From Syntrophobacter sp. SbD2 (lineage in GTDB: Bacteria; Desulfobacterota; Binatia; UBA9968), in assembly GCA_945889495.1 (NCBI GenBank), contig CAMDBU010000015.1:1-60341 (forward strand): a stretch of 60,341 nucleotides of DNA. Reading direction: 5' to 3'. Positions 1-60,341 of the stretch are shown one piece after another. The position numbers and the translations under genes were made by a program. Position 1 is the first letter of the stretch; every line of letters begins with the position of its first letter. Under the pieces are notes generated by a model, which saw only the letters and a program-made list of their open reading frames with translations, searched no databases and was not told the DNA's origin.

Positions 1-211
1 ATGTGGCAAAACGACGGGGAACGAGGCTAACCGAGCGTCAAAATAGATCGCTTGCCGCCCCAGGACGGGCATCTGGTTATTTTGTGAAGGAAAATATTGT
101 GCAAACAGTAACTACAATTTCAAGGGTGAGTTTTTAGAGGTTCCCTTTAGAAATTTCGTGCTCTTTCGGTGATTGAACGCGACTGCCTACGGCGATTGAG
201 AAGGAGTAGTC

Positions 212-766
212 ATGCCGTACATCAAAACGGTCCCGCCTTCCGAGGCGACCGGCAAACTCAAGGAAGTCTATGAAACCGCCGGCGGCCCGTCGGCGGCGCG
301 CGGCAAAGTCGCCATGGTGCGCCAGGTGCAGAGCCTCAATCCCGGCGCGCTCGCCGCCTGGAGCGATCTCGGCGCGGCAATCATGCTCGCGCCGTCGGGT
401 CTGACCCGGCGCCAGCGCGAGATGATCGCCACGGTGGTGTCGGCGACCAACCATTGCAGCTATTGAACCACCGCCCACGGAGAGGCTCTCCGTACCGAAA
501 CCCACGACGATCCCTTCGTTGAAGCGATCAAGCAAGACTATACCAAAGTAGACTTGCCGCCGGCCGAACGGGCGATGCTGGATTACGCGGTGAAGCTGAC
601 GGTGGCGCCGTCGAGCGTGAATGAAGCCGATATCACGGGCCTGCGCTCCCAAGGCTTCAGCGACCGCGATGTCTTGGACATCATCTACGTGATTTGCATG
701 TACAATTTCAACGACCGGTTAGCCGACGCGACTGGCATTAAGGGGCATGATTTTCTGAATGCATAA
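212..766 (+). CDS. AhpD-like carboxymuconolactone decarboxylase-family selenoprotein (CxxU)
   Basis: Peroxidase-related AhpD/CMD-fold protein of 184 residues. It starts at ATG 212 behind AAGGAG at 200-205. Reading is interrupted at codon 85 (464-466) by TGA, but the same frame continues for another 100 codons with clear family homology. The region around the stop reads NHCSY-TGA-TTAHGEAL, whereas the family motif is NxCxYCxxAHxxxL, so TGA stands precisely for the second redox cysteine, giving Cys82-Ser-Tyr-Sec85 with His89 as proton-relay residue. A hairpin fitting a bacterial SECIS lies 17 nt downstream. AhpD-fold proteins use this pair for thiol peroxidase or disulfide chemistry; a selenol would raise reactivity. 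A second selenoprotein candidate in this window supports Sec decoding. The alternative is a TGY-to-TGA mutation or sequencing error, which would not explain the hairpin. No partner gene is adjacent; an integron-like cassette cluster follows. Confidence 0.82.
477..493 (+). promoter_or_regulatory. SECIS-like hairpin for AhpD-like selenoprotein
   Basis: Seven perfect base pairs (ACGGAGA with TCTCCGT) close a three-base GGC loop at 484-486, with 17 nt between the UGA at 464-466 and the loop. Bacterial SECIS elements lie immediately after the UGA inside the coding region, with a small apical loop carrying a G in the first two positions and sitting about 16-37 nt from the UGA. This hairpin meets all three rules and has the same GGC loop as the hairpin in the GrdB-like gene at 30704-30726. 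Confidence 0.75.
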
Positions 767-888
767 GAGCGCGTGGCGCCGCTTAGTCGTGGTAGTGTGC
801 CCCTCGAAGGGAAAGTCGGCTTGTCGACATACCCCCAAGACTAACGCCAGGGCGGCGACTGTTGGGGCGGTAATCGCTCTAAGATGGG

Positions 889-1026
889 CTGTAACGTGTC
901 GTGCTTCAGCGGCGGGCGCCGCACGGTGCTGAGCGGCCGCGCCATCCACCAGCCAACATCGGGGCGCGGCCGCGACTTGTCAAACCAGGCCCTCGGCGCC
1001 CGTCCGCTGCAAGCACCTGGTTGGGC
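889..1026 (-). other. attC-like site of the SIR2-like cassette (attC-C)
   Basis: Read on the minus strand, the site starts with an R-double-prime-like GCCCAAC (1020-1026). Its two long arms at 995-1016 and 901-920 pair over about 20 bp, leaving two unpaired bases in one arm (one G, one A). Extra-helical bases in one arm are the strand-recognition mark of integron attC sites. The distal core (889-895, GTTACAG on the minus strand) is degenerate against GTTRRRY, so this is probably the decayed end of the array. Confidence 0.7.
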
Positions 1027-1044
1027 AGCGAACCTGGCACACTG

Positions 1045-2073
1045 CTAGCATGGCAACGGCGTACCTTCGTCTCTCAGGGCGACCTCTTGCGAGACCAAGG
1101 GAGCGACCCAGGCATGCAGAGCCGCGAGGTCATCGGTTGTGGGAAGCGGGTTGTCCTGACACGGTCGTTGCTGGAGGGTGGCAATCGCGAAGTGGTCGCA
1201 CGACCGACGGGCATGTTGGAACAGCCAGGTTGGGGCCGACGAGATGCCGTAGTGGGTTCGTACGAAGAAGGGCCGCCAGGTTTCCTCAACCTCCGCCTCG
1301 GGCTTGACGTCGATGATGTCGATCGCGGCAAGCTCGAGGGTCTGGTTCGCCTTCCAGGCGTCCAGCATGATTCCCTTCGCAGCGACATCCGATCGCGGTG
1401 CAGCGTATCCGAATATTGTTAGGATGTACGCATCCTCAATGGCGGCTCGAAGTTCGATCCACTCGTTCTGGATGAATGCGTTGCCCTCGTAGTCCTTGGT
1501 CCCAATAGGATAGAGAAGAGGAACGGGCATTAAAGCGCGGCCACAATGTGGACAGGAATGCTCGAGAAACCCCTTCTGCCGATGCTCAGTGCAGGCGCCG
1601 GCGTCTACATTGCCGTGAAGGAAGATCAGTCGCGGCAACTCGGCCAAATGGCGGTTGCGTTTGAACGCCTGAGCAAGGAGGGGGTCCCAATTGAAGGACG
1701 CGATGTAGTCTTTGGCCCGCAGCGAGAGCAGCAGCCTGTCGTACACTGTTGCGCGGTCTGGGATCACCATCGCGGCAAAGTACTCGCGGAGTCGTGTTTC
1801 GATTGCCCGTTGAACCGCCGCCTTGGAGGGATCGGCGGCAAGGCGCTCATAGACTGCCTCGAAATTCTGGCCTTGGCTGTAGCTGATCTTTGCGTCCCTC
1901 AGCAGAGGCTCTAGCGCCACGAGTTCGACCAGATCCGCCATCACCGGGAGCAGGCGCCCATTCGCGTCGCCCGTGGGACACGCCGCACGGCTGGCGCCCG
2001 CACCGAGAATAACCACGTGCTGTGATTCGCAGGCGTTCTTGTCAGCTCGGAGCCGCGGTAGTCGGCGTTGCAT
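1045..2073 (-). CDS. SIR2-like domain protein (integron cassette gene)
   Basis: 342-residue SIR2-like protein. GAGAS at residues 24-28 fits the NAD-binding start of the fold, FNWD at 127-130 matches the conserved Asn/Asp region, HGN at 153-155 supplies the catalytic-type histidine, and GYAAPRSD near 222-229 fits the nucleotide-binding strand. CPHC at 174-177 with the nearby CTEH suggests a structural zinc site, as in sirtuins. SIR2-like proteins of this type include NAD-depleting effectors of prokaryotic defence as well as uncharacterised enzymes; which applies here is not shown by sequence. The gene starts 18 nt after the core of one attC-like site and ends just before another, so it occupies one cassette. 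It is transcribed in the same direction as the two other cassettes. Confidence 0.75.
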   Translation of the reverse strand: MQRRLPRLRADKNACESQHVVILGAGASRAACPTGDANGRLLPVMADLVELVALEPLLRDAKISYSQGQNFEAVYERLAADPSKAAVQRAIETRLREYFAAMVIPDRATVYDRLLLSLRAKDYIASFNWDPLLAQAFKRNRHLAELPRLIFLHGNVDAGACTEHRQKGFLEHSCPHCGRALMPVPLLYPIGTKDYEGNAFIQNEWIELRAAIEDAYILTIFGYAAPRSDVAAKGIMLDAWKANQTLELAAIDIIDVKPEAEVEETWRPFFVRTHYGISSAPTWLFQHARRSCDHFAIATLQQRPCQDNPLPTTDDLAALHAWVAPLVSQEVALRDEGTPLPC

Positions 2074-2090
2074 CGATGCTCGCGTTCGCT

Positions 2091-2190
2091 GCCCAACGAC
2101 CAGCCTCAGCCGCCGCAGCCTAAACGAATCTTTTCACGTTCAGCAGGAACCGCTCGCAGGCTGCGGTCGGCCTGGAGGCTGTTGTTAGCC
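2091..2190 (-). other. attC-like site between cassettes (attC-B)
   Basis: On the minus strand it runs from GGCTAAC (2184-2190) to GTTGGGC (2091-2097), matching the two outer core boxes. The inner arms at 2159-2181 and 2101-2120 pair over 20 bp with three extra-helical bases in one arm only (C, G, A). It lies 7 nt after the stop of the gene at 2198-2911 and 18 nt before the start of the SIR2-like gene, which is where an attC belongs. Confidence 0.85.
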
Positions 2191-2197
2191 AACGCCC

Positions 2198-2911
2198 TCA
2201 ACGGCCACCAGCCACTTCCATCCGAAACCCGAAATGTGCTCCGGAGAGAAAATCTGCTGTCTTTGTCAATGCTGCTTTTAGTTCCTCAAGACGAGCCCCA
2301 TCAACATATTCATAGATTTTAGTTTGGCCGTCCTTCTCTTCTTCCTCGACATATACTTTCATGGGCTTACCAGTCAAACGTACTCTTTCGAGGATCTCTT
2401 CAACAGAGTTCTCTTGAAAATCTGACTTTATGTGATCTTTTGAGATTTTTCCGAGCGTGGGATAGCGAAAGAAGGTGCTCGTTGCATCTCCGGATTGGAT
2501 CGTCTCGATCCACGTATCGAGTTCTTGAGGAAAAGAATCCCAGTCTGTGTTGCCGAGAGCATTTATCCGATCTTTTTGTTCATGTATGAGGTGTTTCAGG
2601 TAGACATAGAGATCACCAATATTGTGAAGACGGTCCAAATACCTCAATTCGTCGCCAATCTTCAGCCGTGGCCGAGCATCATCTTTACCCTCGGTCCACG
2701 GTAGATAGAGACGGCGGTGAACTACGACTATCATGGACTTCAGATAGAGTTCGATAGCGTGTCGGTAGAGGTAGCAAATAGGAATCTTTGCATGGAGAAA
2801 CCGACTGCCGTTTATACTTTCGGATAAGCGATCTGCTGCCTCTTTGAAAGCTTCTCCCGTTGCCCCGAGACCGTCGTCATAGTGTTGATGGATGGGTTTG
2901 AATTCATACAT
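2198..2911 (-). CDS. hypothetical cassette protein, HEPN-like N-terminal region possible
   Basis: 237-residue protein of unknown function and lower GC than its neighbours, a common trait of recently captured integron cassettes. No secretion signal or membrane segment is visible; it is predicted soluble, with many charged residues and an acidic stretch (VEEEEKDG) near residue 190. The segment YRHAIELYLKS around residues 50-60 resembles the R-x4-6-H helix seen in HEPN nucleases and in related hypothetical proteins that begin similarly, but this is only a visual match and no function is assigned. The start at 2911 lies 20 nt after the attC core at 2931-2937, and the stop precedes attC-B by 7 nt, so the ORF fills the cassette exactly. 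Confidence 0.7.
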   Translation of the reverse strand: MYEFKPIHQHYDDGLGATGEAFKEAADRLSESINGSRFLHAKIPICYLYRHAIELYLKSMIVVVHRRLYLPWTEGKDDARPRLKIGDELRYLDRLHNIGDLYVYLKHLIHEQKDRINALGNTDWDSFPQELDTWIETIQSGDATSTFFRYPTLGKISKDHIKSDFQENSVEEILERVRLTGKPMKVYVEEEEKDGQTKIYEYVDGARLEELKAALTKTADFLSGAHFGFRMEVAGGR

Positions 2912-2930
2912 GATACGAATCGTCCGTGTT

Positions 2931-3018
2931 GGCTAACGCCACGCTTCAGGCGCCGCCGATAGCCGCAGCGAGGAACGAGCGTAGGCTATTGGCGGTCGCT
3001 TGCAAGCGTTTGTTAGGC
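2931..3018 (-). other. attC site, canonical (attC-A)
   Basis: An 88-bp imperfect palindrome. On the minus strand it begins GCCTAAC (3012-3018) and ends GTTAGCC (2931-2937), both fitting the RYYYAAC/GTTRRRY cores. The inner arms at 2984-3009 and 2941-2964 pair over about 24 bp, with an extra-helical G and A in one arm and two mismatches. The start of the site (AACAAACGCTTGCAAGCG) is very like well-known mobile-integron attC sites. This is the best attC of the four. Confidence 0.92.
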
Positions 3019-3167
3019 CCCGCCCTGTGGACCGCGCCCGGCCTTGGCCCGTCTTGCCCCCGCCCTGGCCGCCAGGGACCGTGAGGCCCGCGCGTGGGTG
3101 GTACCCGCATGGCCGGGGGCTGGGGGGGAATGGCACGACGCTTCCGGCCCGTCCGCACCAGCTAAAG
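3019..3167. other. GC-rich spacer between cassette gene and attC-A
   Basis: About 150 bp of very GC-rich DNA with no convincing gene. A second GTTAGGC half-site (3167-3173) overlaps the stop codon of the upstream gene, but no partner GTTRRRY box is found on the minus strand before attC-A. It may be a relic of a lost cassette or simply the cassette's untranslated tail. Confidence 0.4.
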
Positions 3168-4247
3168 TTAGGCCGTCTTTCCACGACTGCCGGGGCGCCG
3201 CCAGTCACCCCGAAAGTAGGCAACGTGCTCGCGAAGCAGTCGCCCAATCGTGCCGATTTCATCTTTGACCTCCAAGGCTACTGTAGCCTTGTGCACAATC
3301 GGATCGAGTGTCGCAAGAGACTTGGTGATCCGAGCAACTGCAGGCCCATATTCGCTCATCAGCGGCTTGAAACAATATGCAAGTTTGCCGTCCAACTCAG
3401 CTTGGAGGTCGGCCAACTCCTCCGCTGGAGCTGGACGATCATAGGCGGCAAGATACTTCCTTACAGTTGTCCCGCCGTCGCGCTTCAGAAAGCGATTTCG
3501 CAGTTCGAGAATTCTGGGCAGATTCTTCTTGATGAACGGTACAAGGAACGCGTCTACCTCACGGTGCTTTCGAACGTTCTCGTAGAGAAGCTTCAAGTAA
3601 TCCTCCTGAGTCACGCGCCCTGACCGGAGGTCTCGCAGCGGCTCACGTTCGAATTCCTGGAGTTCCCTAAAAAGAGCCCCGAGGTTAGCAGGTAGTTCGG
3701 CAAAGATGTCGGGCGAGAGGGGTGTTTCCCTCATCGCAACGTTCAACACGTCAACGGCTGAATCCTTGAGAGCGACCGGCAGCGGATCATTGAGGCGAGA
3801 AAACTGCCAGTCATAGAGGACCAGCTTGTGTGTTTCAAGAAAAGGCTTGAGCAAGTCTTGCCGCGTTTGCGCGAACAGCTGCTCGTCGTAAGGCTGATAG
3901 TTGAGCGCGAGCACGTCGTCCACCGACGTTCCTTGGTTCGCCCGGGCGAAGTCGCGCGCAACTCGGTCGGTGGGAAGGCTGTGCCGAACCTCAAGGGGTT
4001 TGATGATGCAATCGTACTTTGTGCTCGCCAGGTCGGAAAAGAGCTTCGAGTTGCTCCAACCCATTACTTCCGCTGCGTGTTCCTCGCCGCGCAGCCCATT
4101 CTTGTCGCAATAGATGTGTTCGAAAAGAATGAGCGCCCAAGGTTGTCGCGAGAAGAGCTGGTTTGGAAGCCCGGCGGGAATGCCATTCGTGACGAGATAG
4201 AGGTGTTCCCACGAAGCGAGGTAGAGCCCACATTCTTCAATAGCCAT
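3168..4247 (-). CDS. hypothetical cassette protein
   Basis: 359-residue protein not recognised. It appears soluble and mostly helical, with several charged amphipathic stretches in the C-terminal half (for example around residues 190-290) that could form coiled coils. It has no signal peptide, no membrane segment and no obvious catalytic motif. The start at 4247 lies about 25 nt after a GTTAGGC core (4273-4279, minus strand), and the stop TAA is embedded in a second GCCTAAC box at 3167-3173. Position and orientation make it the first gene of the cassette cluster. Its two cassette neighbours are a SIR2-like gene and another unknown, so a defence or stress role is possible but not supported directly. 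Confidence 0.65.
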   Translation of the reverse strand: MAIEECGLYLASWEHLYLVTNGIPAGLPNQLFSRQPWALILFEHIYCDKNGLRGEEHAAEVMGWSNSKLFSDLASTKYDCIIKPLEVRHSLPTDRVARDFARANQGTSVDDVLALNYQPYDEQLFAQTRQDLLKPFLETHKLVLYDWQFSRLNDPLPVALKDSAVDVLNVAMRETPLSPDIFAELPANLGALFRELQEFEREPLRDLRSGRVTQEDYLKLLYENVRKHREVDAFLVPFIKKNLPRILELRNRFLKRDGGTTVRKYLAAYDRPAPAEELADLQAELDGKLAYCFKPLMSEYGPAVARITKSLATLDPIVHKATVALEVKDEIGTIGRLLREHVAYFRGDWRRPGSRGKTA

Positions 4248-4272
4248 CGCCTTCTCCCTCGATTTCGATGTG

Positions 4273-4362
4273 GCCTAACTATTAAGTGAACCGCCGCAAT
4301 CTCCAAAAAATACCGGTCAGCATATCCCGGCGGCGGTTTCGTTCATAAATCTCAAATTAGCC
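4273..4362 (-). other. degenerate attC-like site upstream of first cassette (attC-0)
   Basis: The core GTTAGGC (4273-4279, minus strand) is intact. The arms AACCGCCGC (4289-4297) and GCGGCGGTT (4330-4338) pair perfectly over 9 bp and continue weakly outward to an ATTAGCC box (4356-4362) that differs from GTTAGCC by one base. It could be a decayed attC or, less likely, the edge of an attI site. No integrase gene is found beyond it in 4363-4580, where I see nothing else apart from the start of the LLM duplication at 4525. Confidence 0.5.
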
Positions 4363-4524
4363 GCAATATCCATCTGATACCTTATCTTGTCAATCTTAGC
4401 CTCGCCGGAAAAAGCCGACCGGCGCGGCGGGGTATCTCGCTATTAATTGGCGGCGTATCTCGGCTAGATACGGGGGCCTTTCTTGGTTGGGCTGTTAGTT
4501 TAGCCGCTTCTCGGTCCTGATTTC

Positions 4525-4759
4525 GCTCTTGCCCCCCATCCCATTTCCGCAGTAAAGAATAAAAGCGAAGGAGCCCACCCATGAAATTCTCACTGTTCAT
4601 GATGCCGCTGCATCATCCGTCGGAGAGTCCGTCGCTGGCGTTTGACCGCGATATTTCGTTGATTCAGCTGGCCGACGAGTTGGGTTATGACGAGTGCTTC
4701 ATCGGGCAGCATCATTCGGGCGGGTGGGAGACCATGCCGGCGCCGGAGATGGCGTTGGC
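4525..4759 (+). repeat. direct repeat, copy 1 (LLM gene 5-prime region)
   Basis: A 235-bp segment nearly identical to 5467-5701 without length change (constant offset of 942 bp). It covers the upstream region, ribosome binding site and first 60 codons of the LLM gene. Most differences in the coding part are silent, so the copies diverged under, or after, coding constraint. Confidence 0.9.
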
Positions 4760-4823
4760 GTGCTGCCTAGTCAAATGCCATCGCCAGTCAAATTGGGAGA
4801 ATCTAATGTTCGGGTTGTCTTGA
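4581..4823 (+). pseudogene. truncated LLM-class oxidoreductase, 5-prime fragment
   Basis: The first 60 codons (4581-4759) match the full LLM gene at 5523 almost residue for residue, including the start MKFSLFMMPLHHP and its GAAGGAG ribosome binding site. After codon 60 homology stops abruptly and about 20 unrelated codons lead to a stop at 4823. The fragment holds only the first beta-alpha units of the TIM barrel, so it cannot be an enzyme. It is best read as the remnant of a duplication whose 3-prime part was replaced or displaced when the toxin-antitoxin segment at 4846-5405 arrived. Confidence 0.85.
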
Positions 4824-4845
4824 TAGGTGCTGAGAATGGTTTGCT

Positions 4846-5067
4846 TCACGCTGCATAACGGATCACTTCGAGTTCTGCGCCTCCGTCCGATCGGGCGAGC
4901 AACGTGTCGATCCGTGCCATAACGGCATCTTCGATGAGATACTCTCGGCAGGCTTCACACTGTAAAACCGGTAATTGCTTTAGGATAACAATGCGATCTT
5001 CTGACAGCTTGAATGGTAAATCAGTGTTGACCGCATTCATAAGAGCGCCGCAAACCGTGCATTTCAT
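4846..5067 (-). CDS. YgiT-type zinc-finger antitoxin
   Basis: 73-residue protein with paired CxxC knuckles: CTVC at residues 3-6 and CEAC near 36-39, the zinc site of the YgiT/MqsA N-terminal domain. The start chosen is the ATG at 5067, because it precedes the first knuckle by one residue and overlaps the upstream toxin stop by four bases (ATGA), implying translational coupling. Proteins of this kind pair with DUF4258 toxins encoded just upstream, exactly the arrangement here. Usual antitoxin roles are toxin binding and autorepression; the latter is inferred. Confidence 0.8.
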   Translation of the reverse strand: MKCTVCGALMNAVNTDLPFKLSEDRIVILKQLPVLQCEACREYLIEDAVMARIDTLLARSDGGAELEVIRYAA

Positions 5068-5405
5068 CGGGACCTCCTGCGGGTTATTAGATCGGGTTCC
5101 CACTCCTCGGGGCTCGGATAGTACGCCGTGACAATTCGCACGTTCTGGCCTTCTACATCGGTACCAACCAGCACATGAAAAGCATCGGCTCCATGCCGCC
5201 CAAGGAGTAGATAACTCGGAAAGTATTTGTCCTCGGGATAGGCCTCAACGATCTCGTAACTGTCCAGTGCGGTCATAATCGTCTCGCGGCCAATAATCCG
5301 CTGCCACAATCGCATATTAACATGGTACGTCCAGAAAGTCCGGCCACCGCGAAGGCACTCGCGAATGAATGATAAGGGATCGTCGGGAAGCTTTCGATCG
5401 GCCAC
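5064..5405 (-). CDS. DUF4258-family toxin
   Basis: 113-residue protein starting at GTG 5405. The body fits the small RelE-like DUF4258 fold: an early helix with SFIRECLRGGR, a conserved HVNMRLWQR segment, then strands ending in VRIVTAYYPSPEEW, the typical DUF4258 C-terminal signature. DUF4258 proteins are predicted mRNA-interferase-type toxins paired with YgiT-like zinc-finger antitoxins, and the antitoxin follows with a four-base overlap. The longer open frame upstream of 5405 runs antisense through the LLM gene and is not used. The pair sits between duplicated copies of an LLM gene start. Confidence 0.75.
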   Translation of the reverse strand: MADRKLPDDPLSFIRECLRGGRTFWTYHVNMRLWQRIIGRETIMTALDSYEIVEAYPEDKYFPSYLLLGRHGADAFHVLVGTDVEGQNVRIVTAYYPSPEEWEPDLITRRRSR

Positions 5406-5466
5406 GGTTCTTATATAGCTGAAGTTTCTCGGATCGTCTAACGTTAATAAGCTAGGTGAGCCCGAT

Positions 5467-5701
5467 GCTCTTGCCCCCCATCCCATTTCCGCAGTAGAAA
5501 CTGAGGGAGAAGGAGCCCACCCATGAAATTTTCGCTGTTCATGATGCCGCTGCATCATCCGTCGGAGAGTCCGTCGCTGGCGTTCGACCGCGACATCTCG
5601 TTGATCCATTACGCCGATGAGCTTGGCTACGACGAGTGTTTCATCGGCGAGCATCACTCGGGCGGGTGGGAGACCATGCCGGCGCCGGAGATGGCGTTGG
5701 C
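5467..5701 (+). repeat. direct repeat, copy 2 (LLM gene 5-prime region)
   Basis: The partner of 4525-4759, at the start of the intact LLM gene. Together the two copies bracket a segment of about 700 bp that carries the toxin-antitoxin pair, as expected if a duplication accompanied the insertion. Confidence 0.9.
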
Positions 5702-6665
5702 CAAGGCTTCGGCGCAGGCGCATAGGATTAGGCTCGGCACTTCGGTGATCAGCGTGCCGTTTCACCATCCGTTTCAAGTCGCGGAGCGCATGGCGTTTCT
5801 TGATCACTTGACGCGGGGGCGGGCGATCTTGGGCGTCGGGCCTTGCGCGTTGGTGACCGACAAGATTCTTTTCGGTCTGCCCAACGAAAAGCTCTATCCG
5901 ATGATGGCGGAGTCGGTGGAGATCATCGTCAAGCTGCTCGAATCGCCCGATCCCATCGACTACGACGGCAAGTTTTGGAAGATCAAACAAATGCGCTTAC
6001 AGCTGCGCAGCTATCAGCAGCCGCGCATGCAGTTGGCGATCGCGTCGTCGGGGAATGCCATCAGTTTAGAGCTGGCCGGCAAGCATGACATGCTGTTTCT
6101 CGCGCCGGCGGGCAAGAACGTGCGCAACAATCAAACCAAGGCGGAGCAGTGGCTCAAGGTCGAAGCGATCGCCGCCAAGCATGGCCGGGTCGCCTCGCGT
6201 GACAATTGGCGCATCGCCACCTGCGTTTATCTGGCCGACAGCAGGGAAGAAGCCTGGCGCGATGTCGAGGCCGCCATCGGCCGCGACATGGAATACTTCG
6301 CCGCCATCGGCTTGAAAGCGCCCTACGAGTCCTACCCCGGCCAGCCCTTCAGCGAAATCACGCCGCGCTCGGGGGCCGACCGGCGCGACTGGATCATCGG
6401 CACGCCGGACGACGCAATCAAGCAGATCGAGCGCATGCAGGCGGAAGTGGGCGGCTTCGGCGGCTTGTTGTTAAGCACGCACGAATGGACCGGCACGGAG
6501 AAGATTCGCCGCTCGTATGAACTGTTCGCGCGCTACGTCATGCCGCATTTCCGTGGCCATACGTCGGGATATCACGATGAATGGCGGCGCATTCAGCAGG
6601 CGAATTCGAACGGCGGGTTCAAGCTCGAAGAGCTCGGTGCGCGCAGTAATCTGGCGATGAAGTGA
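5523..6665 (+). CDS. LLM-class F420/FMN-dependent oxidoreductase
   Basis: 380-residue bacterial-luciferase-like monooxygenase. The N-terminal strand MKFSLFMMPLHHP, the segment ECFIGEHHSGGWETMPAPE, RIRLGTSVISVPFHHPFQVAE and RAILGVGPC are hallmark stretches of the TIM-barrel family and shape the flavin pocket. Length fits the family. Members oxidise small organics with reduced flavin or F420; the substrate cannot be read from sequence. Start ATG 5523 has GAAGGAG nearby (5509-5515). It stands alone on its strand, with a haem-oxygenase-fold gene 170 bp downstream. A truncated second copy of its 5-prime end lies upstream at 4581. Confidence 0.88.
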   Translation: MKFSLFMMPLHHPSESPSLAFDRDISLIHYADELGYDECFIGEHHSGGWETMPAPEMALAKASAQAHRIRLGTSVISVPFHHPFQVAERMAFLDHLTRGRAILGVGPCALVTDKILFGLPNEKLYPMMAESVEIIVKLLESPDPIDYDGKFWKIKQMRLQLRSYQQPRMQLAIASSGNAISLELAGKHDMLFLAPAGKNVRNNQTKAEQWLKVEAIAAKHGRVASRDNWRIATCVYLADSREEAWRDVEAAIGRDMEYFAAIGLKAPYESYPGQPFSEITPRSGADRRDWIIGTPDDAIKQIERMQAEVGGFGGLLLSTHEWTGTEKIRRSYELFARYVMPHFRGHTSGYHDEWRRIQQANSNGGFKLEELGARSNLAMK

Positions 6666-6703
6666 GTGCGCTATCGCGGGATTATAGTGAAGACTCGGAC
6701 TAT

Positions 6704-6814
6704 CTCTCGCAAAGGCGCAAAGACGCCAAGTTGGGAAGGGGAAGATTGAAATTCCGACGAACAGTTTTCACACTCAATTTCCGAACTTTGCGGCCTTTGC
6801 GCCTTGGCGAGAGG
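6704..6814. repeat. STRR-like inverted pair (cgcaaag units)
   Basis: Degenerate units of CGCAAAG/CGCCAAG (6704-6734) are followed about 45 bp later by their inverted counterpart (6781-6814). The two arms can form a long imperfect hairpin between the LLM gene and the next ORF. It may act as a transcript end or as a mobile short repeat. Confidence 0.7.
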
Positions 6815-6837
6815 AAAATCCGATTCCGAGAGTGCTT

Positions 6838-7551
6838 ATGAGTGATACGAGCGACGTTTACGATTGGGAACAAGCGATCGGCGCGCGCGTGCATGCGGCG
6901 ATGGCTTCGACGGAGATGGATCGCTACTTCGCGGTCAAGATGACGCCGGCGCGAGCGCGGGTGGCGTTGTTGCAGTTGAGTCTGTTCGTTAGCTGTCGGC
7001 GCGACGGTTGGGCCAATCTGATCGCCAACTGCGACGCGGCGTCCATGCGCCAGCGGCTGATGGCCCATGAGTATGAAGAGTTGGTGGAAGACGAGTACAG
7101 CACCAAAGGCCATTACGATCTTTTGATTCGCCAAGGTCAGTTGATCGGGCTCACCGCCGACGACTTCGCCCAGGTGCAGCCGCTGCGCACCAGCATGGCG
7201 ACCTTTTACGGCTGGAAGTGGATCACCCGGGCGGGCGCTTGGCAGGATGGGCTGATCGCCATGATGGCGACCGAGTGGGTGAATGACGACCGCCGCTTGA
7301 CGGATCAAGGCGGCGGCCTGTCGCGGCGCGATGGGCTACGCTGGATGCGCGACTTCGGCTACAAATGGGAAGAGATGCCCAACTTCGCCGCCCACGCCGT
7401 CGCCGATGAAAAGCATAGCGATCTGTTTGTGCCGCTGCTCGACAAATTCATCCCAAACCGCGACAGCGCGCTCAAAGCAGCGGACGACGCGCTGGAGTTG
7501 TTCAAGCTCTACCATCTCGGCGTGGCCGAGGAGATGGAGCAGTTGAAATAA
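6838..7551 (+). CDS. haem-oxygenase-fold (TenA/PqqC-like, iron-containing redox) protein
   Basis: 237-residue all-helical protein. It carries acidic/histidine helices (HEYEELVEDEY near residues 80-90 and DEKHSDLF near 195-202) placed like the metal-ligand helices of the TENA/PqqC/haem-oxygenase-like diiron proteins. Members include thiaminases, PqqC and recently recognised diiron oxygenases, so a specific reaction cannot be given. The start at ATG 6838 is preferred over GTG 6832. No signal peptide. It follows the LLM oxidoreductase and precedes a PLP enzyme, all on the plus strand but separated by repeat-filled gaps, so co-transcription is uncertain. Confidence 0.6.
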   Translation: MSDTSDVYDWEQAIGARVHAAMASTEMDRYFAVKMTPARARVALLQLSLFVSCRRDGWANLIANCDAASMRQRLMAHEYEELVEDEYSTKGHYDLLIRQGQLIGLTADDFAQVQPLRTSMATFYGWKWITRAGAWQDGLIAMMATEWVNDDRRLTDQGGGLSRRDGLRWMRDFGYKWEEMPNFAAHAVADEKHSDLFVPLLDKFIPNRDSALKAADDALELFKLYHLGVAEEMEQLK

Positions 7552-7648
7552 AGATGAAGGCTGAGGGATGAAGGATAAAGGTTAAGATCGCTCGCAAATG
7601 ACTCGCCGAAGTTTTTCGTCCTTCATCCTTCCACCTTCAACCTTTCCG
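7552..7648. repeat. STRR-like inverted pair (gatgaag units)
   Basis: Heptamer-like units GATGAAG/GATAAAG (7552-7586) are mirrored by CTTCATC/CCTTTCC units (7613-7648). The downstream arm almost touches the start of the next gene at 7664. Confidence 0.7.
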
Positions 7649-7663
7649 ATCGTTCCCCTCGCG

Positions 7664-8842
7664 ATGCCGTTCTGGAGCGGCGAGACTTATCGCGCGATTG
7701 CGCGTTGCCTCGCTTCGGGGCAGATGATTCGCGGCGTCGATGTAGAAGGGTTGCGGTCCGCACTGATCGAGCACTTCGGCGTCGAAGATATTCTCTTGTG
7801 CGGCTCGGCGAGCCTGGCGTTGGAACTCGCGTTGCGGACTTGTCATCTGCAAACTGGCGATGAGGTTATCGTTCCGAGCTTCTGTTGCAGTGCCATTGTC
7901 GCGCCGATCTTGGCCGTGGGCGCGACGCCGGTGTTGGCCGATGTTAGCACGGAGCTCAATCTGACGGTTGAGACTGTTGACGCTGCTTGCACGAGCCATA
8001 CCCGCGCGATCATCGTGCCGCACTTGTTCGGCAATCCGGCCGATATCGATGCCATCGCCGAACTTGGTAACGCAAAAAATATCGTCGTCATCGACGACGC
8101 GGCGCAGGCGTTGGGCGCAACGACAGCGGACGGACAGTCGCTTGGGACAAGCGGTGACATGGGCGTGGTCAGCTTCGGCGCGGAGAAGGTTTGTTTCGGT
8201 CTCGGTGGCGGTGCTTTGATTTCCCATAGCCGCGGCGTGCTTGATGGCGCGCGCGAGACGGCGCTGGGCTATCCGAGCATCATTCACGCGCTTAGACAAC
8301 TGACAGCCATGTTCGCCTATCGTCGTTGGCGTCGCTGGACTTTGCCCGTGCAGCGGCTGATCGCCCGCGGTCCGGAGAAAAATCCGCATGCGCCGCCGCA
8401 GCCCTACCGGCAAGACAATCTGACGAACGTGCAAGCCGCGGTGGCCAGGACTCTCATGGACTCGCTGCCGGAAAATCTCCAAGCGCGCCGCGCTCGAGTC
8501 CAGGCTTATGGGCAACTTCTTGGCGACCAGGCGGGTCTGGAATTGATCCCGCACCGGCCAAGCTCCGCTTGTCTGACCCAGGTTGTTCGCGTGTTGTCCA
8601 AGCGGCGTAGCGAAGACGGCGCGGCGCGGGTCATTCAAGCGCTCGGTGCTGCCGGTTGCGAAGTCCAGGGCAGCTACATGCCGATTCATCTGCTCGGTTC
8701 GTTCTCCGCCTGTGTCTGGGACCGCTTGCCGTATACTGAACGAGTCTGGGCAGATCTTGTCGAGGTGCCCTGCGAGCCGACGGTGAGTTTGGCCGATGTC
8801 GAGCGGATCGCGTCGATTGTTAGGAGTTGCGCGGGGAATTGA
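7664..8842 (+). CDS. DegT/DnrJ/EryC1/StrS-family PLP-dependent aminotransferase-like protein
   Basis: 392-residue fold-type I PLP enzyme. LCGSASLALELAL (phosphate-binding turn), GDEVIVPSFCC, PHLFGNPADIDAI and VIDDAAQALGA (the aspartate contacting the pyridine nitrogen) occur in the family order. The internal-aldimine lysine is Lys175 in SFGAEKVCFGLGGG. The family makes amino sugars or other amino compounds by transamination. No other sugar-pathway genes surround it, so the substrate is open. The start was set at ATG 7664 because the upstream codons lie inside a repeat arm; no strong ribosome binding site is seen. Confidence 0.8.
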   Translation: MPFWSGETYRAIARCLASGQMIRGVDVEGLRSALIEHFGVEDILLCGSASLALELALRTCHLQTGDEVIVPSFCCSAIVAPILAVGATPVLADVSTELNLTVETVDAACTSHTRAIIVPHLFGNPADIDAIAELGNAKNIVVIDDAAQALGATTADGQSLGTSGDMGVVSFGAEKVCFGLGGGALISHSRGVLDGARETALGYPSIIHALRQLTAMFAYRRWRRWTLPVQRLIARGPEKNPHAPPQPYRQDNLTNVQAAVARTLMDSLPENLQARRARVQAYGQLLGDQAGLELIPHRPSSACLTQVVRVLSKRRSEDGAARVIQALGAAGCEVQGSYMPIHLLGSFSACVWDRLPYTERVWADLVEVPCEPTVSLADVERIASIVRSCAGN

Positions 8843-8862
8843 CCGGATGGGATGGAAGATTG

Positions 8863-8940
<78 letters not shown>

Positions 8941-8993
8941 TTAATCCCCGCATTTGCTTTGAAAAAACTTCATTGAAAGAGTAAGTCACGGAC

Positions 8994-10469
8994 ATGAACG
9001 AAATCAAATTTGTCGATACCACGGTGCGGGACGGCTCGTTGAGCTTGTGGGCGTTGGGCATGCGCACCGGCGCCATGCTGGCGATCGCCGAGCAGATGGA
9101 TAAATGCGGCTTCGAATCCATGGAGTTTTTCGGCTTCGCCGGCTACATCAAGTACGTCAAAGAGCACAAAGAAAATCCCTGGACCTGGATGGGCGAGGGG
9201 GCGAAGAAATTTCGCCGCACCCGGCTGCGCTATCACGGCGGGCTCGCGTCTGGGTTCGAAAAAATTCCCCGCTCGGTTCGCTTGCTCATGATCGAGCGAG
9301 TAGTTGCCCATGGCATCACGCTGACGCGCTCGTCGGATCCATGGAACGATTACGATGCCGCGGCGGTGGAGATTGCCGCGCTGCAACAGCTCGGCATGGA
9401 GGTGATCGTCAACATTATTTACACCGTGTCGCCGCGCCACACCGACGAGTATTGGGCGAGTCGGGCGCGCCAGGCGGCGGCGATCAAGCCCTACCGGATT
9501 TGCTTCAAGGACGTTGCCGGCCTGCTGACGCCGGACCGTGTGCGCACGTTGGTGCCGCTGATTCAGAAAAACATCGGCGGCCTGCCCTTGGAAATCCACG
9601 CCCACTGCAACAACGGGATGGCGCCGTTCAATTATTTGGAAGCGATGAAGCTGGGCGTCGACACGTTTCACACCGGCGTGCCGCCGCTGGCCAATGGCTC
9701 GGGGCAGCCATCGATCTTCAATGTCGCGGCCAATGCGCGGGCGCTGGGCTTCAATCCGCAAATCGATTTGGCCGCGGTCCGGCCGGTGGAAAAGCATTTC
9801 ACTTCCATCGCCAAGCTCGAAGGCCATCCGGTGGGCGCGCCGCGCGAATACGACGCGGCGCAATATCTCCATCAAGTGCCGGGCGGGATGATTTCCAACC
9901 TGCGCTTTCAATTGACCAAGATGGGCATGGCCAACCGCATCGACGAGACCTTGGAGGAGTGTGGCCGGGTGCGCGCCGAGTTCGGCTATCCGATCATGGT
10001 GACGCCACTGGCGCAGTTCGTCGGCTCCCAGGCGGCGATCAACGTGATCACCGGCGAGCGCTACAAGGAAGTCACCGACCAGGCGATCCAATACGCCCTC
10101 GGCTACTGGGGCAAGGAAGCGCCGACGGTGATGGACGGCGGCGTCAAGGATAAAATCCTCAGCCGGCCGCGCGCCAAGGAGTGGGCCAACTGGTCGGTGC
10201 CGGACATGTCGCTGGCCGAGGTGCGGCGCAAGGTCGGCGGCACCAATGTCTCCGACGAAGAGCTGGTCCTGCGCGTCATCGCCGGCGATCCCGCCGTCGA
10301 CGCCATGCTCGCCGCCGGCGCGCCGAGGGATTATTTGAGTCTAACGCAGCCGCTGGCGCTGCTGATCTCCGAGCTCGCCAAGCGCAAGCAGTACCGCCAG
10401 GTTTATATCGAAAAGGGCGGTGTGACGCTGCGGTTGGAGCAACCGGCGGCGGGCGCTGCTGGCAAGTAG
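8994..10469 (+). CDS. carboxyltransferase-domain protein (oxaloacetate decarboxylase alpha / pyruvate carboxylase B-like)
   Basis: 491-residue protein of the HMGL/carboxyltransferase superfamily. DTTVRDGSLSLWA at the N-terminus is the metal- and substrate-binding start of the barrel, FKDVAGLLTPDR carries the position of the carbamylated-lysine/aspartate region, and EIHAHCNNGMA supplies the HxH metal ligands. The conserved C-terminal carboxyltransferase extension is present (around residues 290-440). The last residues show no biotin-carrier domain (no AMKM motif), so either biotin is carried by another protein or the protein uses a different co-substrate. ATG 8994 follows a weak GAAAGAG-like site. 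No carboxylase partner lies nearby, which is unusual for an Oad or Pyc system. Confidence 0.75.
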   Translation: MNEIKFVDTTVRDGSLSLWALGMRTGAMLAIAEQMDKCGFESMEFFGFAGYIKYVKEHKENPWTWMGEGAKKFRRTRLRYHGGLASGFEKIPRSVRLLMIERVVAHGITLTRSSDPWNDYDAAAVEIAALQQLGMEVIVNIIYTVSPRHTDEYWASRARQAAAIKPYRICFKDVAGLLTPDRVRTLVPLIQKNIGGLPLEIHAHCNNGMAPFNYLEAMKLGVDTFHTGVPPLANGSGQPSIFNVAANARALGFNPQIDLAAVRPVEKHFTSIAKLEGHPVGAPREYDAAQYLHQVPGGMISNLRFQLTKMGMANRIDETLEECGRVRAEFGYPIMVTPLAQFVGSQAAINVITGERYKEVTDQAIQYALGYWGKEAPTVMDGGVKDKILSRPRAKEWANWSVPDMSLAEVRRKVGGTNVSDEELVLRVIAGDPAVDAMLAAGAPRDYLSLTQPLALLISELAKRKQYRQVYIEKGGVTLRLEQPAAGAAGK

Positions 10470-10491
10470 GGGAAGATTCGGAAGGGGATTT

Positions 10492-10572
10492 AACCACGAA
10501 AAACACGAAAGGCACGAAAAGCGGAAACGGGGTTGTCCGAACCTTTCGTGTCGTTCGTGTTTTTCGTGGTTT
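10492..10572. repeat. STRR-like inverted pair (cacgaaa units)
   Basis: AACCACGAAAAACACGAAAG-type units (10492-10525) are inverted as CTTTCGTGTCGTTCGTG (10541-10570). Same architecture as the other intergenic pairs but with a different unit sequence. Confidence 0.7.
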
Positions 10573-10716
10573 ATATTCAGACGGGCGGCCTGACGCTGCG
10601 CTCAGAGTAGAGTGCGGAGGTCACGGGGACGGCACGGGTTTGACGAAGCTGGATTGTTGAGCATTAAATTTGATGCTACATTGCATGTCATTCCAATCAC
10701 CCAAACGAGGTGCGTC

Positions 10717-11001
10717 ATGTCACTGAGTCCATCCGAAGATATTCGCTCCGTCACCGATTTAAAGCGAAACACCAAGCAGATTTTAAGCCAAGTACATCGT
10801 ACCAAGCGGCCGGTGGTTTTGACGGTCAATGGCCGAGCCGATGCCGTGCTGATGGACACCGCGACCTACGAGAAACATTTGAAAGCCAGCAATATGGCGC
10901 GGCTGTTGGCGCTCGCCGAGGAAGACGTCGCCACCGGCCGCACCCGCCCGATCCGCGCGTTTCTCAAAGAGTTCAAACATGCCCGCAAGATATCGCGTTA
11001 G
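10717..11001 (+). CDS. Phd/YefM-family antitoxin
   Basis: 94-residue type II antitoxin. The N-terminal segment SVTDLKRNTKQILSQVHRT followed by RPVVLTVNGRADAVLMD is the standard Phd/YefM DNA-binding fold (a strand-helix start and the 'ITxNGxxxAVL' strand). The C-terminal 40 residues are the toxin-binding tail. ATG 10717 follows GAGG at 10706-10709. It overlaps the downstream ParE-like toxin gene by 23 bases, so the two are translated together. Such antitoxins usually repress their own promoter. Confidence 0.88.
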   Translation: MSLSPSEDIRSVTDLKRNTKQILSQVHRTKRPVVLTVNGRADAVLMDTATYEKHLKASNMARLLALAEEDVATGRTRPIRAFLKEFKHARKISR

Positions 11002-11293
11002 AATCGCCCGGACGGCGGAGCGCGATATTGAAGAGATCTGGGGTTTTATCGCCGCGGATAATTTTGGAGCAGCGGATAAATTCATTCAGCGCCTAGAGTC
11101 GCACATCGAAACCTTGGAGCGCTTCCCTGAGCGCTGTCCACCGATTGCTGAGAACGAGTTGCTTGGAACTCACTATCGCCATTTGCTCTTGGGTAACTAT
11201 CGACTGATTTATCGCATTGCCGGGAAGACGGTCTTTGTGATGCGAGTAATCCACGGTGCCAGACTGCTCGACGCGCGCATGTTCGAGGAGTAA
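10979..11293 (+). CDS. ParE/RelE-family toxin
   Basis: 104-residue toxin. RVRIARTAERDIEEIWGFIA is the first strand-helix of ParE/RelE, the middle carries ERFPERCPPIAE, and the end has the LLLGNYRLIYRI and VIHGARLL strands typical of the plasmid-stabilisation family. The substrate (gyrase or mRNA) cannot be told from sequence. It overlaps the antitoxin gene by 23 bases in a different frame. The module is complete and appears intact. Confidence 0.88.
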   Translation: MPARYRVRIARTAERDIEEIWGFIAADNFGAADKFIQRLESHIETLERFPERCPPIAENELLGTHYRHLLLGNYRLIYRIAGKTVFVMRVIHGARLLDARMFEE

Positions 11294-11375
11294 CGATAGC
11301 GGACTGGACTGGTCGTGTTGCCTGGTAAGCACGAGGACTTTGAAGTCTTATCCCAAATTAATCTCGGAGGACACG

Positions 11376-11663
11376 ATGGTTTACGAAATGCGTTTCCAGA
11401 CAGTCGACCCGGCCAAGCGGGACGAATATGTGCAGATCTATCGCGACGCCGTGCAGGGCTGTAAGTCGGCCGGTTCCACCGGCGGCCATATTTTGTGCAG
11501 CGACGACGATCCGTCGGCGGTGATCGTGATTCTCCTCTGGGAGAGCAAGGAGCATTTGGCGCGCTGGCGCTTCACGGACTCTTATAAATCCTTCCGCGCC
11601 GCGGTGGCACCGCTGCAAACCGCCAAGAGCCATGGCGGGTTTTATGTGGCGGAGACGATCTGA
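11376..11663 (+). CDS. small dimeric alpha-beta barrel (ABM-like) protein
   Basis: 95-residue protein that starts at ATG 11376 behind CGGAGG (11365-11370), a strong ribosome binding site. The layout fits the ABM/dimeric alpha-beta barrel fold: MVYEMRFQTVDPAKRDEYVQIY, then a central strand VIVILLWESKEHLARW and a final strand GGFYVAETI. Members are quinol or antibiotic monooxygenases, haem-degrading proteins or of unknown function, and no specific activity can be assigned here. It lies 82 bp after the ParE-like toxin and appears to be its own unit. Confidence 0.6.
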   Translation: MVYEMRFQTVDPAKRDEYVQIYRDAVQGCKSAGSTGGHILCSDDDPSAVIVILLWESKEHLARWRFTDSYKSFRAAVAPLQTAKSHGGFYVAETI

Positions 11664-12058
11664 CGAGATTGTCGTTCCGGTTGCGGATTCATCCCCTTTG
11701 GAAAGGGGGATTGAGGGGGATGTGGCTTCGCGCAGCTCGGAAAATCCCTCCTAACCTCCCTTTGCGAAAGCGAGGGATCGGATATCGCTCGCGCCGCTCC
11801 GATATGCAGCCTTGTAGGTTAGTTTAGCTGAGCGTAACCCAACGACGCCGATTCGCTGGTGGTCGGATCCTAACGCATTTCAAAGGGAGCGCGGGTTTTG
11901 TAACCCGCGATTATAATGACGCGGTCAGTATTGTCCGCACGCCATTTCGCGGCATGTTTCGCCCTGCACTCGGCAGGTTTCGATTGACGCGCGCTTTCGG
12001 TTTCAGTTAGTCTTCACTCGCTTGCCATAGCTGTAAGTTCATTCACTCGGAGTTCGTC
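11664..12058. repeat. intergenic gap with REP-like elements
   Basis: No gene is seen in this 395-bp gap. At 11691-11780 there is a palindromic element of the CCCCTTTGGAAAGGGG type with a decayed second arm. Around 11811-11845 a single arm resembles the 'GTAGGTTA...GCGTAACCC' palindrome found complete at 54069-54157. The rest is featureless; a promoter for the next gene probably lies in 11950-12040 but I cannot place it. Confidence 0.5.
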
Positions 12059-14239
12059 ATGACGAGTTCAAAGTTGCTTCGTGCCATTTCCCTGGCGGCG
12101 CTGTTGGGCGGCTTGCTCACGGTGGCGCCGGATCGTCTGAGCAGCCAGCAGGGCGCGACGGTGCGCGCTATTCAAATTGACCGCGACGACATCGGCGGCG
12201 TGGTGGCGAGCGACAAGGGGCCGGAGGCGGGCGTCTGGGTGATCGCCGAGACCACCAACTTGCCGACCAAGTTCGCTAAGATGGTTGTCACCGACGATCA
12301 GGGGCGCTATTTGATTCCCGATTTGCCCAGGGCGAACTACGACATCTGGGTGCGCGGCTACGGCTTGATCGACTCGGCCAAGGTGCGCGCGACGCCGGGG
12401 CGGACGCTCAATTTGCCAGCGGTGACCGCGCCCAGCGAAGCCGCCGCGGCGCAGTATTATCCGGCGATCTACTGGTACTCGATGTTAAAAACTCCCGACA
12501 AGAGTTTTTTCCCCGGCACCGGTGAAAAGGGCAACGGCATGCCGGAGAGTCTCAAGCACCAGGCGCAGTGGTTGGACGTGGTCAAAACCAACGGCTGCAA
12601 CACCTGCCACCAGATGGGCGGCAAAGCGATCCGGACGATCCCCAAAGCGTTGGGCGAATTCAAATCTTCGGCCGACGCCTGGCAGCGGCGCATTGTTTCC
12701 GGACAAGCGATGACCTCGATGCTCAACGCCATCGGCCGGCTCGACGTCAAACGGGCGACGGAACTGTTCGGCGATTGGACCGACCGCATCGCCGCCGGCG
12801 AATTGCCCAAGGCCAAACCGACGCGGCCCCAGGGCGTCGAGCGCAACATCGTGGTCAGCGTGTGGGATTGGAGCAATGCTAAGGCTTATCTCCATGACGA
12901 GATCGCCACCGACAAGCGCAAGCCGACGGTCAACGCCCACGGGCCGGTTTATGGCGCGACTGAATTGAGCACGGATATGGTGCCGGTGCTCAATGCGAAA
13001 AATCATCGCGCCTACGAGATCAAACATCCGGTGCGCGATCCCAACACGCCGTCGGCCAAGACCGATCCGCTGACGCCGTCGCCCTACTGGGGCGCCGAAG
13101 CGATCTGGGACAGCCAGTCGAACCAGCATAATCCGATGATGGATGAGCAGGGGCGGGTGTGGTTCACGGCGCGGGTGCGGCCGTCGGCGAATCCAGACTT
13201 TTGTAAAAAAGGTTCAGACCATCCGTCGGCAAAAGTGTTCCCGCTCAACAACGCCAACCGCCATCTGTCGATGTACGATCCGAAAAGCAAAAAGTTCACG
13301 CTGATCAGTACTTGTTTTTCGACGCACCATTTAGTCTTCGCCGAGGACGCTAATCATACGCTATGGACCAGCGCCGGCGGGCCGGCCAGCGGCGTGGTGG
13401 GGTGGTTGAACCGCAAGCTGTTTGAAGAGACCGGCGACGATCAAAAATCTCAGGGCTGGACGCCCATCGTCCTCGACACCAACGGCAACGGCAAGCGCGA
13501 CGAATGGGTCGAGCCCAATCAGCCGGTGGACCCGGCCAAAGACAAACGCATGGCGGCGGCTTTTTACGGCATCGCCGTCAATCCCGGCGACGGCACGGTG
13601 TGGGGCTCGACGCAGGGATTTCCCAGTGCCATTGTTCGACTCATTCCCGGTAGCAATCCATCCGAGACCGCCCTCGCCGAGTACTACGAAGTACCGTTCG
13701 ACAGTCACGGCGCCTACGGCATCCGCGGCATGGACATCGATCGCAGCGGCGTGGTCTGGTCGTCCTTGGCGAGCGGCCATCTGGCGGCCTTTGACCGGCG
13801 CAAGTGCAAAGGGCCGCTCAACGGCCCCAACGCCACCGGCAAACATTGTCCCGAAGGTTGGACGCTCTACACCCTGCCGGGACCGAACTTCGAAAGTTTG
13901 AACGAACCAAGCGGCAGCGCCGAGTCGAGTTACTACACTTGGGTCGATCAGTTCGACACCTTCGGCTTGGGCAAGGACGTGCCGATTGCCACCGGGAATT
14001 TGAACGATTCGCTCATCGCGCTGGTGGACGGCAAGTTTGTCAACTTGCGCGTGCCCTATCCGCTGGGCTGCTACGCCAAGTGGGCCGACGGCCGCATCGA
14101 CGATCCCCAGGCCGGCTGGAAGGGCAAAGGGTTATGGGCGACCACCGGCACGCGCACGCCGTTCCACATGGAAGGCGGCAAAGGCACAAAGCCCAAGGTG
14201 GTGAAATTTCAATTGCGGCCCGATCCGTTGGCGAAGTGA
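12059..14239 (+). CDS. secreted c-type cytochrome with carboxypeptidase-regulatory-like and propeller-like regions
   Basis: 726-residue exported protein. Residues 1-30 form a signal peptide (hydrophobic core AISLAALLGGLL). Residues 45-130 look like a carboxypeptidase regulatory-like beta-sandwich (GGVVASDKGPEAGVWVIAE, DDQGRYLIPDLP). One haem-c motif, CNTCH, occurs at 180-184, so a cytochrome-like domain covers about 150-260. The C-terminal part (about 330-726) has repeated WFTAR/VWSSLASG-type segments such as DEQGRVWFTAR and MDIDRSGVVWSSL, resembling Vgb/streptogramin-lyase-like beta-propellers. Likely a periplasmic electron-transfer oxidoreductase; the substrate is unknown. Only one CxxCH is seen. 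No partner gene is adjacent, and an IS element follows. Confidence 0.65.
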   Translation: MTSSKLLRAISLAALLGGLLTVAPDRLSSQQGATVRAIQIDRDDIGGVVASDKGPEAGVWVIAETTNLPTKFAKMVVTDDQGRYLIPDLPRANYDIWVRGYGLIDSAKVRATPGRTLNLPAVTAPSEAAAAQYYPAIYWYSMLKTPDKSFFPGTGEKGNGMPESLKHQAQWLDVVKTNGCNTCHQMGGKAIRTIPKALGEFKSSADAWQRRIVSGQAMTSMLNAIGRLDVKRATELFGDWTDRIAAGELPKAKPTRPQGVERNIVVSVWDWSNAKAYLHDEIATDKRKPTVNAHGPVYGATELSTDMVPVLNAKNHRAYEIKHPVRDPNTPSAKTDPLTPSPYWGAEAIWDSQSNQHNPMMDEQGRVWFTARVRPSANPDFCKKGSDHPSAKVFPLNNANRHLSMYDPKSKKFTLISTCFSTHHLVFAEDANHTLWTSAGGPASGVVGWLNRKLFEETGDDQKSQGWTPIVLDTNGNGKRDEWVEPNQPVDPAKDKRMAAAFYGIAVNPGDGTVWGSTQGFPSAIVRLIPGSNPSETALAEYYEVPFDSHGAYGIRGMDIDRSGVVWSSLASGHLAAFDRRKCKGPLNGPNATGKHCPEGWTLYTLPGPNFESLNEPSGSAESSYYTWVDQFDTFGLGKDVPIATGNLNDSLIALVDGKFVNLRVPYPLGCYAKWADGRIDDPQAGWKGKGLWATTGTRTPFHMEGGKGTKPKVVKFQLRPDPLAK

Positions 14240-14322
14240 GGTGAGGCGAAGATGAAATTTCTATCTAACAGTCTGTTCCTTGCTCTTTGGAACTGATTTG
14301 TAACGGCGCAATTTCTCATTCC

Positions 14323-14372
14323 TGTCATCCCGAGTGTAACGCTGATCGTTACCCGTAACTCCCCTTGCTGGG
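14323..14372 (+). repeat. IS left terminal inverted repeat
   Basis: Pairs with the reverse complement of 16747-16796. The outer 12 bp and an inner block of about 18 bp are conserved, with a divergent middle. It overlaps the 3-prime end of the transposase gene, whose stop is at 14349. Confidence 0.65.
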
Positions 14373-16730
14373 AAAAGGTCGAGAGGATGACGCAGCCGGT
14401 TGTTGAGCGGAATAAAATTCTTGGGCAAGCGAGAAACCGGTGACAATATCATGAAGGCGTTGCAAGCCACGTCCGAGGGTGATCGAGCCGGGTTCACCGT
14501 CACTTTTGCGGCCGAGAAAACCTCCCAACTCAGCGGTCAAGCGTGTCATCTCACGCACGCTGGGTGGAGTGGAGGGCAGCGGTTGATGGGGACGCCGCAA
14601 GGCAAACACCGCCTGCCACTCGCGCTCGTCAAACGCAATCGTACAAGGCGCTTGTGGCTTTGTGCGCGCCAGTTTCTTAACATGCTCGATTCTCCAAGCC
14701 ACCACCAGGTCAATGGCGAGACAGTTCTGCCAAACGGTGCGATCGCCCAATTGGCGGTCCTCAATGCGGCAAACGCTCTTGAGGGTCTTATGATACTCCT
14801 CGATCCCCCAACGTTTGTTGTACCAGTCGATCTTTTCGATGGCTTGCTCGTAGTTATTGACTTCGAGCGTGGTCAACAACATCCACTCGATAGCTTCTTT
14901 AGCCGAAGGCGGATCGATCTCTTTGACGTGGACGGCCCAAAGACTCAAAGCCTGGCGGGGGCGATGGCGCTTAGGAGTCTGCAACTCGACCCGCGCAAAG
15001 CGCACCTCGAGCACGCAATGGCGTGGCGCGCGCCCCTTGGTTCGGGACAAATCAAGCCGACGCGTGCCCGCCACCGATTGGCTTTCCATGTAGCGCCACA
15101 GGTTGGCGTCGCGGTCTTGGAGGCAGCGATCTTGCTCGGCGCGGATCAACAGCTTGGGATGGCAAGGATCGCTTTGCGCGAGCCAGAACAGTTCATAAAC
15201 ATCGGCCTCGCGATCGCCCACACTGACCACGGTGGTGGCGGCTCCCAGCTGGCGCTGCAAGCGGGCCGCGCCGTGAAAGCTCTTGAGCCATTTGTAGCTC
15301 TCTTTTTGTTCGATCGGTCGCTTGGCGCGCGTGGCCCGCTTGCCGAACTGTTGGGGATCGCGCGCCCAGACCTGGATGTCGACCAAGCCCATCGCGGTGC
15401 CCTCGGTGGTGTAGGCCATCGTGTCGTGCAACAAAATCCCCTGGGCGCCGTCGACATGGTTGTTAATCGGCCCCAGCCCTTCCATCTCGGCGTGGGTGTT
15501 ATAGTTGAAGCTGGTGGTGTCCTGGACCGCCAGCACGACGGTGATTTTATCGCGCGCAATTCTCTCCATCGTCGAGTGATAGTGCGAGGCAAGGATGGCG
15601 TCGATCTTCACGGCCTTGTGCTCGAACAATCGATAAGCCGCTTTGGTTTTGGCGCGGCTGTGACAGGCCTGGGGAATATTGGCGCCGGGCTGCGCATAGA
15701 AATCACGCGCCACCACCAACAGCCGCTCGCGATGACGCCGGTCGCGCAGTCGGACCTGGCCAAACTCCTCTTCGACCCAATCCTGTGGGGGGTTGGGCGG
15801 CTTGGTGCAAGGCGTAGGCGACAGACGCGCCGGGCCCGGCTCCTCGCACAAACGCTTTTGGCAGTCGGCCACCAACGGGTAGAGATAAATATCTTTGATC
15901 GGTTTTTTCTGGCGGTGCTCGCGATCTTGACGACCCCGACCGCAAGTCTTTCCCACATAGAGCCAATTGGCCGCACGGTAACAAGTGGCGGCAAACCGTT
16001 TCGATTCAACGTAGGTCTCCAACAGCAGCGGCTTATAACCATACGCTTGTGCCCAATCCTCTGGCAAACGTTTGAGCGCCAGCGCCAACACTTTGGACGC
16101 CAAATTCTTGACCCGCACCCCGCCGGCGATGACAAAGCGCGAGTTGGCCACCACCTTGGGCAGATGACACTGACGCGCCCCATGACTCCAGCCGATAAAA
16201 CGATCGCGCGCCTTCAAATACAAAGCGGCCGCGCTAAAGCCCAGCGCTCCCACATAGCCGTGCTCGCTGGCTATCAGGTAGCGCGTCTGCGCGCCGCACA
16301 ACGGCCGGTAGCCCAGATAATGATGGGTCGCTACCAGTTTCTTCCATTGCAAGTCCAGCTCACGGTCCTTGGAACTGACCAACACCAACTTAAGCCCGCG
16401 CAACTCCTTAACCGAGCCCTCAAGCTTGCAAGGCACGTTCAATGGCGTGTGAGCAAAGCTCGACCCGCCAAAGCGCACCGTGCGCCGTGGCGCTGGCAAT
16501 GTAATCAGGCCACGGCGCGCCAAGCGCACCAGCGCCACCCGGCAGTTCACCTCTTTGCTCTTGCCGGTGGCGGCGCGCCAGCCAAGCCAATCGCAGACTG
16601 TGCGCGCCAGATCCGCCCGCGTCCACTCGGGATGATCGCGCACCGCCGCATCGATGCGCTTGAGAACCGCGTGCGGAAAAACACGACCGCACACCACCAC
16701 GCTGTTGTCCATCGCCGTCCACTGTGCCAC
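14349..16730 (-). CDS. DUF4338 (DruA-like) - Tn5-like DDE transposase fusion
   Basis: 793-residue protein. Residues about 105-285 match DUF4338, the domain of DruA from Druantia defence systems (LVATHHYLGYRPLCGAQTRY, RFIGWSHGARQCHLPKVV, NSRFVI, then RFAATCYRAANW). A linker leads to a Tn5-type transposase: N-terminal DNA-binding part WVEEEFGQVRLRDRRHRERL at 318-337 and KTKAAYRLFEH, then the catalytic triad Asp404 (VQDTTSF), Asp506 (VGDREADVYEL) and Glu644 (WGIEEYHK, the YREK-type signature region). The reaction is DDE cut-and-paste transposition. The fused domain may add DNA targeting or a nuclease-like step, which is inference. The gene is intact. The long open frame on the opposite strand is a shadow of it. 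Confidence 0.88.
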   Translation of the reverse strand: MAQWTAMDNSVVVCGRVFPHAVLKRIDAAVRDHPEWTRADLARTVCDWLGWRAATGKSKEVNCRVALVRLARRGLITLPAPRRTVRFGGSSFAHTPLNVPCKLEGSVKELRGLKLVLVSSKDRELDLQWKKLVATHHYLGYRPLCGAQTRYLIASEHGYVGALGFSAAALYLKARDRFIGWSHGARQCHLPKVVANSRFVIAGGVRVKNLASKVLALALKRLPEDWAQAYGYKPLLLETYVESKRFAATCYRAANWLYVGKTCGRGRQDREHRQKKPIKDIYLYPLVADCQKRLCEEPGPARLSPTPCTKPPNPPQDWVEEEFGQVRLRDRRHRERLLVVARDFYAQPGANIPQACHSRAKTKAAYRLFEHKAVKIDAILASHYHSTMERIARDKITVVLAVQDTTSFNYNTHAEMEGLGPINNHVDGAQGILLHDTMAYTTEGTAMGLVDIQVWARDPQQFGKRATRAKRPIEQKESYKWLKSFHGAARLQRQLGAATTVVSVGDREADVYELFWLAQSDPCHPKLLIRAEQDRCLQDRDANLWRYMESQSVAGTRRLDLSRTKGRAPRHCVLEVRFARVELQTPKRHRPRQALSLWAVHVKEIDPPSAKEAIEWMLLTTLEVNNYEQAIEKIDWYNKRWGIEEYHKTLKSVCRIEDRQLGDRTVWQNCLAIDLVVAWRIEHVKKLARTKPQAPCTIAFDEREWQAVFALRRPHQPLPSTPPSVREMTRLTAELGGFLGRKSDGEPGSITLGRGLQRLHDIVTGFSLAQEFYSAQQPAASSSRPFPSKGSYG

Positions 16731-16746
16731 AAAATATTTTCAGTGT

Positions 16747-16796
16747 CCAGCGGGGGGACTTACGTCCGCGAATTAGCGCATTCGCTCGGGATGACA
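16747..16796 (-). repeat. IS right terminal inverted repeat
   Basis: The reverse complement begins TGTCATCCCGAG like the left end. It lies 17 bp upstream of the transposase start codon, so the promoter must be in or just outside this repeat. Confidence 0.65.
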
Positions 16797-16843
16797 ATTT
16801 GAGTGCGGGAAATTCCCATCAGGCCTGTGGAAGGAGGTGAAGT

Positions 16844-17212
16844 GTGACAGCACCTTTCAAAGTCGCCGGCATCGACCACGTCGTATACCTCGTCAAGGAT
16901 CTAGCGCGCGCGAAAAACTTCTATATCGATTTCCTCGGCATGGAAGTCGACCACGAAAGCTCCTGGCAATGTTTCCTCAAATGCGACGGCCAGGGCGTCG
17001 CCCGGTTCGAAGTCGAGGACAATAAAGACGTTCACGCCGGTAGCGAGGTCAATCACATGGCATTACGTCTGGCCGACGGCGACTTCGCCAGGGTCAAAAC
17101 GACACTGGAGAATGCCCGAATAGAAGTGCGCGGCCGGACCAACGATCCGCACTGCATTTACTTCACCGATCCCGACGGCCATCAGCTGCAATTGCTAATG
17201 CCGGGAGAATAG
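16844..17212 (+). CDS. VOC-family (glyoxalase/dioxygenase-like) protein
   Basis: 122-residue vicinal-oxygen-chelate protein. GIDHVVYLVKDLARAKNFYIDFLGM is the first beta-alpha-beta-beta-beta module and EVNHMALRLADGDFA with the terminal strand IYFTDPDGHQLQLL is the second. His/Glu positions (HVV, HMA, DGHQLQL) fit metal binding. The start GTG 16844 follows AAGGAGGTGA, an almost perfect ribosome binding site, and decides the start. Substrates of such short VOC proteins (lyase, dioxygenase, or fosfomycin/bleomycin-type binding) cannot be told apart here. Confidence 0.8.
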   Translation: MTAPFKVAGIDHVVYLVKDLARAKNFYIDFLGMEVDHESSWQCFLKCDGQGVARFEVEDNKDVHAGSEVNHMALRLADGDFARVKTTLENARIEVRGRTNDPHCIYFTDPDGHQLQLLMPGE

Positions 17213-17378
17213 ATTCTGCCGATGAAAGTTTGACGGGCCTTCGCGCGGCGCGCGATTCGTTGGCGCTAAACGCGACAATCGCCGCCGCCTGCGTCAATCC
17301 TTGGCCAACCGTTTCCGTCCACGTCCGTTTATCTCGGTGCCACTTGTAAATTTACTGACGAAGCTCGACCCTGTCGTC

Positions 17379-19145
17379 ATGAACCGCAAGTCCGACGCTC
17401 TCACCGTCGCGCTGACTGGACAGCTGCCGTTTATCCTCGTCATCGCCACGGTGCTCGCCTTCTTGGCGTCGTGGTTATTGTTGCGCTTGTACCGCCGCCG
17501 GGTGGTCGCATCCATGCGCCGGCGCAGCACTGGCGAGCTGTTGGAAATCAAAGGTTACCTCGCGCGAGAAGCGGAACATAAACCTAACGACGCACCATTG
17601 AATTTTAGTTTCATCGCCCGTGACTCGAACCATGCGCGCGCCGAAGCTCTCAAGTTGTACCGCCAGGCGCGCCGCCGCCGTTGGCTTAGCGCCACAGTTC
17701 ACGCCATCGCCGGGGTTTGCTTCGCCGCGACCATGACCGCGGGTTTTCTGTCCGCTGGCAAGATGGCTTTTCTACCGTATCGCTTCGCCTATCTAACCTG
17801 GATCCATAGCTGGCCGATCATGATCGCCATCGGCCTGATCGTCGGCCCATCGCGCCGCACTCGAATTATTGGTCTTTTGGGATACTTAGCCCTGGGGACA
17901 AGCGTTGGTGCCATATTGCTCGGGCGCAGCCCGGAGCTGCCGGTCGGTCAGCTGCTCTATCTCTGGCTCGAATTTAACGCCATCCCCACCGTCCTGATCG
18001 CGATCTTTCTCAATCGCCGGATCCGCGCCGTGGGACCGCTGCTGTTGGTGTTCATGGTTATCGGCGTCAGTGGAGCCGTGATCGCGCCCACCTGGCTGGC
18101 CCATAACCCAAAATTTCAAAAGCTGGTGATCGAGCATACGTTCTCCCTCGGCCTGGGCGCTTGGGGCACGCTGATTGGTATTCATCTTGTCGGCTTCGCC
18201 ACCTTCGCTCTGGTCGGCTGGCTGATTTTGGAATTGCTACGCAAGCTCTACGAAAACAAGACGATCAGCGAACAGTCGATCAACGTCGATGCCATGTGGC
18301 TGGTCTTCGGCATCGTCAATTCGATCGGCTTGGTGTTTCAAGGTTACCGCTGGATTTTCAGCGGTCTGGTCGCCTTTGGAATTTATAAATTCACCGCCGC
18401 GCTCTTGTACGACCTCTTCGGCGTCTCGCGACGGACAAACAAGAGCGGGGCGCGCCTGGTGCTGCTGCGCGTTTTCGCCTTAGGCGAACGCAGCGAGCAG
18501 CTCTACGACAGTCTCGGCAAGTCCTGGCGCAATGTCGGCAGCATCCAAATGATCGCCGGACCGGATCGCGTGACCAGCACCGTCGAGCCCCATGAATTCT
18601 TAGACTTCGTCAGCGGCAAATTGGACCGTCGCTTCATCGACAATGGCCAGAGCCTGGATCGTCACGTCGACCGTATGGATCTCAAGCCCGACCGCGAAGG
18701 ACAGCATCGGGTGAGCGAATTTTTCTGCCACGACGACACTTGGAAAATGACCTTGGCGCGCTTGGCCGACGACAGCGATGCGCTGCTGATGGATTTGCGC
18801 GGCTTCTCTCAAGCCAACGCCGGCTGCGTCTTCGAGATCCACGAGATTTTCAACGTTGTGCCGCTGGCGCGGGCGGTGTTCGCCGTCGACGACAGCACCG
18901 ATCAAAGGTTCATGCGCCAGACCATGGAGCATGCTTGGCGCCAAGTGAAGGACCGCTCGCCCAATCGCCGGCTTGCCGCGCCACGGGTGGCGCTGGTCAA
19001 ACTCACCGACGCCGCCAACGATACGATGCAAGATTTGCTCTACGCCATTTGCCACGCCGCCACCGGCGGGACGGTGAGCGCCACGCCGGTCACGCAGCGC
19101 CAGGACATCGACAATCTTCGCGCCGACGATCAGTGGCGATTGTGA
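17379..19145 (+). CDS. multi-spanning membrane protein with C-terminal cytosolic domain
   Basis: 588-residue protein not recognised as a named family. Residues 13-38 form a first membrane helix followed by an Arg-rich cytosolic stretch. Seven or so further hydrophobic segments lie between about 105 and 345 (e.g. AIAGVCFAATMTAGF, MIAIGLIVG, LVFMVIGVSGAVIA, LVGFATFALVGWLI). Residues about 360-588 are soluble and mixed alpha/beta, containing VRLLRVFALG-like and DALLMDLRGFSQANAGCVFEI segments that hint at a nucleotide-binding or effector domain. The start ATG 17379 was chosen over an upstream ATG at 17301 because membrane topology begins there. It overlaps the convergent gene at 19130 by 16 bases. 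Confidence 0.6.
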   Translation: MNRKSDALTVALTGQLPFILVIATVLAFLASWLLLRLYRRRVVASMRRRSTGELLEIKGYLAREAEHKPNDAPLNFSFIARDSNHARAEALKLYRQARRRRWLSATVHAIAGVCFAATMTAGFLSAGKMAFLPYRFAYLTWIHSWPIMIAIGLIVGPSRRTRIIGLLGYLALGTSVGAILLGRSPELPVGQLLYLWLEFNAIPTVLIAIFLNRRIRAVGPLLLVFMVIGVSGAVIAPTWLAHNPKFQKLVIEHTFSLGLGAWGTLIGIHLVGFATFALVGWLILELLRKLYENKTISEQSINVDAMWLVFGIVNSIGLVFQGYRWIFSGLVAFGIYKFTAALLYDLFGVSRRTNKSGARLVLLRVFALGERSEQLYDSLGKSWRNVGSIQMIAGPDRVTSTVEPHEFLDFVSGKLDRRFIDNGQSLDRHVDRMDLKPDREGQHRVSEFFCHDDTWKMTLARLADDSDALLMDLRGFSQANAGCVFEIHEIFNVVPLARAVFAVDDSTDQRFMRQTMEHAWRQVKDRSPNRRLAAPRVALVKLTDAANDTMQDLLYAICHAATGGTVSATPVTQRQDIDNLRADDQWRL

Positions 19146-20080
19146 CCGAAGGTCTTGTCGTAGTCGCGCTGGAGTTCTTGGGGAATGAAATCTTCTTCGA
19201 GCTTGATGATCTTCTTCGACGGTAGGATCGGATCTTGAGTGCGCGGCACCATGCCGTACTTCGACGCCTGAGCTTTTTTGTTCCACTCATCGAGCACCAC
19301 CGGGCCGCGCTCTTTCATCTCGTGCAACACTTCCCAGGTCGATTGCAAACCGTTGGCGGTGGTTAAACTCGGGTAGAGCACCGCCGACACGCCGAGCTGT
19401 TGGAACTCTTCGAAGGTTGGCGACGGTTTCGCTCCGTAGTAGGGCGCGATCACGGGCACTGGAATGCGCCGGCAAGCTTCGGCGATTTCCTGGCGATCGG
19501 TCATGGTGTTCATCCACACCGCGTCGACGCCGCCATCCTTGGCGTAGGCGACGGCGCGGCGCACCGCGTCTTCGAAGTTGCCGCCGTCGGAGCCGACCGA
19601 ATCGCAGCGCGCGCAGACCACGAAGTCGGCGTCCAACTCTTTTTTCGCCGCCACCGCGGCGCGATATTTACCCACCGCCTCGTCGACGGAAATCAGCCGC
19701 CGCCCAGCCAAAGTCCCCGACTTTTTCGGCGCCTCTTGATCCTCGATGTGCAAACCGGCGGCGCCGGCGCGGATGTAAGCTTGCACCGTGTAGTAAACGT
19801 TGACCGCGTTGCCGTAGCCGGTGTCGGCGTCGGCGAAGATCGGCATGTCGACGACGTTGGTAATGCGCCTGACCGCCTCGACCATTTCGTTGAGTCCCAA
19901 CAAACCGACATCCGGATAGCCATAAACATAGGCCGCCACCTGGGAGCCGGACATGAAAAACGCCTCGTAGCCGGTGATCTCCGACATGCGCGCGTGCAGC
20001 GGGCTAAATCCGCCGGACATGACCAGCAACTCCGGCCGGGCCATCAGTTCTTTCAAACGAGTGGTGGGTTTGGTCTTCAT
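19130..20080 (-). CDS. isocitrate lyase / PEP mutase-family protein (2-methylisocitrate lyase-like)
   Basis: 316-residue alpha/beta-barrel enzyme. SGGFSPLHARMSEITGYEAFFMSGSQVA is the N-terminal phospho/carboxylate pocket, ADADTGYGNAVNV contains the metal-binding DADTGYG signature, HIEDQEAPKKSG is the flexible active-site gate with the usual catalytic Lys-rich segment (here PKKSG rather than KRCGH), and ARCDS matches the family ARTDA. The loss of the KRCGH cysteine argues against a true isocitrate or methylisocitrate lyase and for a PEP-mutase, hydrolase or oxaloacetase-like activity. Start ATG 20080. It stands divergent to the gene at 20444. Confidence 0.8.
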   Translation of the reverse strand: MKTKPTTRLKELMARPELLVMSGGFSPLHARMSEITGYEAFFMSGSQVAAYVYGYPDVGLLGLNEMVEAVRRITNVVDMPIFADADTGYGNAVNVYYTVQAYIRAGAAGLHIEDQEAPKKSGTLAGRRLISVDEAVGKYRAAVAAKKELDADFVVCARCDSVGSDGGNFEDAVRRAVAYAKDGGVDAVWMNTMTDRQEIAEACRRIPVPVIAPYYGAKPSPTFEEFQQLGVSAVLYPSLTTANGLQSTWEVLHEMKERGPVVLDEWNKKAQASKYGMVPRTQDPILPSKKIIKLEEDFIPQELQRDYDKTFGHNRH

Positions 20081-20443
20081 AGCCGTTTTTCCTTATCACA
20101 TCGCTCAGGGCGGAGAAACGCTTGGCGGCAAAATCACCGGTAGACCAATAGCGAACCTGTCGCGCCAGCGCCGGTCGGCAGACGCACAAAACTGTTCGCC
20201 GATTTTCCCGTAATCGGCCACTAAGCGGTTTGTTTTGCTCAACATGGTGGGCTTATTGGTGGCCTCGTTGTTGCTCCTAAATCGGTCAAAACTCCACGGA
20301 TTTCGCAGCCAGCGCAAAAGTCCGATTGGATGACAAATCATGGACGAAATTTTCTTCTGTTACGCCAACCAGAACCCCGCCGTCGCGCAACCCTCTTTGA
20401 CGGCGAACCACTTGCCGATTCGACAACTGTCAGGGAGCCGCCA
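20081..20443. other. divergent intergenic region
   Basis: 363 bp between divergently transcribed genes. No ORF, RNA or repeat is convincing. A promoter for each side is expected, but I cannot assign -35/-10 boxes with confidence. Confidence 0.4.
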
Positions 20444-20920
20444 TTGAAGCCCATGGATCGATCGCCAACCCCATCATCGCTAACGGAATTGTCGCAGTGG
20501 GCCCTTCGCCTGCCCTGGTGGTCCTACGCCGTGGCGACCGTCCTGGTGACCATCATCATCGCCGCGTCGCTCGGCCGCGACGCGAATGATCGCCGGCTTC
20601 CCGCCGGCGCTTCCCTGCCGGTCAAAACCCTCGACGCCGGTGAATTCCAACCCGCCGCGCCGCTCACGCTGCGCGGACCGACGCTGCCGGAAGCCAATAC
20701 TGCCGAGCGCCCACCGGCGCCAACCATCGCCAATAGCCAAGAGTTCACGCCGGACAGCCAACCGGCGAAACAATTGGACGCCAACCGATCGCGCGCCAAA
20801 GCGCGACCCACCACAGCCCCCGAACAGTTCCGTTGCCGGGAGATCGCTGCCCGCGCTCAAGCGCGTCAACCGCTGTCCGATAGCGACCGCGATACGCTCA
20901 GAAAGGAGTGCCCATCATGA
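20444..20920 (+). CDS. hypothetical single-pass inner-membrane protein
   Basis: About 158 residues. TTG 20444 has GGGAG six bases upstream; ATG 20453 is the alternative start. One membrane helix (WWSYAVATVLVTIIIAASLG, near residues 25-45) is followed by a Pro/Ala-rich periplasmic tail and a C-terminal segment FRCREIAARAQARQPLSDSDRDTLRKECPS with two cysteines that may form a disulfide. No known domain. The stop overlaps the next start by four bases (ATGA at 20917-20920), so it is translationally coupled to the OmpA-like lipoprotein and probably works with it in the envelope. Confidence 0.6.
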   Translation: MKPMDRSPTPSSLTELSQWALRLPWWSYAVATVLVTIIIAASLGRDANDRRLPAGASLPVKTLDAGEFQPAAPLTLRGPTLPEANTAERPPAPTIANSQEFTPDSQPAKQLDANRSRAKARPTTAPEQFRCREIAARAQARQPLSDSDRDTLRKECPS

Positions 20921-22197
20921 GACCGTTAAGAAAAAATTTACCCTGGCTGAAAACCTTTGCCGCTGGGATGCTGGTCGGTGCGCTCAACAGTTGCGCCACC
21001 ACCACCGAAGCGCCAACCCCGCCGCCAGCGGCGCCGCCGGTGGAAGTGACCTCCAGCGTAGCGGCGCCCAGCGCGCAACCGGAGAGCGCTCTGGTCAGTC
21101 GCCCCTTCGACGAGGCGCTGACCCAAGCGGTCAACTCGCTGTTCGCCCAAGTTCAAGCGCGGCCCGACGGCAACATCTTGGTCATCGATCCGATGATCGA
21201 CGGCGTGACGGCGATGCAAACCGCGGCGACGAGAAGAATGGCCGGCCAAATCGCCGAGCTCGTGCGCAGTCAAAATTCGAGCTTCGATCTCCAGCCCTTC
21301 ACCGCCAACAACCTGCGCCGATCGCCCAGGGTTTTGCTCGGCACCTTGACGCCGATCAACAGTGACGGTCAGCCGAGCGGCGTCAGGGAAGCCTATCGGA
21401 TCTGTCTGGCGCTGACCGACCTAAAGTCATCCAAGGTCCTGGCCACAACCGCCGCACGCGCGTCGATGGCCGGCGTCGATCACACGCCATCGGCGTATTT
21501 CACCGACAGCCCAGCCTGGATGAAAGACCCCGCGACCGAAAGTTATATTCAAACCTGCCACAACAGTAAGCCTGGCGACGCCATCCAAACCGCCTACGCC
21601 GACGGACTTGGCGCCGGCGCGCTCATCAACAACGCCATCGCCGCCTACGACGCCGGCCGCTATAGCGAAGCCCTGGAGCGCTACACCAGCGCCCTAGAGC
21701 TGCCCGCTGGCCATCAACTGCGGGTCTTCAACGGTATCTATCTCGCCAACTTGAAACTCGGCCGGCAGACCGCCGCCGCCGATGCCTTCGGCCGGATCGT
21801 CGACTACGGCCTAGCGCGAAATCGCCTGGCGGTGAAATTTCTCTTCAAGCCCGGCACGGTTGCCTTCGTGCCCGACAAGCAACTGAGCGCCCATTATCCC
21901 ATGTGGATGAAAGAGATCGCCCGGCGCGCCGCGCAGAGCAAAAGCTGTCTCGAAGTGGTCGGCCACACCAGCCGCTCGGGCGCCGAGCCGCTCAATCAGC
22001 GGTTGTCGCAACAGCGCGCCGAATTCATCAAGCAACGGCTGCAGAGCGAAGCGCCGCCGCTGGCCAAACGAGTCACCGCCCAAGGCGCGGGCTCGCGCGA
22101 GAATCTGGTCGCCACTGGTAAAGACGATCTGTCCGACGCTTTGGACCGCCGGGTGGTATTCAACGTTACATCTTGTGGTGGCTCGCAATACTACTAG
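20917..22197 (+). CDS. OmpA-like C-terminal lipoprotein, paralogue 1
   Basis: 426-residue predicted outer-membrane lipoprotein. ATG 20917 has AAGGAG at 20903-20908. The signal peptide ends in a lipobox LNSC with Cys26, followed by a Thr/Pro-rich linker. A middle domain (about 60-210) has strands such as ILVIDPMIDGVTAMQT. A TPR-like helical pair follows (DAGRYSEALERYTSALE, about 240-260). The C-terminal 120 residues resemble OmpA/MotB peptidoglycan-binding domains (VVGHTSRSGAEPLNQRLSQQ, then GAGSREN and DRRVVFNV, about 345-420). It likely tethers the outer membrane to peptidoglycan. A close paralogue follows at 22497, so this is a tandem duplication. Confidence 0.75.
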   Translation: MRPLRKNLPWLKTFAAGMLVGALNSCATTTEAPTPPPAAPPVEVTSSVAAPSAQPESALVSRPFDEALTQAVNSLFAQVQARPDGNILVIDPMIDGVTAMQTAATRRMAGQIAELVRSQNSSFDLQPFTANNLRRSPRVLLGTLTPINSDGQPSGVREAYRICLALTDLKSSKVLATTAARASMAGVDHTPSAYFTDSPAWMKDPATESYIQTCHNSKPGDAIQTAYADGLGAGALINNAIAAYDAGRYSEALERYTSALELPAGHQLRVFNGIYLANLKLGRQTAAADAFGRIVDYGLARNRLAVKFLFKPGTVAFVPDKQLSAHYPMWMKEIARRAAQSKSCLEVVGHTSRSGAEPLNQRLSQQRAEFIKQRLQSEAPPLAKRVTAQGAGSRENLVATGKDDLSDALDRRVVFNVTSCGGSQYY

Positions 22198-22496
22198 CTG
22201 ACCTCCTATGCCGATCAATCACCCGGTTAGGGCACAGCTGACTTTCGAATATAACTCAGCGCGAAAATGCGTTCTGGCAACGCCCTCAAGTTGGCGGGAA
22301 GCTCACTCCAACTCGGTACTCCAGGGTTCGCTAACAAAAACTGCCCCAAATCGGCCTACACGGCGGACGAACTTAGTGGCCTTGCCGTTGCTTATGCTAA
22401 TCCCGCGAAAGATCTACGACCCAATTGCCAATTCGTTGTCAGAAAGCCGGTTCAGCTTGACGAGAGAACGATGGTGGAAAGGCTGACTTTGCCAAG
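22198..22496. other. intergenic region, possible small ORF
   Basis: About 300 bp between the two lipoprotein paralogues. A frame from 22267 to 22533 reads with fairly protein-like composition (segment CPKSAYTADELSGLAVAY), but no ribosome binding site or family match is seen and it overlaps the next gene, so I do not call it a gene. Confidence 0.3.
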
Positions 22497-23783
22497 ATGT
22501 CACACATGGGAAATCTGCTCGGTGCTGGACTAATACTCTTAACACTGGTCGGGTGTGGCACGACCACCGAGTCACCCGCGCCATCGACCATTAGTGATCC
22601 ACTTTCTCGGGCAGCCCAACCCACCCTTCCGCCCGTATCCACGGAGGAGGTCGCCCCCCCAACACCTAAGGCGACAGAGACGCTGCCGCCTTTTGACGAG
22701 GGGCTACGCAACGCCACCACCCAGCTGCTGTCCCAAGCTAAGCTTGGAGCCGGCAAGCACATGCTCGTGATTAAACCATTTATCGACGGCACCGGCGCAA
22801 CTCAATCGATAGCGACCAGGGCGATGGAAGCGCGCCTGGGCGATCTCCTACGCACAAAGCAACCACGCTTGGTTTTCCAACCGTTTACCATGGCGGGCGT
22901 AGATCTAGCCACGATGGTCATAGCCGGTACCCTCACACCGGTCCCTGCCGAAGGACAAGCCGACGGGATGCGAAACGCTTATGCAATTTGTTTAGCGCTC
23001 ATGGATACTAAGTCGAAGACCCTGCTTTCCCGGGCGGTAGCGCGAGTCGAGCGTTCCGGCGTCAATGCCACACCGACGCCCTTCCATCAAGAAAGTCCGG
23101 TGTGGATAAAAGAAGAAAGCAGCAGCTTATATGCCAAGACATGCCAATCCACCAAGCTTGGCAGCGCCATACCCGCGGCCTATTTCGACAACATTCAATC
23201 CACGGTGGCCATTGACCAGGCCATCACCGCCTACGATTCCGCGCGTTACTCGGACGCGCTAGAACGATTCTCACGCGCTTTTGGTCTCCAGCGCAACGAT
23301 CCCCTACGGGCCTACAATGGCCTCTACCTAACTTATACAAAACTCAACCGCAGCGCAGCCGCTGATAATGTACTGGCTAAGTTGATCGATTATGGCTTCA
23401 GCAAAAAACATTTTGCGATAAAGTTTCAATTCCGTCCTGGCGTCACAGACTTCGCCGTGGATAAATCGACCAGAGCCTATGACTCTTGGCTGAAAGAGAT
23501 CGCCAAGCGCGCGGTCCAAGGTGAACACTGTCTCGCCATCACTGGCCATACCAGCCCCTCGGGTCACGAACCGCTCAACGAACGGCTCTCGCTGCTACGC
23601 GCCGAGCTCGTTAGGAATCGCCTAGTCGCGGAAGCACCGCCGCTGGCCAAACGGATCACCGTCCAAGGCGCCGGTTCGCGCGACAATCTGGTCGGCACCG
23701 GCAAAGACGATCCGTCCGACGCTCTGGACCGCCGGGTGGGTTTCACCGTCACCAGCTGCGGCCGCAGCTCGCAGTATTACTAA
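22497..23783 (+). CDS. OmpA-like C-terminal lipoprotein, paralogue 2
   Basis: 428-residue paralogue of the protein at 20917. The lipobox LVGC is close to the N-terminus (start ATG 22497 or 22506; no good ribosome binding site distinguishes them). The domain order is the same: Thr/Pro linker, middle domain with MLVIKPFIDGTGATQS, TPR-like unit SARYSDALERFSRAF, and C-terminal OmpA-like domain with GHTSPSGHEPLNERLS and GAGSRDNLVGTGKDD. The C-terminal halves are most alike, the linkers least. Its GC content is lower than that of paralogue 1 in the 5-prime half, hinting at faster drift or a different history. A strong terminator follows. Confidence 0.78.
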   Translation: MSHMGNLLGAGLILLTLVGCGTTTESPAPSTISDPLSRAAQPTLPPVSTEEVAPPTPKATETLPPFDEGLRNATTQLLSQAKLGAGKHMLVIKPFIDGTGATQSIATRAMEARLGDLLRTKQPRLVFQPFTMAGVDLATMVIAGTLTPVPAEGQADGMRNAYAICLALMDTKSKTLLSRAVARVERSGVNATPTPFHQESPVWIKEESSSLYAKTCQSTKLGSAIPAAYFDNIQSTVAIDQAITAYDSARYSDALERFSRAFGLQRNDPLRAYNGLYLTYTKLNRSAAADNVLAKLIDYGFSKKHFAIKFQFRPGVTDFAVDKSTRAYDSWLKEIAKRAVQGEHCLAITGHTSPSGHEPLNERLSLLRAELVRNRLVAEAPPLAKRITVQGAGSRDNLVGTGKDDPSDALDRRVGFTVTSCGRSSQYY

Positions 23784-23806
23784 ACATCCCTGCCTGCGAT
23801 CTTCCA

Positions 23807-23843
23807 CGCCCTGGCGCCTTCACCGCGCTAGGGCGTTTTTGTT
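23807..23843 (+). terminator. rho-independent terminator
   Basis: CGCCCTGGCG and CGCTAGGGCG form a stem of about nine pairs around a short loop, followed by TTTTTGTTT at 23836-23844. It ends the lipoprotein transcription unit. Confidence 0.8.
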
Positions 23844-23940
23844 TGCGCTCGACAATTGTCTTGACGCTCGCCTCCCACCTCGACTAAGTTTTCCTTACCG
23901 ATTCTATGCGAAATAGCGCGGGAGTTAGCAGGAGGAGAAC

Positions 23941-24939
23941 ATGGCTTCGAAACTAACAACCAACCGCTGGCGGCAGCTGCTTGCGGGAGGGTTCATTCTG
24001 CTCGCTGGCGCGAGCCAACCGGCCGGCGCCGCCGATAAGATCAGGATCAGCTACACCTCCCCCGGCCCGCAGCATGGCATCCTCTGGCTCGGCGACACCG
24101 CCGGGCTGTTCAAGAAAAACAATCTCGATCTGGAAATCATCTACATGCCGGGCAATATTTCGGCACCGTCGCTGATCGCCGGCGAAGTGCAGTTCGGCCA
24201 GATGACCGGCGCCTTGATGTCGCCGGTCCGCTTACAGGGCGGCGACCCGGTGATGCTGGTGAGCATCCAAGACATGCTCGACGACCGGCTGATCGCCCGG
24301 CCGGGGATCAATCGTGGAGAAGATCTCAAAGGCAAGCGCATCGCGATCTCGCGCTTCGGCGCGGCCTCGCATATGCGCGTGCTCAACATGCTGCCGCGCT
24401 TCGGCTTGAGTGAAAAGGACGTGACCTTTTTGCAGCTCGGCGACACGCCGGTGCGGATCACCGCCATGGTGGGAAACTCAGCCGACGCGTCGAGTTTTTC
24501 GCCGCCCGATCATCTGGCGCCGCAGCTGGCCGGCATGAAAGTGATTCTCAACATGGCCGAGCTGAATATTTTTTATCAGGGAACTGGACTCGTAGCGACG
24601 CAAAGATATCTCGCCAAGAACCGCGACATCGCCCGGCGCATGGTGAAAAGCTACGTCGAAGCGATCCACATCGTCAGAACCAATCCAGAGGTAACCAAGC
24701 AGGCTTTCGTGAAGTACCGCAAAACCAAAGACCCCAAGCAGTTGGAAGACGCCTACCAGACCCTGCGCGACACCGTGAAGCAAAAGCCCTATCCGAACAT
24801 GGAATCGTTCAGGACCATCTTCAAAGATGTCAGCGACCGCATCCCAGCGGCCAGAACGGCGAACCCGAGAGAGTTTGTCGACACGAGCTTACTCGATGAG
24901 TTGGACAAGTCGGGATATATCGACGGGCTGTACCGGTAG
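23941..24939 (+). CDS. ABC-type substrate-binding protein, NMT1/THI5/SsuA-like
   Basis: 332-residue periplasmic binding protein. A signal peptide (LLAGGFILLAGASQPAGAA, cut near residue 31) is followed by the NMT1 fold start KIRISYTSPGPQHGILWLGDTAGLFKKNNLDLEIIYM, DLKGKRIAISRFG (hinge) and a C-terminal helix-rich part. Length fits the SsuA/TauA/ThiY group. ATG 23941 follows AGGAGGAG. No ABC permease or ATPase gene lies next to it, so it is an orphan binding protein. A ligand such as a sulfonate, nitrile or thiamine precursor cannot be deduced. Confidence 0.85.
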   Translation: MASKLTTNRWRQLLAGGFILLAGASQPAGAADKIRISYTSPGPQHGILWLGDTAGLFKKNNLDLEIIYMPGNISAPSLIAGEVQFGQMTGALMSPVRLQGGDPVMLVSIQDMLDDRLIARPGINRGEDLKGKRIAISRFGAASHMRVLNMLPRFGLSEKDVTFLQLGDTPVRITAMVGNSADASSFSPPDHLAPQLAGMKVILNMAELNIFYQGTGLVATQRYLAKNRDIARRMVKSYVEAIHIVRTNPEVTKQAFVKYRKTKDPKQLEDAYQTLRDTVKQKPYPNMESFRTIFKDVSDRIPAARTANPREFVDTSLLDELDKSGYIDGLYR

Positions 24940-24950
24940 GGCGAAAAGAT

Positions 24951-25030
24951 TGGAGTGATGGAGTACTGGAGTGTTGGGTTCGGATCCCATCACTCCATCA
25001 CTCCATTACTCCAACACTCCATCACTCCCA
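24951..25030. repeat. STRR-like inverted pair (ggagtgat units)
   Basis: TGGAGTGATGGAG-type units (24951-24980) and their inverted copies (CACTCCATCACTCCATT, 24990-25030) form a long hairpin between two convergent genes, so it may serve as a bidirectional terminator. Confidence 0.7.
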
Positions 25031-25042
25031 TCTTCTCTTCCC

Positions 25043-26092
25043 CTACTCCACACCCAGGAGCTTTTTCATCCGCGCGATGATGTCGGCGGGCTGGTTCATA
25101 ACCTCGCGGACGATTTTTTCCAGCTCCTCGCCGGTCACCGGGTCGAGATCGAAGTTACGCTTGTCTAAGTCGGCAAGGAATTCCTTGTCCTCCATGGTTC
25201 GGTTAAAGGCGTCGCGCAAGATTCGCACACGGTCGGCGGGAACTCCCGGAGGCGCGAGCATGGGCCGACCCAGGGCGCCGGAAGCCAACATCACATTGGC
25301 CAGGCGGCGTGAGGCTTCGGGAGTTTTATATTTGTCCATCAGCTCCCAAACCGTCGGCGTGTCCGGCAGTTTGCTATCGCGTTTTTTGCCGGTCTGAATG
25401 ATGTTGCGGACGAAACCCTTCTTGCGCCAGGTATGATAAGGCTCGCGCGACAAAAACGCTTCGATGGTAAAGGACCGGCAATGGATCTCGCCGCGCTCGA
25501 CGGCCAAGTCGATCTCCGGCCCGCCGGGATAGCCCTGGACGAGATTGAATTTAGCGCCGAGCAGCTCTTCAAATAATTTCGGCAGATAATAGGCCGAATC
25601 CGATGTCCCCTGGGCGCCGCAACGCGGCGGCTCCTTGGCGTTGCGCACGTCTTCGATGGTCTTGTAGGGCGTGTCGGCGCGCATGTACATCTGCGACTCG
25701 CCCTGCACCGGCGAGCCGATCCAGACAAACTTCGCCCAATCGAACTGCGCTTCCTTGCGCCCGACCAGCTGGTCGAAATAGAGCGTCGGCACGATCGAAC
25801 CGATGATCGTCAGCCCATCCGGCTTGCTCTTGGTGTAGACATAATTGGCCGCGATCAAATGGCCGGCGCCCGGCATATTCTGCACCACCATGTCGGGCTT
25901 GCCAGGAATATGCTTGCCCATATGCTGGGCCAACACCCGCGACCACTGGTCGTACAACGCGCCAGCCGTGGTGCCGGCGATCACCGTGATCGTCTTGCCT
26001 TTGTAGAAATCGGCCTGGGCATAGAGCGACTGCTCGCCAAAGTGAAGGCCGGCCAGCGCTATGACCACGGCGACGATGCGAAATAACTTCAT
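25043..26092 (-). CDS. TTT-family (Bug) tricarboxylate-type binding protein
   Basis: 349-residue periplasmic binding protein with signal peptide (residues 1-25, LFRIVAVVIALAGLHFG). FYKGKTITVIAGTTAGALYDQWSRVLAQHMGKHIPG and MVVQNMPGAGHLIAANYVY are the classic Bug-family stretches that shape the carboxylate site. Such receptors feed TctAB permeases, but none is seen here, so it is another orphan receptor. It is the last gene of the minus-strand Grd-like island, 95 bp after a GrdE-like gene, and may supply or sense a small carboxylic acid for that island; this is inference from position. Confidence 0.82.
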   Translation of the reverse strand: MKLFRIVAVVIALAGLHFGEQSLYAQADFYKGKTITVIAGTTAGALYDQWSRVLAQHMGKHIPGKPDMVVQNMPGAGHLIAANYVYTKSKPDGLTIIGSIVPTLYFDQLVGRKEAQFDWAKFVWIGSPVQGESQMYMRADTPYKTIEDVRNAKEPPRCGAQGTSDSAYYLPKLFEELLGAKFNLVQGYPGGPEIDLAVERGEIHCRSFTIEAFLSREPYHTWRKKGFVRNIIQTGKKRDSKLPDTPTVWELMDKYKTPEASRRLANVMLASGALGRPMLAPPGVPADRVRILRDAFNRTMEDKEFLADLDKRNFDLDPVTGEELEKIVREVMNQPADIIARMKKLLGVE

Positions 26093-26187
26093 ATTGAAAC
26101 CCCTTGTAACTGAAAAGACACAGAATCAATCGCGAAGATAATCAGTTTCTTGAGCAATTGAAAGCGTGCGTACCGCCACGCAAGGAG

Positions 26188-27495
26188 TTAGAACAATCTA
26201 CACGCCCAGTTGCCACCGCCCCAATTGTCGACGCCGCCGATGATCATATCGCGGGCGTCGAGGGTTAAAGCGTTGGCCGCTGGTGTGGTCGGCGCGCCGG
26301 GGTAGGTCAGGACGCGGATGTCTTGGTAGGGCCCGACCACTTTCGCCGCGGCGGGCAATTCGATCCAGCGGTCGCGGCTGCCGGTGCTGACCACGGCGTT
26401 GGCCGCCGCGTCGTAAAACAGCAGCGGCGAATCGACGCCGTCCTTGCCGCCATACTCGTAGGTGACCAGCACGGTCTTGATGCTCAAGCGCTCGCAGGCG
26501 CGGATGGTCAACATCATTTCGACAAAGGCGTTGCCCGAACCGAGCCAGGTGAGCAGCACCGCATCGGCGCCAAGACTACGCGCCAGGCGCGCCGTGTTGT
26601 GCGCGACCACTTCCTTGGCGTGATGGGTCTCGTAGGAAATCCGCTCCAAGATCACCCCGGCGAAGTCTAAATCGCCGGCCGCCTGTTGGCGGTATAACGC
26701 CAGCGCCAGCGGATGGTTCTGCCAATCCCAAGTCGTCGGATAGTAGCCGATGCCACGGGTGCTGTTCATGGTCATGGCGCCGTCGAACAATTCGTTGGCA
26801 TGGAGCGCCGTCGGCAACGACTCACGCATCGGCAGGCCGTAGTAACTGACCCCGGCATGGGGCTGCTGCGCCTGGGTGATGCAGCCTTGGATTAAAACTA
26901 CCCGCGGCCGCGCGCCAGTGGCGGTCGGCGTGGCGAAAACTTCCGCGCGCGTTGGCGCTAAGTCTTTAGTCGTCTCGGCGAGCTTGCAAGCGACTTGAAA
27001 CGCCGCCAATTGAATCGCCTGGTGCGCTTCGAGCTCGCCCAAGCCGGCGCGAATTTCCAAGATCAACACTAAATGGCGCAGCGCGCTGAAGCGCGACACC
27101 GCCGCGCCAGCGCCCGACATGTCGAGGATGGCGCTGCGCTCGACGCCGGTGCCGGCGCGTATCGTTCCTTCATAGGCCGCCGTCGCCAGCAGCGTCATGC
27201 CGGACAGCCGGTGTGTCAAGCCATCCCCGACGGTCGCCACCGGCCCGATGACGCCGGGAAACACCTGTGCGTCGGCGCCGAACTTAATCCGCGGTTCGAT
27301 GACATCGCGGATGCCGGTCACGCGCACCGCGTCGCCGGGACTGACGACATCGAAGCGCACCGCAGCGATGCGCGGATCTTGCGCGACCAGCCGAATGAGA
27401 TCGGCCTCGTCAATTTCCAACAAACCCGCTTGATAGCGATGAGTGGCACCAAGACGAATTTGCCGCACGGGAAATTCCGCTAACGTAAGTTGCAT
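26188..27495 (-). CDS. GrdE-like (glycine/sarcosine/betaine reductase component B subunit) protein, paralogue 1
   Basis: 435 residues. Homologous to the proprotein subunit of protein B: MQLTLAEFPVRQIRLG, then VVSPGDAVRVTGIRDVIEPR, VFPGVIGPVATVGDG, then VVLIQGC and WDWQNHPL, LTWLGSGNAFV and TYEYGGKDGVDSPL. In classical GrdE a Cys after GAIVSGN is cut to make a pyruvoyl group; by alignment from memory the same place here (GAMTMNST) has Thr, so the pyruvoyl chemistry may be lost. ATG 27495 is used because the neighbouring paralogue starts the same way (MRLELAEF), rather than at an upstream frame. It lies in a minus-strand island with a Sec-containing GrdB-like gene and binding proteins. Confidence 0.85.
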   Translation of the reverse strand: MQLTLAEFPVRQIRLGATHRYQAGLLEIDEADLIRLVAQDPRIAAVRFDVVSPGDAVRVTGIRDVIEPRIKFGADAQVFPGVIGPVATVGDGLTHRLSGMTLLATAAYEGTIRAGTGVERSAILDMSGAGAAVSRFSALRHLVLILEIRAGLGELEAHQAIQLAAFQVACKLAETTKDLAPTRAEVFATPTATGARPRVVLIQGCITQAQQPHAGVSYYGLPMRESLPTALHANELFDGAMTMNSTRGIGYYPTTWDWQNHPLALALYRQQAAGDLDFAGVILERISYETHHAKEVVAHNTARLARSLGADAVLLTWLGSGNAFVEMMLTIRACERLSIKTVLVTYEYGGKDGVDSPLLFYDAAANAVVSTGSRDRWIELPAAAKVVGPYQDIRVLTYPGAPTTPAANALTLDARDMIIGGVDNWGGGNWACRLF

Positions 27496-27696
27496 TGGCA
27501 TTGTTTTGACGATGTAGGGGCGAGAAATTTTCGCCCCTACGCCGGATGGCGCGAATCCAATCAACCTGGCATTTCGCGATCGGGGTATGAACCCCGCTCG
27601 CGACCAAAGGGGATGCTCGCCCCCTTTGGAAACCCCATTTAGTTGTGCCCGCCGCAAGCAGCGGGGAATATTAAATTAAACTTGGCACCCTATCGC

Positions 27697-28698
27697 TTAT
27701 TGGAAGAACCCTTCTTTGTCCAATTTCCGCACGATCGAATCTTCGATAACATTCACCGCCTTGAGCTGGCGGATTTTTTCATTGCCGAGGCCGAGCAGGC
27801 GGATGGCGTTGTTGATGCCCTCGACGTTAGGAAACAGCCGGCGCTCGTAGACGTTGCGAATCACTTCGTAGCCCTCTTCGGCGTCTTCGGGCCGGACGAT
27901 TTGCAAATTTTTCGTCAGCGTCCTGACCACCGCGGCCTTATTCCCCGGCCGTTGAATGAACTCGATCGCTTCGCTCAAAGCGCGGATCACCTTCTCGGCG
28001 ATCGCCGGGTTGGCGCTCAAGTAACTGCGCCGCGCCGAGATCGCCGTGCTTTGAAACGGCACGCCCAACTTGGTCAGGTCGGCCATCACCCGAAAACCCT
28101 GCTTCTTGAGCATGTTGGCGTAGGCATACCCGGCGTAGGTGGCGTCGATGCTGCCCAACATCAAGGACTGCACCATCACTGATTCGTCGCCGACGATGCG
28201 CAAATTGATGCCGTCGCGCTTAGGATCGAGGCCCCAATGTTCGAGCACCAGCTGGGTGATCATCCAGACGCCGCCGCCGATGCTCTGGATGCCGATGTTC
28301 TTGCCTTTCAAATCGGCCGGCGACTGGATCGCCGGCGACGACACAATGGTGCCGTTGAGTTTGTTGGCCAGGCCGGCGATGAACGCCAGATCGAGGCCGT
28401 TGGCGATGGCGCCCAGGATCGAACCGTTGGCCGAACCCGAGTAGAACTGCGCTTCCCCCGCCGACAGCGCCGACAATGCGACCGCGGCGTTGCGCATGTA
28501 AATTAAATTCACGTCGAGATCGTACTTGCGAAAGAAGCCCTGATCGCGCGCCACCAATAAAGCGCCGGCGCCGCGCTCGTTGAGCGAAGCGTAGGAGATG
28601 ACGATCTTGTTAGGCACGGTCGCCGCACCGGCCAATTCCAAAGCGGCGAGAAAAGCGACCCCTTGCAACGCCGAAAATATTTTGAATCTTTTCATCAT
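27697..28698 (-). CDS. NMT1/SsuA-like substrate-binding protein
   Basis: 333-residue exported binding protein. The signal peptide covers about residues 1-25 (FSALQGVAFLAALELAGA). The body shows VISYASLNERGAGALLVARDQGFFRKYDLDVNLIYM, LKGKNIGIQSIGGGVWM, and a C-terminal part common to the other two NMT1-like proteins here. The gene begins 13 nt after the GrdE-like gene at 28712 and is probably co-transcribed with it. Close similarity with the protein at 31858 (shared IGIQSIGGG and related blocks) shows these are paralogues within the island. No permease or ATPase is present. Confidence 0.85.
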   Translation of the reverse strand: MMKRFKIFSALQGVAFLAALELAGAATVPNKIVISYASLNERGAGALLVARDQGFFRKYDLDVNLIYMRNAAVALSALSAGEAQFYSGSANGSILGAIANGLDLAFIAGLANKLNGTIVSSPAIQSPADLKGKNIGIQSIGGGVWMITQLVLEHWGLDPKRDGINLRIVGDESVMVQSLMLGSIDATYAGYAYANMLKKQGFRVMADLTKLGVPFQSTAISARRSYLSANPAIAEKVIRALSEAIEFIQRPGNKAAVVRTLTKNLQIVRPEDAEEGYEVIRNVYERRLFPNVEGINNAIRLLGLGNEKIRQLKAVNVIEDSIVRKLDKEGFFQ

Positions 28699-28711
28699 CG
28701 CTCCAGTTCGG

Positions 28712-30016
28712 TTAGTAAGCGGAACAGTTCCAGCCGCCCCGTCCCCAATAATCTACGCCGCCGAGAATCATATCGCGGGCGTCCAGCGTGAACGGGCCGC
28801 GCGCCGGGGTCAGCGGCGCCCCCGGATACGTTAGGACTTTGATCGCTTCGTAGGGGCCGACGATTTTCTCCGCCGCCGGCAGCTCGATCCAGCGGTCGCG
28901 GCTGCCGGTGCTGGTCATGGCACTCGCCTCGGCGGTGTAAAATAGCAAAGGCGAATCGACGCCGTCCTTGCCGCCCAATTCGTAGGTGACCAGAGAGGTT
29001 TTAATGCCGCGCCGCTCGCAGGCGCGCAAGGTCAGCATGACGTCGACAAACGCGTTGCCCGAACCGATCCAGGAAACCAGCGCCGCGTCGGCACCCAACA
29101 TGGTCGCCAGCTGCGCGGTATTTTGCGCGATCACTTCCTTGCCATGATGGGTGTCGAAGGCGATCCGTTCGAGGATGACGCCGAGAAAATTAACCGTGCG
29201 CCGGTGCTGGCGGTAAAGACCCAAGAGCAGCGGATGATTCTGCCAATCCCAGGTAACCGGGAAATAGGCCAGGCATCGAGTAGCGTACATCGAGAACGCG
29301 CCGTCGAGAAACTCGTTGGGATGCACCGTAGTCGCGAGTGAATCGCGAATCGGCAGGCCGAAGTAGCCGACGCCGGAGTGCGGATTGCCGGCATCGGTCA
29401 AGCAGCCTTGAATGAGGAGAACCTTCGGCAGCGTCGGGTCGGCGCCGCCCAATTCGAAGACTTCAACTTGCGCCGGCGTCAAGCCGATGGTCACTTCGGC
29501 CAAACGCTTGGCGGTCTCGAAGGCGGCGCGCTGAATGATCCCATGGGCGGCGAGTTCGGATAAACCCTTGGCCAGACGCAGATTCAACACCAAGCCGTTG
29601 AGCGCGCTGAAGGGCGAAGCCGCCGCGCCGACGCCCCACATGTCGAGGATCGTACTGCGCTGCACGCCGAGACCGGCGCGCACCATGCCCTCGTATTCGG
29701 CGGTGACGAAGACCGCCATGCCCGACAGCCGGTGCGTCCGCCCCTCGCCCACCGGCTCCACCGGTCCGAGCACGCCGGGAAACACCTGCCCCGAACCGCT
29801 GACCTTGACCCGCGGCTCGACGACATCGCGAATGCCGGTGACGCGAACCTTTTCACCCGGCGACACAACGTCGAGCCAAGCCGCCTCGATGCGGCTTTCC
29901 TGCAGCACCGCCTGCTCGATCGCGGATTGGTCAACGGTCAGTTGCGTTGCAGAATAATCGAACCGATCGGCGAACTTAATCGCCGATACCGGAAACTCGG
30001 CGAGTTCAAGACGCAT
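28712..30016 (-). CDS. GrdE-like protein, paralogue 2
   Basis: 434 residues. A close paralogue of the protein at 26188, starting MRLELAEFPVSAIKF, with the same blocks: VVSPGEKVRVTGIRDVVEPR, QVFPGVLGPVEPVGEG, LLIQGCLTDAGNPHSG, WDWQNHPL and TYELGGKDGVDSPL. At the expected pyruvoyl-forming position it reads GAFSMYAT, again Thr for the expected Cys. A cysteine two residues later and one near the end (WNCSAY) are not in the equivalent place. It is followed at 13 nt by a binding-protein gene. Functional partner is probably the GrdB-like selenoprotein at 30456, with which it would form a protein-B-like complex; that is inference. Confidence 0.85.
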   Translation of the reverse strand: MRLELAEFPVSAIKFADRFDYSATQLTVDQSAIEQAVLQESRIEAAWLDVVSPGEKVRVTGIRDVVEPRVKVSGSGQVFPGVLGPVEPVGEGRTHRLSGMAVFVTAEYEGMVRAGLGVQRSTILDMWGVGAAASPFSALNGLVLNLRLAKGLSELAAHGIIQRAAFETAKRLAEVTIGLTPAQVEVFELGGADPTLPKVLLIQGCLTDAGNPHSGVGYFGLPIRDSLATTVHPNEFLDGAFSMYATRCLAYFPVTWDWQNHPLLLGLYRQHRRTVNFLGVILERIAFDTHHGKEVIAQNTAQLATMLGADAALVSWIGSGNAFVDVMLTLRACERRGIKTSLVTYELGGKDGVDSPLLFYTAEASAMTSTGSRDRWIELPAAEKIVGPYEAIKVLTYPGAPLTPARGPFTLDARDMILGGVDYWGRGGWNCSAY

Positions 30017-30455
30017 GATGGACCAAGTGAGAATCGAGGTTGCTGATCATGATGACGTTCATAACGAATCTCTGTGCTCAGAACCCAAGGGATATTTCAC
30101 CACGAAGTGTGTCATGAGCTTGCGCACGCCTACAAACAATGAAAATCACCGAAGACGCCTCCAAGGCCCATTTACTCGATCTGTCATTCCCGCGCAGGCG
30201 GGAATCCAGGTGACGGACAAAGTCCGTCATACCGGCGAAGGCCGGTATCCAGGTGTGGCGGAGCGGGTATTAGCCTGGATACCCGCTTTCGCGGGTATGA
30301 CGGAACAGATCCGACCATCCAGCGCATTTGTATTTACTAGGGAGACACGAAGGTTCCGGATAATTAAATTTCCCCGTCCTAACTTTGCGCCTTTGCGTCT
30401 TTGCGGGAGAATCCAAATCTTCCGATCACGAGCCACGAACACGACCACGACATTC
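30017..30455. other. intergenic gap with REP-like and STRR-like repeats
   Basis: 439 bp without a gene. At 30181-30305 there are three REP-like hairpins in a row (see separate entry). 30381-30412 is a single arm of CTTTGCG units, and 30427-30451 a cluster of CACGA units; both lack an inverted partner. The gap separates the GrdB-like gene from the following GrdE-like gene, so they may be in different transcripts. Confidence 0.5.
30181..30305. repeat. REP-like palindromes, three units
   Basis: Three hairpins of the form CATTCCCGC-loop-GCGGGAATCCAGG, GTCATACCGGC-loop and GGATACCCGC-loop-GCGGGTATGACGG follow each other. The same family occurs at 52834-52922. Such elements are scattered copies of RAYT-mobilised repeats. 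Confidence 0.75.
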
Positions 30456-31796
30456 CTACGTGCTCGCCGCGATCTTCGGCGTGAACACCGTCGACGATTC
30501 GACTTTCGCTTCGAGCGCTTTCAGCGCCGTCGAGACAATCTCGCGGCGCAGCTGCGCATCGAGCGCCGCCGGTAGGCTCGGATCGCCGCAGGGATGGGGG
30601 ATCGCCACCGCTTTGACGATGCGGCTGGCGCCGACCTGCTCGGCCACCGGATACATCGCACTGATCATCGCTACTGGGAGATTTGCCCGGTCGAGTTCTT
30701 TGCTAATCACAGCGCCGCTGCGACTACAGGTGCCTCAGGTGGCGACCAGTAAGACCGCTTCGACGCCGTCCTTTTTCAGATCGGCGGCGATCTCCTGGCC
30801 AACCCGGCGCATCACCGCCGGCGAGCCCTGGTTGCCAGGGATAACGTAATAGGCCGGATAAAGTTTGCCGCGGCCGATCCTGCCGTCCGCTTCCAACGAC
30901 CGCAGCGCGTCGAGCGGCATGCCGTAGTGCGGGTTTTGATTCATGAAGGCGACGTTGTAGCCGCCATGCACCGCTTCCCACTTGCCCGCTTCCAACGATT
31001 GCACTTCGGCGAAATTGTACTTGCGCCAAAAAGTATTGCGGTAAGTTTTGAAGCCGTCGGGATTGCCCCAGGGCACCACGCCGCCGGTGCAGATCACCGC
31101 CAGATTGGCGTTGGCCGAATCCGCCAGCGGTGCCGCCGGCTCCACCTGGTCCCACACTTCCATGGGAATCTCAGTGGTGAACGGCTTACCGTCGATCTTG
31201 GCGAGCAGCATCTCGATAGCGCGATCGGCGCCGCTCTTATCGGTTCGCACCAGGCGGCGAATGCCGCGTGGCAGATAACCTTCATCCGCCGCCGGGCCAA
31301 TCTCTTCGCCGTTAGCGAGGCGGCAAGCAAATGGCGCCATGGCCGTCAAAGCCCGCGCCATGCCCGAGGCGGTCTCCGCCGTCGGCAGCAAAAACACTTT
31401 GTCGTTGTGATAATCGCGGTAGACGCCGACGCCGGGATTTTCCGGCTCCATGCCGGTGACGCAGCGCAGCCCGAGCTTCTCACTCAGCATCTGGCAAATC
31501 TCTGCGCAGGCGAGCCCGTAACGGCCAGCGTTGAACGCCGGTCCGGCGACCACGACATCGGGTTTTTGTTTTTCCACCGCAGCGAGCAGCGCCGCCAGCG
31601 CGTCGTCTTTATGCTCGTGAAAATAGTTATCGCCAAAGTAGACGGTGGCGACCACCTGGCCGCGCTCGCCCAGCTGGGTTTGCAGCCCGCGCGCCGCGCC
31701 GATCGTGCCTTCGCTCACGCCGACCGGAATATCCGCCTTGTCCTCACCGCCGATGCCGGCAAAAAATTGATTTAAAATATGAACGATGCGAATCAT
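30456..31796 (-). CDS. grdB: GrdB-like selenoprotein (glycine/betaine/proline reductase family protein B)
   Basis: 446 residues with one in-frame UGA at codon 354 (30735-30737). The first 353 residues are GrdB-like (VVHILNQFFAGIGGEDKAD, GPAFNAGRYGLACAEIC, PHYGMPLDALRSLE). After the UGA the frame continues as GTCSRSGAVISKELDR and then AIPHPCGDPSLP to a stop at 30456, matching the GrdB tail after its Sec. The UGTC form equals the Sec site of protein B, which attacks the C-N bond of glycine, sarcosine or betaine-like substrates via a Schiff base on the GrdE partner. A SECIS-like hairpin sits 18 nt after the UGA. Length (about 440) is right. It is upstream of two GrdE-like genes; GrdA, GrdC and GrdD are not here. 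Automated annotation would split it in two. Confidence 0.9.
30704..30726 (-). promoter_or_regulatory. SECIS-like hairpin for GrdB-like selenoprotein
   Basis: On the minus strand, 10 consecutive pairs (three of them G-U or A-U) close a three-base GGC loop at 30714-30716, with 18 nt between the UGA and the loop. This fits the bacterial SECIS rules and uses the same GGC loop as the AhpD-like gene at 477-493, while the stems differ. Confidence 0.8.
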
Positions 31797-31857
31797 AAAC
31801 CCTCCTTCTCCATCCGAACTTCGTGCCCTTCGCGCCTTCGTGGTGAGCGCCTCTTCC

Positions 31858-32859
31858 TCACTGCCCTTCGATCTTGCGCACGATGCGATCGTCGACCAAA
31901 TCTTCAGCTTTCATCTTACTATATCGCGCATCGGCTTTGCTCAAGACGCGCAGGGCGTTTTGCATCCCCTCGCGGGTCGGCGCCACCCGCCGATCGTAGA
32001 GCAGGCGCATGCGGTCGAATAGCTCGTCGGCGTTGGTATTGGGCGACATGCGCAGCCATTTCTGCGTGCTGCGCACTACCACGGCTTGATTGTTCTTGTC
32101 CTGGACAAAACCCTTGGCTTTGACAAACGCGCGCAGCGTACGCTCGACGACATCGGGAGAGTTGGCGATGAAACCGCGCCGCGCCACCAGACCGGTGCCT
32201 TGATAGGGAATGTTGAGCGTCGTCAAATCAACGAGCAAACGCGCGCCGGTCTTTTGCAGCGCGCTGTTATAGGCATAGCCCCACACCGAGCCGTCGATCA
32301 AATTCTGCGCCATCGCCTGAGCCAACACCGATTGGTCGCCGATCACGCGCATCTGAATCTTGTCGCGCTCCGGCACCAAGCCCCAATGATCCAGCGCCAT
32401 CATGGCGAACATCCAGATGCCGCCGCCGATGCTTTGCACGCCAAGCGTCTTGCCTTTAAGATCGTCGGGCTTTTGGATTTTAGGATTGACGTAGAAGTAG
32501 CCGTCAAGTTTATTGATCATGCCGGCGACCCAGACCAAGTCCAGACCGCTGGCGATGGCACCGAGCGCCGACGCGGTGGCCGATACGGTGTAAAATTCCG
32601 CCTCGTTGGCCGCCATCGCCGCCACCGCCACCGGCCCGGTGTTGACCTGAATAAGATCGGCGTCCAACCCCTGCTCGTCGAAAAATCGTTGATCCTTGGC
32701 GACGAAGAACAGTCCCATGCGCTCGCTGAAGTCGGCGAACAGGATCCGCACCTTCCTGGTCGGCGTCGCCGCCGATGGCGCGGCGACGAAGGTGAATAGC
32801 GACAGGAAGGCAATCAAGATTGCTGTCAAGCGAATCTGCCCGCGGCGTGAATGCGACAT
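31858..32859 (-). CDS. NMT1/SsuA-like substrate-binding protein
   Basis: 333-residue exported protein. Start ATG 32859 follows GGGGAGAAAG on the minus strand with six to seven bases spacing, which decides it over ATG 32874. The signal peptide covers residues 1-30 (LTAILIAFLSLFTFVAAPSA). Blocks VRILFADFSERMGLFFVAKDQRFFDEQGLDADLI and LKGKTLGVQSIGGGIWMF pair it with the paralogue at 27697. It ends 62 bp before the GrdB-like selenoprotein starts and so probably shares its transcript. It likely binds the substrate, or a precursor, of that pathway. No permease is encoded in the window. Confidence 0.85.
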   Translation of the reverse strand: MSHSRRGQIRLTAILIAFLSLFTFVAAPSAATPTRKVRILFADFSERMGLFFVAKDQRFFDEQGLDADLIQVNTGPVAVAAMAANEAEFYTVSATASALGAIASGLDLVWVAGMINKLDGYFYVNPKIQKPDDLKGKTLGVQSIGGGIWMFAMMALDHWGLVPERDKIQMRVIGDQSVLAQAMAQNLIDGSVWGYAYNSALQKTGARLLVDLTTLNIPYQGTGLVARRGFIANSPDVVERTLRAFVKAKGFVQDKNNQAVVVRSTQKWLRMSPNTNADELFDRMRLLYDRRVAPTREGMQNALRVLSKADARYSKMKAEDLVDDRIVRKIEGQ

Positions 32860-32920
32860 ATGCTTTCTCCCCATGATCGACTCCAGCCCGTTGAATAACT
32901 CCGCCGCGAACTCAATGCAA

Positions 32921-33814
32921 TCACGGTTTCAACGCTCCGATGGCGCTGAGCGTCCGGCGCACATCTTCAATCGCCTCAGTCGTCAGCGGCACCTGGGGCG
33001 GCAGCGGCGCGCCCACCGCGTAGCCTTGCAGTTCGAGTGCGCCCTTGATGCAGGCGGCGAGGTTGTACTTGGCGAACGCTTGGTTGAGCGCCCACAGCGG
33101 CCGCTGCAACTCCATGGCGCGGCTCCAGTCGCCGCGCCGGCATGCCTCATACAACTCCACGCTCTGGCGCGGCGCCACGCAAGCCGGCCCGGCCATCCAA
33201 CCGACGCCGCCGATCAACATCACCGTCGCCGGGATATGCGCCGAGGCGGCGAAGACTTTCATGCGCCCGTCGACGAGATTCAAAATCGATAACAGCCGCC
33301 CGGTGTTGTTTGACGCGTCCTTGATGTAACCAATGTTAGCAATCCGACTCAGCCGGTCGATCACCGGCAAGCTTAAATCCGAACGCTGAAAGTTGGGATT
33401 GGTATAGAGCACCACGGGCAGCGAAACGGCGTCGGCGATCGCCGCGAAATAGTTGAACACGCCGTCATCGGAGAGCGGAAAATAAGCTTCGAGGATGGCG
33501 AGAATCCCGTTAGCGCCCATGGCGGCAAACTCGCGCGCCTGCATGGTCGCATCGGCAATCGTCGTCGACGCCACGCCCGCCACCACCGGCACCCGCCCGC
33601 GCGCCGCGTCGATGACGACTTCAACAACCCGTCGCCGCTGCGCCCAGGACAAGTAAGCAAACTCCCCCGTCGACCCCAGCGGCGTCAACCCATGCACGCC
33701 GGCGTTGATTAAGTCATCGCAGAGGCGCGCGAGAACATCGGCTTTGACGTTGCCCGAAGCATCGATGGGTGAAACCAGGTAGGGAAAAACTCCGTGATAA
33801 TCCGCGTGTGCCAT
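32921..33814 (-). CDS. dihydrodipicolinate synthase / N-acetylneuraminate lyase-family aldolase
   Basis: 297-residue class I aldolase. GSTGEFAYL is the pyruvate-carboxylate motif of the family, YTNP follows the tyrosine of the proton relay, and the Schiff-base lysine is in [10 protein letters not shown] (about residue 164). The family condenses or cleaves pyruvate or similar 2-oxoacids with an aldehyde. It is not necessarily DapA, because lysine-pathway genes are not adjacent; here it stands at the upstream end of the Grd-like island and could act on an intermediate of that pathway. Start ATG 33814. Confidence 0.82.
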
Positions 33815-33880
33815 ATTACATCACTCTTCAGTTGTCGGACCGGTACAAAGGGAAAGCGCAAGTGAAGTATAAATCTTCGT

Positions 33881-34246
33881 CTATCGGACTCGAATCCGGT
33901 GCGATTCTACCAATATCAACTTGCCGCGGTAGTCGCCTTGATCCGGATGGCGATCCATGTAGGCCAGCAATCGTTTCATCACGGCCGGAATGATCTCTGG
34001 ACGATTCCGTAATTGAATCGCGATAATGCCGTTAAAATGTGACGGTGGGTAAGTAACGATGTCAGCGAAATCGCCGTTGAGGGATAGCAAAATCGATCCT
34101 AGCCGTTGAGCGTTGGCAATGACCTCGGTGTCGTCAGAGTTCTTCGGCAGGTAATTTCTCAATACCAAGACATCATGCCCGGCATTGGCAAGTGTTTGTA
34201 TGATCTCCGTTGGAACACAATGATCGGCAAAAAGGCGTAGGCTCAT
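33881..34246 (-). CDS. DUF5615 (PIN-like) toxin
   Basis: 121-residue protein with the compact PIN-like/Mut7-C fold of DUF5615: LRLFADHCVPTEIIQTL (first acidic position), GHDVLVLRNYLPKNSDDTEVIANA (second acidic cluster) and ILLSLNGDFADIV. It overlaps the preceding DUF433 gene by one base (TGATG), the standard arrangement for this type II pair. The target is predicted to be RNA. It is separate from the Grd-like island upstream. Confidence 0.82.
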   Translation of the reverse strand: MSLRLFADHCVPTEIIQTLANAGHDVLVLRNYLPKNSDDTEVIANAQRLGSILLSLNGDFADIVTYPPSHFNGIIAIQLRNRPEIIPAVMKRLLAYMDRHPDQGDYRGKLILVESHRIRVR

Positions 34247-34470
34247 CAGCCCGCGAGCTCGTAGTCAGCCAAATCGCGGGCATAATCAAGGCAAGCGTCG
34301 ATTTGCTCAGAGGTCAAATCCGGAAACTCCGCGATTATTTGCTCCTTGGTCCGCCGGTCCGCGAGATAACCAAGTATCAAGCTAACGGGAATTCGCGTGC
34401 CTTTGATCCGGGGTTTCCCCTTCAGCACCGTAGGCGTGCTTTTGATGTGATCTTGCCATCTACATTTCAT
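34246..34470 (-). CDS. DUF433 antitoxin
   Basis: 74-residue VapB45-like antitoxin. KCRWQDHIKSTPTVLKGKPRIKGTRIPVSLIL is replaced by the short signature GKPRIKGTRIPV followed by the winged-helix part EFPDLTSEQIDACLDYARD. The start ATG 34470 is preferred over 34539 because the family starts here. It overlaps the DUF5615 toxin by one base. Confidence 0.82.
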   Translation of the reverse strand: MKCRWQDHIKSTPTVLKGKPRIKGTRIPVSLILGYLADRRTKEQIIAEFPDLTSEQIDACLDYARDLADYELAG

Positions 34471-34548
34471 GGATACACTCCACCCTGACCGATAGACAGA
34501 TCGCTCGACATGACAAAATACTGTGTCGTTTAAACCCAACTGTCAAGC

Positions 34549-35250
34549 TCAGACGCCCGACCTCTCAAAGCCCCAGCTTTCATGCCAGCGCACCTGATGG
34601 ATTTTCATCGCGCCATTCAGTCCAGCGTTACCGGCCATGCGCGCCAAGTCCTCGGCGTTCTCGGGAAAGTCACAGGTGCGAATGTGATCGATAAGTCCGG
34701 CCAGCGCCGCCGCGTCCAAGGTCTGACAGCGACTACCGAGCCAGTCGCAGTAACGGTCCAAATAAAGTTCGCGAGATTCGCCGCTGGCGCGAAAAGTATC
34801 GATGACCAACACCATGCCGCCATCGTTCAGCCTCTCGGCCGCCTGCTGGAAGAAAGCTCGCTTATCCGCTGATAATAAATGATGCAGCGCGAAGCTGGCG
34901 ACGATCAAGTCAAACTTTTCAGCTTCGCATCGCAATCCGGCGCGCAGATCAGCGCGCTGTAATCGTACGGCGCAGCCAAGACCGGCCAGATTTTCCCGTG
35001 CTTCTGCCAGGGCGATTTCCGAAAGATCGTAGCCAACATAGCGACTAACCGCGCGGCCGGCCAATGCCCGCGCCAAATGGAACGCATTGCCGCTACCAAG
35101 ATCGAGCACCGCGAACGGCTTGTGCTCGAACCGCGCCGCTAAGTACGCCGCCACGGCGCCAAAGATATCGTCGTGATGCATGTAGTTGCGCGCCAAGATT
35201 TCCGCGTAGGCCGACCACTGATCGAAGAATTCGTTCTTGGCAGCGTTCAT
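34549..35250 (-). CDS. class I SAM-dependent methyltransferase
   Basis: 233-residue methyltransferase. VLDLGSGNAFHLARAL (motif I, residues 45-60) and YVGYDLSEIALAEARENL (motif II) bind SAM; ADLRAG then DLIVASFALHHL (post II, near 110) complete the fold. The start ATG 35250 overlaps the stop of the MAPEG gene upstream by four bases (ATGA). The substrate is unknown. Coupled to the MAPEG membrane protein. Confidence 0.85.
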   Translation of the reverse strand: MNAAKNEFFDQWSAYAEILARNYMHHDDIFGAVAAYLAARFEHKPFAVLDLGSGNAFHLARALAGRAVSRYVGYDLSEIALAEARENLAGLGCAVRLQRADLRAGLRCEAEKFDLIVASFALHHLLSADKRAFFQQAAERLNDGGMVLVIDTFRASGESRELYLDRYCDWLGSRCQTLDAAALAGLIDHIRTCDFPENAEDLARMAGNAGLNGAMKIHQVRWHESWGFERSGV

Positions 35251-35789
35251 CCGGCCACCCAGGCCAACAAGCGCAGCAGCAATACGATGGCGAGCGACAC
35301 CAACAGAGCGAAATTCGGATAGGCGGTCAGTCCAAAGCCCAAACCGCGCCCCTCGGCGCCGCGCGCGTAACCGAGGGTGAAGAGAATCCGGCCGATGGCG
35401 AACAACACCGCCGCGGCGGGAATGACGCGCAGCCAGCCAAGCGGCAGCGCCACCGCGGCGATCGCATAGGCGCCCAGCGCCAACAGGCATTGCTCCAAAG
35501 TATTCTGCAAGATCGCGCGCAGAATTTGAATTCTCGCCGTCCCCACCGTGAGCCCGCTGCCGTCGATATCCTCCGGGGTGGCGAAGCGATGATTGGCGAC
35601 GCGCGCGATCGAAACCAGCAGCGCTAATAACGGCAGGATCGCCCACCGAAGAGTCCACGCCAGCCGCGCGCCGGGCTCATCGGCCGGCAACGCCGCCGGC
35701 GGAATCAGCGACGACAATCCGAGCGCCGCCAGGACGATGATCGTCGCCAAGCTCACGCTCCGGACTACGGCCATTTGTTTTGGGTTCAC
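35247..35789 (-). CDS. MAPEG-family membrane protein
   Basis: 180-residue four-helix membrane protein. Helices span about 10-30, 47-65 (LAWTLRWAILPLLALLVSIAR), 95-120 and 130-175, and the motif NTLEQCLLALGAYAIA is the MAPEG signature (RaxxNxxE-like N...E). Eukaryotic members are glutathione transferases or leukotriene synthases; bacterial ones are mostly unassigned, so no reaction is claimed. It is translationally coupled to the methyltransferase that follows. Confidence 0.8.
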   Translation of the reverse strand: MNPKQMAVVRSVSLATIIVLAALGLSSLIPPAALPADEPGARLAWTLRWAILPLLALLVSIARVANHRFATPEDIDGSGLTVGTARIQILRAILQNTLEQCLLALGAYAIAAVALPLGWLRVIPAAAVLFAIGRILFTLGYARGAEGRGLGFGLTAYPNFALLVSLAIVLLLRLLAWVAG

Positions 35790-35965
35790 GATTGATACTC
35801 CAACGTCAATTCACCGAAGCCCATCCTACGCCGCAACCGACATCGGCCGCAATATCGCCCATTCCATCAAGTGATGACATCCAGGGATTTTTTAAGTAGA
35901 GTCACCCAGTGGTAGGCGGGCCGCCGAGGCGACCGAACTGCCGGAAAGTTACTGGAGGCTCTCAC

Positions 35966-37246
35966 TTGGAAACCGCGTCGCGTGAATTTCAGATCATGGT
36001 CAAGACCATCGGGGCGATCTGCAACCTCGATTGTCATTACTGCTACTACCTAGAAAAAGAAGAGCTCTATCCCAAAGGCTCCAACTTTCGCCTCGACGAC
36101 AAGACGCTGGAAGAGTACATCAAGCAGCATATCGCGGCGACGCCGGGGGAAACCGTCAGCTTCTCCTGGCATGGCGGCGAGCCGACGCTTTTGGGCGTGG
36201 AATTTTTCCGCAAGGCGGTGGCTTTCCAGAAACAATATCTTCCCGCCACCAAGAAAATCATCAACGGCATCCAGACCAACGGCACGACCATCGACGAAGA
36301 ATGGTGCGAATTTCTCGCTAAGGAGAATTTTTACATCGGCCTCAGCATCGACGGCCCGCGCGAGCTGCACGACCACTACCGGGTCACCAAGGGACAAAAG
36401 ACCACCCACAAGCAAGTGGTCCAGGCCTTCCACATGCTGCGCAAGGCCAAGGTCCACGTCGATCTGTTGTGCGTCGTCCATGACGTCAACGTCAAACATC
36501 CGACCCAGGTCTATCGCTACTTCAAGGAGATCGGCGGCCAGTACTTGCAGTTTCTGCCGCTGGTGGAAAAGACCGGCGATCCGAAGAACCCGGTGCACAA
36601 ACGCTCGGTGCCGTCGGCCGCCTACGGGAGATTTCTAAACACCATCTTCGACGAATGGGTGCGCAACGACATCGGCAAGGTATTTATTCAGCTGTTTGAC
36701 GAGTCTGTGCGGCCGTTCTTGGGCATGGAGCACGCGCTATGCATTTACCGTGAGACCTGCGGCGACGTGCCCGTGGTCGAGCATAACGGCGATTTTTACT
36801 CCTGCGATCATTACGTCCTGCCGGAATATAAAATCGGTAACATCCACGAAACTCCCTTGGCCGAGATGGTCGACGACGCCAGGCAGCGCGACTTCGGCCA
36901 GAAAAAATGGACCAGCCTGCCCAAATACTGCCGCGACTGCGAAGTCTTGAGCATGTGCAACGGCGGCTGCCCCAAAGACCGCATCATCAAGACGCCGGAT
37001 GGCGAAGAAGGTTTGAATTATCTGTGCGCCGGGTTAAAAGGATTTTTCACCCACAGCAAACCCTACTTCCAAGAGTTCGCCAAGCTGGTCGAAGCCGGCG
37101 AGCCCATTGAAAAACTCATGAGCGTCGTGCGCGCCGCCGAAGCCAAAGCCTCAGTGCCCCAAGCCGGCCGCAACGACCCCTGCCCCTGCGGTAGCGGCAA
37201 GAAGTATAAACGCTGCTGCGCCGGCGCCGCACGCGCGGGCGCGTGA
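35966..37246 (+). CDS. anaerobic sulfatase maturase-like radical SAM/SPASM protein with SEC-C tail
   Basis: 426 residues. The start is TTG 35966 behind GGAGG (35954-35958). KTIGAICNLDCHYCYYLEKEE carries the radical SAM CxxxCxxC, SWHGGEPTLLG the GGEP SAM-binding motif, and the middle the anSME segment CRETCGDVPVVEHNGDFYSCDHY. The SPASM auxiliary clusters use CRDCEVLSMCNGGCPKDR. The C-terminal 19 residues form a SEC-C zinc motif (PCPCGSGKKYKRCC). The enzyme converts a Cys or Ser of a partner to formylglycine. No sulfatase gene lies within the window, so its target is elsewhere or is not a sulfatase. A promoter must lie in 35790-35960. Confidence 0.88.
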   Translation: METASREFQIMVKTIGAICNLDCHYCYYLEKEELYPKGSNFRLDDKTLEEYIKQHIAATPGETVSFSWHGGEPTLLGVEFFRKAVAFQKQYLPATKKIINGIQTNGTTIDEEWCEFLAKENFYIGLSIDGPRELHDHYRVTKGQKTTHKQVVQAFHMLRKAKVHVDLLCVVHDVNVKHPTQVYRYFKEIGGQYLQFLPLVEKTGDPKNPVHKRSVPSAAYGRFLNTIFDEWVRNDIGKVFIQLFDESVRPFLGMEHALCIYRETCGDVPVVEHNGDFYSCDHYVLPEYKIGNIHETPLAEMVDDARQRDFGQKKWTSLPKYCRDCEVLSMCNGGCPKDRIIKTPDGEEGLNYLCAGLKGFFTHSKPYFQEFAKLVEAGEPIEKLMSVVRAAEAKASVPQAGRNDPCPCGSGKKYKRCCAGAARAGA

Positions 37247-37254
37247 GGGAGATT

Positions 37255-37335
37255 GTGTTCGTGGTTCGTGATCGTGATCGTCTCGGAACCACAGCGGATC
37301 TCATCCTCCGAGCCACGAGCACGAGCACGAACACG
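37255..37335. repeat. STRR-like inverted pair (tcgtg units)
   Basis: TTCGTGATCGTG-type units (37255-37280) are inverted as CACGAGCACGAACACG (37312-37335). They lie between two convergently... in fact co-oriented genes, so a terminator or mRNA-stability role is possible. Confidence 0.65.
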
Positions 37336-37355
37336 TAGCGACGAAGGAGCTAGCC

Positions 37356-38246
37356 ATGACCCTGTACGACGACATGATGGAAGGCGTCATCGACGTTCAC
37401 TGCCATATCGATTTCGAGTTTTCCGCGAAGGAGCGCAAGCGCGAGCCGGAGTTTCTCTGGATCCCCAAGGCCGATGCCATGGGCATGCGCGGCGTGGTGT
37501 TGAAGTCGCACTGGTGGCCGACCGCCAACGTCGTGCCCTATATCGCCGCGACGACGCCGAGCAAAGTTGAGATTTGGTCGAGCGTGGTCTTGAACGCCAC
37601 CGCCGGCGGTCCGAGCCCATGCATCGTCGAAGCCTGCGCCGAGCTCGGCGGCAAGATGGTTTTCCTGCCGACCTGGAGCGCGCGCAACGACGTCCAACAC
37701 AAAGGCTTCAGCCACCGCATTCAAACTTATTATAAAAGCCACGCCACGCTGGAAAATCCCAACTATTATTTTCTCGATGATAAAGGAAAACTGATTCCAC
37801 GCGGCCATGAAATCATCGAAGCGTGCAAGTCTCACGACCTCACCCTCGGCATGGGGCATGTGTCCTGGCAGGAGTCCCTGGCGTTTATCGCCGCGGCGCG
37901 CGACCTGGGTTACAGCCACCGGCTAGTGATCAACCACGCCCAGGCGCATATGATCAACATGCCGGTGGACGCGCAAAAACAGGCCGCCGACTTGGGCGCG
38001 TTTGTCGAGTCGTGCTGGAATGCGTTGGCACCGGGGCGACTTGACCCGGCACAGTTGGTCGCGCAATTTCGCGCCGTCGGCCTGCACCAGATCGTCGCCA
38101 GCACCGACTACTTCCGCCCTTACAGTCCGAACCCAGGCGAGCTGTTTAGAATGTACTTAGGGATGTTGCACGAAGGTGGTCTGAGCAAAGGCGAAGTTAA
38201 TCAAGTGGCGGCGATCAATCCAGCCCGGCTCATGGGACTGGCTTAA
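37356..38246 (+). CDS. DUF6282-family metal-dependent hydrolase (amidohydrolase-like)
   Basis: 296-residue TIM-barrel protein. GVIDVHCHIDFEF carries the HxH metal pair, LKSHWWPTANV and GMGHVSWQES and INHAQAH supply further histidines, and ASTDYFRPYS the terminal aspartate. These match the amidohydrolase metal set, though without the usual lysine-carbamate marker. DUF6282 members are uncharacterised. ATG 37356 follows AAGGAG at 37344-37349. It is 110 bp after the radical SAM gene and may be expressed separately, because a repeat lies between them. Confidence 0.75.
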   Translation: MTLYDDMMEGVIDVHCHIDFEFSAKERKREPEFLWIPKADAMGMRGVVLKSHWWPTANVVPYIAATTPSKVEIWSSVVLNATAGGPSPCIVEACAELGGKMVFLPTWSARNDVQHKGFSHRIQTYYKSHATLENPNYYFLDDKGKLIPRGHEIIEACKSHDLTLGMGHVSWQESLAFIAAARDLGYSHRLVINHAQAHMINMPVDAQKQAADLGAFVESCWNALAPGRLDPAQLVAQFRAVGLHQIVASTDYFRPYSPNPGELFRMYLGMLHEGGLSKGEVNQVAAINPARLMGLA

Positions 38247-38276
38247 CGAGAAATCGCCGCGGCGCCGCCGTCCGGT

Positions 38277-39158
38277 TCATGCCGGCTTGAATAGCGCGCT
38301 TTCTTCGTTGAAGGCTTTGGCGACATCCTCGACGGCTTTGGCGATGGCTTCCTCGCCATCCAACTGCCAACGCTTTATCGCCGCCTCCGGCGGCACCGGC
38401 GCCACCGCGAAAAATCCCAATTCGGCTTTGCCGCAAACATATTCCGCCACCGCGATCAGCCCCGCCAACTCGTTATTTTCGTCCGCGCCGACATCGCTAT
38501 GATGATTGAGCGCCGCTTGGGGAATCTTGTCGTCGAGATTCCACTCCTCCAACAACCTCATGCCGATAAGCGTATGATCCATGTCGTAGGCCTCATGCTC
38601 TTTGTCGACCATCTGACCGCCGCCTTGGAGCATTTCCTGGCCGATCATGGCAAAGCCCTGGGGATCGCCGATGACAAAAATCATTTGCCCGACGTCGTGC
38701 ATCAGGCCGGCAAGGAACGCCATATCGCCGTCGCGATAACCGGCTCGTTTCGCCAATAAGCGCATGGCCAACGCCACCGCCAAGGAGTGATTCCAAAGTT
38801 TCTCCGAGGTCTTGTTGCCCTTGAGACAGAGACTATGGGTGGCATTAGCGAGGACAATGGTGTTGAGCGCGCGCAGGCCCAGGACTTTTACCGCGGCGGC
38901 GAGATTATTCGGCGGGTTGCGCAGAGCGAAGATCGGCGACCGCGACACCGCCAACACCCGGCCGGACAGCGCGGCGTCGTCGGACAGGAGACGGCACAGC
39001 TTCTCGACATTTAAGTTGGGGTCCTGAATCATTTGCAGGACCTTGCCGGCCACGATCGGCACCGCCGGCAACTTGTGGTTATCGATGACATCGCGGAAAT
39101 AATTACGAACCTTGTCGCGCGCCAAGGAGGTTGCGGAGTTTGGTAAAGTAGATTGCAT
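38277..39158 (-). CDS. HDOD-domain protein 1
   Basis: 293-residue HDOD protein. ATG 39158 sits seven bases after AGGGGG on the minus strand, choosing it over upstream ATGs. The HDOD hallmarks LPAVPIVAGKVLQMIQD, AALSGRVLAVSRSPIFAL and FLAGLMHDVGQMIF are present, with HD residues in HDVGQ and HSLAVALA but a non-catalytic layout. HDOD proteins usually act as output or adaptor domains in two-component or chemotaxis signalling. Two paralogues are at 39316 and 46355. Confidence 0.88.
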   Translation of the reverse strand: MQSTLPNSATSLARDKVRNYFRDVIDNHKLPAVPIVAGKVLQMIQDPNLNVEKLCRLLSDDAALSGRVLAVSRSPIFALRNPPNNLAAAVKVLGLRALNTIVLANATHSLCLKGNKTSEKLWNHSLAVALAMRLLAKRAGYRDGDMAFLAGLMHDVGQMIFVIGDPQGFAMIGQEMLQGGGQMVDKEHEAYDMDHTLIGMRLLEEWNLDDKIPQAALNHHSDVGADENNELAGLIAVAEYVCGKAELGFFAVAPVPPEAAIKRWQLDGEEAIAKAVEDVAKAFNEESALFKPA

Positions 39159-39315
39159 AGCCATGCCCCCTAACATGTTCAATCGGTGCCAGGGGGCAGG
39201 AGCTTAAGCCGCCCGGCGAGAATCTCTCAACCGAGGATCGCCCCGGCGCGATCGCACGGACGCGGCAATCGAATCGGCGAGCTCGGTGGGATGAATTTAG
39301 AGAGCGCCCAGGCAC

Positions 39316-40185
39316 TTAATTTTCTCGGAACAGCAGATTTTCCTGCTCGAAGGCGCGGCGCACTTCCTCGACCAGTAGATTGAGCGAACTTTCGTCCGCA
39401 CAGCCAAACGCATGGAGCTGGTCGCTGTCCGGATGGAACACCTCGCCATAAAAGCCTAACCCAGCTTTGCCGCAAAGGTAATCCGCCATGGCGACCGTCG
39501 ACGCCAGCGATCCGTTGCGACTTTCCGTGCTATCGTGATGGGCGATCACGGCTTCGTTAACTTGCTCGTCGAGATTCCAGTGGTCCAACAAGGCGAACGC
39601 CACCGAGGCGTGATCGAAGCGGTACAGCGCCAGCTCCTTGAGGTTCAGCGACTCGTCGGACTGCTCAACTTCGCTGATCAGCTGGGCGAAACCGCGCGGA
39701 TCGCCCTCGCACAGAATCATGTGGCCCATGTCGTGCAACAAGCCGGCGAGAAACGCCATTTCGGGATCGTCCATGCGACTGCGCCGAGCCAAAATGCGCG
39801 CCGCCAAAGCGGTGGCCAGGGAATGGCTCCAGAGCTTGTCGCCGATCTTGCTCTTGCGGGTCATGAAACTTTGCGCCGCGGTGGCAATGACAAGGCTGCG
39901 CACCGCTTTGTAGCCCATCACGAGCACCGCTTCGTGAACGGTGCTGGCGCGACGCCGTTGGGCGTACAGCGGCGAGCGAGCGAGCGACAGCGTGCGCGCC
40001 GCCAAAGCCGGATCGTCGGAAATAAATCGCGCCAGATCGCGGGCATTGAAATCCGGGTCTTTCAAAAGGCTCATCACCTTGGTGACGACACCGGGTGCCG
40101 ACGGCAGTTTATGGCGTTCCTTAACCTGATCGATATGCTTACGCAGGCTCGCCGGGCTGTGGCGATCGAGTGAATCGGTTTCCAT
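39316..40185 (-). CDS. HDOD-domain protein 2
   Basis: 289-residue paralogue of the protein at 38277. KLPSAPGVVTKVMSLLKDPD, ALAARTLSLARSPLYAQ and FLAGLLHDMGHMILCEGD mark the HDOD fold. It starts at ATG 40185. A gap of about 155 bp separates it from the neighbouring paralogue, with no clear coupling. It is probably a signalling adaptor acting with the multi-PAS kinase encoded nearby. Confidence 0.85.
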   Translation of the reverse strand: METDSLDRHSPASLRKHIDQVKERHKLPSAPGVVTKVMSLLKDPDFNARDLARFISDDPALAARTLSLARSPLYAQRRRASTVHEAVLVMGYKAVRSLVIATAAQSFMTRKSKIGDKLWSHSLATALAARILARRSRMDDPEMAFLAGLLHDMGHMILCEGDPRGFAQLISEVEQSDESLNLKELALYRFDHASVAFALLDHWNLDEQVNEAVIAHHDSTESRNGSLASTVAMADYLCGKAGLGFYGEVFHPDSDQLHAFGCADESSLNLLVEEVRRAFEQENLLFREN

Positions 40186-40271
40186 AGGGTTCCCTACCCG
40201 TAATCATCGGCCCCACCGTGACAATCCTTTAACGCCTTCGGTCACAATCCGATGGGCGATACCGCCTCCCG

Positions 40272-41015
40272 CTACACGATGCGCCGGCCGCGATAGACCG
40301 TGACCGCCGAACCTTCGGCGACAAACGCCGACGATGGCGCCGCGCGCAACACCTCGGCGAACTCCGCGCCGTAAAGCGCCGTCACATCGCACTCCAAGCG
40401 CGCGCTTCGAGCTTGCCAGATGCGCCACGTCGGATGATCGACGCGGTACTCCACGGTGCCGCCGCCCCGTTGAGCGGAATAACCCCAGTAATGCTCGGCG
40501 ATGAATTCCTCTGCCGACCCGGCGACGAAATTATTCGGCGCGCCGGCGGTGACCACTTCGAGAAACTGCGCGCGCTTGTGCAAGGTCCAAAAATATTTCA
40601 CCGATTCGAGGTTGGTCGGATCGCCCGGCGAGCGCAGCAGCGCATTACCGGTCGGCAAGGCGACGTAGTTCTCGTTGTAAAGCCAGCGCGCCACCCAGGC
40701 GATCGCCGGCCGCGGGACAATTTCTTTGATAAACACCACGCCGCGGCGCCAACCATCCTCGGCCTTGCGGCGCACGTAGAAACGTAAATTGATCTCTTCG
40801 AAGTTTTGATGAAAAGGGATCGCCAATCCCATCACCCGGGTTTTTTCGAAGCGAAAACCGACCATGCTGACGAAGGTCTTGTCGGTGAAGCTATCGACCT
40901 CGGTGCCACGAGGCACCCACGGCCGTAAAATTTCGCTGTCGATCTCATAGTTGAGTAACGCCAGATGGCGCCACTCGGCGGTGAGGACCGGCTTACCGAA
41001 CGGCGACGTAATCAT
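40272..41015 (-). CDS. DUF2071 (YqjF-like) protein
   Basis: 247-residue protein of the DUF2071/acetoacetate decarboxylase-like group: PVLTAEWRHLALLNYEIDSEILRPWVPRGTEVD at the start, VSMVGFRFEKTRVMGLAIPFHQNFEEINLRFYVRR in the middle and VEYRVDHPTW later. No activity is known for the family. Start ATG 41015. It is divergent from the histidine kinase gene at 41250 across a 234-bp gap that probably holds promoters for both. Confidence 0.82.
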   Translation of the reverse strand: MITSPFGKPVLTAEWRHLALLNYEIDSEILRPWVPRGTEVDSFTDKTFVSMVGFRFEKTRVMGLAIPFHQNFEEINLRFYVRRKAEDGWRRGVVFIKEIVPRPAIAWVARWLYNENYVALPTGNALLRSPGDPTNLESVKYFWTLHKRAQFLEVVTAGAPNNFVAGSAEEFIAEHYWGYSAQRGGGTVEYRVDHPTWRIWQARSARLECDVTALYGAEFAEVLRAAPSSAFVAEGSAVTVYRGRRIV

Positions 41016-41249
41016 GATTTTAAAATATAAGAACTTGAGCGCTGCCGCCAGTGGCGCCGAACCACGCGTAACGCCATAGGGGTTTCTGCGTATTTATTAC
41101 CGCGCAACCTGCGCGCAAACCAATTGGACAAAACTTGCGGCGACATATCGGCGCGTTGCCGGTACTAAGCGAATCCGTAGGCACTCTCACACCATGATTA
41201 TTGACACGCAAATCGAGGACCGCATCTCCAGTACTATGCCGACAACGGG

Positions 41250-44200
41250 ATGAAACTTCGCTCCCATCTGTTCTGGCTCGTTCTGCTCGCCGTCGTGCCG
41301 GTGGTACTCTTCTCCGCCGTCATCGTCTATTACCTGCACCGCCAACAGTTGGCCGTGCAGCAAGCGACCTTGGTTGACGCCGCTCAGGCGCTTTCTCTCG
41401 CTGTCGATAGAGAGCTGAACGTCTCCACCCGCGCGCTGCAAGTGCTGGCGACTTCCGAGTATTTGGCACAGGACAACATCGCAGCCTTTCACGCCCAGGC
41501 CAAGCGCACCTTGGCCGCCCATGGCGCCTGGCAATCTCTGGAGCTGATCGACCGCGATGGCAACATGATCGCCAACACGCGCGCACCCTTCGGCAGCCCG
41601 CTACCGCGCACCGGCGAATCTGGCATGATCCGCAAGGTAATGCAGACCGGTCGCCCAGCGGTTGCCAATTTGTCGGTCGGCGGGATCGCCAAATCGCCGA
41701 TTGTCAGAGTCGCGGTGCCGGTGGCTCAGGATGGCGCCGTGAAGTTTGTCCTCAGCGCCGTCGCATCGCCCAGTTTCTTGTTGACCTCGCTATCCGACCA
41801 GCTGCTACCGACCGGTTGGATCGGCACGATCATCGATCAAGACGGCAAGATTATCGTTCGCACCGACAAACCCGGCCAGTTTGAAGGTTGGCCAGCGCCG
41901 CTCCAACTGGGGCAAAAGATTCGTGACTCACCCCGAGGTGCGGTCCAAGATTCCATGATCGACGGAATTGCCGTCGTGCGTGGCTATCAGCGCTCCAACC
42001 TTTCCGGCTGGACCGTCACCGTGGCCCTGCCGGTCGCCGAATTCGAAAAGCCTCTGTACCAAGCACTGCTCTACACGGCCGGCACCGGAATCGGCTTTCT
42101 CGCCTTCGGTTTAGTCCTAGCCAACCTAGCGTCGCGGCGCATTGCCCTTCCCATGGCTAACCTGGCCGAGAGCGCGCAAGCGATCGGCCGGGGCGAGCTT
42201 ACACCGTCCGACCCCAGTGCCGAGGCGGTTGCGGAGATCGAAGCCATGTCCCGCGCACTGGCCCAGGCGGCAGCCAAGCGCGCCCAAGCCGAGCACGCGC
42301 TGCTGGACGCCATCGAGTTCAATAAACAAGCTATCGCGGCGATTCCCGACGGCGTCTGGGCGGCAGACCGGGACATGCGCTACACATTATGGAGTGAAAA
42401 TCGTGCCCAGCTAACCGGCGTCCCAGCGAGCGAAGCTCTCGGTAAGCGCGTCGGTGAACTTTTTCCGACACGCGCAATTCAACTCCAAGTCGAGGATCGC
42501 GCGCGGCAGGTTTTAGACGGCCGAACGTTGGTCGCGCCTGACCATTTGATATCCAGTCGATACCCCAATGCATCGCCGCGCTGGGTATCGACGACGCTTA
42601 GCCCGCTACGCAACAGTGTGGGCGAGATCGTCGGCATCCTCGGCGTCACCACCGACATCACCCAACGCAAGGAGGCCGAAGCCGAGCTCGCCGACAGCGA
42701 AGCGCGCTTCCGGGCGATCTTCGATCAAGCGGCGGTGGGCGTAGCCATGCTCGACTCGAACAGCGGCCGGTTGCTGCGGGTGAATCAGAAATACTGCGAG
42801 ATAGTCGGGTATAGCGAAACCGAACTGCTCGAACTCGATTTCATGCGGCTCACCTTGCCGGAAGACTTAGCCGCCGACTTGGCCGCCATGGAGCAATTGA
42901 AGTCCGGCAGGCGCCGCGAATTCACCTTGGAGAAACGTTTGGTGCGCAAAGACGGCCGATGGGTCTGGGTCAATCTCTCGGTATCGGCCATGTGGCCAGC
43001 GGGCGCAGCGCCAACCACCCACATCGCCGTCATTGAAGACATCTCGGCGCGCAAACAAGCTGAGTCCGAAAGAGTCCGCTTGGCCTCGATCATCGAAGCG
43101 GCGCCCGATTTTATCGCGTCCGCCGACCTCCAGGGCCGGCCGATTTACCTCAACCCCGGCGGCAAACGGCTCCTGGAATTCGATGATGACCGGCCATTGT
43201 CGGATCGGCGGATGAAGGATCTCCATCCTCAATGGGCCGCCAACCTGGTCGCCGCAATCGGCCTGCCAACGGCGCTGCGCGACGGCCACTGGAGCGGCGA
43301 GACCGCGCTGCGCACCGGTTCGGGACGCGAAGTGCCGGTGTCGCAAGTGATCATCTCGCACAAAGACTCAACCGGCCAACCGGATTATTTTTCCACCATC
43401 ATGCGCGATATCGGCGAGCGCAAAGCCGCTGAGGAAAAACTCGCCCACACCGAGAAACGCTTCCGCTCCCTGATCGAAAACAGCGCCGACGGCGTGGCTC
43501 TGCTCGACGCGCAGGGAACGGTGAACTATCTCAGCCCATCGGCAAGCCGCATCACCGGACGCGGGCCAAGCGAACGCGTGGGAACCAGCACGGGCAATTA
43601 TCATCACCCCGATGACGCATCGATCATCCCGGATGCTATTGCCGCGTTGCTCCGCGATCCCGCCTCGATCCAGCGCGTGGAGTTCCGCACCCGCCACCAA
43701 GACGGCTCTTGGCGCTGGATCGAAGCCACGCTCACCAATCGACTCGACGATCCGGCAGTCCAGGCGATCGTCAGCAACTACCGCGACATCACCGACCGCA
43801 AGGAGGCCGACGAAGAACTGCACCGAGCCAATGAAGAAATTCAAAAACTCTACGAAGTCGCCCGCGGCCTCCATAGCAGCGCTGACTTGCAAACCATGGG
43901 CGAGGCGATTCTCAATCAGGCCCTGAGCTTGAGCGCCTGCGATCTGGGCGTCATTCGCCTGCGCGAAGACGCCACTGCGCCGATCCGAGTCATCGCCCGT
44001 CACGGCTACCGCGATCCGCGAAATTTGCAGCGCCACGGCAGATCGCCGGCCGGGCCAAACAGCGATGGCACGAGCCGTCCACGCGACCGCATGCGCGTCT
44101 TCGAGCTGCGCCAGACTGACATAGTCGAACAGATCGAAGCCGATGAGCGCATGGCGACCTTTTACCGGGAAGGCATTCGTTCGCTGATTTCGATTCCCGT

Positions 44201-45020
44201 GACCCTTGGCGATATCACCCACTGCATCTTGCAGTTGGGTAGCCGAACGGCGCGCCGCTTCGAGCCTCGGCTGGTGCGGCTGCTGGAAACCCTGGCGCAC
44301 GATTTCGGCATCGCGGCGCAAAAGGCGCGGCTGCTCGAACAAACGCTGGCCAACCAGGAGCGGCTGCGCGAGTTGTCGCGCCGGGTGGTCGACGCCCAGG
44401 AAAGCGAGCGGCGCTACATCGCGCGCGAACTGCACGACGAGATCGGCTCGCTGTTGAGCGCGCTCAAGATCATGATCAAATTGGACGGCGGCGAAACCGC
44501 CCAGTCGCTCGCCGTGGTCGACGAAGCCTTGGCAAAAACCCGCGCCATCGCCCAGCACCTGCGCCCGCCCATGCTCGACGATCTCGGTCTCGCCGCGACC
44601 TTAGCCTGGTACGCCAAGGAATTTACCGCGCGCAGCAAAATCTCGGTCGAGATCAAAACCGATGGCATCGACCGGCGCTTCGGCGGCGACCTCGAGATCG
44701 CCGTGTTTCGCACCTTTCAGGAAGCCTTGACCAACGTCGCCCGTCACGCCCAGGCGAGCTCGGTGGTGGCGGTGTTTAGCGCCGATGCCAACCTGCTGCG
44801 CGTCACGATCATCGATAACGGCGTTGGATTCGATACCAAGAAGGCTCTCGAACGGCCCACGAGCAGCGGCCTGTCCGGCATGCGCGAGCGCGTCGCCGCC
44901 CTCGGCGGCCGGATCGAGATCAGTCGGGACGAAAGTGGCGGGACCGCGGTCGATGTCGAGATCCCGTTGCAACGCCAAAATGATGAACCAACTCACCAGA
45001 CAAGCGAAACTCTACAATGA
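41250..45020 (+). CDS. multi-PAS sensor histidine kinase (HisKA_3 / NarX-DegS type)
   Basis: 1256-residue membrane kinase. TM1 at 8-28, an extracytoplasmic Cache-like sensor about 30-270, TM2 at 271-294, and HAMP about 295-345 (NLASRRIALPMANLAE). PAS domains lie near 352-470, 480-605, 610-730 and 735-860, each ending in a PAC-like segment such as ITQRKEAEAEL, ISARKQAESER, IGERKAAEEKL and ITDRKEADEEL. A GAF domain spans about 870-1030. The HisKA_3 dimerisation helix has the phospho-accepting His1062 (ARELHDEIGS), and HATPase_c follows (ALTNVARHAQ, DNGVGFD, SGLSGMRERV). It overlaps the response-regulator start by four bases. The signal could be redox, oxygen or a small molecule; sequence does not tell. 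Confidence 0.9.
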   Translation: MKLRSHLFWLVLLAVVPVVLFSAVIVYYLHRQQLAVQQATLVDAAQALSLAVDRELNVSTRALQVLATSEYLAQDNIAAFHAQAKRTLAAHGAWQSLELIDRDGNMIANTRAPFGSPLPRTGESGMIRKVMQTGRPAVANLSVGGIAKSPIVRVAVPVAQDGAVKFVLSAVASPSFLLTSLSDQLLPTGWIGTIIDQDGKIIVRTDKPGQFEGWPAPLQLGQKIRDSPRGAVQDSMIDGIAVVRGYQRSNLSGWTVTVALPVAEFEKPLYQALLYTAGTGIGFLAFGLVLANLASRRIALPMANLAESAQAIGRGELTPSDPSAEAVAEIEAMSRALAQAAAKRAQAEHALLDAIEFNKQAIAAIPDGVWAADRDMRYTLWSENRAQLTGVPASEALGKRVGELFPTRAIQLQVEDRARQVLDGRTLVAPDHLISSRYPNASPRWVSTTLSPLRNSVGEIVGILGVTTDITQRKEAEAELADSEARFRAIFDQAAVGVAMLDSNSGRLLRVNQKYCEIVGYSETELLELDFMRLTLPEDLAADLAAMEQLKSGRRREFTLEKRLVRKDGRWVWVNLSVSAMWPAGAAPTTHIAVIEDISARKQAESERVRLASIIEAAPDFIASADLQGRPIYLNPGGKRLLEFDDDRPLSDRRMKDLHPQWAANLVAAIGLPTALRDGHWSGETALRTGSGREVPVSQVIISHKDSTGQPDYFSTIMRDIGERKAAEEKLAHTEKRFRSLIENSADGVALLDAQGTVNYLSPSASRITGRGPSERVGTSTGNYHHPDDASIIPDAIAALLRDPASIQRVEFRTRHQDGSWRWIEATLTNRLDDPAVQAIVSNYRDITDRKEADEELHRANEEIQKLYEVARGLHSSADLQTMGEAILNQALSLSACDLGVIRLREDATAPIRVIARHGYRDPRNLQRHGRSPAGPNSDGTSRPRDRMRVFELRQTDIVEQIEADERMATFYREGIRSLISIPVTLGDITHCILQLGSRTARRFEPRLVRLLETLAHDFGIAAQKARLLEQTLANQERLRELSRRVVDAQESERRYIARELHDEIGSLLSALKIMIKLDGGETAQSLAVVDEALAKTRAIAQHLRPPMLDDLGLAATLAWYAKEFTARSKISVEIKTDGIDRRFGGDLEIAVFRTFQEALTNVARHAQASSVVAVFSADANLLRVTIIDNGVGFDTKKALERPTSSGLSGMRERVAALGGRIEISRDESGGTAVDVEIPLQRQNDEPTHQTSETLQ

Positions 45021-45679
45021 AAGAAAACGCGCAACCGATAACCATCGTCGTAGTCGACGATCATCCAATCGTCCGCGGCGGACTGCGGGCGCTGCTGGCG
45101 ACCGAACCGGAATTGCAAATCATCGGCGAGGCGGGCGATGGCATGGAAGCGCTCCGTGTAGTCGAGCAGACCCGGCCCGCCGTGGTCATCACCGATATCA
45201 CCATGCCGGGGTTGAACGGCCTCGACATGACCATGGAATTGACGAAAAAACTTCCTGACGCCAAGGTGATCGTGCTGTCGATGTACACCAACGAAGCGTT
45301 CGTTGGCGAAGCGCTACGCAATGGCGCCCAGGGTTATATTATCAAGGACTCCGCGCTCACCGAGCTGGTTCAAGCAGTACGCGAAGTCGCCGCCGGCCGT
45401 CGCTATCTTAGCCCGGCCATCGACCGGCAAGTCATCGACCAAGAGAGCGCAGACGCGAGCCAGCAATCCTGTCAGGGGAACAACAAGCTCACCCCGCGCG
45501 AACGCGAAGTCTTCCAACTGGTGGCCGAGGGGCTGACCAACAACGAGGTCGGCAAACGGCTGTTCATCAGCCCGCGCACCGTCGAGATCCATCGCGCCGC
45601 GATGATGAATAAGCTCGGCCTGAAAAACCAAATCGCCTTGGTCACCTACGCGGTCAAACGCGGCATCATTCAAATTTAA
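45017..45679 (+). CDS. NarL/FixJ-type LuxR response regulator
   Basis: 220-residue regulator. Receiver: VVVDDHPIVRGGL with the acidic pair at 14-15, phospho-accepting Asp60 in VITDITMPGLNGL, and the lysine in IIKDSALTEL. The LuxR helix-turn-helix is LTPREREVFQLVAEGLTNNEVGKRLFISPRTVEIHR. Coupled to the kinase by a four-base overlap (ATGA), so the pair is a two-component system whose targets are unknown. All receiver and DNA-binding residues look intact. Confidence 0.93.
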   Translation: MKENAQPITIVVVDDHPIVRGGLRALLATEPELQIIGEAGDGMEALRVVEQTRPAVVITDITMPGLNGLDMTMELTKKLPDAKVIVLSMYTNEAFVGEALRNGAQGYIIKDSALTELVQAVREVAAGRRYLSPAIDRQVIDQESADASQQSCQGNNKLTPREREVFQLVAEGLTNNEVGKRLFISPRTVEIHRAAMMNKLGLKNQIALVTYAVKRGIIQI

Positions 45680-45817
45680 CCCGCAGCGCCCCCGTCGGCG
45701 CGCAGTTCACGGCGGTGCGAAGAACAGGTGGGAATCCGTACAGACGCGAGCTTCCCGGCCCAGTAAAATTTTCTTCAGCTGGATGTCGCCATCGAGTCCA
45801 ACGCGGGAGAAGTTTTT

Positions 45818-46213
45818 ATGGCTACGGAAAGACCGAAAAGAGCGCTCTTGGTGGAAAAAGACTCGATCGAATCGATCACCACCGAAGTCATCCTCCAACA
45901 CCTGGGATTCCAGGTGCAGCGGGCCAAGCAAGGCATGGAGGGAGTGATTAGAGCGACCTTTGACGTTCCCGATTTGATCCTCATGTCGATCGACATGAAC
46001 TGCGGCGACAAGCCGGCCATCGACGCCCTGCGCGCTCAGAACCAGACCGCCAACACCTGGACCATCGCGATCATGGAAAAAACCTCTCAGGAATTTGACG
46101 AGCATGTCCGCGCCCTGGGCTTCGATGGCCATATCTGCCGGCCGGTTGGTCTGCGTGACTTAGAAGACGCGATTCACTGCTTGGGCCAGAATCGCGCCAG
46201 CCCACTGCGCTAA
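45818..46213 (+). CDS. degenerate response-regulator receiver-like protein
   Basis: 131-residue single-domain protein with a CheY-like layout: ALLVEKDSIESI, DVPDLILMSIDMNCGD and HICRPVGLRDLEDAI. The site that should hold the phospho-accepting Asp (as in LILMDIxMP) reads Ser, with Asp two places later, and the conserved Lys of the last strand is Arg (CRP for the usual LKP). The first acidic pair is E-K-D rather than D-D. It is therefore probably phosphorylation-independent, a pseudo-receiver. It lies 140 bp after the LuxR-type regulator. Confidence 0.7.
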   Translation: MATERPKRALLVEKDSIESITTEVILQHLGFQVQRAKQGMEGVIRATFDVPDLILMSIDMNCGDKPAIDALRAQNQTANTWTIAIMEKTSQEFDEHVRALGFDGHICRPVGLRDLEDAIHCLGQNRASPLR

Positions 46214-46354
46214 TTCAGCCTGGGCGTAAGCCGCATCCCAACGAGGCGGTCTTGGGATACCGATTAGCCGTCTACGGCCCCGACAATTTTTCCCTCTTAG
46301 TCCGCCCGCGATTGAACTGTGTAGAATTTAGTCAGGCATGCGCCACGATAGCGG

Positions 46355-47230
46355 TTAGTTTCCCATCAGCAAAACATTCTCGCGGCCGAATTCAGCGGTG
46401 AGATCTTCGATGGCGCTTCTCAGCCCGGCGCCGTCCGCCCAACCCAGGGCTTGCATGATATCGTCGCTGGGCCGGTCGATCGTCGCATAAAAACCGAAGC
46501 CCGCCGCCGCGCTGAGATAATCGGCGATCTCGATAATCGTCGGCAGCAAACTGATCCAGTGCAGCATCGGCGTTTCATGGTGCGAAAGGATCGCCTCGCC
46601 AATGTCGCCACCGATATCCCAAGCCTTGAGCAAGCTCCGGCCCATCCCCGCGTGATCGAGTTCGTAGGCGGCGCTCTCGATGGCGGTCCACGCCGCCGGC
46701 TCGGTTTCCAATCGTTTCGCCATTTGCTCGTAGCCGGCGCGGTCGCCGTGGAGCAGGATCATTTGCCCTATGTCATGCAACAAACCGGCAAGATAGGCTT
46801 CCTCCGGCGCGCTATAACCGACGCGGAAAGCGATTTGCCGCGCGGCCAATGCCACGGCTACCGAGTGGGACCAAAGTTTTTTGGAAATTTTGCTGTCCGA
46901 CAGCAGCAGGCCTTGAGCGGCGGTGGCCACCGCGATCACCCGAAGATTCTTAAAGCCGATCACTTTGATCGCGTCCAGGAGCGACGAGGGTGGGGTCCGT
47001 TGGGCAAAATAGCCGGAGCGCGACATGGCGAGCACCCGGCTCGCCAAGGCGGGATCGTCGGCGATGACCCGAGCCAGCATGGCAATGCCGACGTCGCCGT
47101 CGCGAATCAGTTTGATGACTTTCGCCACCACCAACGGCAACGATGGCAATTTGTAACCGTCGAGGACCGCGCGGAAATACTGACGAACTTTCTCCCTTTC
47201 TTGAGGCGCCGGCTCGGCATTGGAGATCAT
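46355..47230 (-). CDS. HDOD-domain protein 3
   Basis: 291-residue HDOD protein. The start ATG 47230 is picked by alignment with the paralogues, with 60 bases of upstream frame left out. LPSLPLVVAKVIKLIRDGD, ALASRVLAMSRSGYFAQ and YLAGLLHDIGQMILLHGD identify the fold. It faces the pseudo-receiver gene. Three HDOD proteins within 9 kb of one multi-PAS kinase suggest a signalling neighbourhood. Confidence 0.85.
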   Translation of the reverse strand: MISNAEPAPQEREKVRQYFRAVLDGYKLPSLPLVVAKVIKLIRDGDVGIAMLARVIADDPALASRVLAMSRSGYFAQRTPPSSLLDAIKVIGFKNLRVIAVATAAQGLLLSDSKISKKLWSHSVAVALAARQIAFRVGYSAPEEAYLAGLLHDIGQMILLHGDRAGYEQMAKRLETEPAAWTAIESAAYELDHAGMGRSLLKAWDIGGDIGEAILSHHETPMLHWISLLPTIIEIADYLSAAAGFGFYATIDRPSDDIMQALGWADGAGLRSAIEDLTAEFGRENVLLMGN

Positions 47231-47408
47231 GAACAACTCCGCTAGATGAACTTGAATTTCCTGGCTAGACCCAAGACGACCTCGCCGCAACTAGGAATAA
47301 GCCTGGATAGAATGATCTATCGGCGTAGTGTTTATAAACTTGAGTAATTCGTCGTGGCGGGAAATCTCGGTCTGGGCCGGCCGGCAACCGCCAAGGTCAG
47401 TTACCACC

Positions 47409-47756
47409 CTAAAGCTTTTCGTCGTCGCCGATCACGTCGGTGACTAGATCGCGGATCAACGGCCGCTTGGGCAGCGGCTCGACGATGGTTCGATCCGGCG
47501 ATAGTTTAGCAGTGCAGGTGTATTCGACTTCGCCGTTGACCAGCGCCATGCAGGTCTTGCAGGCGTTGGCGTTAACGCAGCTGTAGCGGATCGCCAAGCT
47601 GCTGTCCAAATGCTCGCGAATCCAGCGCAGCGCATCGAGCACCGACATGCCCTCTTCGTAGGGCACTTGGAAGTCGTCGTAACGGATCGCTGCGCCGGGA
47701 GCGCCGCGGCGGATGTGCAGGGTAGCGGTCTTGTTTGCCGGTGCCATTGCCATCAA
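47409..47756 (-). CDS. 2Fe-2S ferredoxin-domain subunit (FrdB/SdhB N-terminal-like)
   Basis: 115 residues. ATLHIRRGAPGAAIRYDDFQVPYEEGMSVLDALRWIREH is the beta-grasp start. The cluster-binding cysteines are in YSCVNANACKTCMALVNGEVEYTC, with spacing C-x5-C-x2-C-x11-C, one residue longer than the usual SdhB C-x4-C. The C-terminal 4Fe-4S/3Fe-4S domain of FrdB is absent; the protein ends right after the first domain. It overlaps the flavoprotein gene by four bases (47753-47756) and is the natural electron-transfer partner. Confidence 0.8.
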   Translation of the reverse strand: MMAMAPANKTATLHIRRGAPGAAIRYDDFQVPYEEGMSVLDALRWIREHLDSSLAIRYSCVNANACKTCMALVNGEVEYTCTAKLSPDRTIVEPLPKRPLIRDLVTDVIGDDEKL

Positions 47757-49438
47757 GCCTGGAGCCGTGCCGGTGCGATCCAGCGGCTTAACAATTGGTC
47801 GTTCTTCAATTCGACAACTTGATTTTTCAAGAGCCCGTCATCGGGTGCGGGAAAATCTTCGCGCTGGTGCGCACCGCGGCTTTCATTACGGGCGAGCGCG
47901 GATTTAACGATCGCCGCCGCAGTGATCAGCATCGCGCGCAACTCAAACCAATCCTGCATGTCGAGGTTGAACCCACCGGCGTTGCCAATACGAAGTCCGG
48001 GCAATTGCCGCTCCATCGCGGCGATGCGTTGCGCGGCCACCGATAACTTTTCGCCGGTGCGAAACGGTCCGGCGCTCTCCCACATGAGTTTTTGCAACTC
48101 GGCTTGAACGGAGATTGGAGTCAGCGCGCCTGGGGAATTATTGAAGCAGCAACCCTGCAAACGTTCGAGCGCCGCAGTCGCCACGGTATCGTTCCAAGGA
48201 GCAGCTTGCTGCTTGATCCTTAACGCCGCGCTGGCGCCGGCGCGCTCGCCAAAGACAAACGCTTCGGTGATCGCGTTGCCGGACAAACGATTGGCGCCGT
48301 TGGCGCCACCCACCGCTTCGCCGGCGGCAAACAGTCCGGTGACGCGGGTTTCCATGTTGGAATTCACGCGGATGCCGCCCATGTGGTAATGGGCGATGGG
48401 ACTTACTTCGACCGCTGTCTTAGCTAGATCGATGCCGTTCTCCGCCAAGCGATCGATCACCGGACCGAAGGCGCCGCGCAACTCAGCTTCTGGGATATGG
48501 CGAAAATCCAAATAGGCGCCGCCATGGGGCGTGCCGCGGCCGGCTTCGACTTCTTTCAAGATCGCGTAGGCGGCGACATCCCGGGTGGCGTTGTACTTGC
48601 CGAAGTCGCTGCTGCCGTAGCGGTCGATGAATTCTTCGAACTGGCCGTTGAGTAACTTGCCGCCCAACTTATAGCGAAACGGGTCCCACATGATCGGGTC
48701 CATGCCGACTAGACGCGGCGCCAAGTGGCCGATGGGAAAAAATTGCACGAACTCCATATCGACCAACTCCGCCCCAGCCCACAGCGCCATGGCGTAGGCT
48801 TCGCCGCCCATGTTAGCTGACGCGCTATTGCGCGCGTAGAGTTTGGTCAAGCCGCCGGCGGCGAGGATCACCGCCTTGGCGCCGATGGATACCCATTGGC
48901 CGTCGGCGAGGCTCAGCGCCAAGGCGCCGATGGCTCGGCCGTCGGCACAGAGAATTTCCACCGCGGCGAGATTGCTAACCCGCCGAATCGCCGCGCACTC
49001 GCCGACTTTGCGGCGTAAAGTCGCCGCCACCGCCGGACCGGTATTGAGAAAGTCGACGTAGCAGCAGCGCTTGACGCTATGGCCGGGCGCCATCTCTTGC
49101 TTGATATGGCCATCCTCGCGCGCCCAGCGGGTGCCCCAAGATTCCATCTCGCGAATCCGCGCGGGGCCATTGTCGCAAAGCAAATGCGCCAGCGCTTCAT
49201 CGCACAGCCCGCGCCCAGCGCTCAAAGTATCTTGGAAATGCAGTTGGACCGAATCCGCTTCTTGCTCGCCCAGCGCCACCGCCACGGTCATCTGCGCCAT
49301 GATCGTCGCGCCGCCGCGCCCGACCTGGCTCTTGTCGAGAAGCAGCACCGCCGCGCCGTCCCGCGCCGCCGCAATCGCCGCGTACATGCCGGCGCCGCCG
49401 GCGCCGATGACCAGAACATCCGTGGTGAGATGAGTCAT
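47753..49438 (-). CDS. FAD-dependent fumarate reductase/succinate dehydrogenase-type flavoprotein
   Basis: 561 residues. The dinucleotide site is DVLVIGAGGAGMYAAIAA (residues 7-24). The FAD domain also has MAQMTVAVALGE, GGLTKLYARNSAS and NGANRLSGNAITEAFVFGERAG, the last typical of FrdA/SdhA. HYHMGGI is the substrate-capping motif. The reaction is probably reduction or oxidation of a C4-like dicarboxylate or an analogue. The partner is the truncated 2Fe-2S protein; no membrane anchor gene is seen, so the complex may be soluble. Start ATG 49438. Confidence 0.85.
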   Translation of the reverse strand: MTHLTTDVLVIGAGGAGMYAAIAAARDGAAVLLLDKSQVGRGGATIMAQMTVAVALGEQEADSVQLHFQDTLSAGRGLCDEALAHLLCDNGPARIREMESWGTRWAREDGHIKQEMAPGHSVKRCCYVDFLNTGPAVAATLRRKVGECAAIRRVSNLAAVEILCADGRAIGALALSLADGQWVSIGAKAVILAAGGLTKLYARNSASANMGGEAYAMALWAGAELVDMEFVQFFPIGHLAPRLVGMDPIMWDPFRYKLGGKLLNGQFEEFIDRYGSSDFGKYNATRDVAAYAILKEVEAGRGTPHGGAYLDFRHIPEAELRGAFGPVIDRLAENGIDLAKTAVEVSPIAHYHMGGIRVNSNMETRVTGLFAAGEAVGGANGANRLSGNAITEAFVFGERAGASAALRIKQQAAPWNDTVATAALERLQGCCFNNSPGALTPISVQAELQKLMWESAGPFRTGEKLSVAAQRIAAMERQLPGLRIGNAGGFNLDMQDWFELRAMLITAAAIVKSALARNESRGAHQREDFPAPDDGLLKNQVVELKNDQLLSRWIAPARLQA

Positions 49439-49448
49439 GGGGGGAGTC

Positions 49449-49568
49449 GTGTTCGTGATCGTGACTCGTGATCGTTTCGGATTCGGATTAATTCCTAAAG
49501 TATTTTACGAGCACGAGCCACGAGCACGAGCGACGATGCTGAGCACGAGCACGAGCCACGAACACGAA
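49449..49568. repeat. STRR-like inverted pair (cacgag units)
   Basis: TTCGTGATCGTGACTCGTG (49449-49470) is mirrored by a long array of CACGAG/CACGAAC units (49500-49568). Same theme as 37255-37335. Confidence 0.65.
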
Positions 49569-49571
49569 CCC

Positions 49572-50261
49572 CTACTGCTGCTCTTGCAACTTCAGCAGCG
49601 CCAGCTTCGCCGCTTCCTGCTCGGAAATCTTCTTACTCTTGCCCTCGCCTTTGCCCAACACTTTGCCGCCGACGGTGATTTCGGTGACGAACATTTTTTC
49701 ATGGTCGGGGCCGGCCTCGGCGATAATCCGATAGCTCGGCGGGGCGTGAAACAGCATCTGGCTGATTTCCTGCAAGCGGGTTTTGTAATCCTGTTGGCCC
49801 AACTGTTTGCCGGTAACCTCTAGGAGAAAAAAGCGCTCGACCACGCCGCGCGCGGCTTCGTAGCCGCCGTCACGGTAAACCGCGCCGAGGATCGCCTCGA
49901 AGGCGCCGGCCAAGATCGACGGCTTATTCCGTCCGTCGCTGCGCTCTTCGCCCTTGCCGAGGAGCAAGAGCGCGCCGAGATCGATCTCGCCGGCTTTTTC
50001 CGCCAGCACGATGGAGTTCACCAGTGCAGCGCGCATGCGCGACAGATCGCCTTCGGATTTGTCCGGATTATACTGCATGAGCAGATCGCTCACCGCCAGA
50101 TCGAGCACCGCGTCGCCGAGAAACTCCAGCACCTCGTTGTGATCGCCGTGCTTGTGGCGGTCGTAGGACACATGGGTGAGCGCCCGGCGCAACAAGCTCG
50201 GATCCTTGAAGCTATAACCCAACTGGCGCCGCAGTAAATCGATTCGCTGGTCGGTATCCAT
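49572..50261 (-). CDS. rnc: ribonuclease III
   Basis: 229 residues. The catalytic signature NEVLEFLGDAVLDL (about 40-53) with the second acidic set in AGAFEAILGAVYRDGG is intact; the double-stranded RNA binding domain is at about 155-225 (DYKTRLQEISQ, KSKKISEQEAAKLALL). It processes rRNA and dsRNA. Start ATG 50261, seven bases after the mtaB stop at 50269, so the two genes are probably in one operon. Confidence 0.95.
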   Translation of the reverse strand: MDTDQRIDLLRRQLGYSFKDPSLLRRALTHVSYDRHKHGDHNEVLEFLGDAVLDLAVSDLLMQYNPDKSEGDLSRMRAALVNSIVLAEKAGEIDLGALLLLGKGEERSDGRNKPSILAGAFEAILGAVYRDGGYEAARGVVERFFLLEVTGKQLGQQDYKTRLQEISQMLFHAPPSYRIIAEAGPDHEKMFVTEITVGGKVLGKGEGKSKKISEQEAAKLALLKLQEQQ

Positions 50262-50268
50262 GGAGCTA

Positions 50269-51588
50269 TTACGAAAGGTTCGCGCTGAGATTTGTTTGTT
50301 CGACGCGGCCGCGCAGCCAGCCGTTGCGGTACTCGCCCAAGCGCACCGCCACTTCGCGATTGGTCAGCACCGCGCCGTCGATGGCGACCGGCAAATAATT
50401 ACGGCTAAAGCCGCGACGAGCACCGCTGGCCTTGTCGCTCTTGCCCTCGACCAGCACCGCAACCCGCCGGCCGGTGAAACCGGCGCAAAACTCTTCTTTC
50501 TTGCGCGCGCCCAACTCGCGCATGCGCTGCGCGCGCAGTTTTTTCTCGGCTAACGGAACGGGATCGGCCAGGGTTGTCGCCACCGTGCCGCGCCGCGACG
50601 AGTAGGGAAAGACGTGAAAGTAGGTCAACGGCAGAGAGTCGAAATATTTCAAAGAAGCGTCGAACTGCGCGCCACTTTCGCCGGGAAAGCCGACGATGAC
50701 ATCGCTGCCGATGGCCGCCTCGGGCAGCCGTTCATGCACCCGCGCCAACAGATCGCGATAGTACGCCGTGTCGTAATTGCGCCGCATCGCTTTCAAGATC
50801 GCGTCGTCGCCCGCCTGGGCGCAGATATGCAGATGCGGGCAAATAGTTTGTGAACTGGCCATCAAGTCGAGCAAGCGGTCCGGCACTTCGCGCGGGTCGA
50901 GGGAACTCAAACGAATGCGCGACATGAGACCAGCCTCGGCGATCTGCTCGACCAAGGCGGTCAAGTCGAGCTTCGGCTGCAAATCCTGGCCGTAGCCGCC
51001 GAGGTGAATGCCGGTGAGAACGATCTCTTGATAACCGGCGTCGGCCAACTGGCGCACCTGTTCGAGAACTTCGCGCGGCATCACGCTGCGGCTGAGCCCG
51101 CGCGCGGTCGGGATGATGCAGTAGGTGCAAGTGTAGTTGCAGCCTTCCTGGATTTTCAAAAACGCCCTGGTGTGGCCGGGCAGCGCCCGGGTGCCGAGCA
51201 CCGGCACGCCGCGCTCGCGCTTGACGTCACTGACCGCAACTTGAGTTTGTTCCAATGGTGCGGCATCGACAAAGCGCAGCAAATCGTCCAGCCGGTTGAG
51301 CCCGACGACGTAATCGACGCCGGCGACGCGCGCGACTTCGTCGGGATTGACCTGCGCGTAGCAGCCGGTGACCAACACCTTGGCAAGGGGATTTCGCCGC
51401 TTGGCCCGCCGCACCAGCTGGCGCGCCTGCCAATCGGCGCGGTCGGTGACCGTGCAAGTGTTGATCACATAACAATCCGCCGCGTCGTCGAAAGGCACGA
51501 AGGAATGCTTGGACTCCAAACGGTTTTGAATCACCGCCGAGTCGTATTGGTTGATCTTGCAACCGAGAGTTGTGATCGCGATTCTCAT
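50269..51588 (-). CDS. mtaB: tRNA (t6A37) methylthiotransferase MtaB
   Basis: 439-residue radical SAM methylthiotransferase. MRIAITTLGCKINQYDSAVI is the MtaB N-terminal start (chosen over an upstream ATG because of it). VINTCTVT and GCYAQVNP hold the N-terminal cluster cysteines, CNYTCTYCIIPTARG the SAM CxxxCxxC motif, and the C-terminal TRAM-like part has FCAGFTGRRVAVLVEG. It adds the methylthio group to t6A37 of ANN-decoding tRNAs. Functionally near TsaE (t6A synthesis) encoded at 58015, though not adjacent. Confidence 0.94.
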   Translation of the reverse strand: MRIAITTLGCKINQYDSAVIQNRLESKHSFVPFDDAADCYVINTCTVTDRADWQARQLVRRAKRRNPLAKVLVTGCYAQVNPDEVARVAGVDYVVGLNRLDDLLRFVDAAPLEQTQVAVSDVKRERGVPVLGTRALPGHTRAFLKIQEGCNYTCTYCIIPTARGLSRSVMPREVLEQVRQLADAGYQEIVLTGIHLGGYGQDLQPKLDLTALVEQIAEAGLMSRIRLSSLDPREVPDRLLDLMASSQTICPHLHICAQAGDDAILKAMRRNYDTAYYRDLLARVHERLPEAAIGSDVIVGFPGESGAQFDASLKYFDSLPLTYFHVFPYSSRRGTVATTLADPVPLAEKKLRAQRMRELGARKKEEFCAGFTGRRVAVLVEGKSDKASGARRGFSRNYLPVAIDGAVLTNREVAVRLGEYRNGWLRGRVEQTNLSANLS

Positions 51589-51604
51589 GATTAAGTTCTT
51601 CGGT

Positions 51605-51710
51605 CCAATGCAAAATGCAGAATGCAAAGTGCAAAATGCAAAATGTTCCGGACCGCCCCACTCTTCAATTTTGCACTTTGCATTTTGCAATCTGCATTTT
51701 GCATTCTCAT
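51605..51710. repeat. STRR-like inverted pair (aatgcaa heptamers)
   Basis: Heptamer units AATGCAA/AATGCAG (51605-51644) are followed by inverted units TTGCATT/TTGCACT (51666-51710). The right arm overlaps the 3-prime end of mnmA by a few bases. Confidence 0.75.
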
Positions 51711-52765
51711 CTCACCGCCCGCTCGATCCATCCCCCGCCGAGGACGCAATCGCCGCGATAAAACACCGCCGCCTGTCCGGGTGTCACCGCGGCGATTGGA
51801 TCGTCGAAGCGCACGGCGCAGCTACCGTCTGCGTTAGGCTGAATCATGCAAGGCACCGCCTTGGCACGGTAACGAATCTGCACTTCGGCGTTGAACTCGT
51901 CACCGCCCGGCGCTTCGATCCAGTTGACCGCGCGGGCGATGAGCCCTTTGCAGCTCAAATCGCTCCTGTTGCCGACCACGACGCGCTTGGCCGCCTGGTC
52001 GATGTCGACGACATAGAGCGGCTCGGCGCCGGAAATTCCCAAGCCGCGGCGCTGGCCGACGGTGACGGTGTGGACACCGCCATGTTGGCCGAGCACTTTG
52101 CCGGTGCGGTCCACCACTTCACCGCCACCGAGTTCGTTGGGCGCCGCGTAGGTGGCAACCAGCGCTTTGTAATCGCCGAAACAAATATCCTGGCTCTCCG
52201 GCCGCTCGGCGGCAGGTAGACTCAGCTGCCGAGCTTTGTCGCGTACCGCGGTCTTGTGCAACTCGCCCAGGGGAAATAACGTGCGCGCCAACTGCTGCTG
52301 CGACAAGGCGAAAAGAAAATAAGATTGATCCTTGCCGCCGTCGACGCCACGCCGCAACGTCGCATGGCCGGTAACCGCGTCATGCTCGACCCGCGCGTAA
52401 TGACCGGTGGCGACGAAATCCGCCCCCTGTTCCTGAGTCCAGCGTAGCAGCGTGCCGAGCTTGAAGTCGCGATTGCACGCCACGCAGGGATTGGGCGTGC
52501 GGCCATGGAGATAATCTTGTGCGAAGGGTTTCACCACCGTGGCGGCGAACTGCTCGCGCAGATCGAGCAAGGTGTGCGGAATATTTAAATGCTTGGCCAC
52601 TTCCTCGGCGCCGCGGTGATCCGAACACACCCGCGGCCCCTGCTCGCCCTCCCACATGCGCAAGGAAACCCCGATGACCTCATGGCCCTGCTCGACCAAG
52701 AGCGCCGCGGTCACCGAACTGTCAACCCCGCCGCTCATGGCGACAACGATTTTTTTCTTGGACAT
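51707..52765 (-). CDS. mnmA: tRNA-specific 2-thiouridylase MnmA
   Basis: 352 residues. The start is ATG 52765 (MSKKKIVVAMSGG), with ATG 52771 two codons earlier as an alternative; the longer frame upstream lies in a REP element. The ATP-pyrophosphatase P-loop is SGGVDSS. The catalytic cysteines are in NPCVACNRDFK and SQDICFGDY. MnmA makes s2U34 of tRNA-Glu, -Gln and -Lys, using sulfur from a relay. All key residues are present. Confidence 0.95.
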   Translation of the reverse strand: MSKKKIVVAMSGGVDSSVTAALLVEQGHEVIGVSLRMWEGEQGPRVCSDHRGAEEVAKHLNIPHTLLDLREQFAATVVKPFAQDYLHGRTPNPCVACNRDFKLGTLLRWTQEQGADFVATGHYARVEHDAVTGHATLRRGVDGGKDQSYFLFALSQQQLARTLFPLGELHKTAVRDKARQLSLPAAERPESQDICFGDYKALVATYAAPNELGGGEVVDRTGKVLGQHGGVHTVTVGQRRGLGISGAEPLYVVDIDQAAKRVVVGNRSDLSCKGLIARAVNWIEAPGGDEFNAEVQIRYRAKAVPCMIQPNADGSCAVRFDDPIAAVTPGQAAVFYRGDCVLGGGWIERAVR

Positions 52766-52833
52766 GTTCATTGAACCTAAAGTCATCGGGTTTATGCCGA
52801 GTGTTTTGTCGATTGTAGCTCGAATCTGAATTC

Positions 52834-52922
52834 CGTCATTCCGGCGTAGGCCGGAATCCAGGTTTTCCTTAACGCTCCAGCACAAGCGAAGATGGATGCC
52901 GGCCTGCGCCGGCATGACGGAA
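52834..52922. repeat. REP-like palindromes
   Basis: Two units, CGTCATTCCGGC-loop-GCCGGAATCCAGG and GATGCCGGC-loop-GCCGGCATGACGG, each palindromic. Same family as 30181-30305. Confidence 0.75.
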
Positions 52923-53007
52923 CTTCGATGCGTCCGTACCCCAGGTCTTTAAACCGTCTTGAATGCTACATTCATTCGGAAGGGCCCGCCTTATTCTACG
53001 TCTTACT

Positions 53008-53036
53008 GTTGCCTATTGCCTATTGCCTATTGCCTT
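53008..53036. repeat. heptamer tandem repeat (tattgcc)
   Basis: Three to four copies of TATTGCC in a row, directly before the stop of the binding-protein gene at 53039 (minus strand). No inverted arm nearby. A related single array lies at 54234-54260. Confidence 0.75.
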
Positions 53037-53038
53037 CT

Positions 53039-54013
53039 TCACTTTATCACCTGATTCGCCCGCTCCAGCATTCCGAGGGGAATCGTAATTCCAATTTGTT
53101 TTGCCGCCTTCAAGTTAATGATGAATTCAAACTTCGTCGCTTGCTGTACAGGTAGGTCGGCAGGTTTCGTTCCCTTGAGAATCTTGTCTACGTAGTGGGC
53201 GGCCTTGCGGTACAAGTCATCGTAGTCCGCCCCATAGGACATCAGGCCGCCCTCGTCGACAAACTCCTTCGAAATGTAAATAGCCGGCAACCGGTACTTG
53301 ACGGCAAGCTCGACGATCCTCTTTCTTTCGGAGAAAAAACCGCGAGTGGCGGTCGTCATGATCGCCTTGACCTGCTTCTGCTTGGCGGTTTGAAAGGCGC
53401 TCTCTAAACCTTTGGCGTCGAGTTGAGTCTCGATCTCTTCCAACTTTAGCTTCAGGACCGGAGCCGCAGCCCTGAGATCTTTCAGTTGGGGGACGGCGAC
53501 CGACCCCCGCAGAAGTCCAACTCGGGTGAGCTTCGGGACGGCGTCCTTGAGTATCTCTAGCCTTTTGGTATTTAGCTCACCTAAACTCGAAAACCCCGTG
53601 ACATTGCCTCCCGGCCGCGCCAGACTGGCAACCAAACCATCACCCACGGGGTCCGTAGTGGTCGTCATCACGATGGGGATAGTAGTGGTGGCGCTCTTGG
53701 CTGCTCTCGCCGATGGCGTCCCCGAGACCACAATTAGATCGACCTTAAGACGAACGAGGTTCGCCGCAAGCTCAGGCAGGCGGTCATTTTTCCCCTCGGC
53801 AAACCGGTACTCGATGGTAAAACTCTTTCCCCCAATCCATCCAAGCTTGGTCAGCTCTTGCAGGAACGCCTTCACGAGGACCGCACTACCGGAAGCAGTG
53901 CCTGAATCTAGGTAACCGATGCGGAAGATTTTCCCCGCCTGCTGCGCCTCGGAGACGGGAGCAGTTGTCAGCAAGAAAGTTGTCAGCAACCAGAAAACAA
54001 ATTTAGACTTCAT
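53039..54013 (-). CDS. ABC-type substrate-binding protein (PF04392/TrpX-like)
   Basis: 324-residue exported protein. The signal peptide is at 1-23 (FVFWLLTTFLLTTAPVSEA). The family blocks RIGYLDSGTASGSAVLVKAFLQELTKLGW, FTIEYRFAEGKNDRLPELAANLVRLKVDLIV, TTDPVGDGLVASLARPGGNVTGFSSL and PAIYISKEFVDEGGLMSYGADYDDLYRKAA identify it clearly. Members often bind tryptophan or other aromatics, but no ABC permease or ATPase is encoded next to it. It is a fifth orphan binding protein in the window. Confidence 0.88.
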   Translation of the reverse strand: MKSKFVFWLLTTFLLTTAPVSEAQQAGKIFRIGYLDSGTASGSAVLVKAFLQELTKLGWIGGKSFTIEYRFAEGKNDRLPELAANLVRLKVDLIVVSGTPSARAAKSATTTIPIVMTTTTDPVGDGLVASLARPGGNVTGFSSLGELNTKRLEILKDAVPKLTRVGLLRGSVAVPQLKDLRAAAPVLKLKLEEIETQLDAKGLESAFQTAKQKQVKAIMTTATRGFFSERKRIVELAVKYRLPAIYISKEFVDEGGLMSYGADYDDLYRKAAHYVDKILKGTKPADLPVQQATKFEFIINLKAAKQIGITIPLGMLERANQVIK

Positions 54014-54068
54014 GCTCTTCGTTCCAGTTTCGTTCTGAAAACCGATCGCTGATCACTAGCACCAGATT

Positions 54069-54157
54069 GTAGGTCGGGTTAGCGCAGCGTAACCCGACAA
54101 TTCGATTGCCCGTTCCTGATTTAAGATGTCGGGTTACGCCATGCTAACCCGACCTAC
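54069..54157. repeat. palindromic repeat (gtaggtcgggtta family)
   Basis: TAGGTCGGGTTAGCGCAGCG (54070-54089) is mirrored by TGTCGGGTTACGCCATGCTA and GACCTAC (54127-54157), a widespread proteobacterial hairpin repeat. A decayed arm also occurs at 11811. Confidence 0.8.
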
Positions 54158-54233
54158 GACTCTAGCAACTTACTGTAAGTTATCATTCAATGAACCGCGG
54201 GCGCAGCATGCCGCGCCCCTACGTCCCGTCCGA

Positions 54234-54260
54234 CCTATTGCCTGTTGCCTACTGCCTTCC
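54234..54260. repeat. heptamer tandem repeat (attgcct)
   Basis: Three degenerate copies of ATTGCCT/GTTGCCT, ending at the cysE stop codon. Confidence 0.6.
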
Positions 54261-54262
54261 GT

Positions 54263-54997
54263 TCAACCGTCCGTACTGCGCAGCGCCGCCTTGATCCGAT
54301 TGATCTCTTCGGTCTCCTCCGCGGTCTTCTCTTCCAGCCCGCCTTGGCGGGCGCTCAGATCGTCGACTTTCTTTTCCAATTTCTCGATATAGTCGCCCAC
54401 CGCGCTGAGCGCTTTGGCGATGGGATCGGGGAGGTCGGCGGAATTCAAATCGATGATCGCCTTGCCGGTCGGCGTATGTTGCGCTTCGACTTTGACCACC
54501 TTGCCGGGAATGCCGACAACGGTGGAATGGGCCGGTACCGAAGTGACCAACACCGAACCGGCGCCGACCCGGCTGTGGCGGCCGACGGTGACCGGACCTA
54601 ACACCGCCGCGCCGCTGAAAATCGTCACCGAATCTTCGATGGTCGGATGGCGTTTGATGCGTTGGGTCGATGTACCACCGAGAGTCACACCCTGATAGAT
54701 CGTCACGTCGTCGCCGATCTCGGCGGTCTCGCCGATCACCACGCCCATGCCGTGATCGATGAAAAAGCGCCGGCCGATTTTCGCGCCTGGGTGAATTTCG
54801 ATTCCAGTAAGAAACCGGCCGACATGGCTGACGAAGCGCGACAAGGTCGTCAACCCCTGGCGCCACAGCGCATGGGCCATGCGGTGCAGCACGATGGCAT
54901 GAAACCCCGGATAGGCCAGGATGATCTCCAAGCCCGAACGCAGCGCCGGATCGCGCTGCGACACTACCTGGAAGTCTTCTTTAATGGTTTGCCACAT
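54263..54997 (-). CDS. cysE: serine O-acetyltransferase
   Basis: 244 residues, start ATG 54997. The N-terminal helices run [32 protein letters not shown], followed by the left-handed beta-helix with hexapeptide repeats ([39 protein letters not shown]). The active histidines are in IEIHPGA and DHG. It makes O-acetylserine for cysteine synthesis. The C-terminal tail is longer than the minimum and carries a coiled-coil-like segment ([16 protein letters not shown]), plausible for complex formation with cysteine synthase. Confidence 0.93.
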
Positions 54998-55004
54998 TAT
55001 GGCA

Positions 55005-55068
55005 GGCACGAGGCATGAGGGATGAGGCGCGAGCAAGATCTGAACTCAGGCCTCGCGCCTCAAGCCTT
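55005..55068. repeat. STRR-like inverted pair (gaggcatg units)
   Basis: CGAGGCATGAGGGATGAGGC (55009-55028) and its inverted counterpart GCCTCGCGCCTCAAGCC (55050-55066) lie between cimA and cysE. Confidence 0.65.
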
Positions 55069-55072
55069 CCCC

Positions 55073-56644
55073 CTAGCGTCGCGCATCCTTATACAGCTTG
55101 TAATCGATACTATCGACCAGCGCTTGCCAGCTCGCTTCGATGACGTTGTGCGAGACGCCGACGGTGCCCCAGCGGTCTTTGCCGTCGCCGGACTCGATCA
55201 GCACCCGCACCACCGCGCCGGTGCCTTCGCCCGACGACAGCACGCGGACTTTATAATCGAGCAGCTCGACCTGCTTGAGCGCTGGGTAAAATTTGGTCAG
55301 CGCCCGGCGCAGCGCTTGGTCCAGCGCGTTCACCGGACCGTTGCCCATGGCCGCCGCATGTTCAATATCGCCGTCCACCTCAACTTGAATCGTCGCCTCG
55401 GAAATCGGCGCCTCGCCTTCCTTGCGCTTTTCATCGATGACGCGGAAGCCGATCAATTTGAAATTTTTCTTTTTCTTGCCCAGCGCGTCTTGAATCAACA
55501 GTTCGAAGGACGCCTCGGCGGCTTGGTACTCGTAACCCTGGCCTTCGAGCTCCTTGGTGCGGCGCAGGACTTCTTTGATGGCGTCGTTTTTATCGGTCAG
55601 ATCGATGCCGTACTCCTTGCCCTTGTAGACCACGTTGCTGCGGCCGGAAAGATCCGACACCAAGACCCGCTGGCGGTTGCCGACCACTTCGGGATCGATA
55701 TGCTCATAGGTCAAGCGGTTCTTGATCACGCCGGAGACGTGCAAGCCGCCTTTATGGGCAAACGCGCTATCGCCGACATAGGCCTGGCGCTTGTTCGGAT
55801 TGATGTTGGCCAACTCGTAGAACAGCTGGGAAACTTCCCGGAGCTTTTTCAACTGCGCCGGCGTCACGCATTTCTTGCCCATCTTGAGCTGCAAGTTGGC
55901 GATGACGGAAATCAGATTCATATTGCCGCAGCGTTCGCCAAAACCATTGATGGTGCCCTGCACTTGGGTAACGCCCATCTCGACCGCAGCCAGCGTGTTG
56001 GCCACCGCCAGCTCGCCGTCGTTGTGGCAATGAATGCCGAGCGGCGTCTTGACCGCGCGGTTGACCTGGGCCAGCGCCTCGCGAATTTCTCCCGGCAGGC
56101 GGCCACCGTTGGTTTCGCACAGGACGATCCAATCGGCGCCGCCGTCCTGAGCCGCCTTGACGCATTCGATGGCGTAGTCGGGGTTGGCGCGAAAGCCGTC
56201 AAAAAAATGCTCGGCGTCGAACACCACCTCGTCGACGCGCTTTTTCATGTAGACGATGGAGTCATGAATGATATCGAGGTTGGCCTTCTGGCTAATGCGC
56301 AGATCGTCGCGCACATGGAGATCCCAAGTCTTGCCGACCAACGTCACCACAGGAGTATCGGCTTCGAGCAGCATTCGAAGATTGATATCCTGCGACGGCT
56401 TGATACCGACTTTCATGGTAGTGCCGAAGGAAGCGACCTTGGCTTTTTTCAGCTTGAGCTTTTTGACCTGCTGGAAAAAGTCGGCGTCGCGCTCGTTGGA
56501 GCCGGGATAACCGCCTTCGATGTAATCGATGCCCATCTCGTCGAGTTTTGCCGCGATGCGCAGCTTATCTTCCAGGGTGAACGAAACATCTTCGGCTTGG
56601 CAGCCGTCACGCAAAGTCGTGTCGTAAAGCAAAACGTCTTTCAT
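55073..56644 (-). CDS. cimA: (R)-citramalate synthase
   Basis: 523 residues, start ATG 56644. LLYDTTLRDGCQAEDVSFTLEDK is the metal-binding start of the DRE-TIM aldolases; HCHNDGELAVANTLAA carries the HxH metal ligands; the C-terminal LeuA-like regulatory domain (VKVLSSGEGTGAVVRVLIE near the end) suggests isoleucine feedback control. It condenses pyruvate and acetyl-CoA, the first step of the threonine-independent isoleucine route. The 8-bp gap after lysC indicates an operon. Confidence 0.94.
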   Translation of the reverse strand: MKDVLLYDTTLRDGCQAEDVSFTLEDKLRIAAKLDEMGIDYIEGGYPGSNERDADFFQQVKKLKLKKAKVASFGTTMKVGIKPSQDINLRMLLEADTPVVTLVGKTWDLHVRDDLRISQKANLDIIHDSIVYMKKRVDEVVFDAEHFFDGFRANPDYAIECVKAAQDGGADWIVLCETNGGRLPGEIREALAQVNRAVKTPLGIHCHNDGELAVANTLAAVEMGVTQVQGTINGFGERCGNMNLISVIANLQLKMGKKCVTPAQLKKLREVSQLFYELANINPNKRQAYVGDSAFAHKGGLHVSGVIKNRLTYEHIDPEVVGNRQRVLVSDLSGRSNVVYKGKEYGIDLTDKNDAIKEVLRRTKELEGQGYEYQAAEASFELLIQDALGKKKKNFKLIGFRVIDEKRKEGEAPISEATIQVEVDGDIEHAAAMGNGPVNALDQALRRALTKFYPALKQVELLDYKVRVLSSGEGTGAVVRVLIESGDGKDRWGTVGVSHNVIEASWQALVDSIDYKLYKDARR

Positions 56645-56652
56645 AACTTCCT

Positions 56653-57864
56653 CTAGTTGGCGATGAAGGCCTGGTGCAACGCGCGCACCGCTTGGTCGGA
56701 CTGCTTGGCGTCGATGACCACGGAGATTTTAATTTCCGAAGTGGAAATCATCTGAATGTTGACCTTCTCCCGCGCCAGGGTCTGGAACATGATCGCCGCC
56801 ACGCCGGCGTGGGTGCGCATGCCGACACCGACGACGGACACCTTGGCGATCTCGGTATCGACTCGAATCCCCTTGGCATGGACCTCCGGCAAAGATTTTT
56901 CAACGATCGCCAGCGCCTTTTGATGATCGGCCTTGGGCACAGTGAACGTCATATCCGTGGTGCCGTCTTCGCTGGCGTTCTGAATGATCATGTCGACGAC
57001 GATATGGGCATCGGCGATGGGTCCGAATATCCGCGCCGCCAGGCCGGGCTCGTCGGGCACCCGGACCAGGGTAATCTTCGCTTCGTTCTTATCGCAAGCC
57101 ACGCCAGAAACTAGTACATCGCTCATGCTGTCATCCTCCTCGACCAACCAGGTGCCTTCGACATCGGAAAAGGTCGAACGAACATGCACCGGCACCGAAT
57201 ATTTTTTCGCGAACTCGACGGACCGGATCTCCAAGACCTTCGCCCCGGTGCTGGCCAACTCGATCATCTCGTCATAAGAAATTTTGCCAAGCTTCTTCGC
57301 CTGCGGACAGATGCGCGGATCGGTGGTGAACACCCCCTCGACATCGGTGTAAATCTCACATGCTTTAGCATTGAGAAACGCCGCCAGCGCCACCGCGCTG
57401 GTGTCCGAGCCACCTCGCCCGAGAGTTGTGATGTTGTCGTTCTCATCGACGCCTTGAAAGCCCGCCACCACCACCACCTCGCCGGCCTTGATCGCCTCGA
57501 CGATCTTGGTCGAGTCGATGCTCAAGATGCGCGCCTTGCCGTAAGCGTTATCGGTTTCGATGCGCACCTGGTGGCCCAAATAGGAGCGCGCCGGCTGGCC
57601 GATCTCTTTGAGTGCCAGACTCAACAGCGCCACCGTCACCTGCTCACCGGTGGATATCAAGACATCCTTTTCCCGTTCATCGGGCAGCGGCGAAATCTCC
57701 TGCGCCAAAGCGATCAGCCGGTTGGTCTCCCCCGACATGGCGGAAACCACCACGACGACGTCGTTACCGGCCCGCTTCGCCGCCGCGACTTTAGCCGCGA
57801 CGTTTTTGATCTTATCGATAGACCCGACGGACGTGCCGCCGTATTTTTGAACTAATAATGCCAA
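56653..57864 (-). CDS. lysC: aspartate kinase
   Basis: 403 residues. The start is the rare TTG 57864, which begins right at the family start ([14 protein letters not shown]). The kinase motifs include GGTSVG and STKIVEAI with the substrate aspartate pocket [28 protein letters not shown]. Two C-terminal ACT domains follow (about 265-400). It phosphorylates aspartate, the entry to Lys, Thr, Met and, here, diaminopimelate. With the downstream cimA it forms a branched-chain/aspartate-family operon. Confidence 0.94.
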
Positions 57865-57891
57865 GAATCTAACCCCGTGAACTATTTTGGA

Positions 57892-58016
57892 TTTTAGATT
57901 TTGGTCCGCGGGGCGGCATTTGGATTGGGGGATTCGGACACAACGATGCCAACCATGCAGCGCGAATCGCAACAGCATTCCGACAATCCAAAATCCAAAA
58001 TCGAAAATCCAAAATC
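57892..58016. repeat. STRR-like inverted pair (ccaaaat units)
   Basis: ATTTTGGATTTTAGATTTTGG (57892-57912) is mirrored by CCAAAATCCAAAATCGAAAA (57984-58003 and on). It lies between tsaE and lysC. Confidence 0.75.
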
Positions 58017-58482
58017 ATTTGGCTGTTTTTACCTGCAATGCCTGCAATAACCCTTCATATCTCCGCCCGTGAGCGACAAAACTCAGCTCGCGTCTGTTGC
58101 CGCCGCCATGGGCGATGTGAATCTCAAGATGCTCGTCAACTTCGCTCGCTGGCAGAAACTCGAACCATTCGATCAAACTAACGCCGTCGCCGTAGAGATA
58201 CTCGCGCAGGTTGAGGCTATCGAGTTCCGACTGCTTGCCGACCCGGTAGAGATCGATGTGATAGACCGGCAGCCGGCCATTGTATTCATTGATCAGCGTG
58301 AAGGTCGGGCTGCGCACCCAAGCCTCGGCGCCGACCTCGATCCCCTGGGCGAAACCGCGCACGAAACAGGTCTTGCCCGCGCCGAGCTCACCGACAAGGC
58401 CAATGATCTCCCCGCCTTGAACCAGCTGGCCAAGCTTGCGCCCGAGATTCTGACTCTGCCGCGGTGTCGTTGTAACTATCAT
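58015..58482 (-). CDS. tsaE: tRNA threonylcarbamoyladenosine biosynthesis ATPase TsaE
   Basis: 155 residues. The start ATG 58482 is preferred over 58509 by family length. The Walker A is [28 protein letters not shown] is the TsaE switch motif and HIDLYRV the conserved strand; the C-terminus has [16 protein letters not shown]. It drives the TsaBCD complex that makes t6A37. Transcribed into lysC but separated by 150 bp holding a repeat. Confidence 0.93.
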
Positions 58483-58638
58483 CCAGCCACCCATCTGCAC
58501 CGGCCTCACCGACTACAACTAGTATATTTTTAAGGAGATTTCGAGACTGGCGTAGATTAGACTGTTTTGCCATGGTCTTAGGAGTTGGTATGACAAGCAC
58601 CGCTGAATCTGGCACAATGTGGATTCGTGGAGGGCGTT

Positions 58639-58890
58639 ATGAGCGATATCACATTATCGATCCCGGACGAGACTTTGGTGGCTCTCAAGATCAATGCCGA
58701 ACAGCTGGGCTACGAAATTCGCCTCGCGGCAGCCGTAAAGTTATACGAAGTCGGCCGAATCTCAGCGGGTGCCGCGGCCGATCTCGCCGGGATTCCGAAA
58801 ACGCTTTTCCTAACCAAGCTGGCGGATTATGGAGTGGATACGTTTAAGTTGACCGAACAGGAGCTTCAACAAGAGTCCCGTCTTGCCTGA
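58639..58890 (+). CDS. UPF0175-family antitoxin
   Basis: 83 residues. The start ATG 58639 is behind GGAGG, 5-6 bases away. MSDITLSIPDETLVALKI, LAAAVKLYEVGRIS and AGAAADLAGIPKTLFLTKLADYGVD match the UPF0175 DNA-binding family. It overlaps the toxin frame by eight bases. UPF0175 proteins pair with DUF3368 PIN toxins, as here. Confidence 0.85.
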   Translation: MSDITLSIPDETLVALKINAEQLGYEIRLAAAVKLYEVGRISAGAAADLAGIPKTLFLTKLADYGVDTFKLTEQELQQESRLA

Positions 58891-59472
58891 GATCATCCTC
58901 AATACCTCTCCCCTCCAGTATTTGCATCAACTCGGCGCACTGGCTGTTGTTCCGAAGCTAGTCGGAAGCATTATCGTACCGCCAGCAGTTCACGATGAGC
59001 TTAGTGCCGGCCGTAGGTTAGGCCAGACCTGCCAAGCATTCAAAACCTCGATTGGATTTCCGTCCGCCATCCGTCCAGCTCGGTCACGCTTCCCATGGCC
59101 ACAAACCTTGGCGCCGGGGAAAGACAAGTGCTGACGCTCGCGTTGGAAACCGCCGATGCCATCTGTGTTCTCGATGACGCACTGGCTCGTCGGGTCGCTA
59201 TAGTTCTAAAACTCCGCATTACTGGGACGCTTGGAATCTTGATCGATGCAAAGCGAGCCGGGTTAATTGAAGCCGTTCGCCCGCAGCTCGACCAACTCCA
59301 CAGCCTCGGTTTCAGGCTCGCGGCGCATACGCGAGCAGCGGTGTTAAAAATGGCGGGAGAGATCGAGGGTCGACGCTCGGTGCACGAGCCAACAAATTTG
59401 AGCGACGTGTTCCAGTTTAATGTTACTGGGTTATTTTCGGAACCCTTGCCAGATCCGCCGAGATTCCATTAG
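58883..59472 (+). pseudogene. DUF3368 (PIN-domain) toxin, frameshifted
   Basis: The N-terminal frame (58883-59020) reads IILNTSPLQYLHQLGALAVV then IIVPPAVHDELSAG, a PIN start with the first acidic residues. A second frame (59017-59472) continues exactly where the family does, with DLPSIQNLDWISV then NLGAGERQVLTLALE, ICVLDDALARRVA and ITGTLGIL. The two frames are offset by one base near 59015-59025, so the toxin is broken, unless the shift is a sequencing error. The antitoxin upstream is intact. Confidence 0.8.
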
Positions 59473-59555
59473 AGTGATGAAGACAGCGGGTGATAGCAAA
59501 GAAAGTCTACACGTACGGGTTCCGGACGGCGAACCCTGACCTCAAAATATCCCCA

Positions 59556-60199
59556 ATGGCTTCGACTCATTCCGCAGCTTCTATCTTAGTCCACCAACAA
59601 CGCCTGTTTGATAAGCTCACGACGTTTCGCGAGCTTGAGCAGCGAATCCAAGCGCTCCATGCGGAGATACCAAAGCGGTCGGCGATGCCTTCGAGATTTT
59701 CATCGAGGCCTACTTAGCCACGCAAGTAGCCTTACAGGCCGACAAGGTTTGGCTGGTTGGGCAGGTCCCACCACAAATAAGGCAGCAGCTGAACTTACCC
59801 GCCGACTCCAAAGGTATCGACGGCGTATTCCAGACCCATGGCGGCGCGTTGGTTCCCTACCAAGTTAAATTTCGCACTGAACGGGGAACGCTGAACTTCA
59901 CCGAAGTGGCCCCGTTTCTAGCGATCACCGAGCGGGCCAAAGACCGGATACTTTTCACCAACGCAAGCGCGCTGGCCACCGACGCGGCAAACCGGGACGC
60001 GTTGCGGGTGGTCCGGCGTGCCGACTTCCATCAACTGAGCGAGAATGACTTCCAAGTCATAGAGGCATGGTTAAAAGAGCTGCCAGGTCCGAAACCCGAG
60101 CTGGTTCCGCGTCCCCACCAGACGGAGGCAATCGAGCAGATCACCGCAGCCCTCAACGTCGACAACCGCAGAGGAATAAGGGGTCAAGTCCGCCCCTAG
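59556..60199 (+). pseudogene. frameshifted, truncated nuclease-helicase remnant
   Basis: Two frames join near 59660-59675: the first has LTTFRELEQRIQALHAE, the second GDAFEIFIEAYLATQVA, IDGVFQTHGG, VPYQVKFR and EVAPFLAITERAKDRILFTN. The D...QVK pattern fits a PD-(D/E)xK (Mrr-like) nuclease, and LVPRPHQTEAIEQITAAL is a helicase Q-motif start. The frame ends at 60199 before motif I. It is probably a decayed restriction or DNA-repair helicase. I cannot assign a system. The last 140 bases hold no gene. Confidence 0.6.
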
Positions 60200-60341
60200 C
60201 AGCCCGTGGTGAAAGTCGAGAATAAAGTGGGTGATCCGTGGTGATGAAGATCGACACTAACGACATAACGTACTAAAGTTTTCTGCATGGCGATGGGAAA
60301 ACGAAGACACGAAGAGCAGCGAGGGATGTGGGTTGCGGTGA

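Follow-up and report, generated by a model that had tools for sequence, protein, structure and literature searches.

A predicted Grd-type selenoprotein B with a conserved in-frame UGA and GrdE partners lacking the pyruvoyl cysteine in a Binatia genome

The window, a stretch of 60,341 nucleotides from the Binatia assembly Syntrophobacter sp. SbD2, encodes a protein that is assigned by its profile matches to the Grd-type selenoproteins B, as a member of the TIGR01918 subfamily. Decoding of its in-frame UGA as selenocysteine at residue 354 is strongly supported by sequence comparison. The gene belongs to a diversified branch of the known Grd enzyme system, and 'glycine reductase' is the wrong name; its product is probably something other than a glycine reductase and would reduce some other compound. 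The explanation that we consider likely as a whole is that of a substrate-specific, non-pyruvoyl protein B that is completed by readthrough at Sec354, works with a GrdE-type partner and would pass its product on to GrdA and GrdC.

The grdB gene lies on the minus strand (30456..31796), with an ATG at 31796, an in-frame TGA at 30737-30735 and a TAG at 30458-30456. The 446-residue product has U354 within the sequence VATUGTCSRSG, and the frame contains a single in-frame TGA. If the codon is not recoded, ORF calling breaks the frame into ORFs of 353 and 84 aa, as had been expected of gene callers that treat UGA as a stop. Since standard annotation splits grdB genes in this way, the whole family is easily missed. 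The complete product scores 460 bits against TIGR01918 (cut-off 65.45) and 398 bits against PF07355 (cut-off 22). Each half also passes TIGR01918 alone, the part before the TGA with 346.1 bits over model positions 1-345 and the part beyond it with 77.5 bits over positions 357-430, which bears out the claim of the original prediction that homology continues in frame past the UGA to the stop at 30456.

Homologous frames were taken from the assembly of the window (G000), its relatives and named contigs, the latter being MAGs labelled Candidatus Binatia or Deltaproteobacteria. Removal of one 5' half that falls short of the Sec site and of two duplicates from 86 distinct frames leaves 83. The codon at the Sec site is TGA in all 83 and a cysteine codon in none, and the frame beyond it is intact in every copy. 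The UGA at 30735-30737, which reads T-U-G-T-C (motif UGTCSRS), is in the selenocysteine place of protein B, as proposed. Its recurrence in independent assemblies serves in place of a read-level comparison with TGT/TGC, which the original prediction had named as a check. The two preceding residues are ST in 47 copies, AT in 31 and SA in 5. Several copies have a second in-frame TGA ∼80 to 95 codons beyond the Sec codon, at the place of the stop in other copies; these are read as stop codons.

The original prediction also described a hairpin with a GGC loop 18 nt past the UGA, and such a structure is present. The SECIS-type hairpin (30707..30723, minus strand; CGCAGC-GGC-GCUGUG) consists of seven pairs with the loop at 30714-30716, and its assignment draws on its sequence, covariation, a synonymous-shuffle test and a weak match to SECIS_4. 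The 83 copies keep a mean of 6.84 of the seven pairs, against 3.40 ± 0.12 in synonymous-codon shuffles, a value reached by 0 of 300 shuffles. When each of 10 clusters is represented by a single member, 6.80 pairs are kept against 3.67 ± 0.33 (0/300), and the folding energy of these members is −14.66 against −12.73 ± 0.85 (2/300). In 75 distinct 45-nt sequences the share of paired cells is 97.5%, compared with 93.9% in shuffles, and the number of cells with changes on both sides is 14, compared with 1.1. Two weaker measures, the three pairs with both sides changed and the further pair types, are reached by 9 and 86 of 500 shuffles, respectively, and two of the seven pairs are invariant. One case of covariation is the replacement of AGC...GCT (Ser, Ala) by TGC...GCA (Cys, Ala), in which the alanine change is silent and the pair is kept. 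The window hairpin by itself exceeds its shuffles only modestly (z = −1.61), and single-copy z values are near or above zero in a minority of homologues. Rfam SECIS_4 matches the place and strand of the hairpin at 14.8 bits (E = 1.1; gathering score 38 bits), and a scan of the whole window at the gathering threshold found no Rfam family.

Absence of selABCD and tRNA-Sec from the genome had been named as grounds for rejecting the selenoprotein. The selA (33826-35157), selB (35235-37118) and selD (37215-38141) genes are clustered on contig C26 of the window genome (33826-38141), and tRNA-Sec is found on contig C78 (3210-3300), all four over their cut-offs. Of 35 genomes, 32 have a selA over its cut-off, 29 a selB, 31 a selD and 25 a tRNA-Sec. 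This machinery, the conserved TGA and the TIGR01918 score together uphold the proposal of a GrdB-type selenoprotein with a recoded UGA. The selD gene itself contains one in-frame TGA that is common to most relatives, so the SelD of the window genome is probably a selenoprotein too.

The grdB gene is part of a run of seven minus-strand genes. In order, these encode a DapA/DHDPS-superfamily protein at the head (32921..33814), an NMT1/SsuA-type periplasmic substrate-binding protein directly upstream of grdB (31858..32874), GrdB, a GrdE-type partner subunit (GrdE1, 28712..30016, 434 aa; PF09338 289 bits), a second NMT1/SsuA-type substrate-binding protein (27697..28698), a second GrdE-type subunit (GrdE2, 26188..27492, 434 aa from the homologous start; PF09338 286 bits) and, last, a TctC-type substrate-binding protein (25043..26092). 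The ORF listing puts the start of grdE2 at an upstream TTG (27657). In the same-genus genome G001 the first six genes of the run occur in identical order, with a DapA-superfamily relative again at the head. The original prediction placed grdB beside orphan binding proteins, a description that is not supported, as two grdE genes follow it in the window and a grdE adjoins it on the same strand within 600 bp in 72 of 75 copies at the fetched loci. The three copies with no adjacent grdE lie close to where the fetched sequence ends. Seven related loci (L073, L077, L078, L079, L080, L081 and L149) have the order grdB-grdE-grdC-grdA, and their grdB genes belong to the clade of 67-71% identity around the window copy.

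Of the 49 grdB copies flanked on either side by 2.5 kb or more, 25 have a same-strand substrate-binding protein gene within 2.5 kb. A specific link between the two does not follow from this, as binding-protein genes are common throughout these loci, at 1.15 per 10 kb. Promoter and terminator scans gave no excess over shuffles. Between grdB and grdE1, positions 30180-30304 contain direct and inverted repeats (a 33-nt pair and 31-nt inverted arms) that are REP-like in appearance. A radical SAM protein is encoded on the plus strand at 35909-37246 (478 bits; anaerobic sulfatase maturase cut-off 349), and one is also found near the G001 copy.

The GrdE partners bear on the choice of substrate. In Clostridioides difficile, according to the available part of PMC9908766, a peptide from GrdE position 242 bears a pyruvoyl group derived from cysteine. 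In an alignment of 83 GrdE sequences, two of them canonical, the column examined is that of Cys242 in Peptoclostridium acidaminophilum GrdG; the GrdE of A. noterae and Photobacterium have SGNC at this place. The column is cysteine in 0 of 81 GrdE relatives, including both window subunits, and it is Phe in GrdI of the E. gilvus betaine system. The lack of a pyruvoyl cysteine in all 81 partners argues against glycine as the substrate; neither this nor the multi-copy nature of the family figured in the original prediction. GrdE1 of the window has Thr at the column and a Cys two residues downstream, an arrangement found in 6 of the 81 copies; the placement of this Cys makes a shifted processing site conceivable, and these six may have one.

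The further components of the system are found in relatives of the window genome. The GrdA cut-off is exceeded in 24 of the 35 genomes and the GrdC cut-off in 22. GrdB, counted at hits above 200 bits, and GrdA occur together in 23 genomes, GrdB only in five, GrdA only in one and neither in six (Fisher p = 0.0017, uncorrected for relatedness). GrdA is canonical by NF040748. A swapped redox motif was considered for the Binatia GrdA, which reads CFVU, and was rejected as the E. gilvus translation has the identical motif. The Cys of the GrdC FCA motif is kept in all four Binatia sequences aligned with E. gilvus GrdC. Neither grdA nor grdC was found in the G000 assembly, and both are present in the same-genus genomes G001 and G002. 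In G001, homology to G000 contig C78 runs up to the end of that contig, and grdC and grdA follow 2.3 kb and ∼4 kb further on. This fits an assembly gap, and the absence is possibly due to such a contig break. A true loss is possible as well, because the further flank of the sister is absent from G000: positions 1 to ∼11,200 of the sister contig have no counterpart there except short repeat matches.

Two repeated segments were observed at locus L071. About 113 bases (17637-17749) recur close to the termini of several tens of contigs in G000, and this repeat probably breaks the assembly. Positions 11229-12137, which include an ABC-type substrate-binding protein gene, have many diverged copies on C133, C62, C120 and other contigs of G000.

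The output of the pathway may differ from that of the canonical one. GrdD adjoins GrdC in three control operons (E. gilvus, A. noterae and Photobacterium sp. DA100), and with the one GrdD model used it passes the cut-off in 0 of the 35 genomes. Matches of at most 28 bits occur in 25 genomes and resemble PlsX, a relative of GrdD. Acetate kinase is patchy, with ackA over its cut-off in 17 genomes and no match in 16, including G000, G001, G002, G028 and G033. The heme-copper oxidase COX1 is over its cut-off in six of six genomes checked, which suggests oxygen respiration.

The following mechanism is proposed. SelB and tRNA-Sec would decode UGA354 as selenocysteine, aided by the downstream hairpin. 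Protein B and its GrdE-type partner would bind a substrate of the form X-CH2-COO-. Because the partners have no cysteine convertible to a pyruvoyl group, no Schiff base would form, unlike with glycine or sarcosine, and the selenolate would attack the carbon directly as X departs. Direct attack of this kind has reportedly been proposed for the betaine and fluoroacetate enzymes. The carboxymethyl group would move to GrdA, and GrdC would form an acetyl thioester, as the operon of relatives suggests. More speculatively, CoA would be a likelier acceptor of the acetyl group than phosphate, since no GrdD was found.

A conventional protein B of glycine, sarcosine or betaine reductase, serving a Stickland-type fermentation that yields acetyl phosphate and ATP, would account for the overall family, for the core motifs common to P. 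acidaminophilum GrdF and E. gilvus GrdH, for the canonical GrdA and for the active-site-type Cys in the four GrdC proteins; the betaine-type enzyme likewise lacks the pyruvoyl cysteine. Such an assignment is nonetheless improbable. The window GrdB falls under the cut-offs of the glycine equivalog TIGR01917 (424.3 bits, cut-off 602.2) and of the exception models for sarcosine (GrdF; 437.4 bits, cut-off 800) and betaine (GrdH; 394.3 bits, cut-off 775). The GrdB and GrdF motifs given in the accessible text of PMC9751293 match 0 of the 83 copies, 80 of which are longer than 380 aa, and do match the A. noterae, Photobacterium and P. acidaminophilum controls. The lack of GrdD, the COX1 genes and the missing ackA matches in G000 and the four other genomes also stand against it, the last of these tempered by the presence of ackA in 17 genomes.

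Reductive dehalogenation of a two-carbon acid, or reductive loss of some other good leaving group from it, in the manner of the fluoroacetate reductase proposed in Synergistota, has a small probability. FarE, like the GrdE partners described here, and also GrdI are reported without processing cysteines in the available part of PMC10838667, where FarB is reported without CxxC; the UxxC cysteine is missing in 31 of the 83 protein B copies. On the other side, UxxC is kept in the window copy, as in 52 of the 83, five of which keep the third Cys too; GrdE1 and GrdE2 score 103.2 and 95.5 bits against a FarE cut-off of 675; and the neighbourhood contains no organohalogen-specific gene. The redox motif of the window, UGTCSRS, has Ser in place of the third Cys of UxxCxxC, a motif that the TIGR01918 subfamily model does not require in full. 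The Ser of an STUG motif was suggested as a source of formylglycine in FarB (PMC10838667, as far as its text was available), an idea set aside for the window copy, which has ATUG.

If the UGA were a true stop, grdB would be a pseudogene, or would yield a truncated protein beside an independent small ORF. This reading could draw on the modest stability of the window hairpin and the sub-threshold SECIS_4 match, but has almost no chance of being correct given the TGA and intact downstream frame shared by all 83 homologues, a hairpin conserved beyond synonymous-codon shuffles and the Sec machinery of the same genome.

Structural comparisons of the proposed substrate-specific protein B were uninformative on mechanism. 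The AlphaFold2 model is of middling quality (mean pLDDT 77.8, pTM 0.52), Foldseek against the PDB gave no usable fold match (best E 9.3e-5, TM-scores ∼0.2), and phmmer against PDB sequences gave no match for GrdB and one chance-level match for GrdE.

The number of grdB genes varies among genomes. Three copies are present in the window genome, together with a distant PrdB-like relative that has a TGA, while G012 has 20 full-length copies in an 8.3-Mb bin with an estimated contamination of 9%. The two assemblies of highest completeness, G028 (one contig) and G033 (four contigs), contain three copies apiece, PrdB-like hits aside. No match was found in 17 of 58 genomes, and matches in the wider class are mostly distant. 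Locus L074 (positions 1-19500 of contig C122 in the 9% contaminated G012 bin) holds three grdB, four grdE and a grdA in 19.5 kb. The PrdB-like protein of the window genome (C101:17996-18415) has an in-frame TGA and scores 69.6 bits on TIGR04483, and distant TGA-containing PrdB-like matches also occur in other class members. A FastTree phylogeny was built from 80 Binatia-group sequences and four controls. The controls form one clade (support 0.985), next to which stand five Binatia copies carrying UGTCTRC or UGSCTRC (0.852), and the window falls in a separate clade. Support is weak at several deep nodes, such as one with 0.601.

Glycine-reductase chemistry is familiar from amino-acid fermenters, and the Binatia are an uncultured group described as aerobic. 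It is possible, and proposed here only tentatively, that Binatia with heme-copper oxidase genes have diversified a Sec-dependent reductive cleavage of C-heteroatom bonds up to ∼20-fold, with many non-pyruvoyl protein B types for varied substrates feeding one or two GrdA and one or two GrdC, and with acetyl-CoA formed without GrdD for carbon assimilation and not fermentation. If true, a large selenoprotein B family without pyruvoyl cysteine and GrdD would broaden the range of substrates and outputs open to selenium-carbon chemistry, and selenium-dependent use of further compounds would be predicted in soil and groundwater. Among the matches listed in a literature search with subscription journals and preprints outside its scope, no paper joins Binatota with glycine reductase or selenoproteins, and the main text of the Binatota genome paper PMC8262859 has no mention of 'seleno' or 'glycine reductase'.

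Compared with protein B of the GrdB, GrdF and GrdH types (TIGR01918, PF07355), the window protein is alike in length, core motifs, UGA position, SECIS-type hairpin and adjacent GrdE-type gene, whereas it differs in the Ser at the third Cys, in lacking the glycine- and sarcosine-type motifs and in missing the equivalog cut-offs. The D-proline reductase protein PrdB (TIGR04483) is related in its C-terminal half, yet the score of 78.8 bits is far under the cut-off of 300. In the canonical grd operon of E. gilvus, A. noterae and Photobacterium sp. DA100, GrdD stands beside GrdC, in contrast with the Binatia-group genomes; their Binatia relatives share the CFVU of GrdA and the conserved Cys of GrdC. 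The GrdE-type subunits resemble E. gilvus GrdI and the reported FarE (PMC10838667, in its available part) in having no pyruvoyl-forming cysteine, although they score under the FarE cut-off. Finally, the neighbours in the window are periplasmic binding proteins, whereas the E. gilvus betaine system has a BCCT transporter and the fluoroacetate operon, as reported in the same portion of PMC10838667, has an antiporter and a radical SAM gene.
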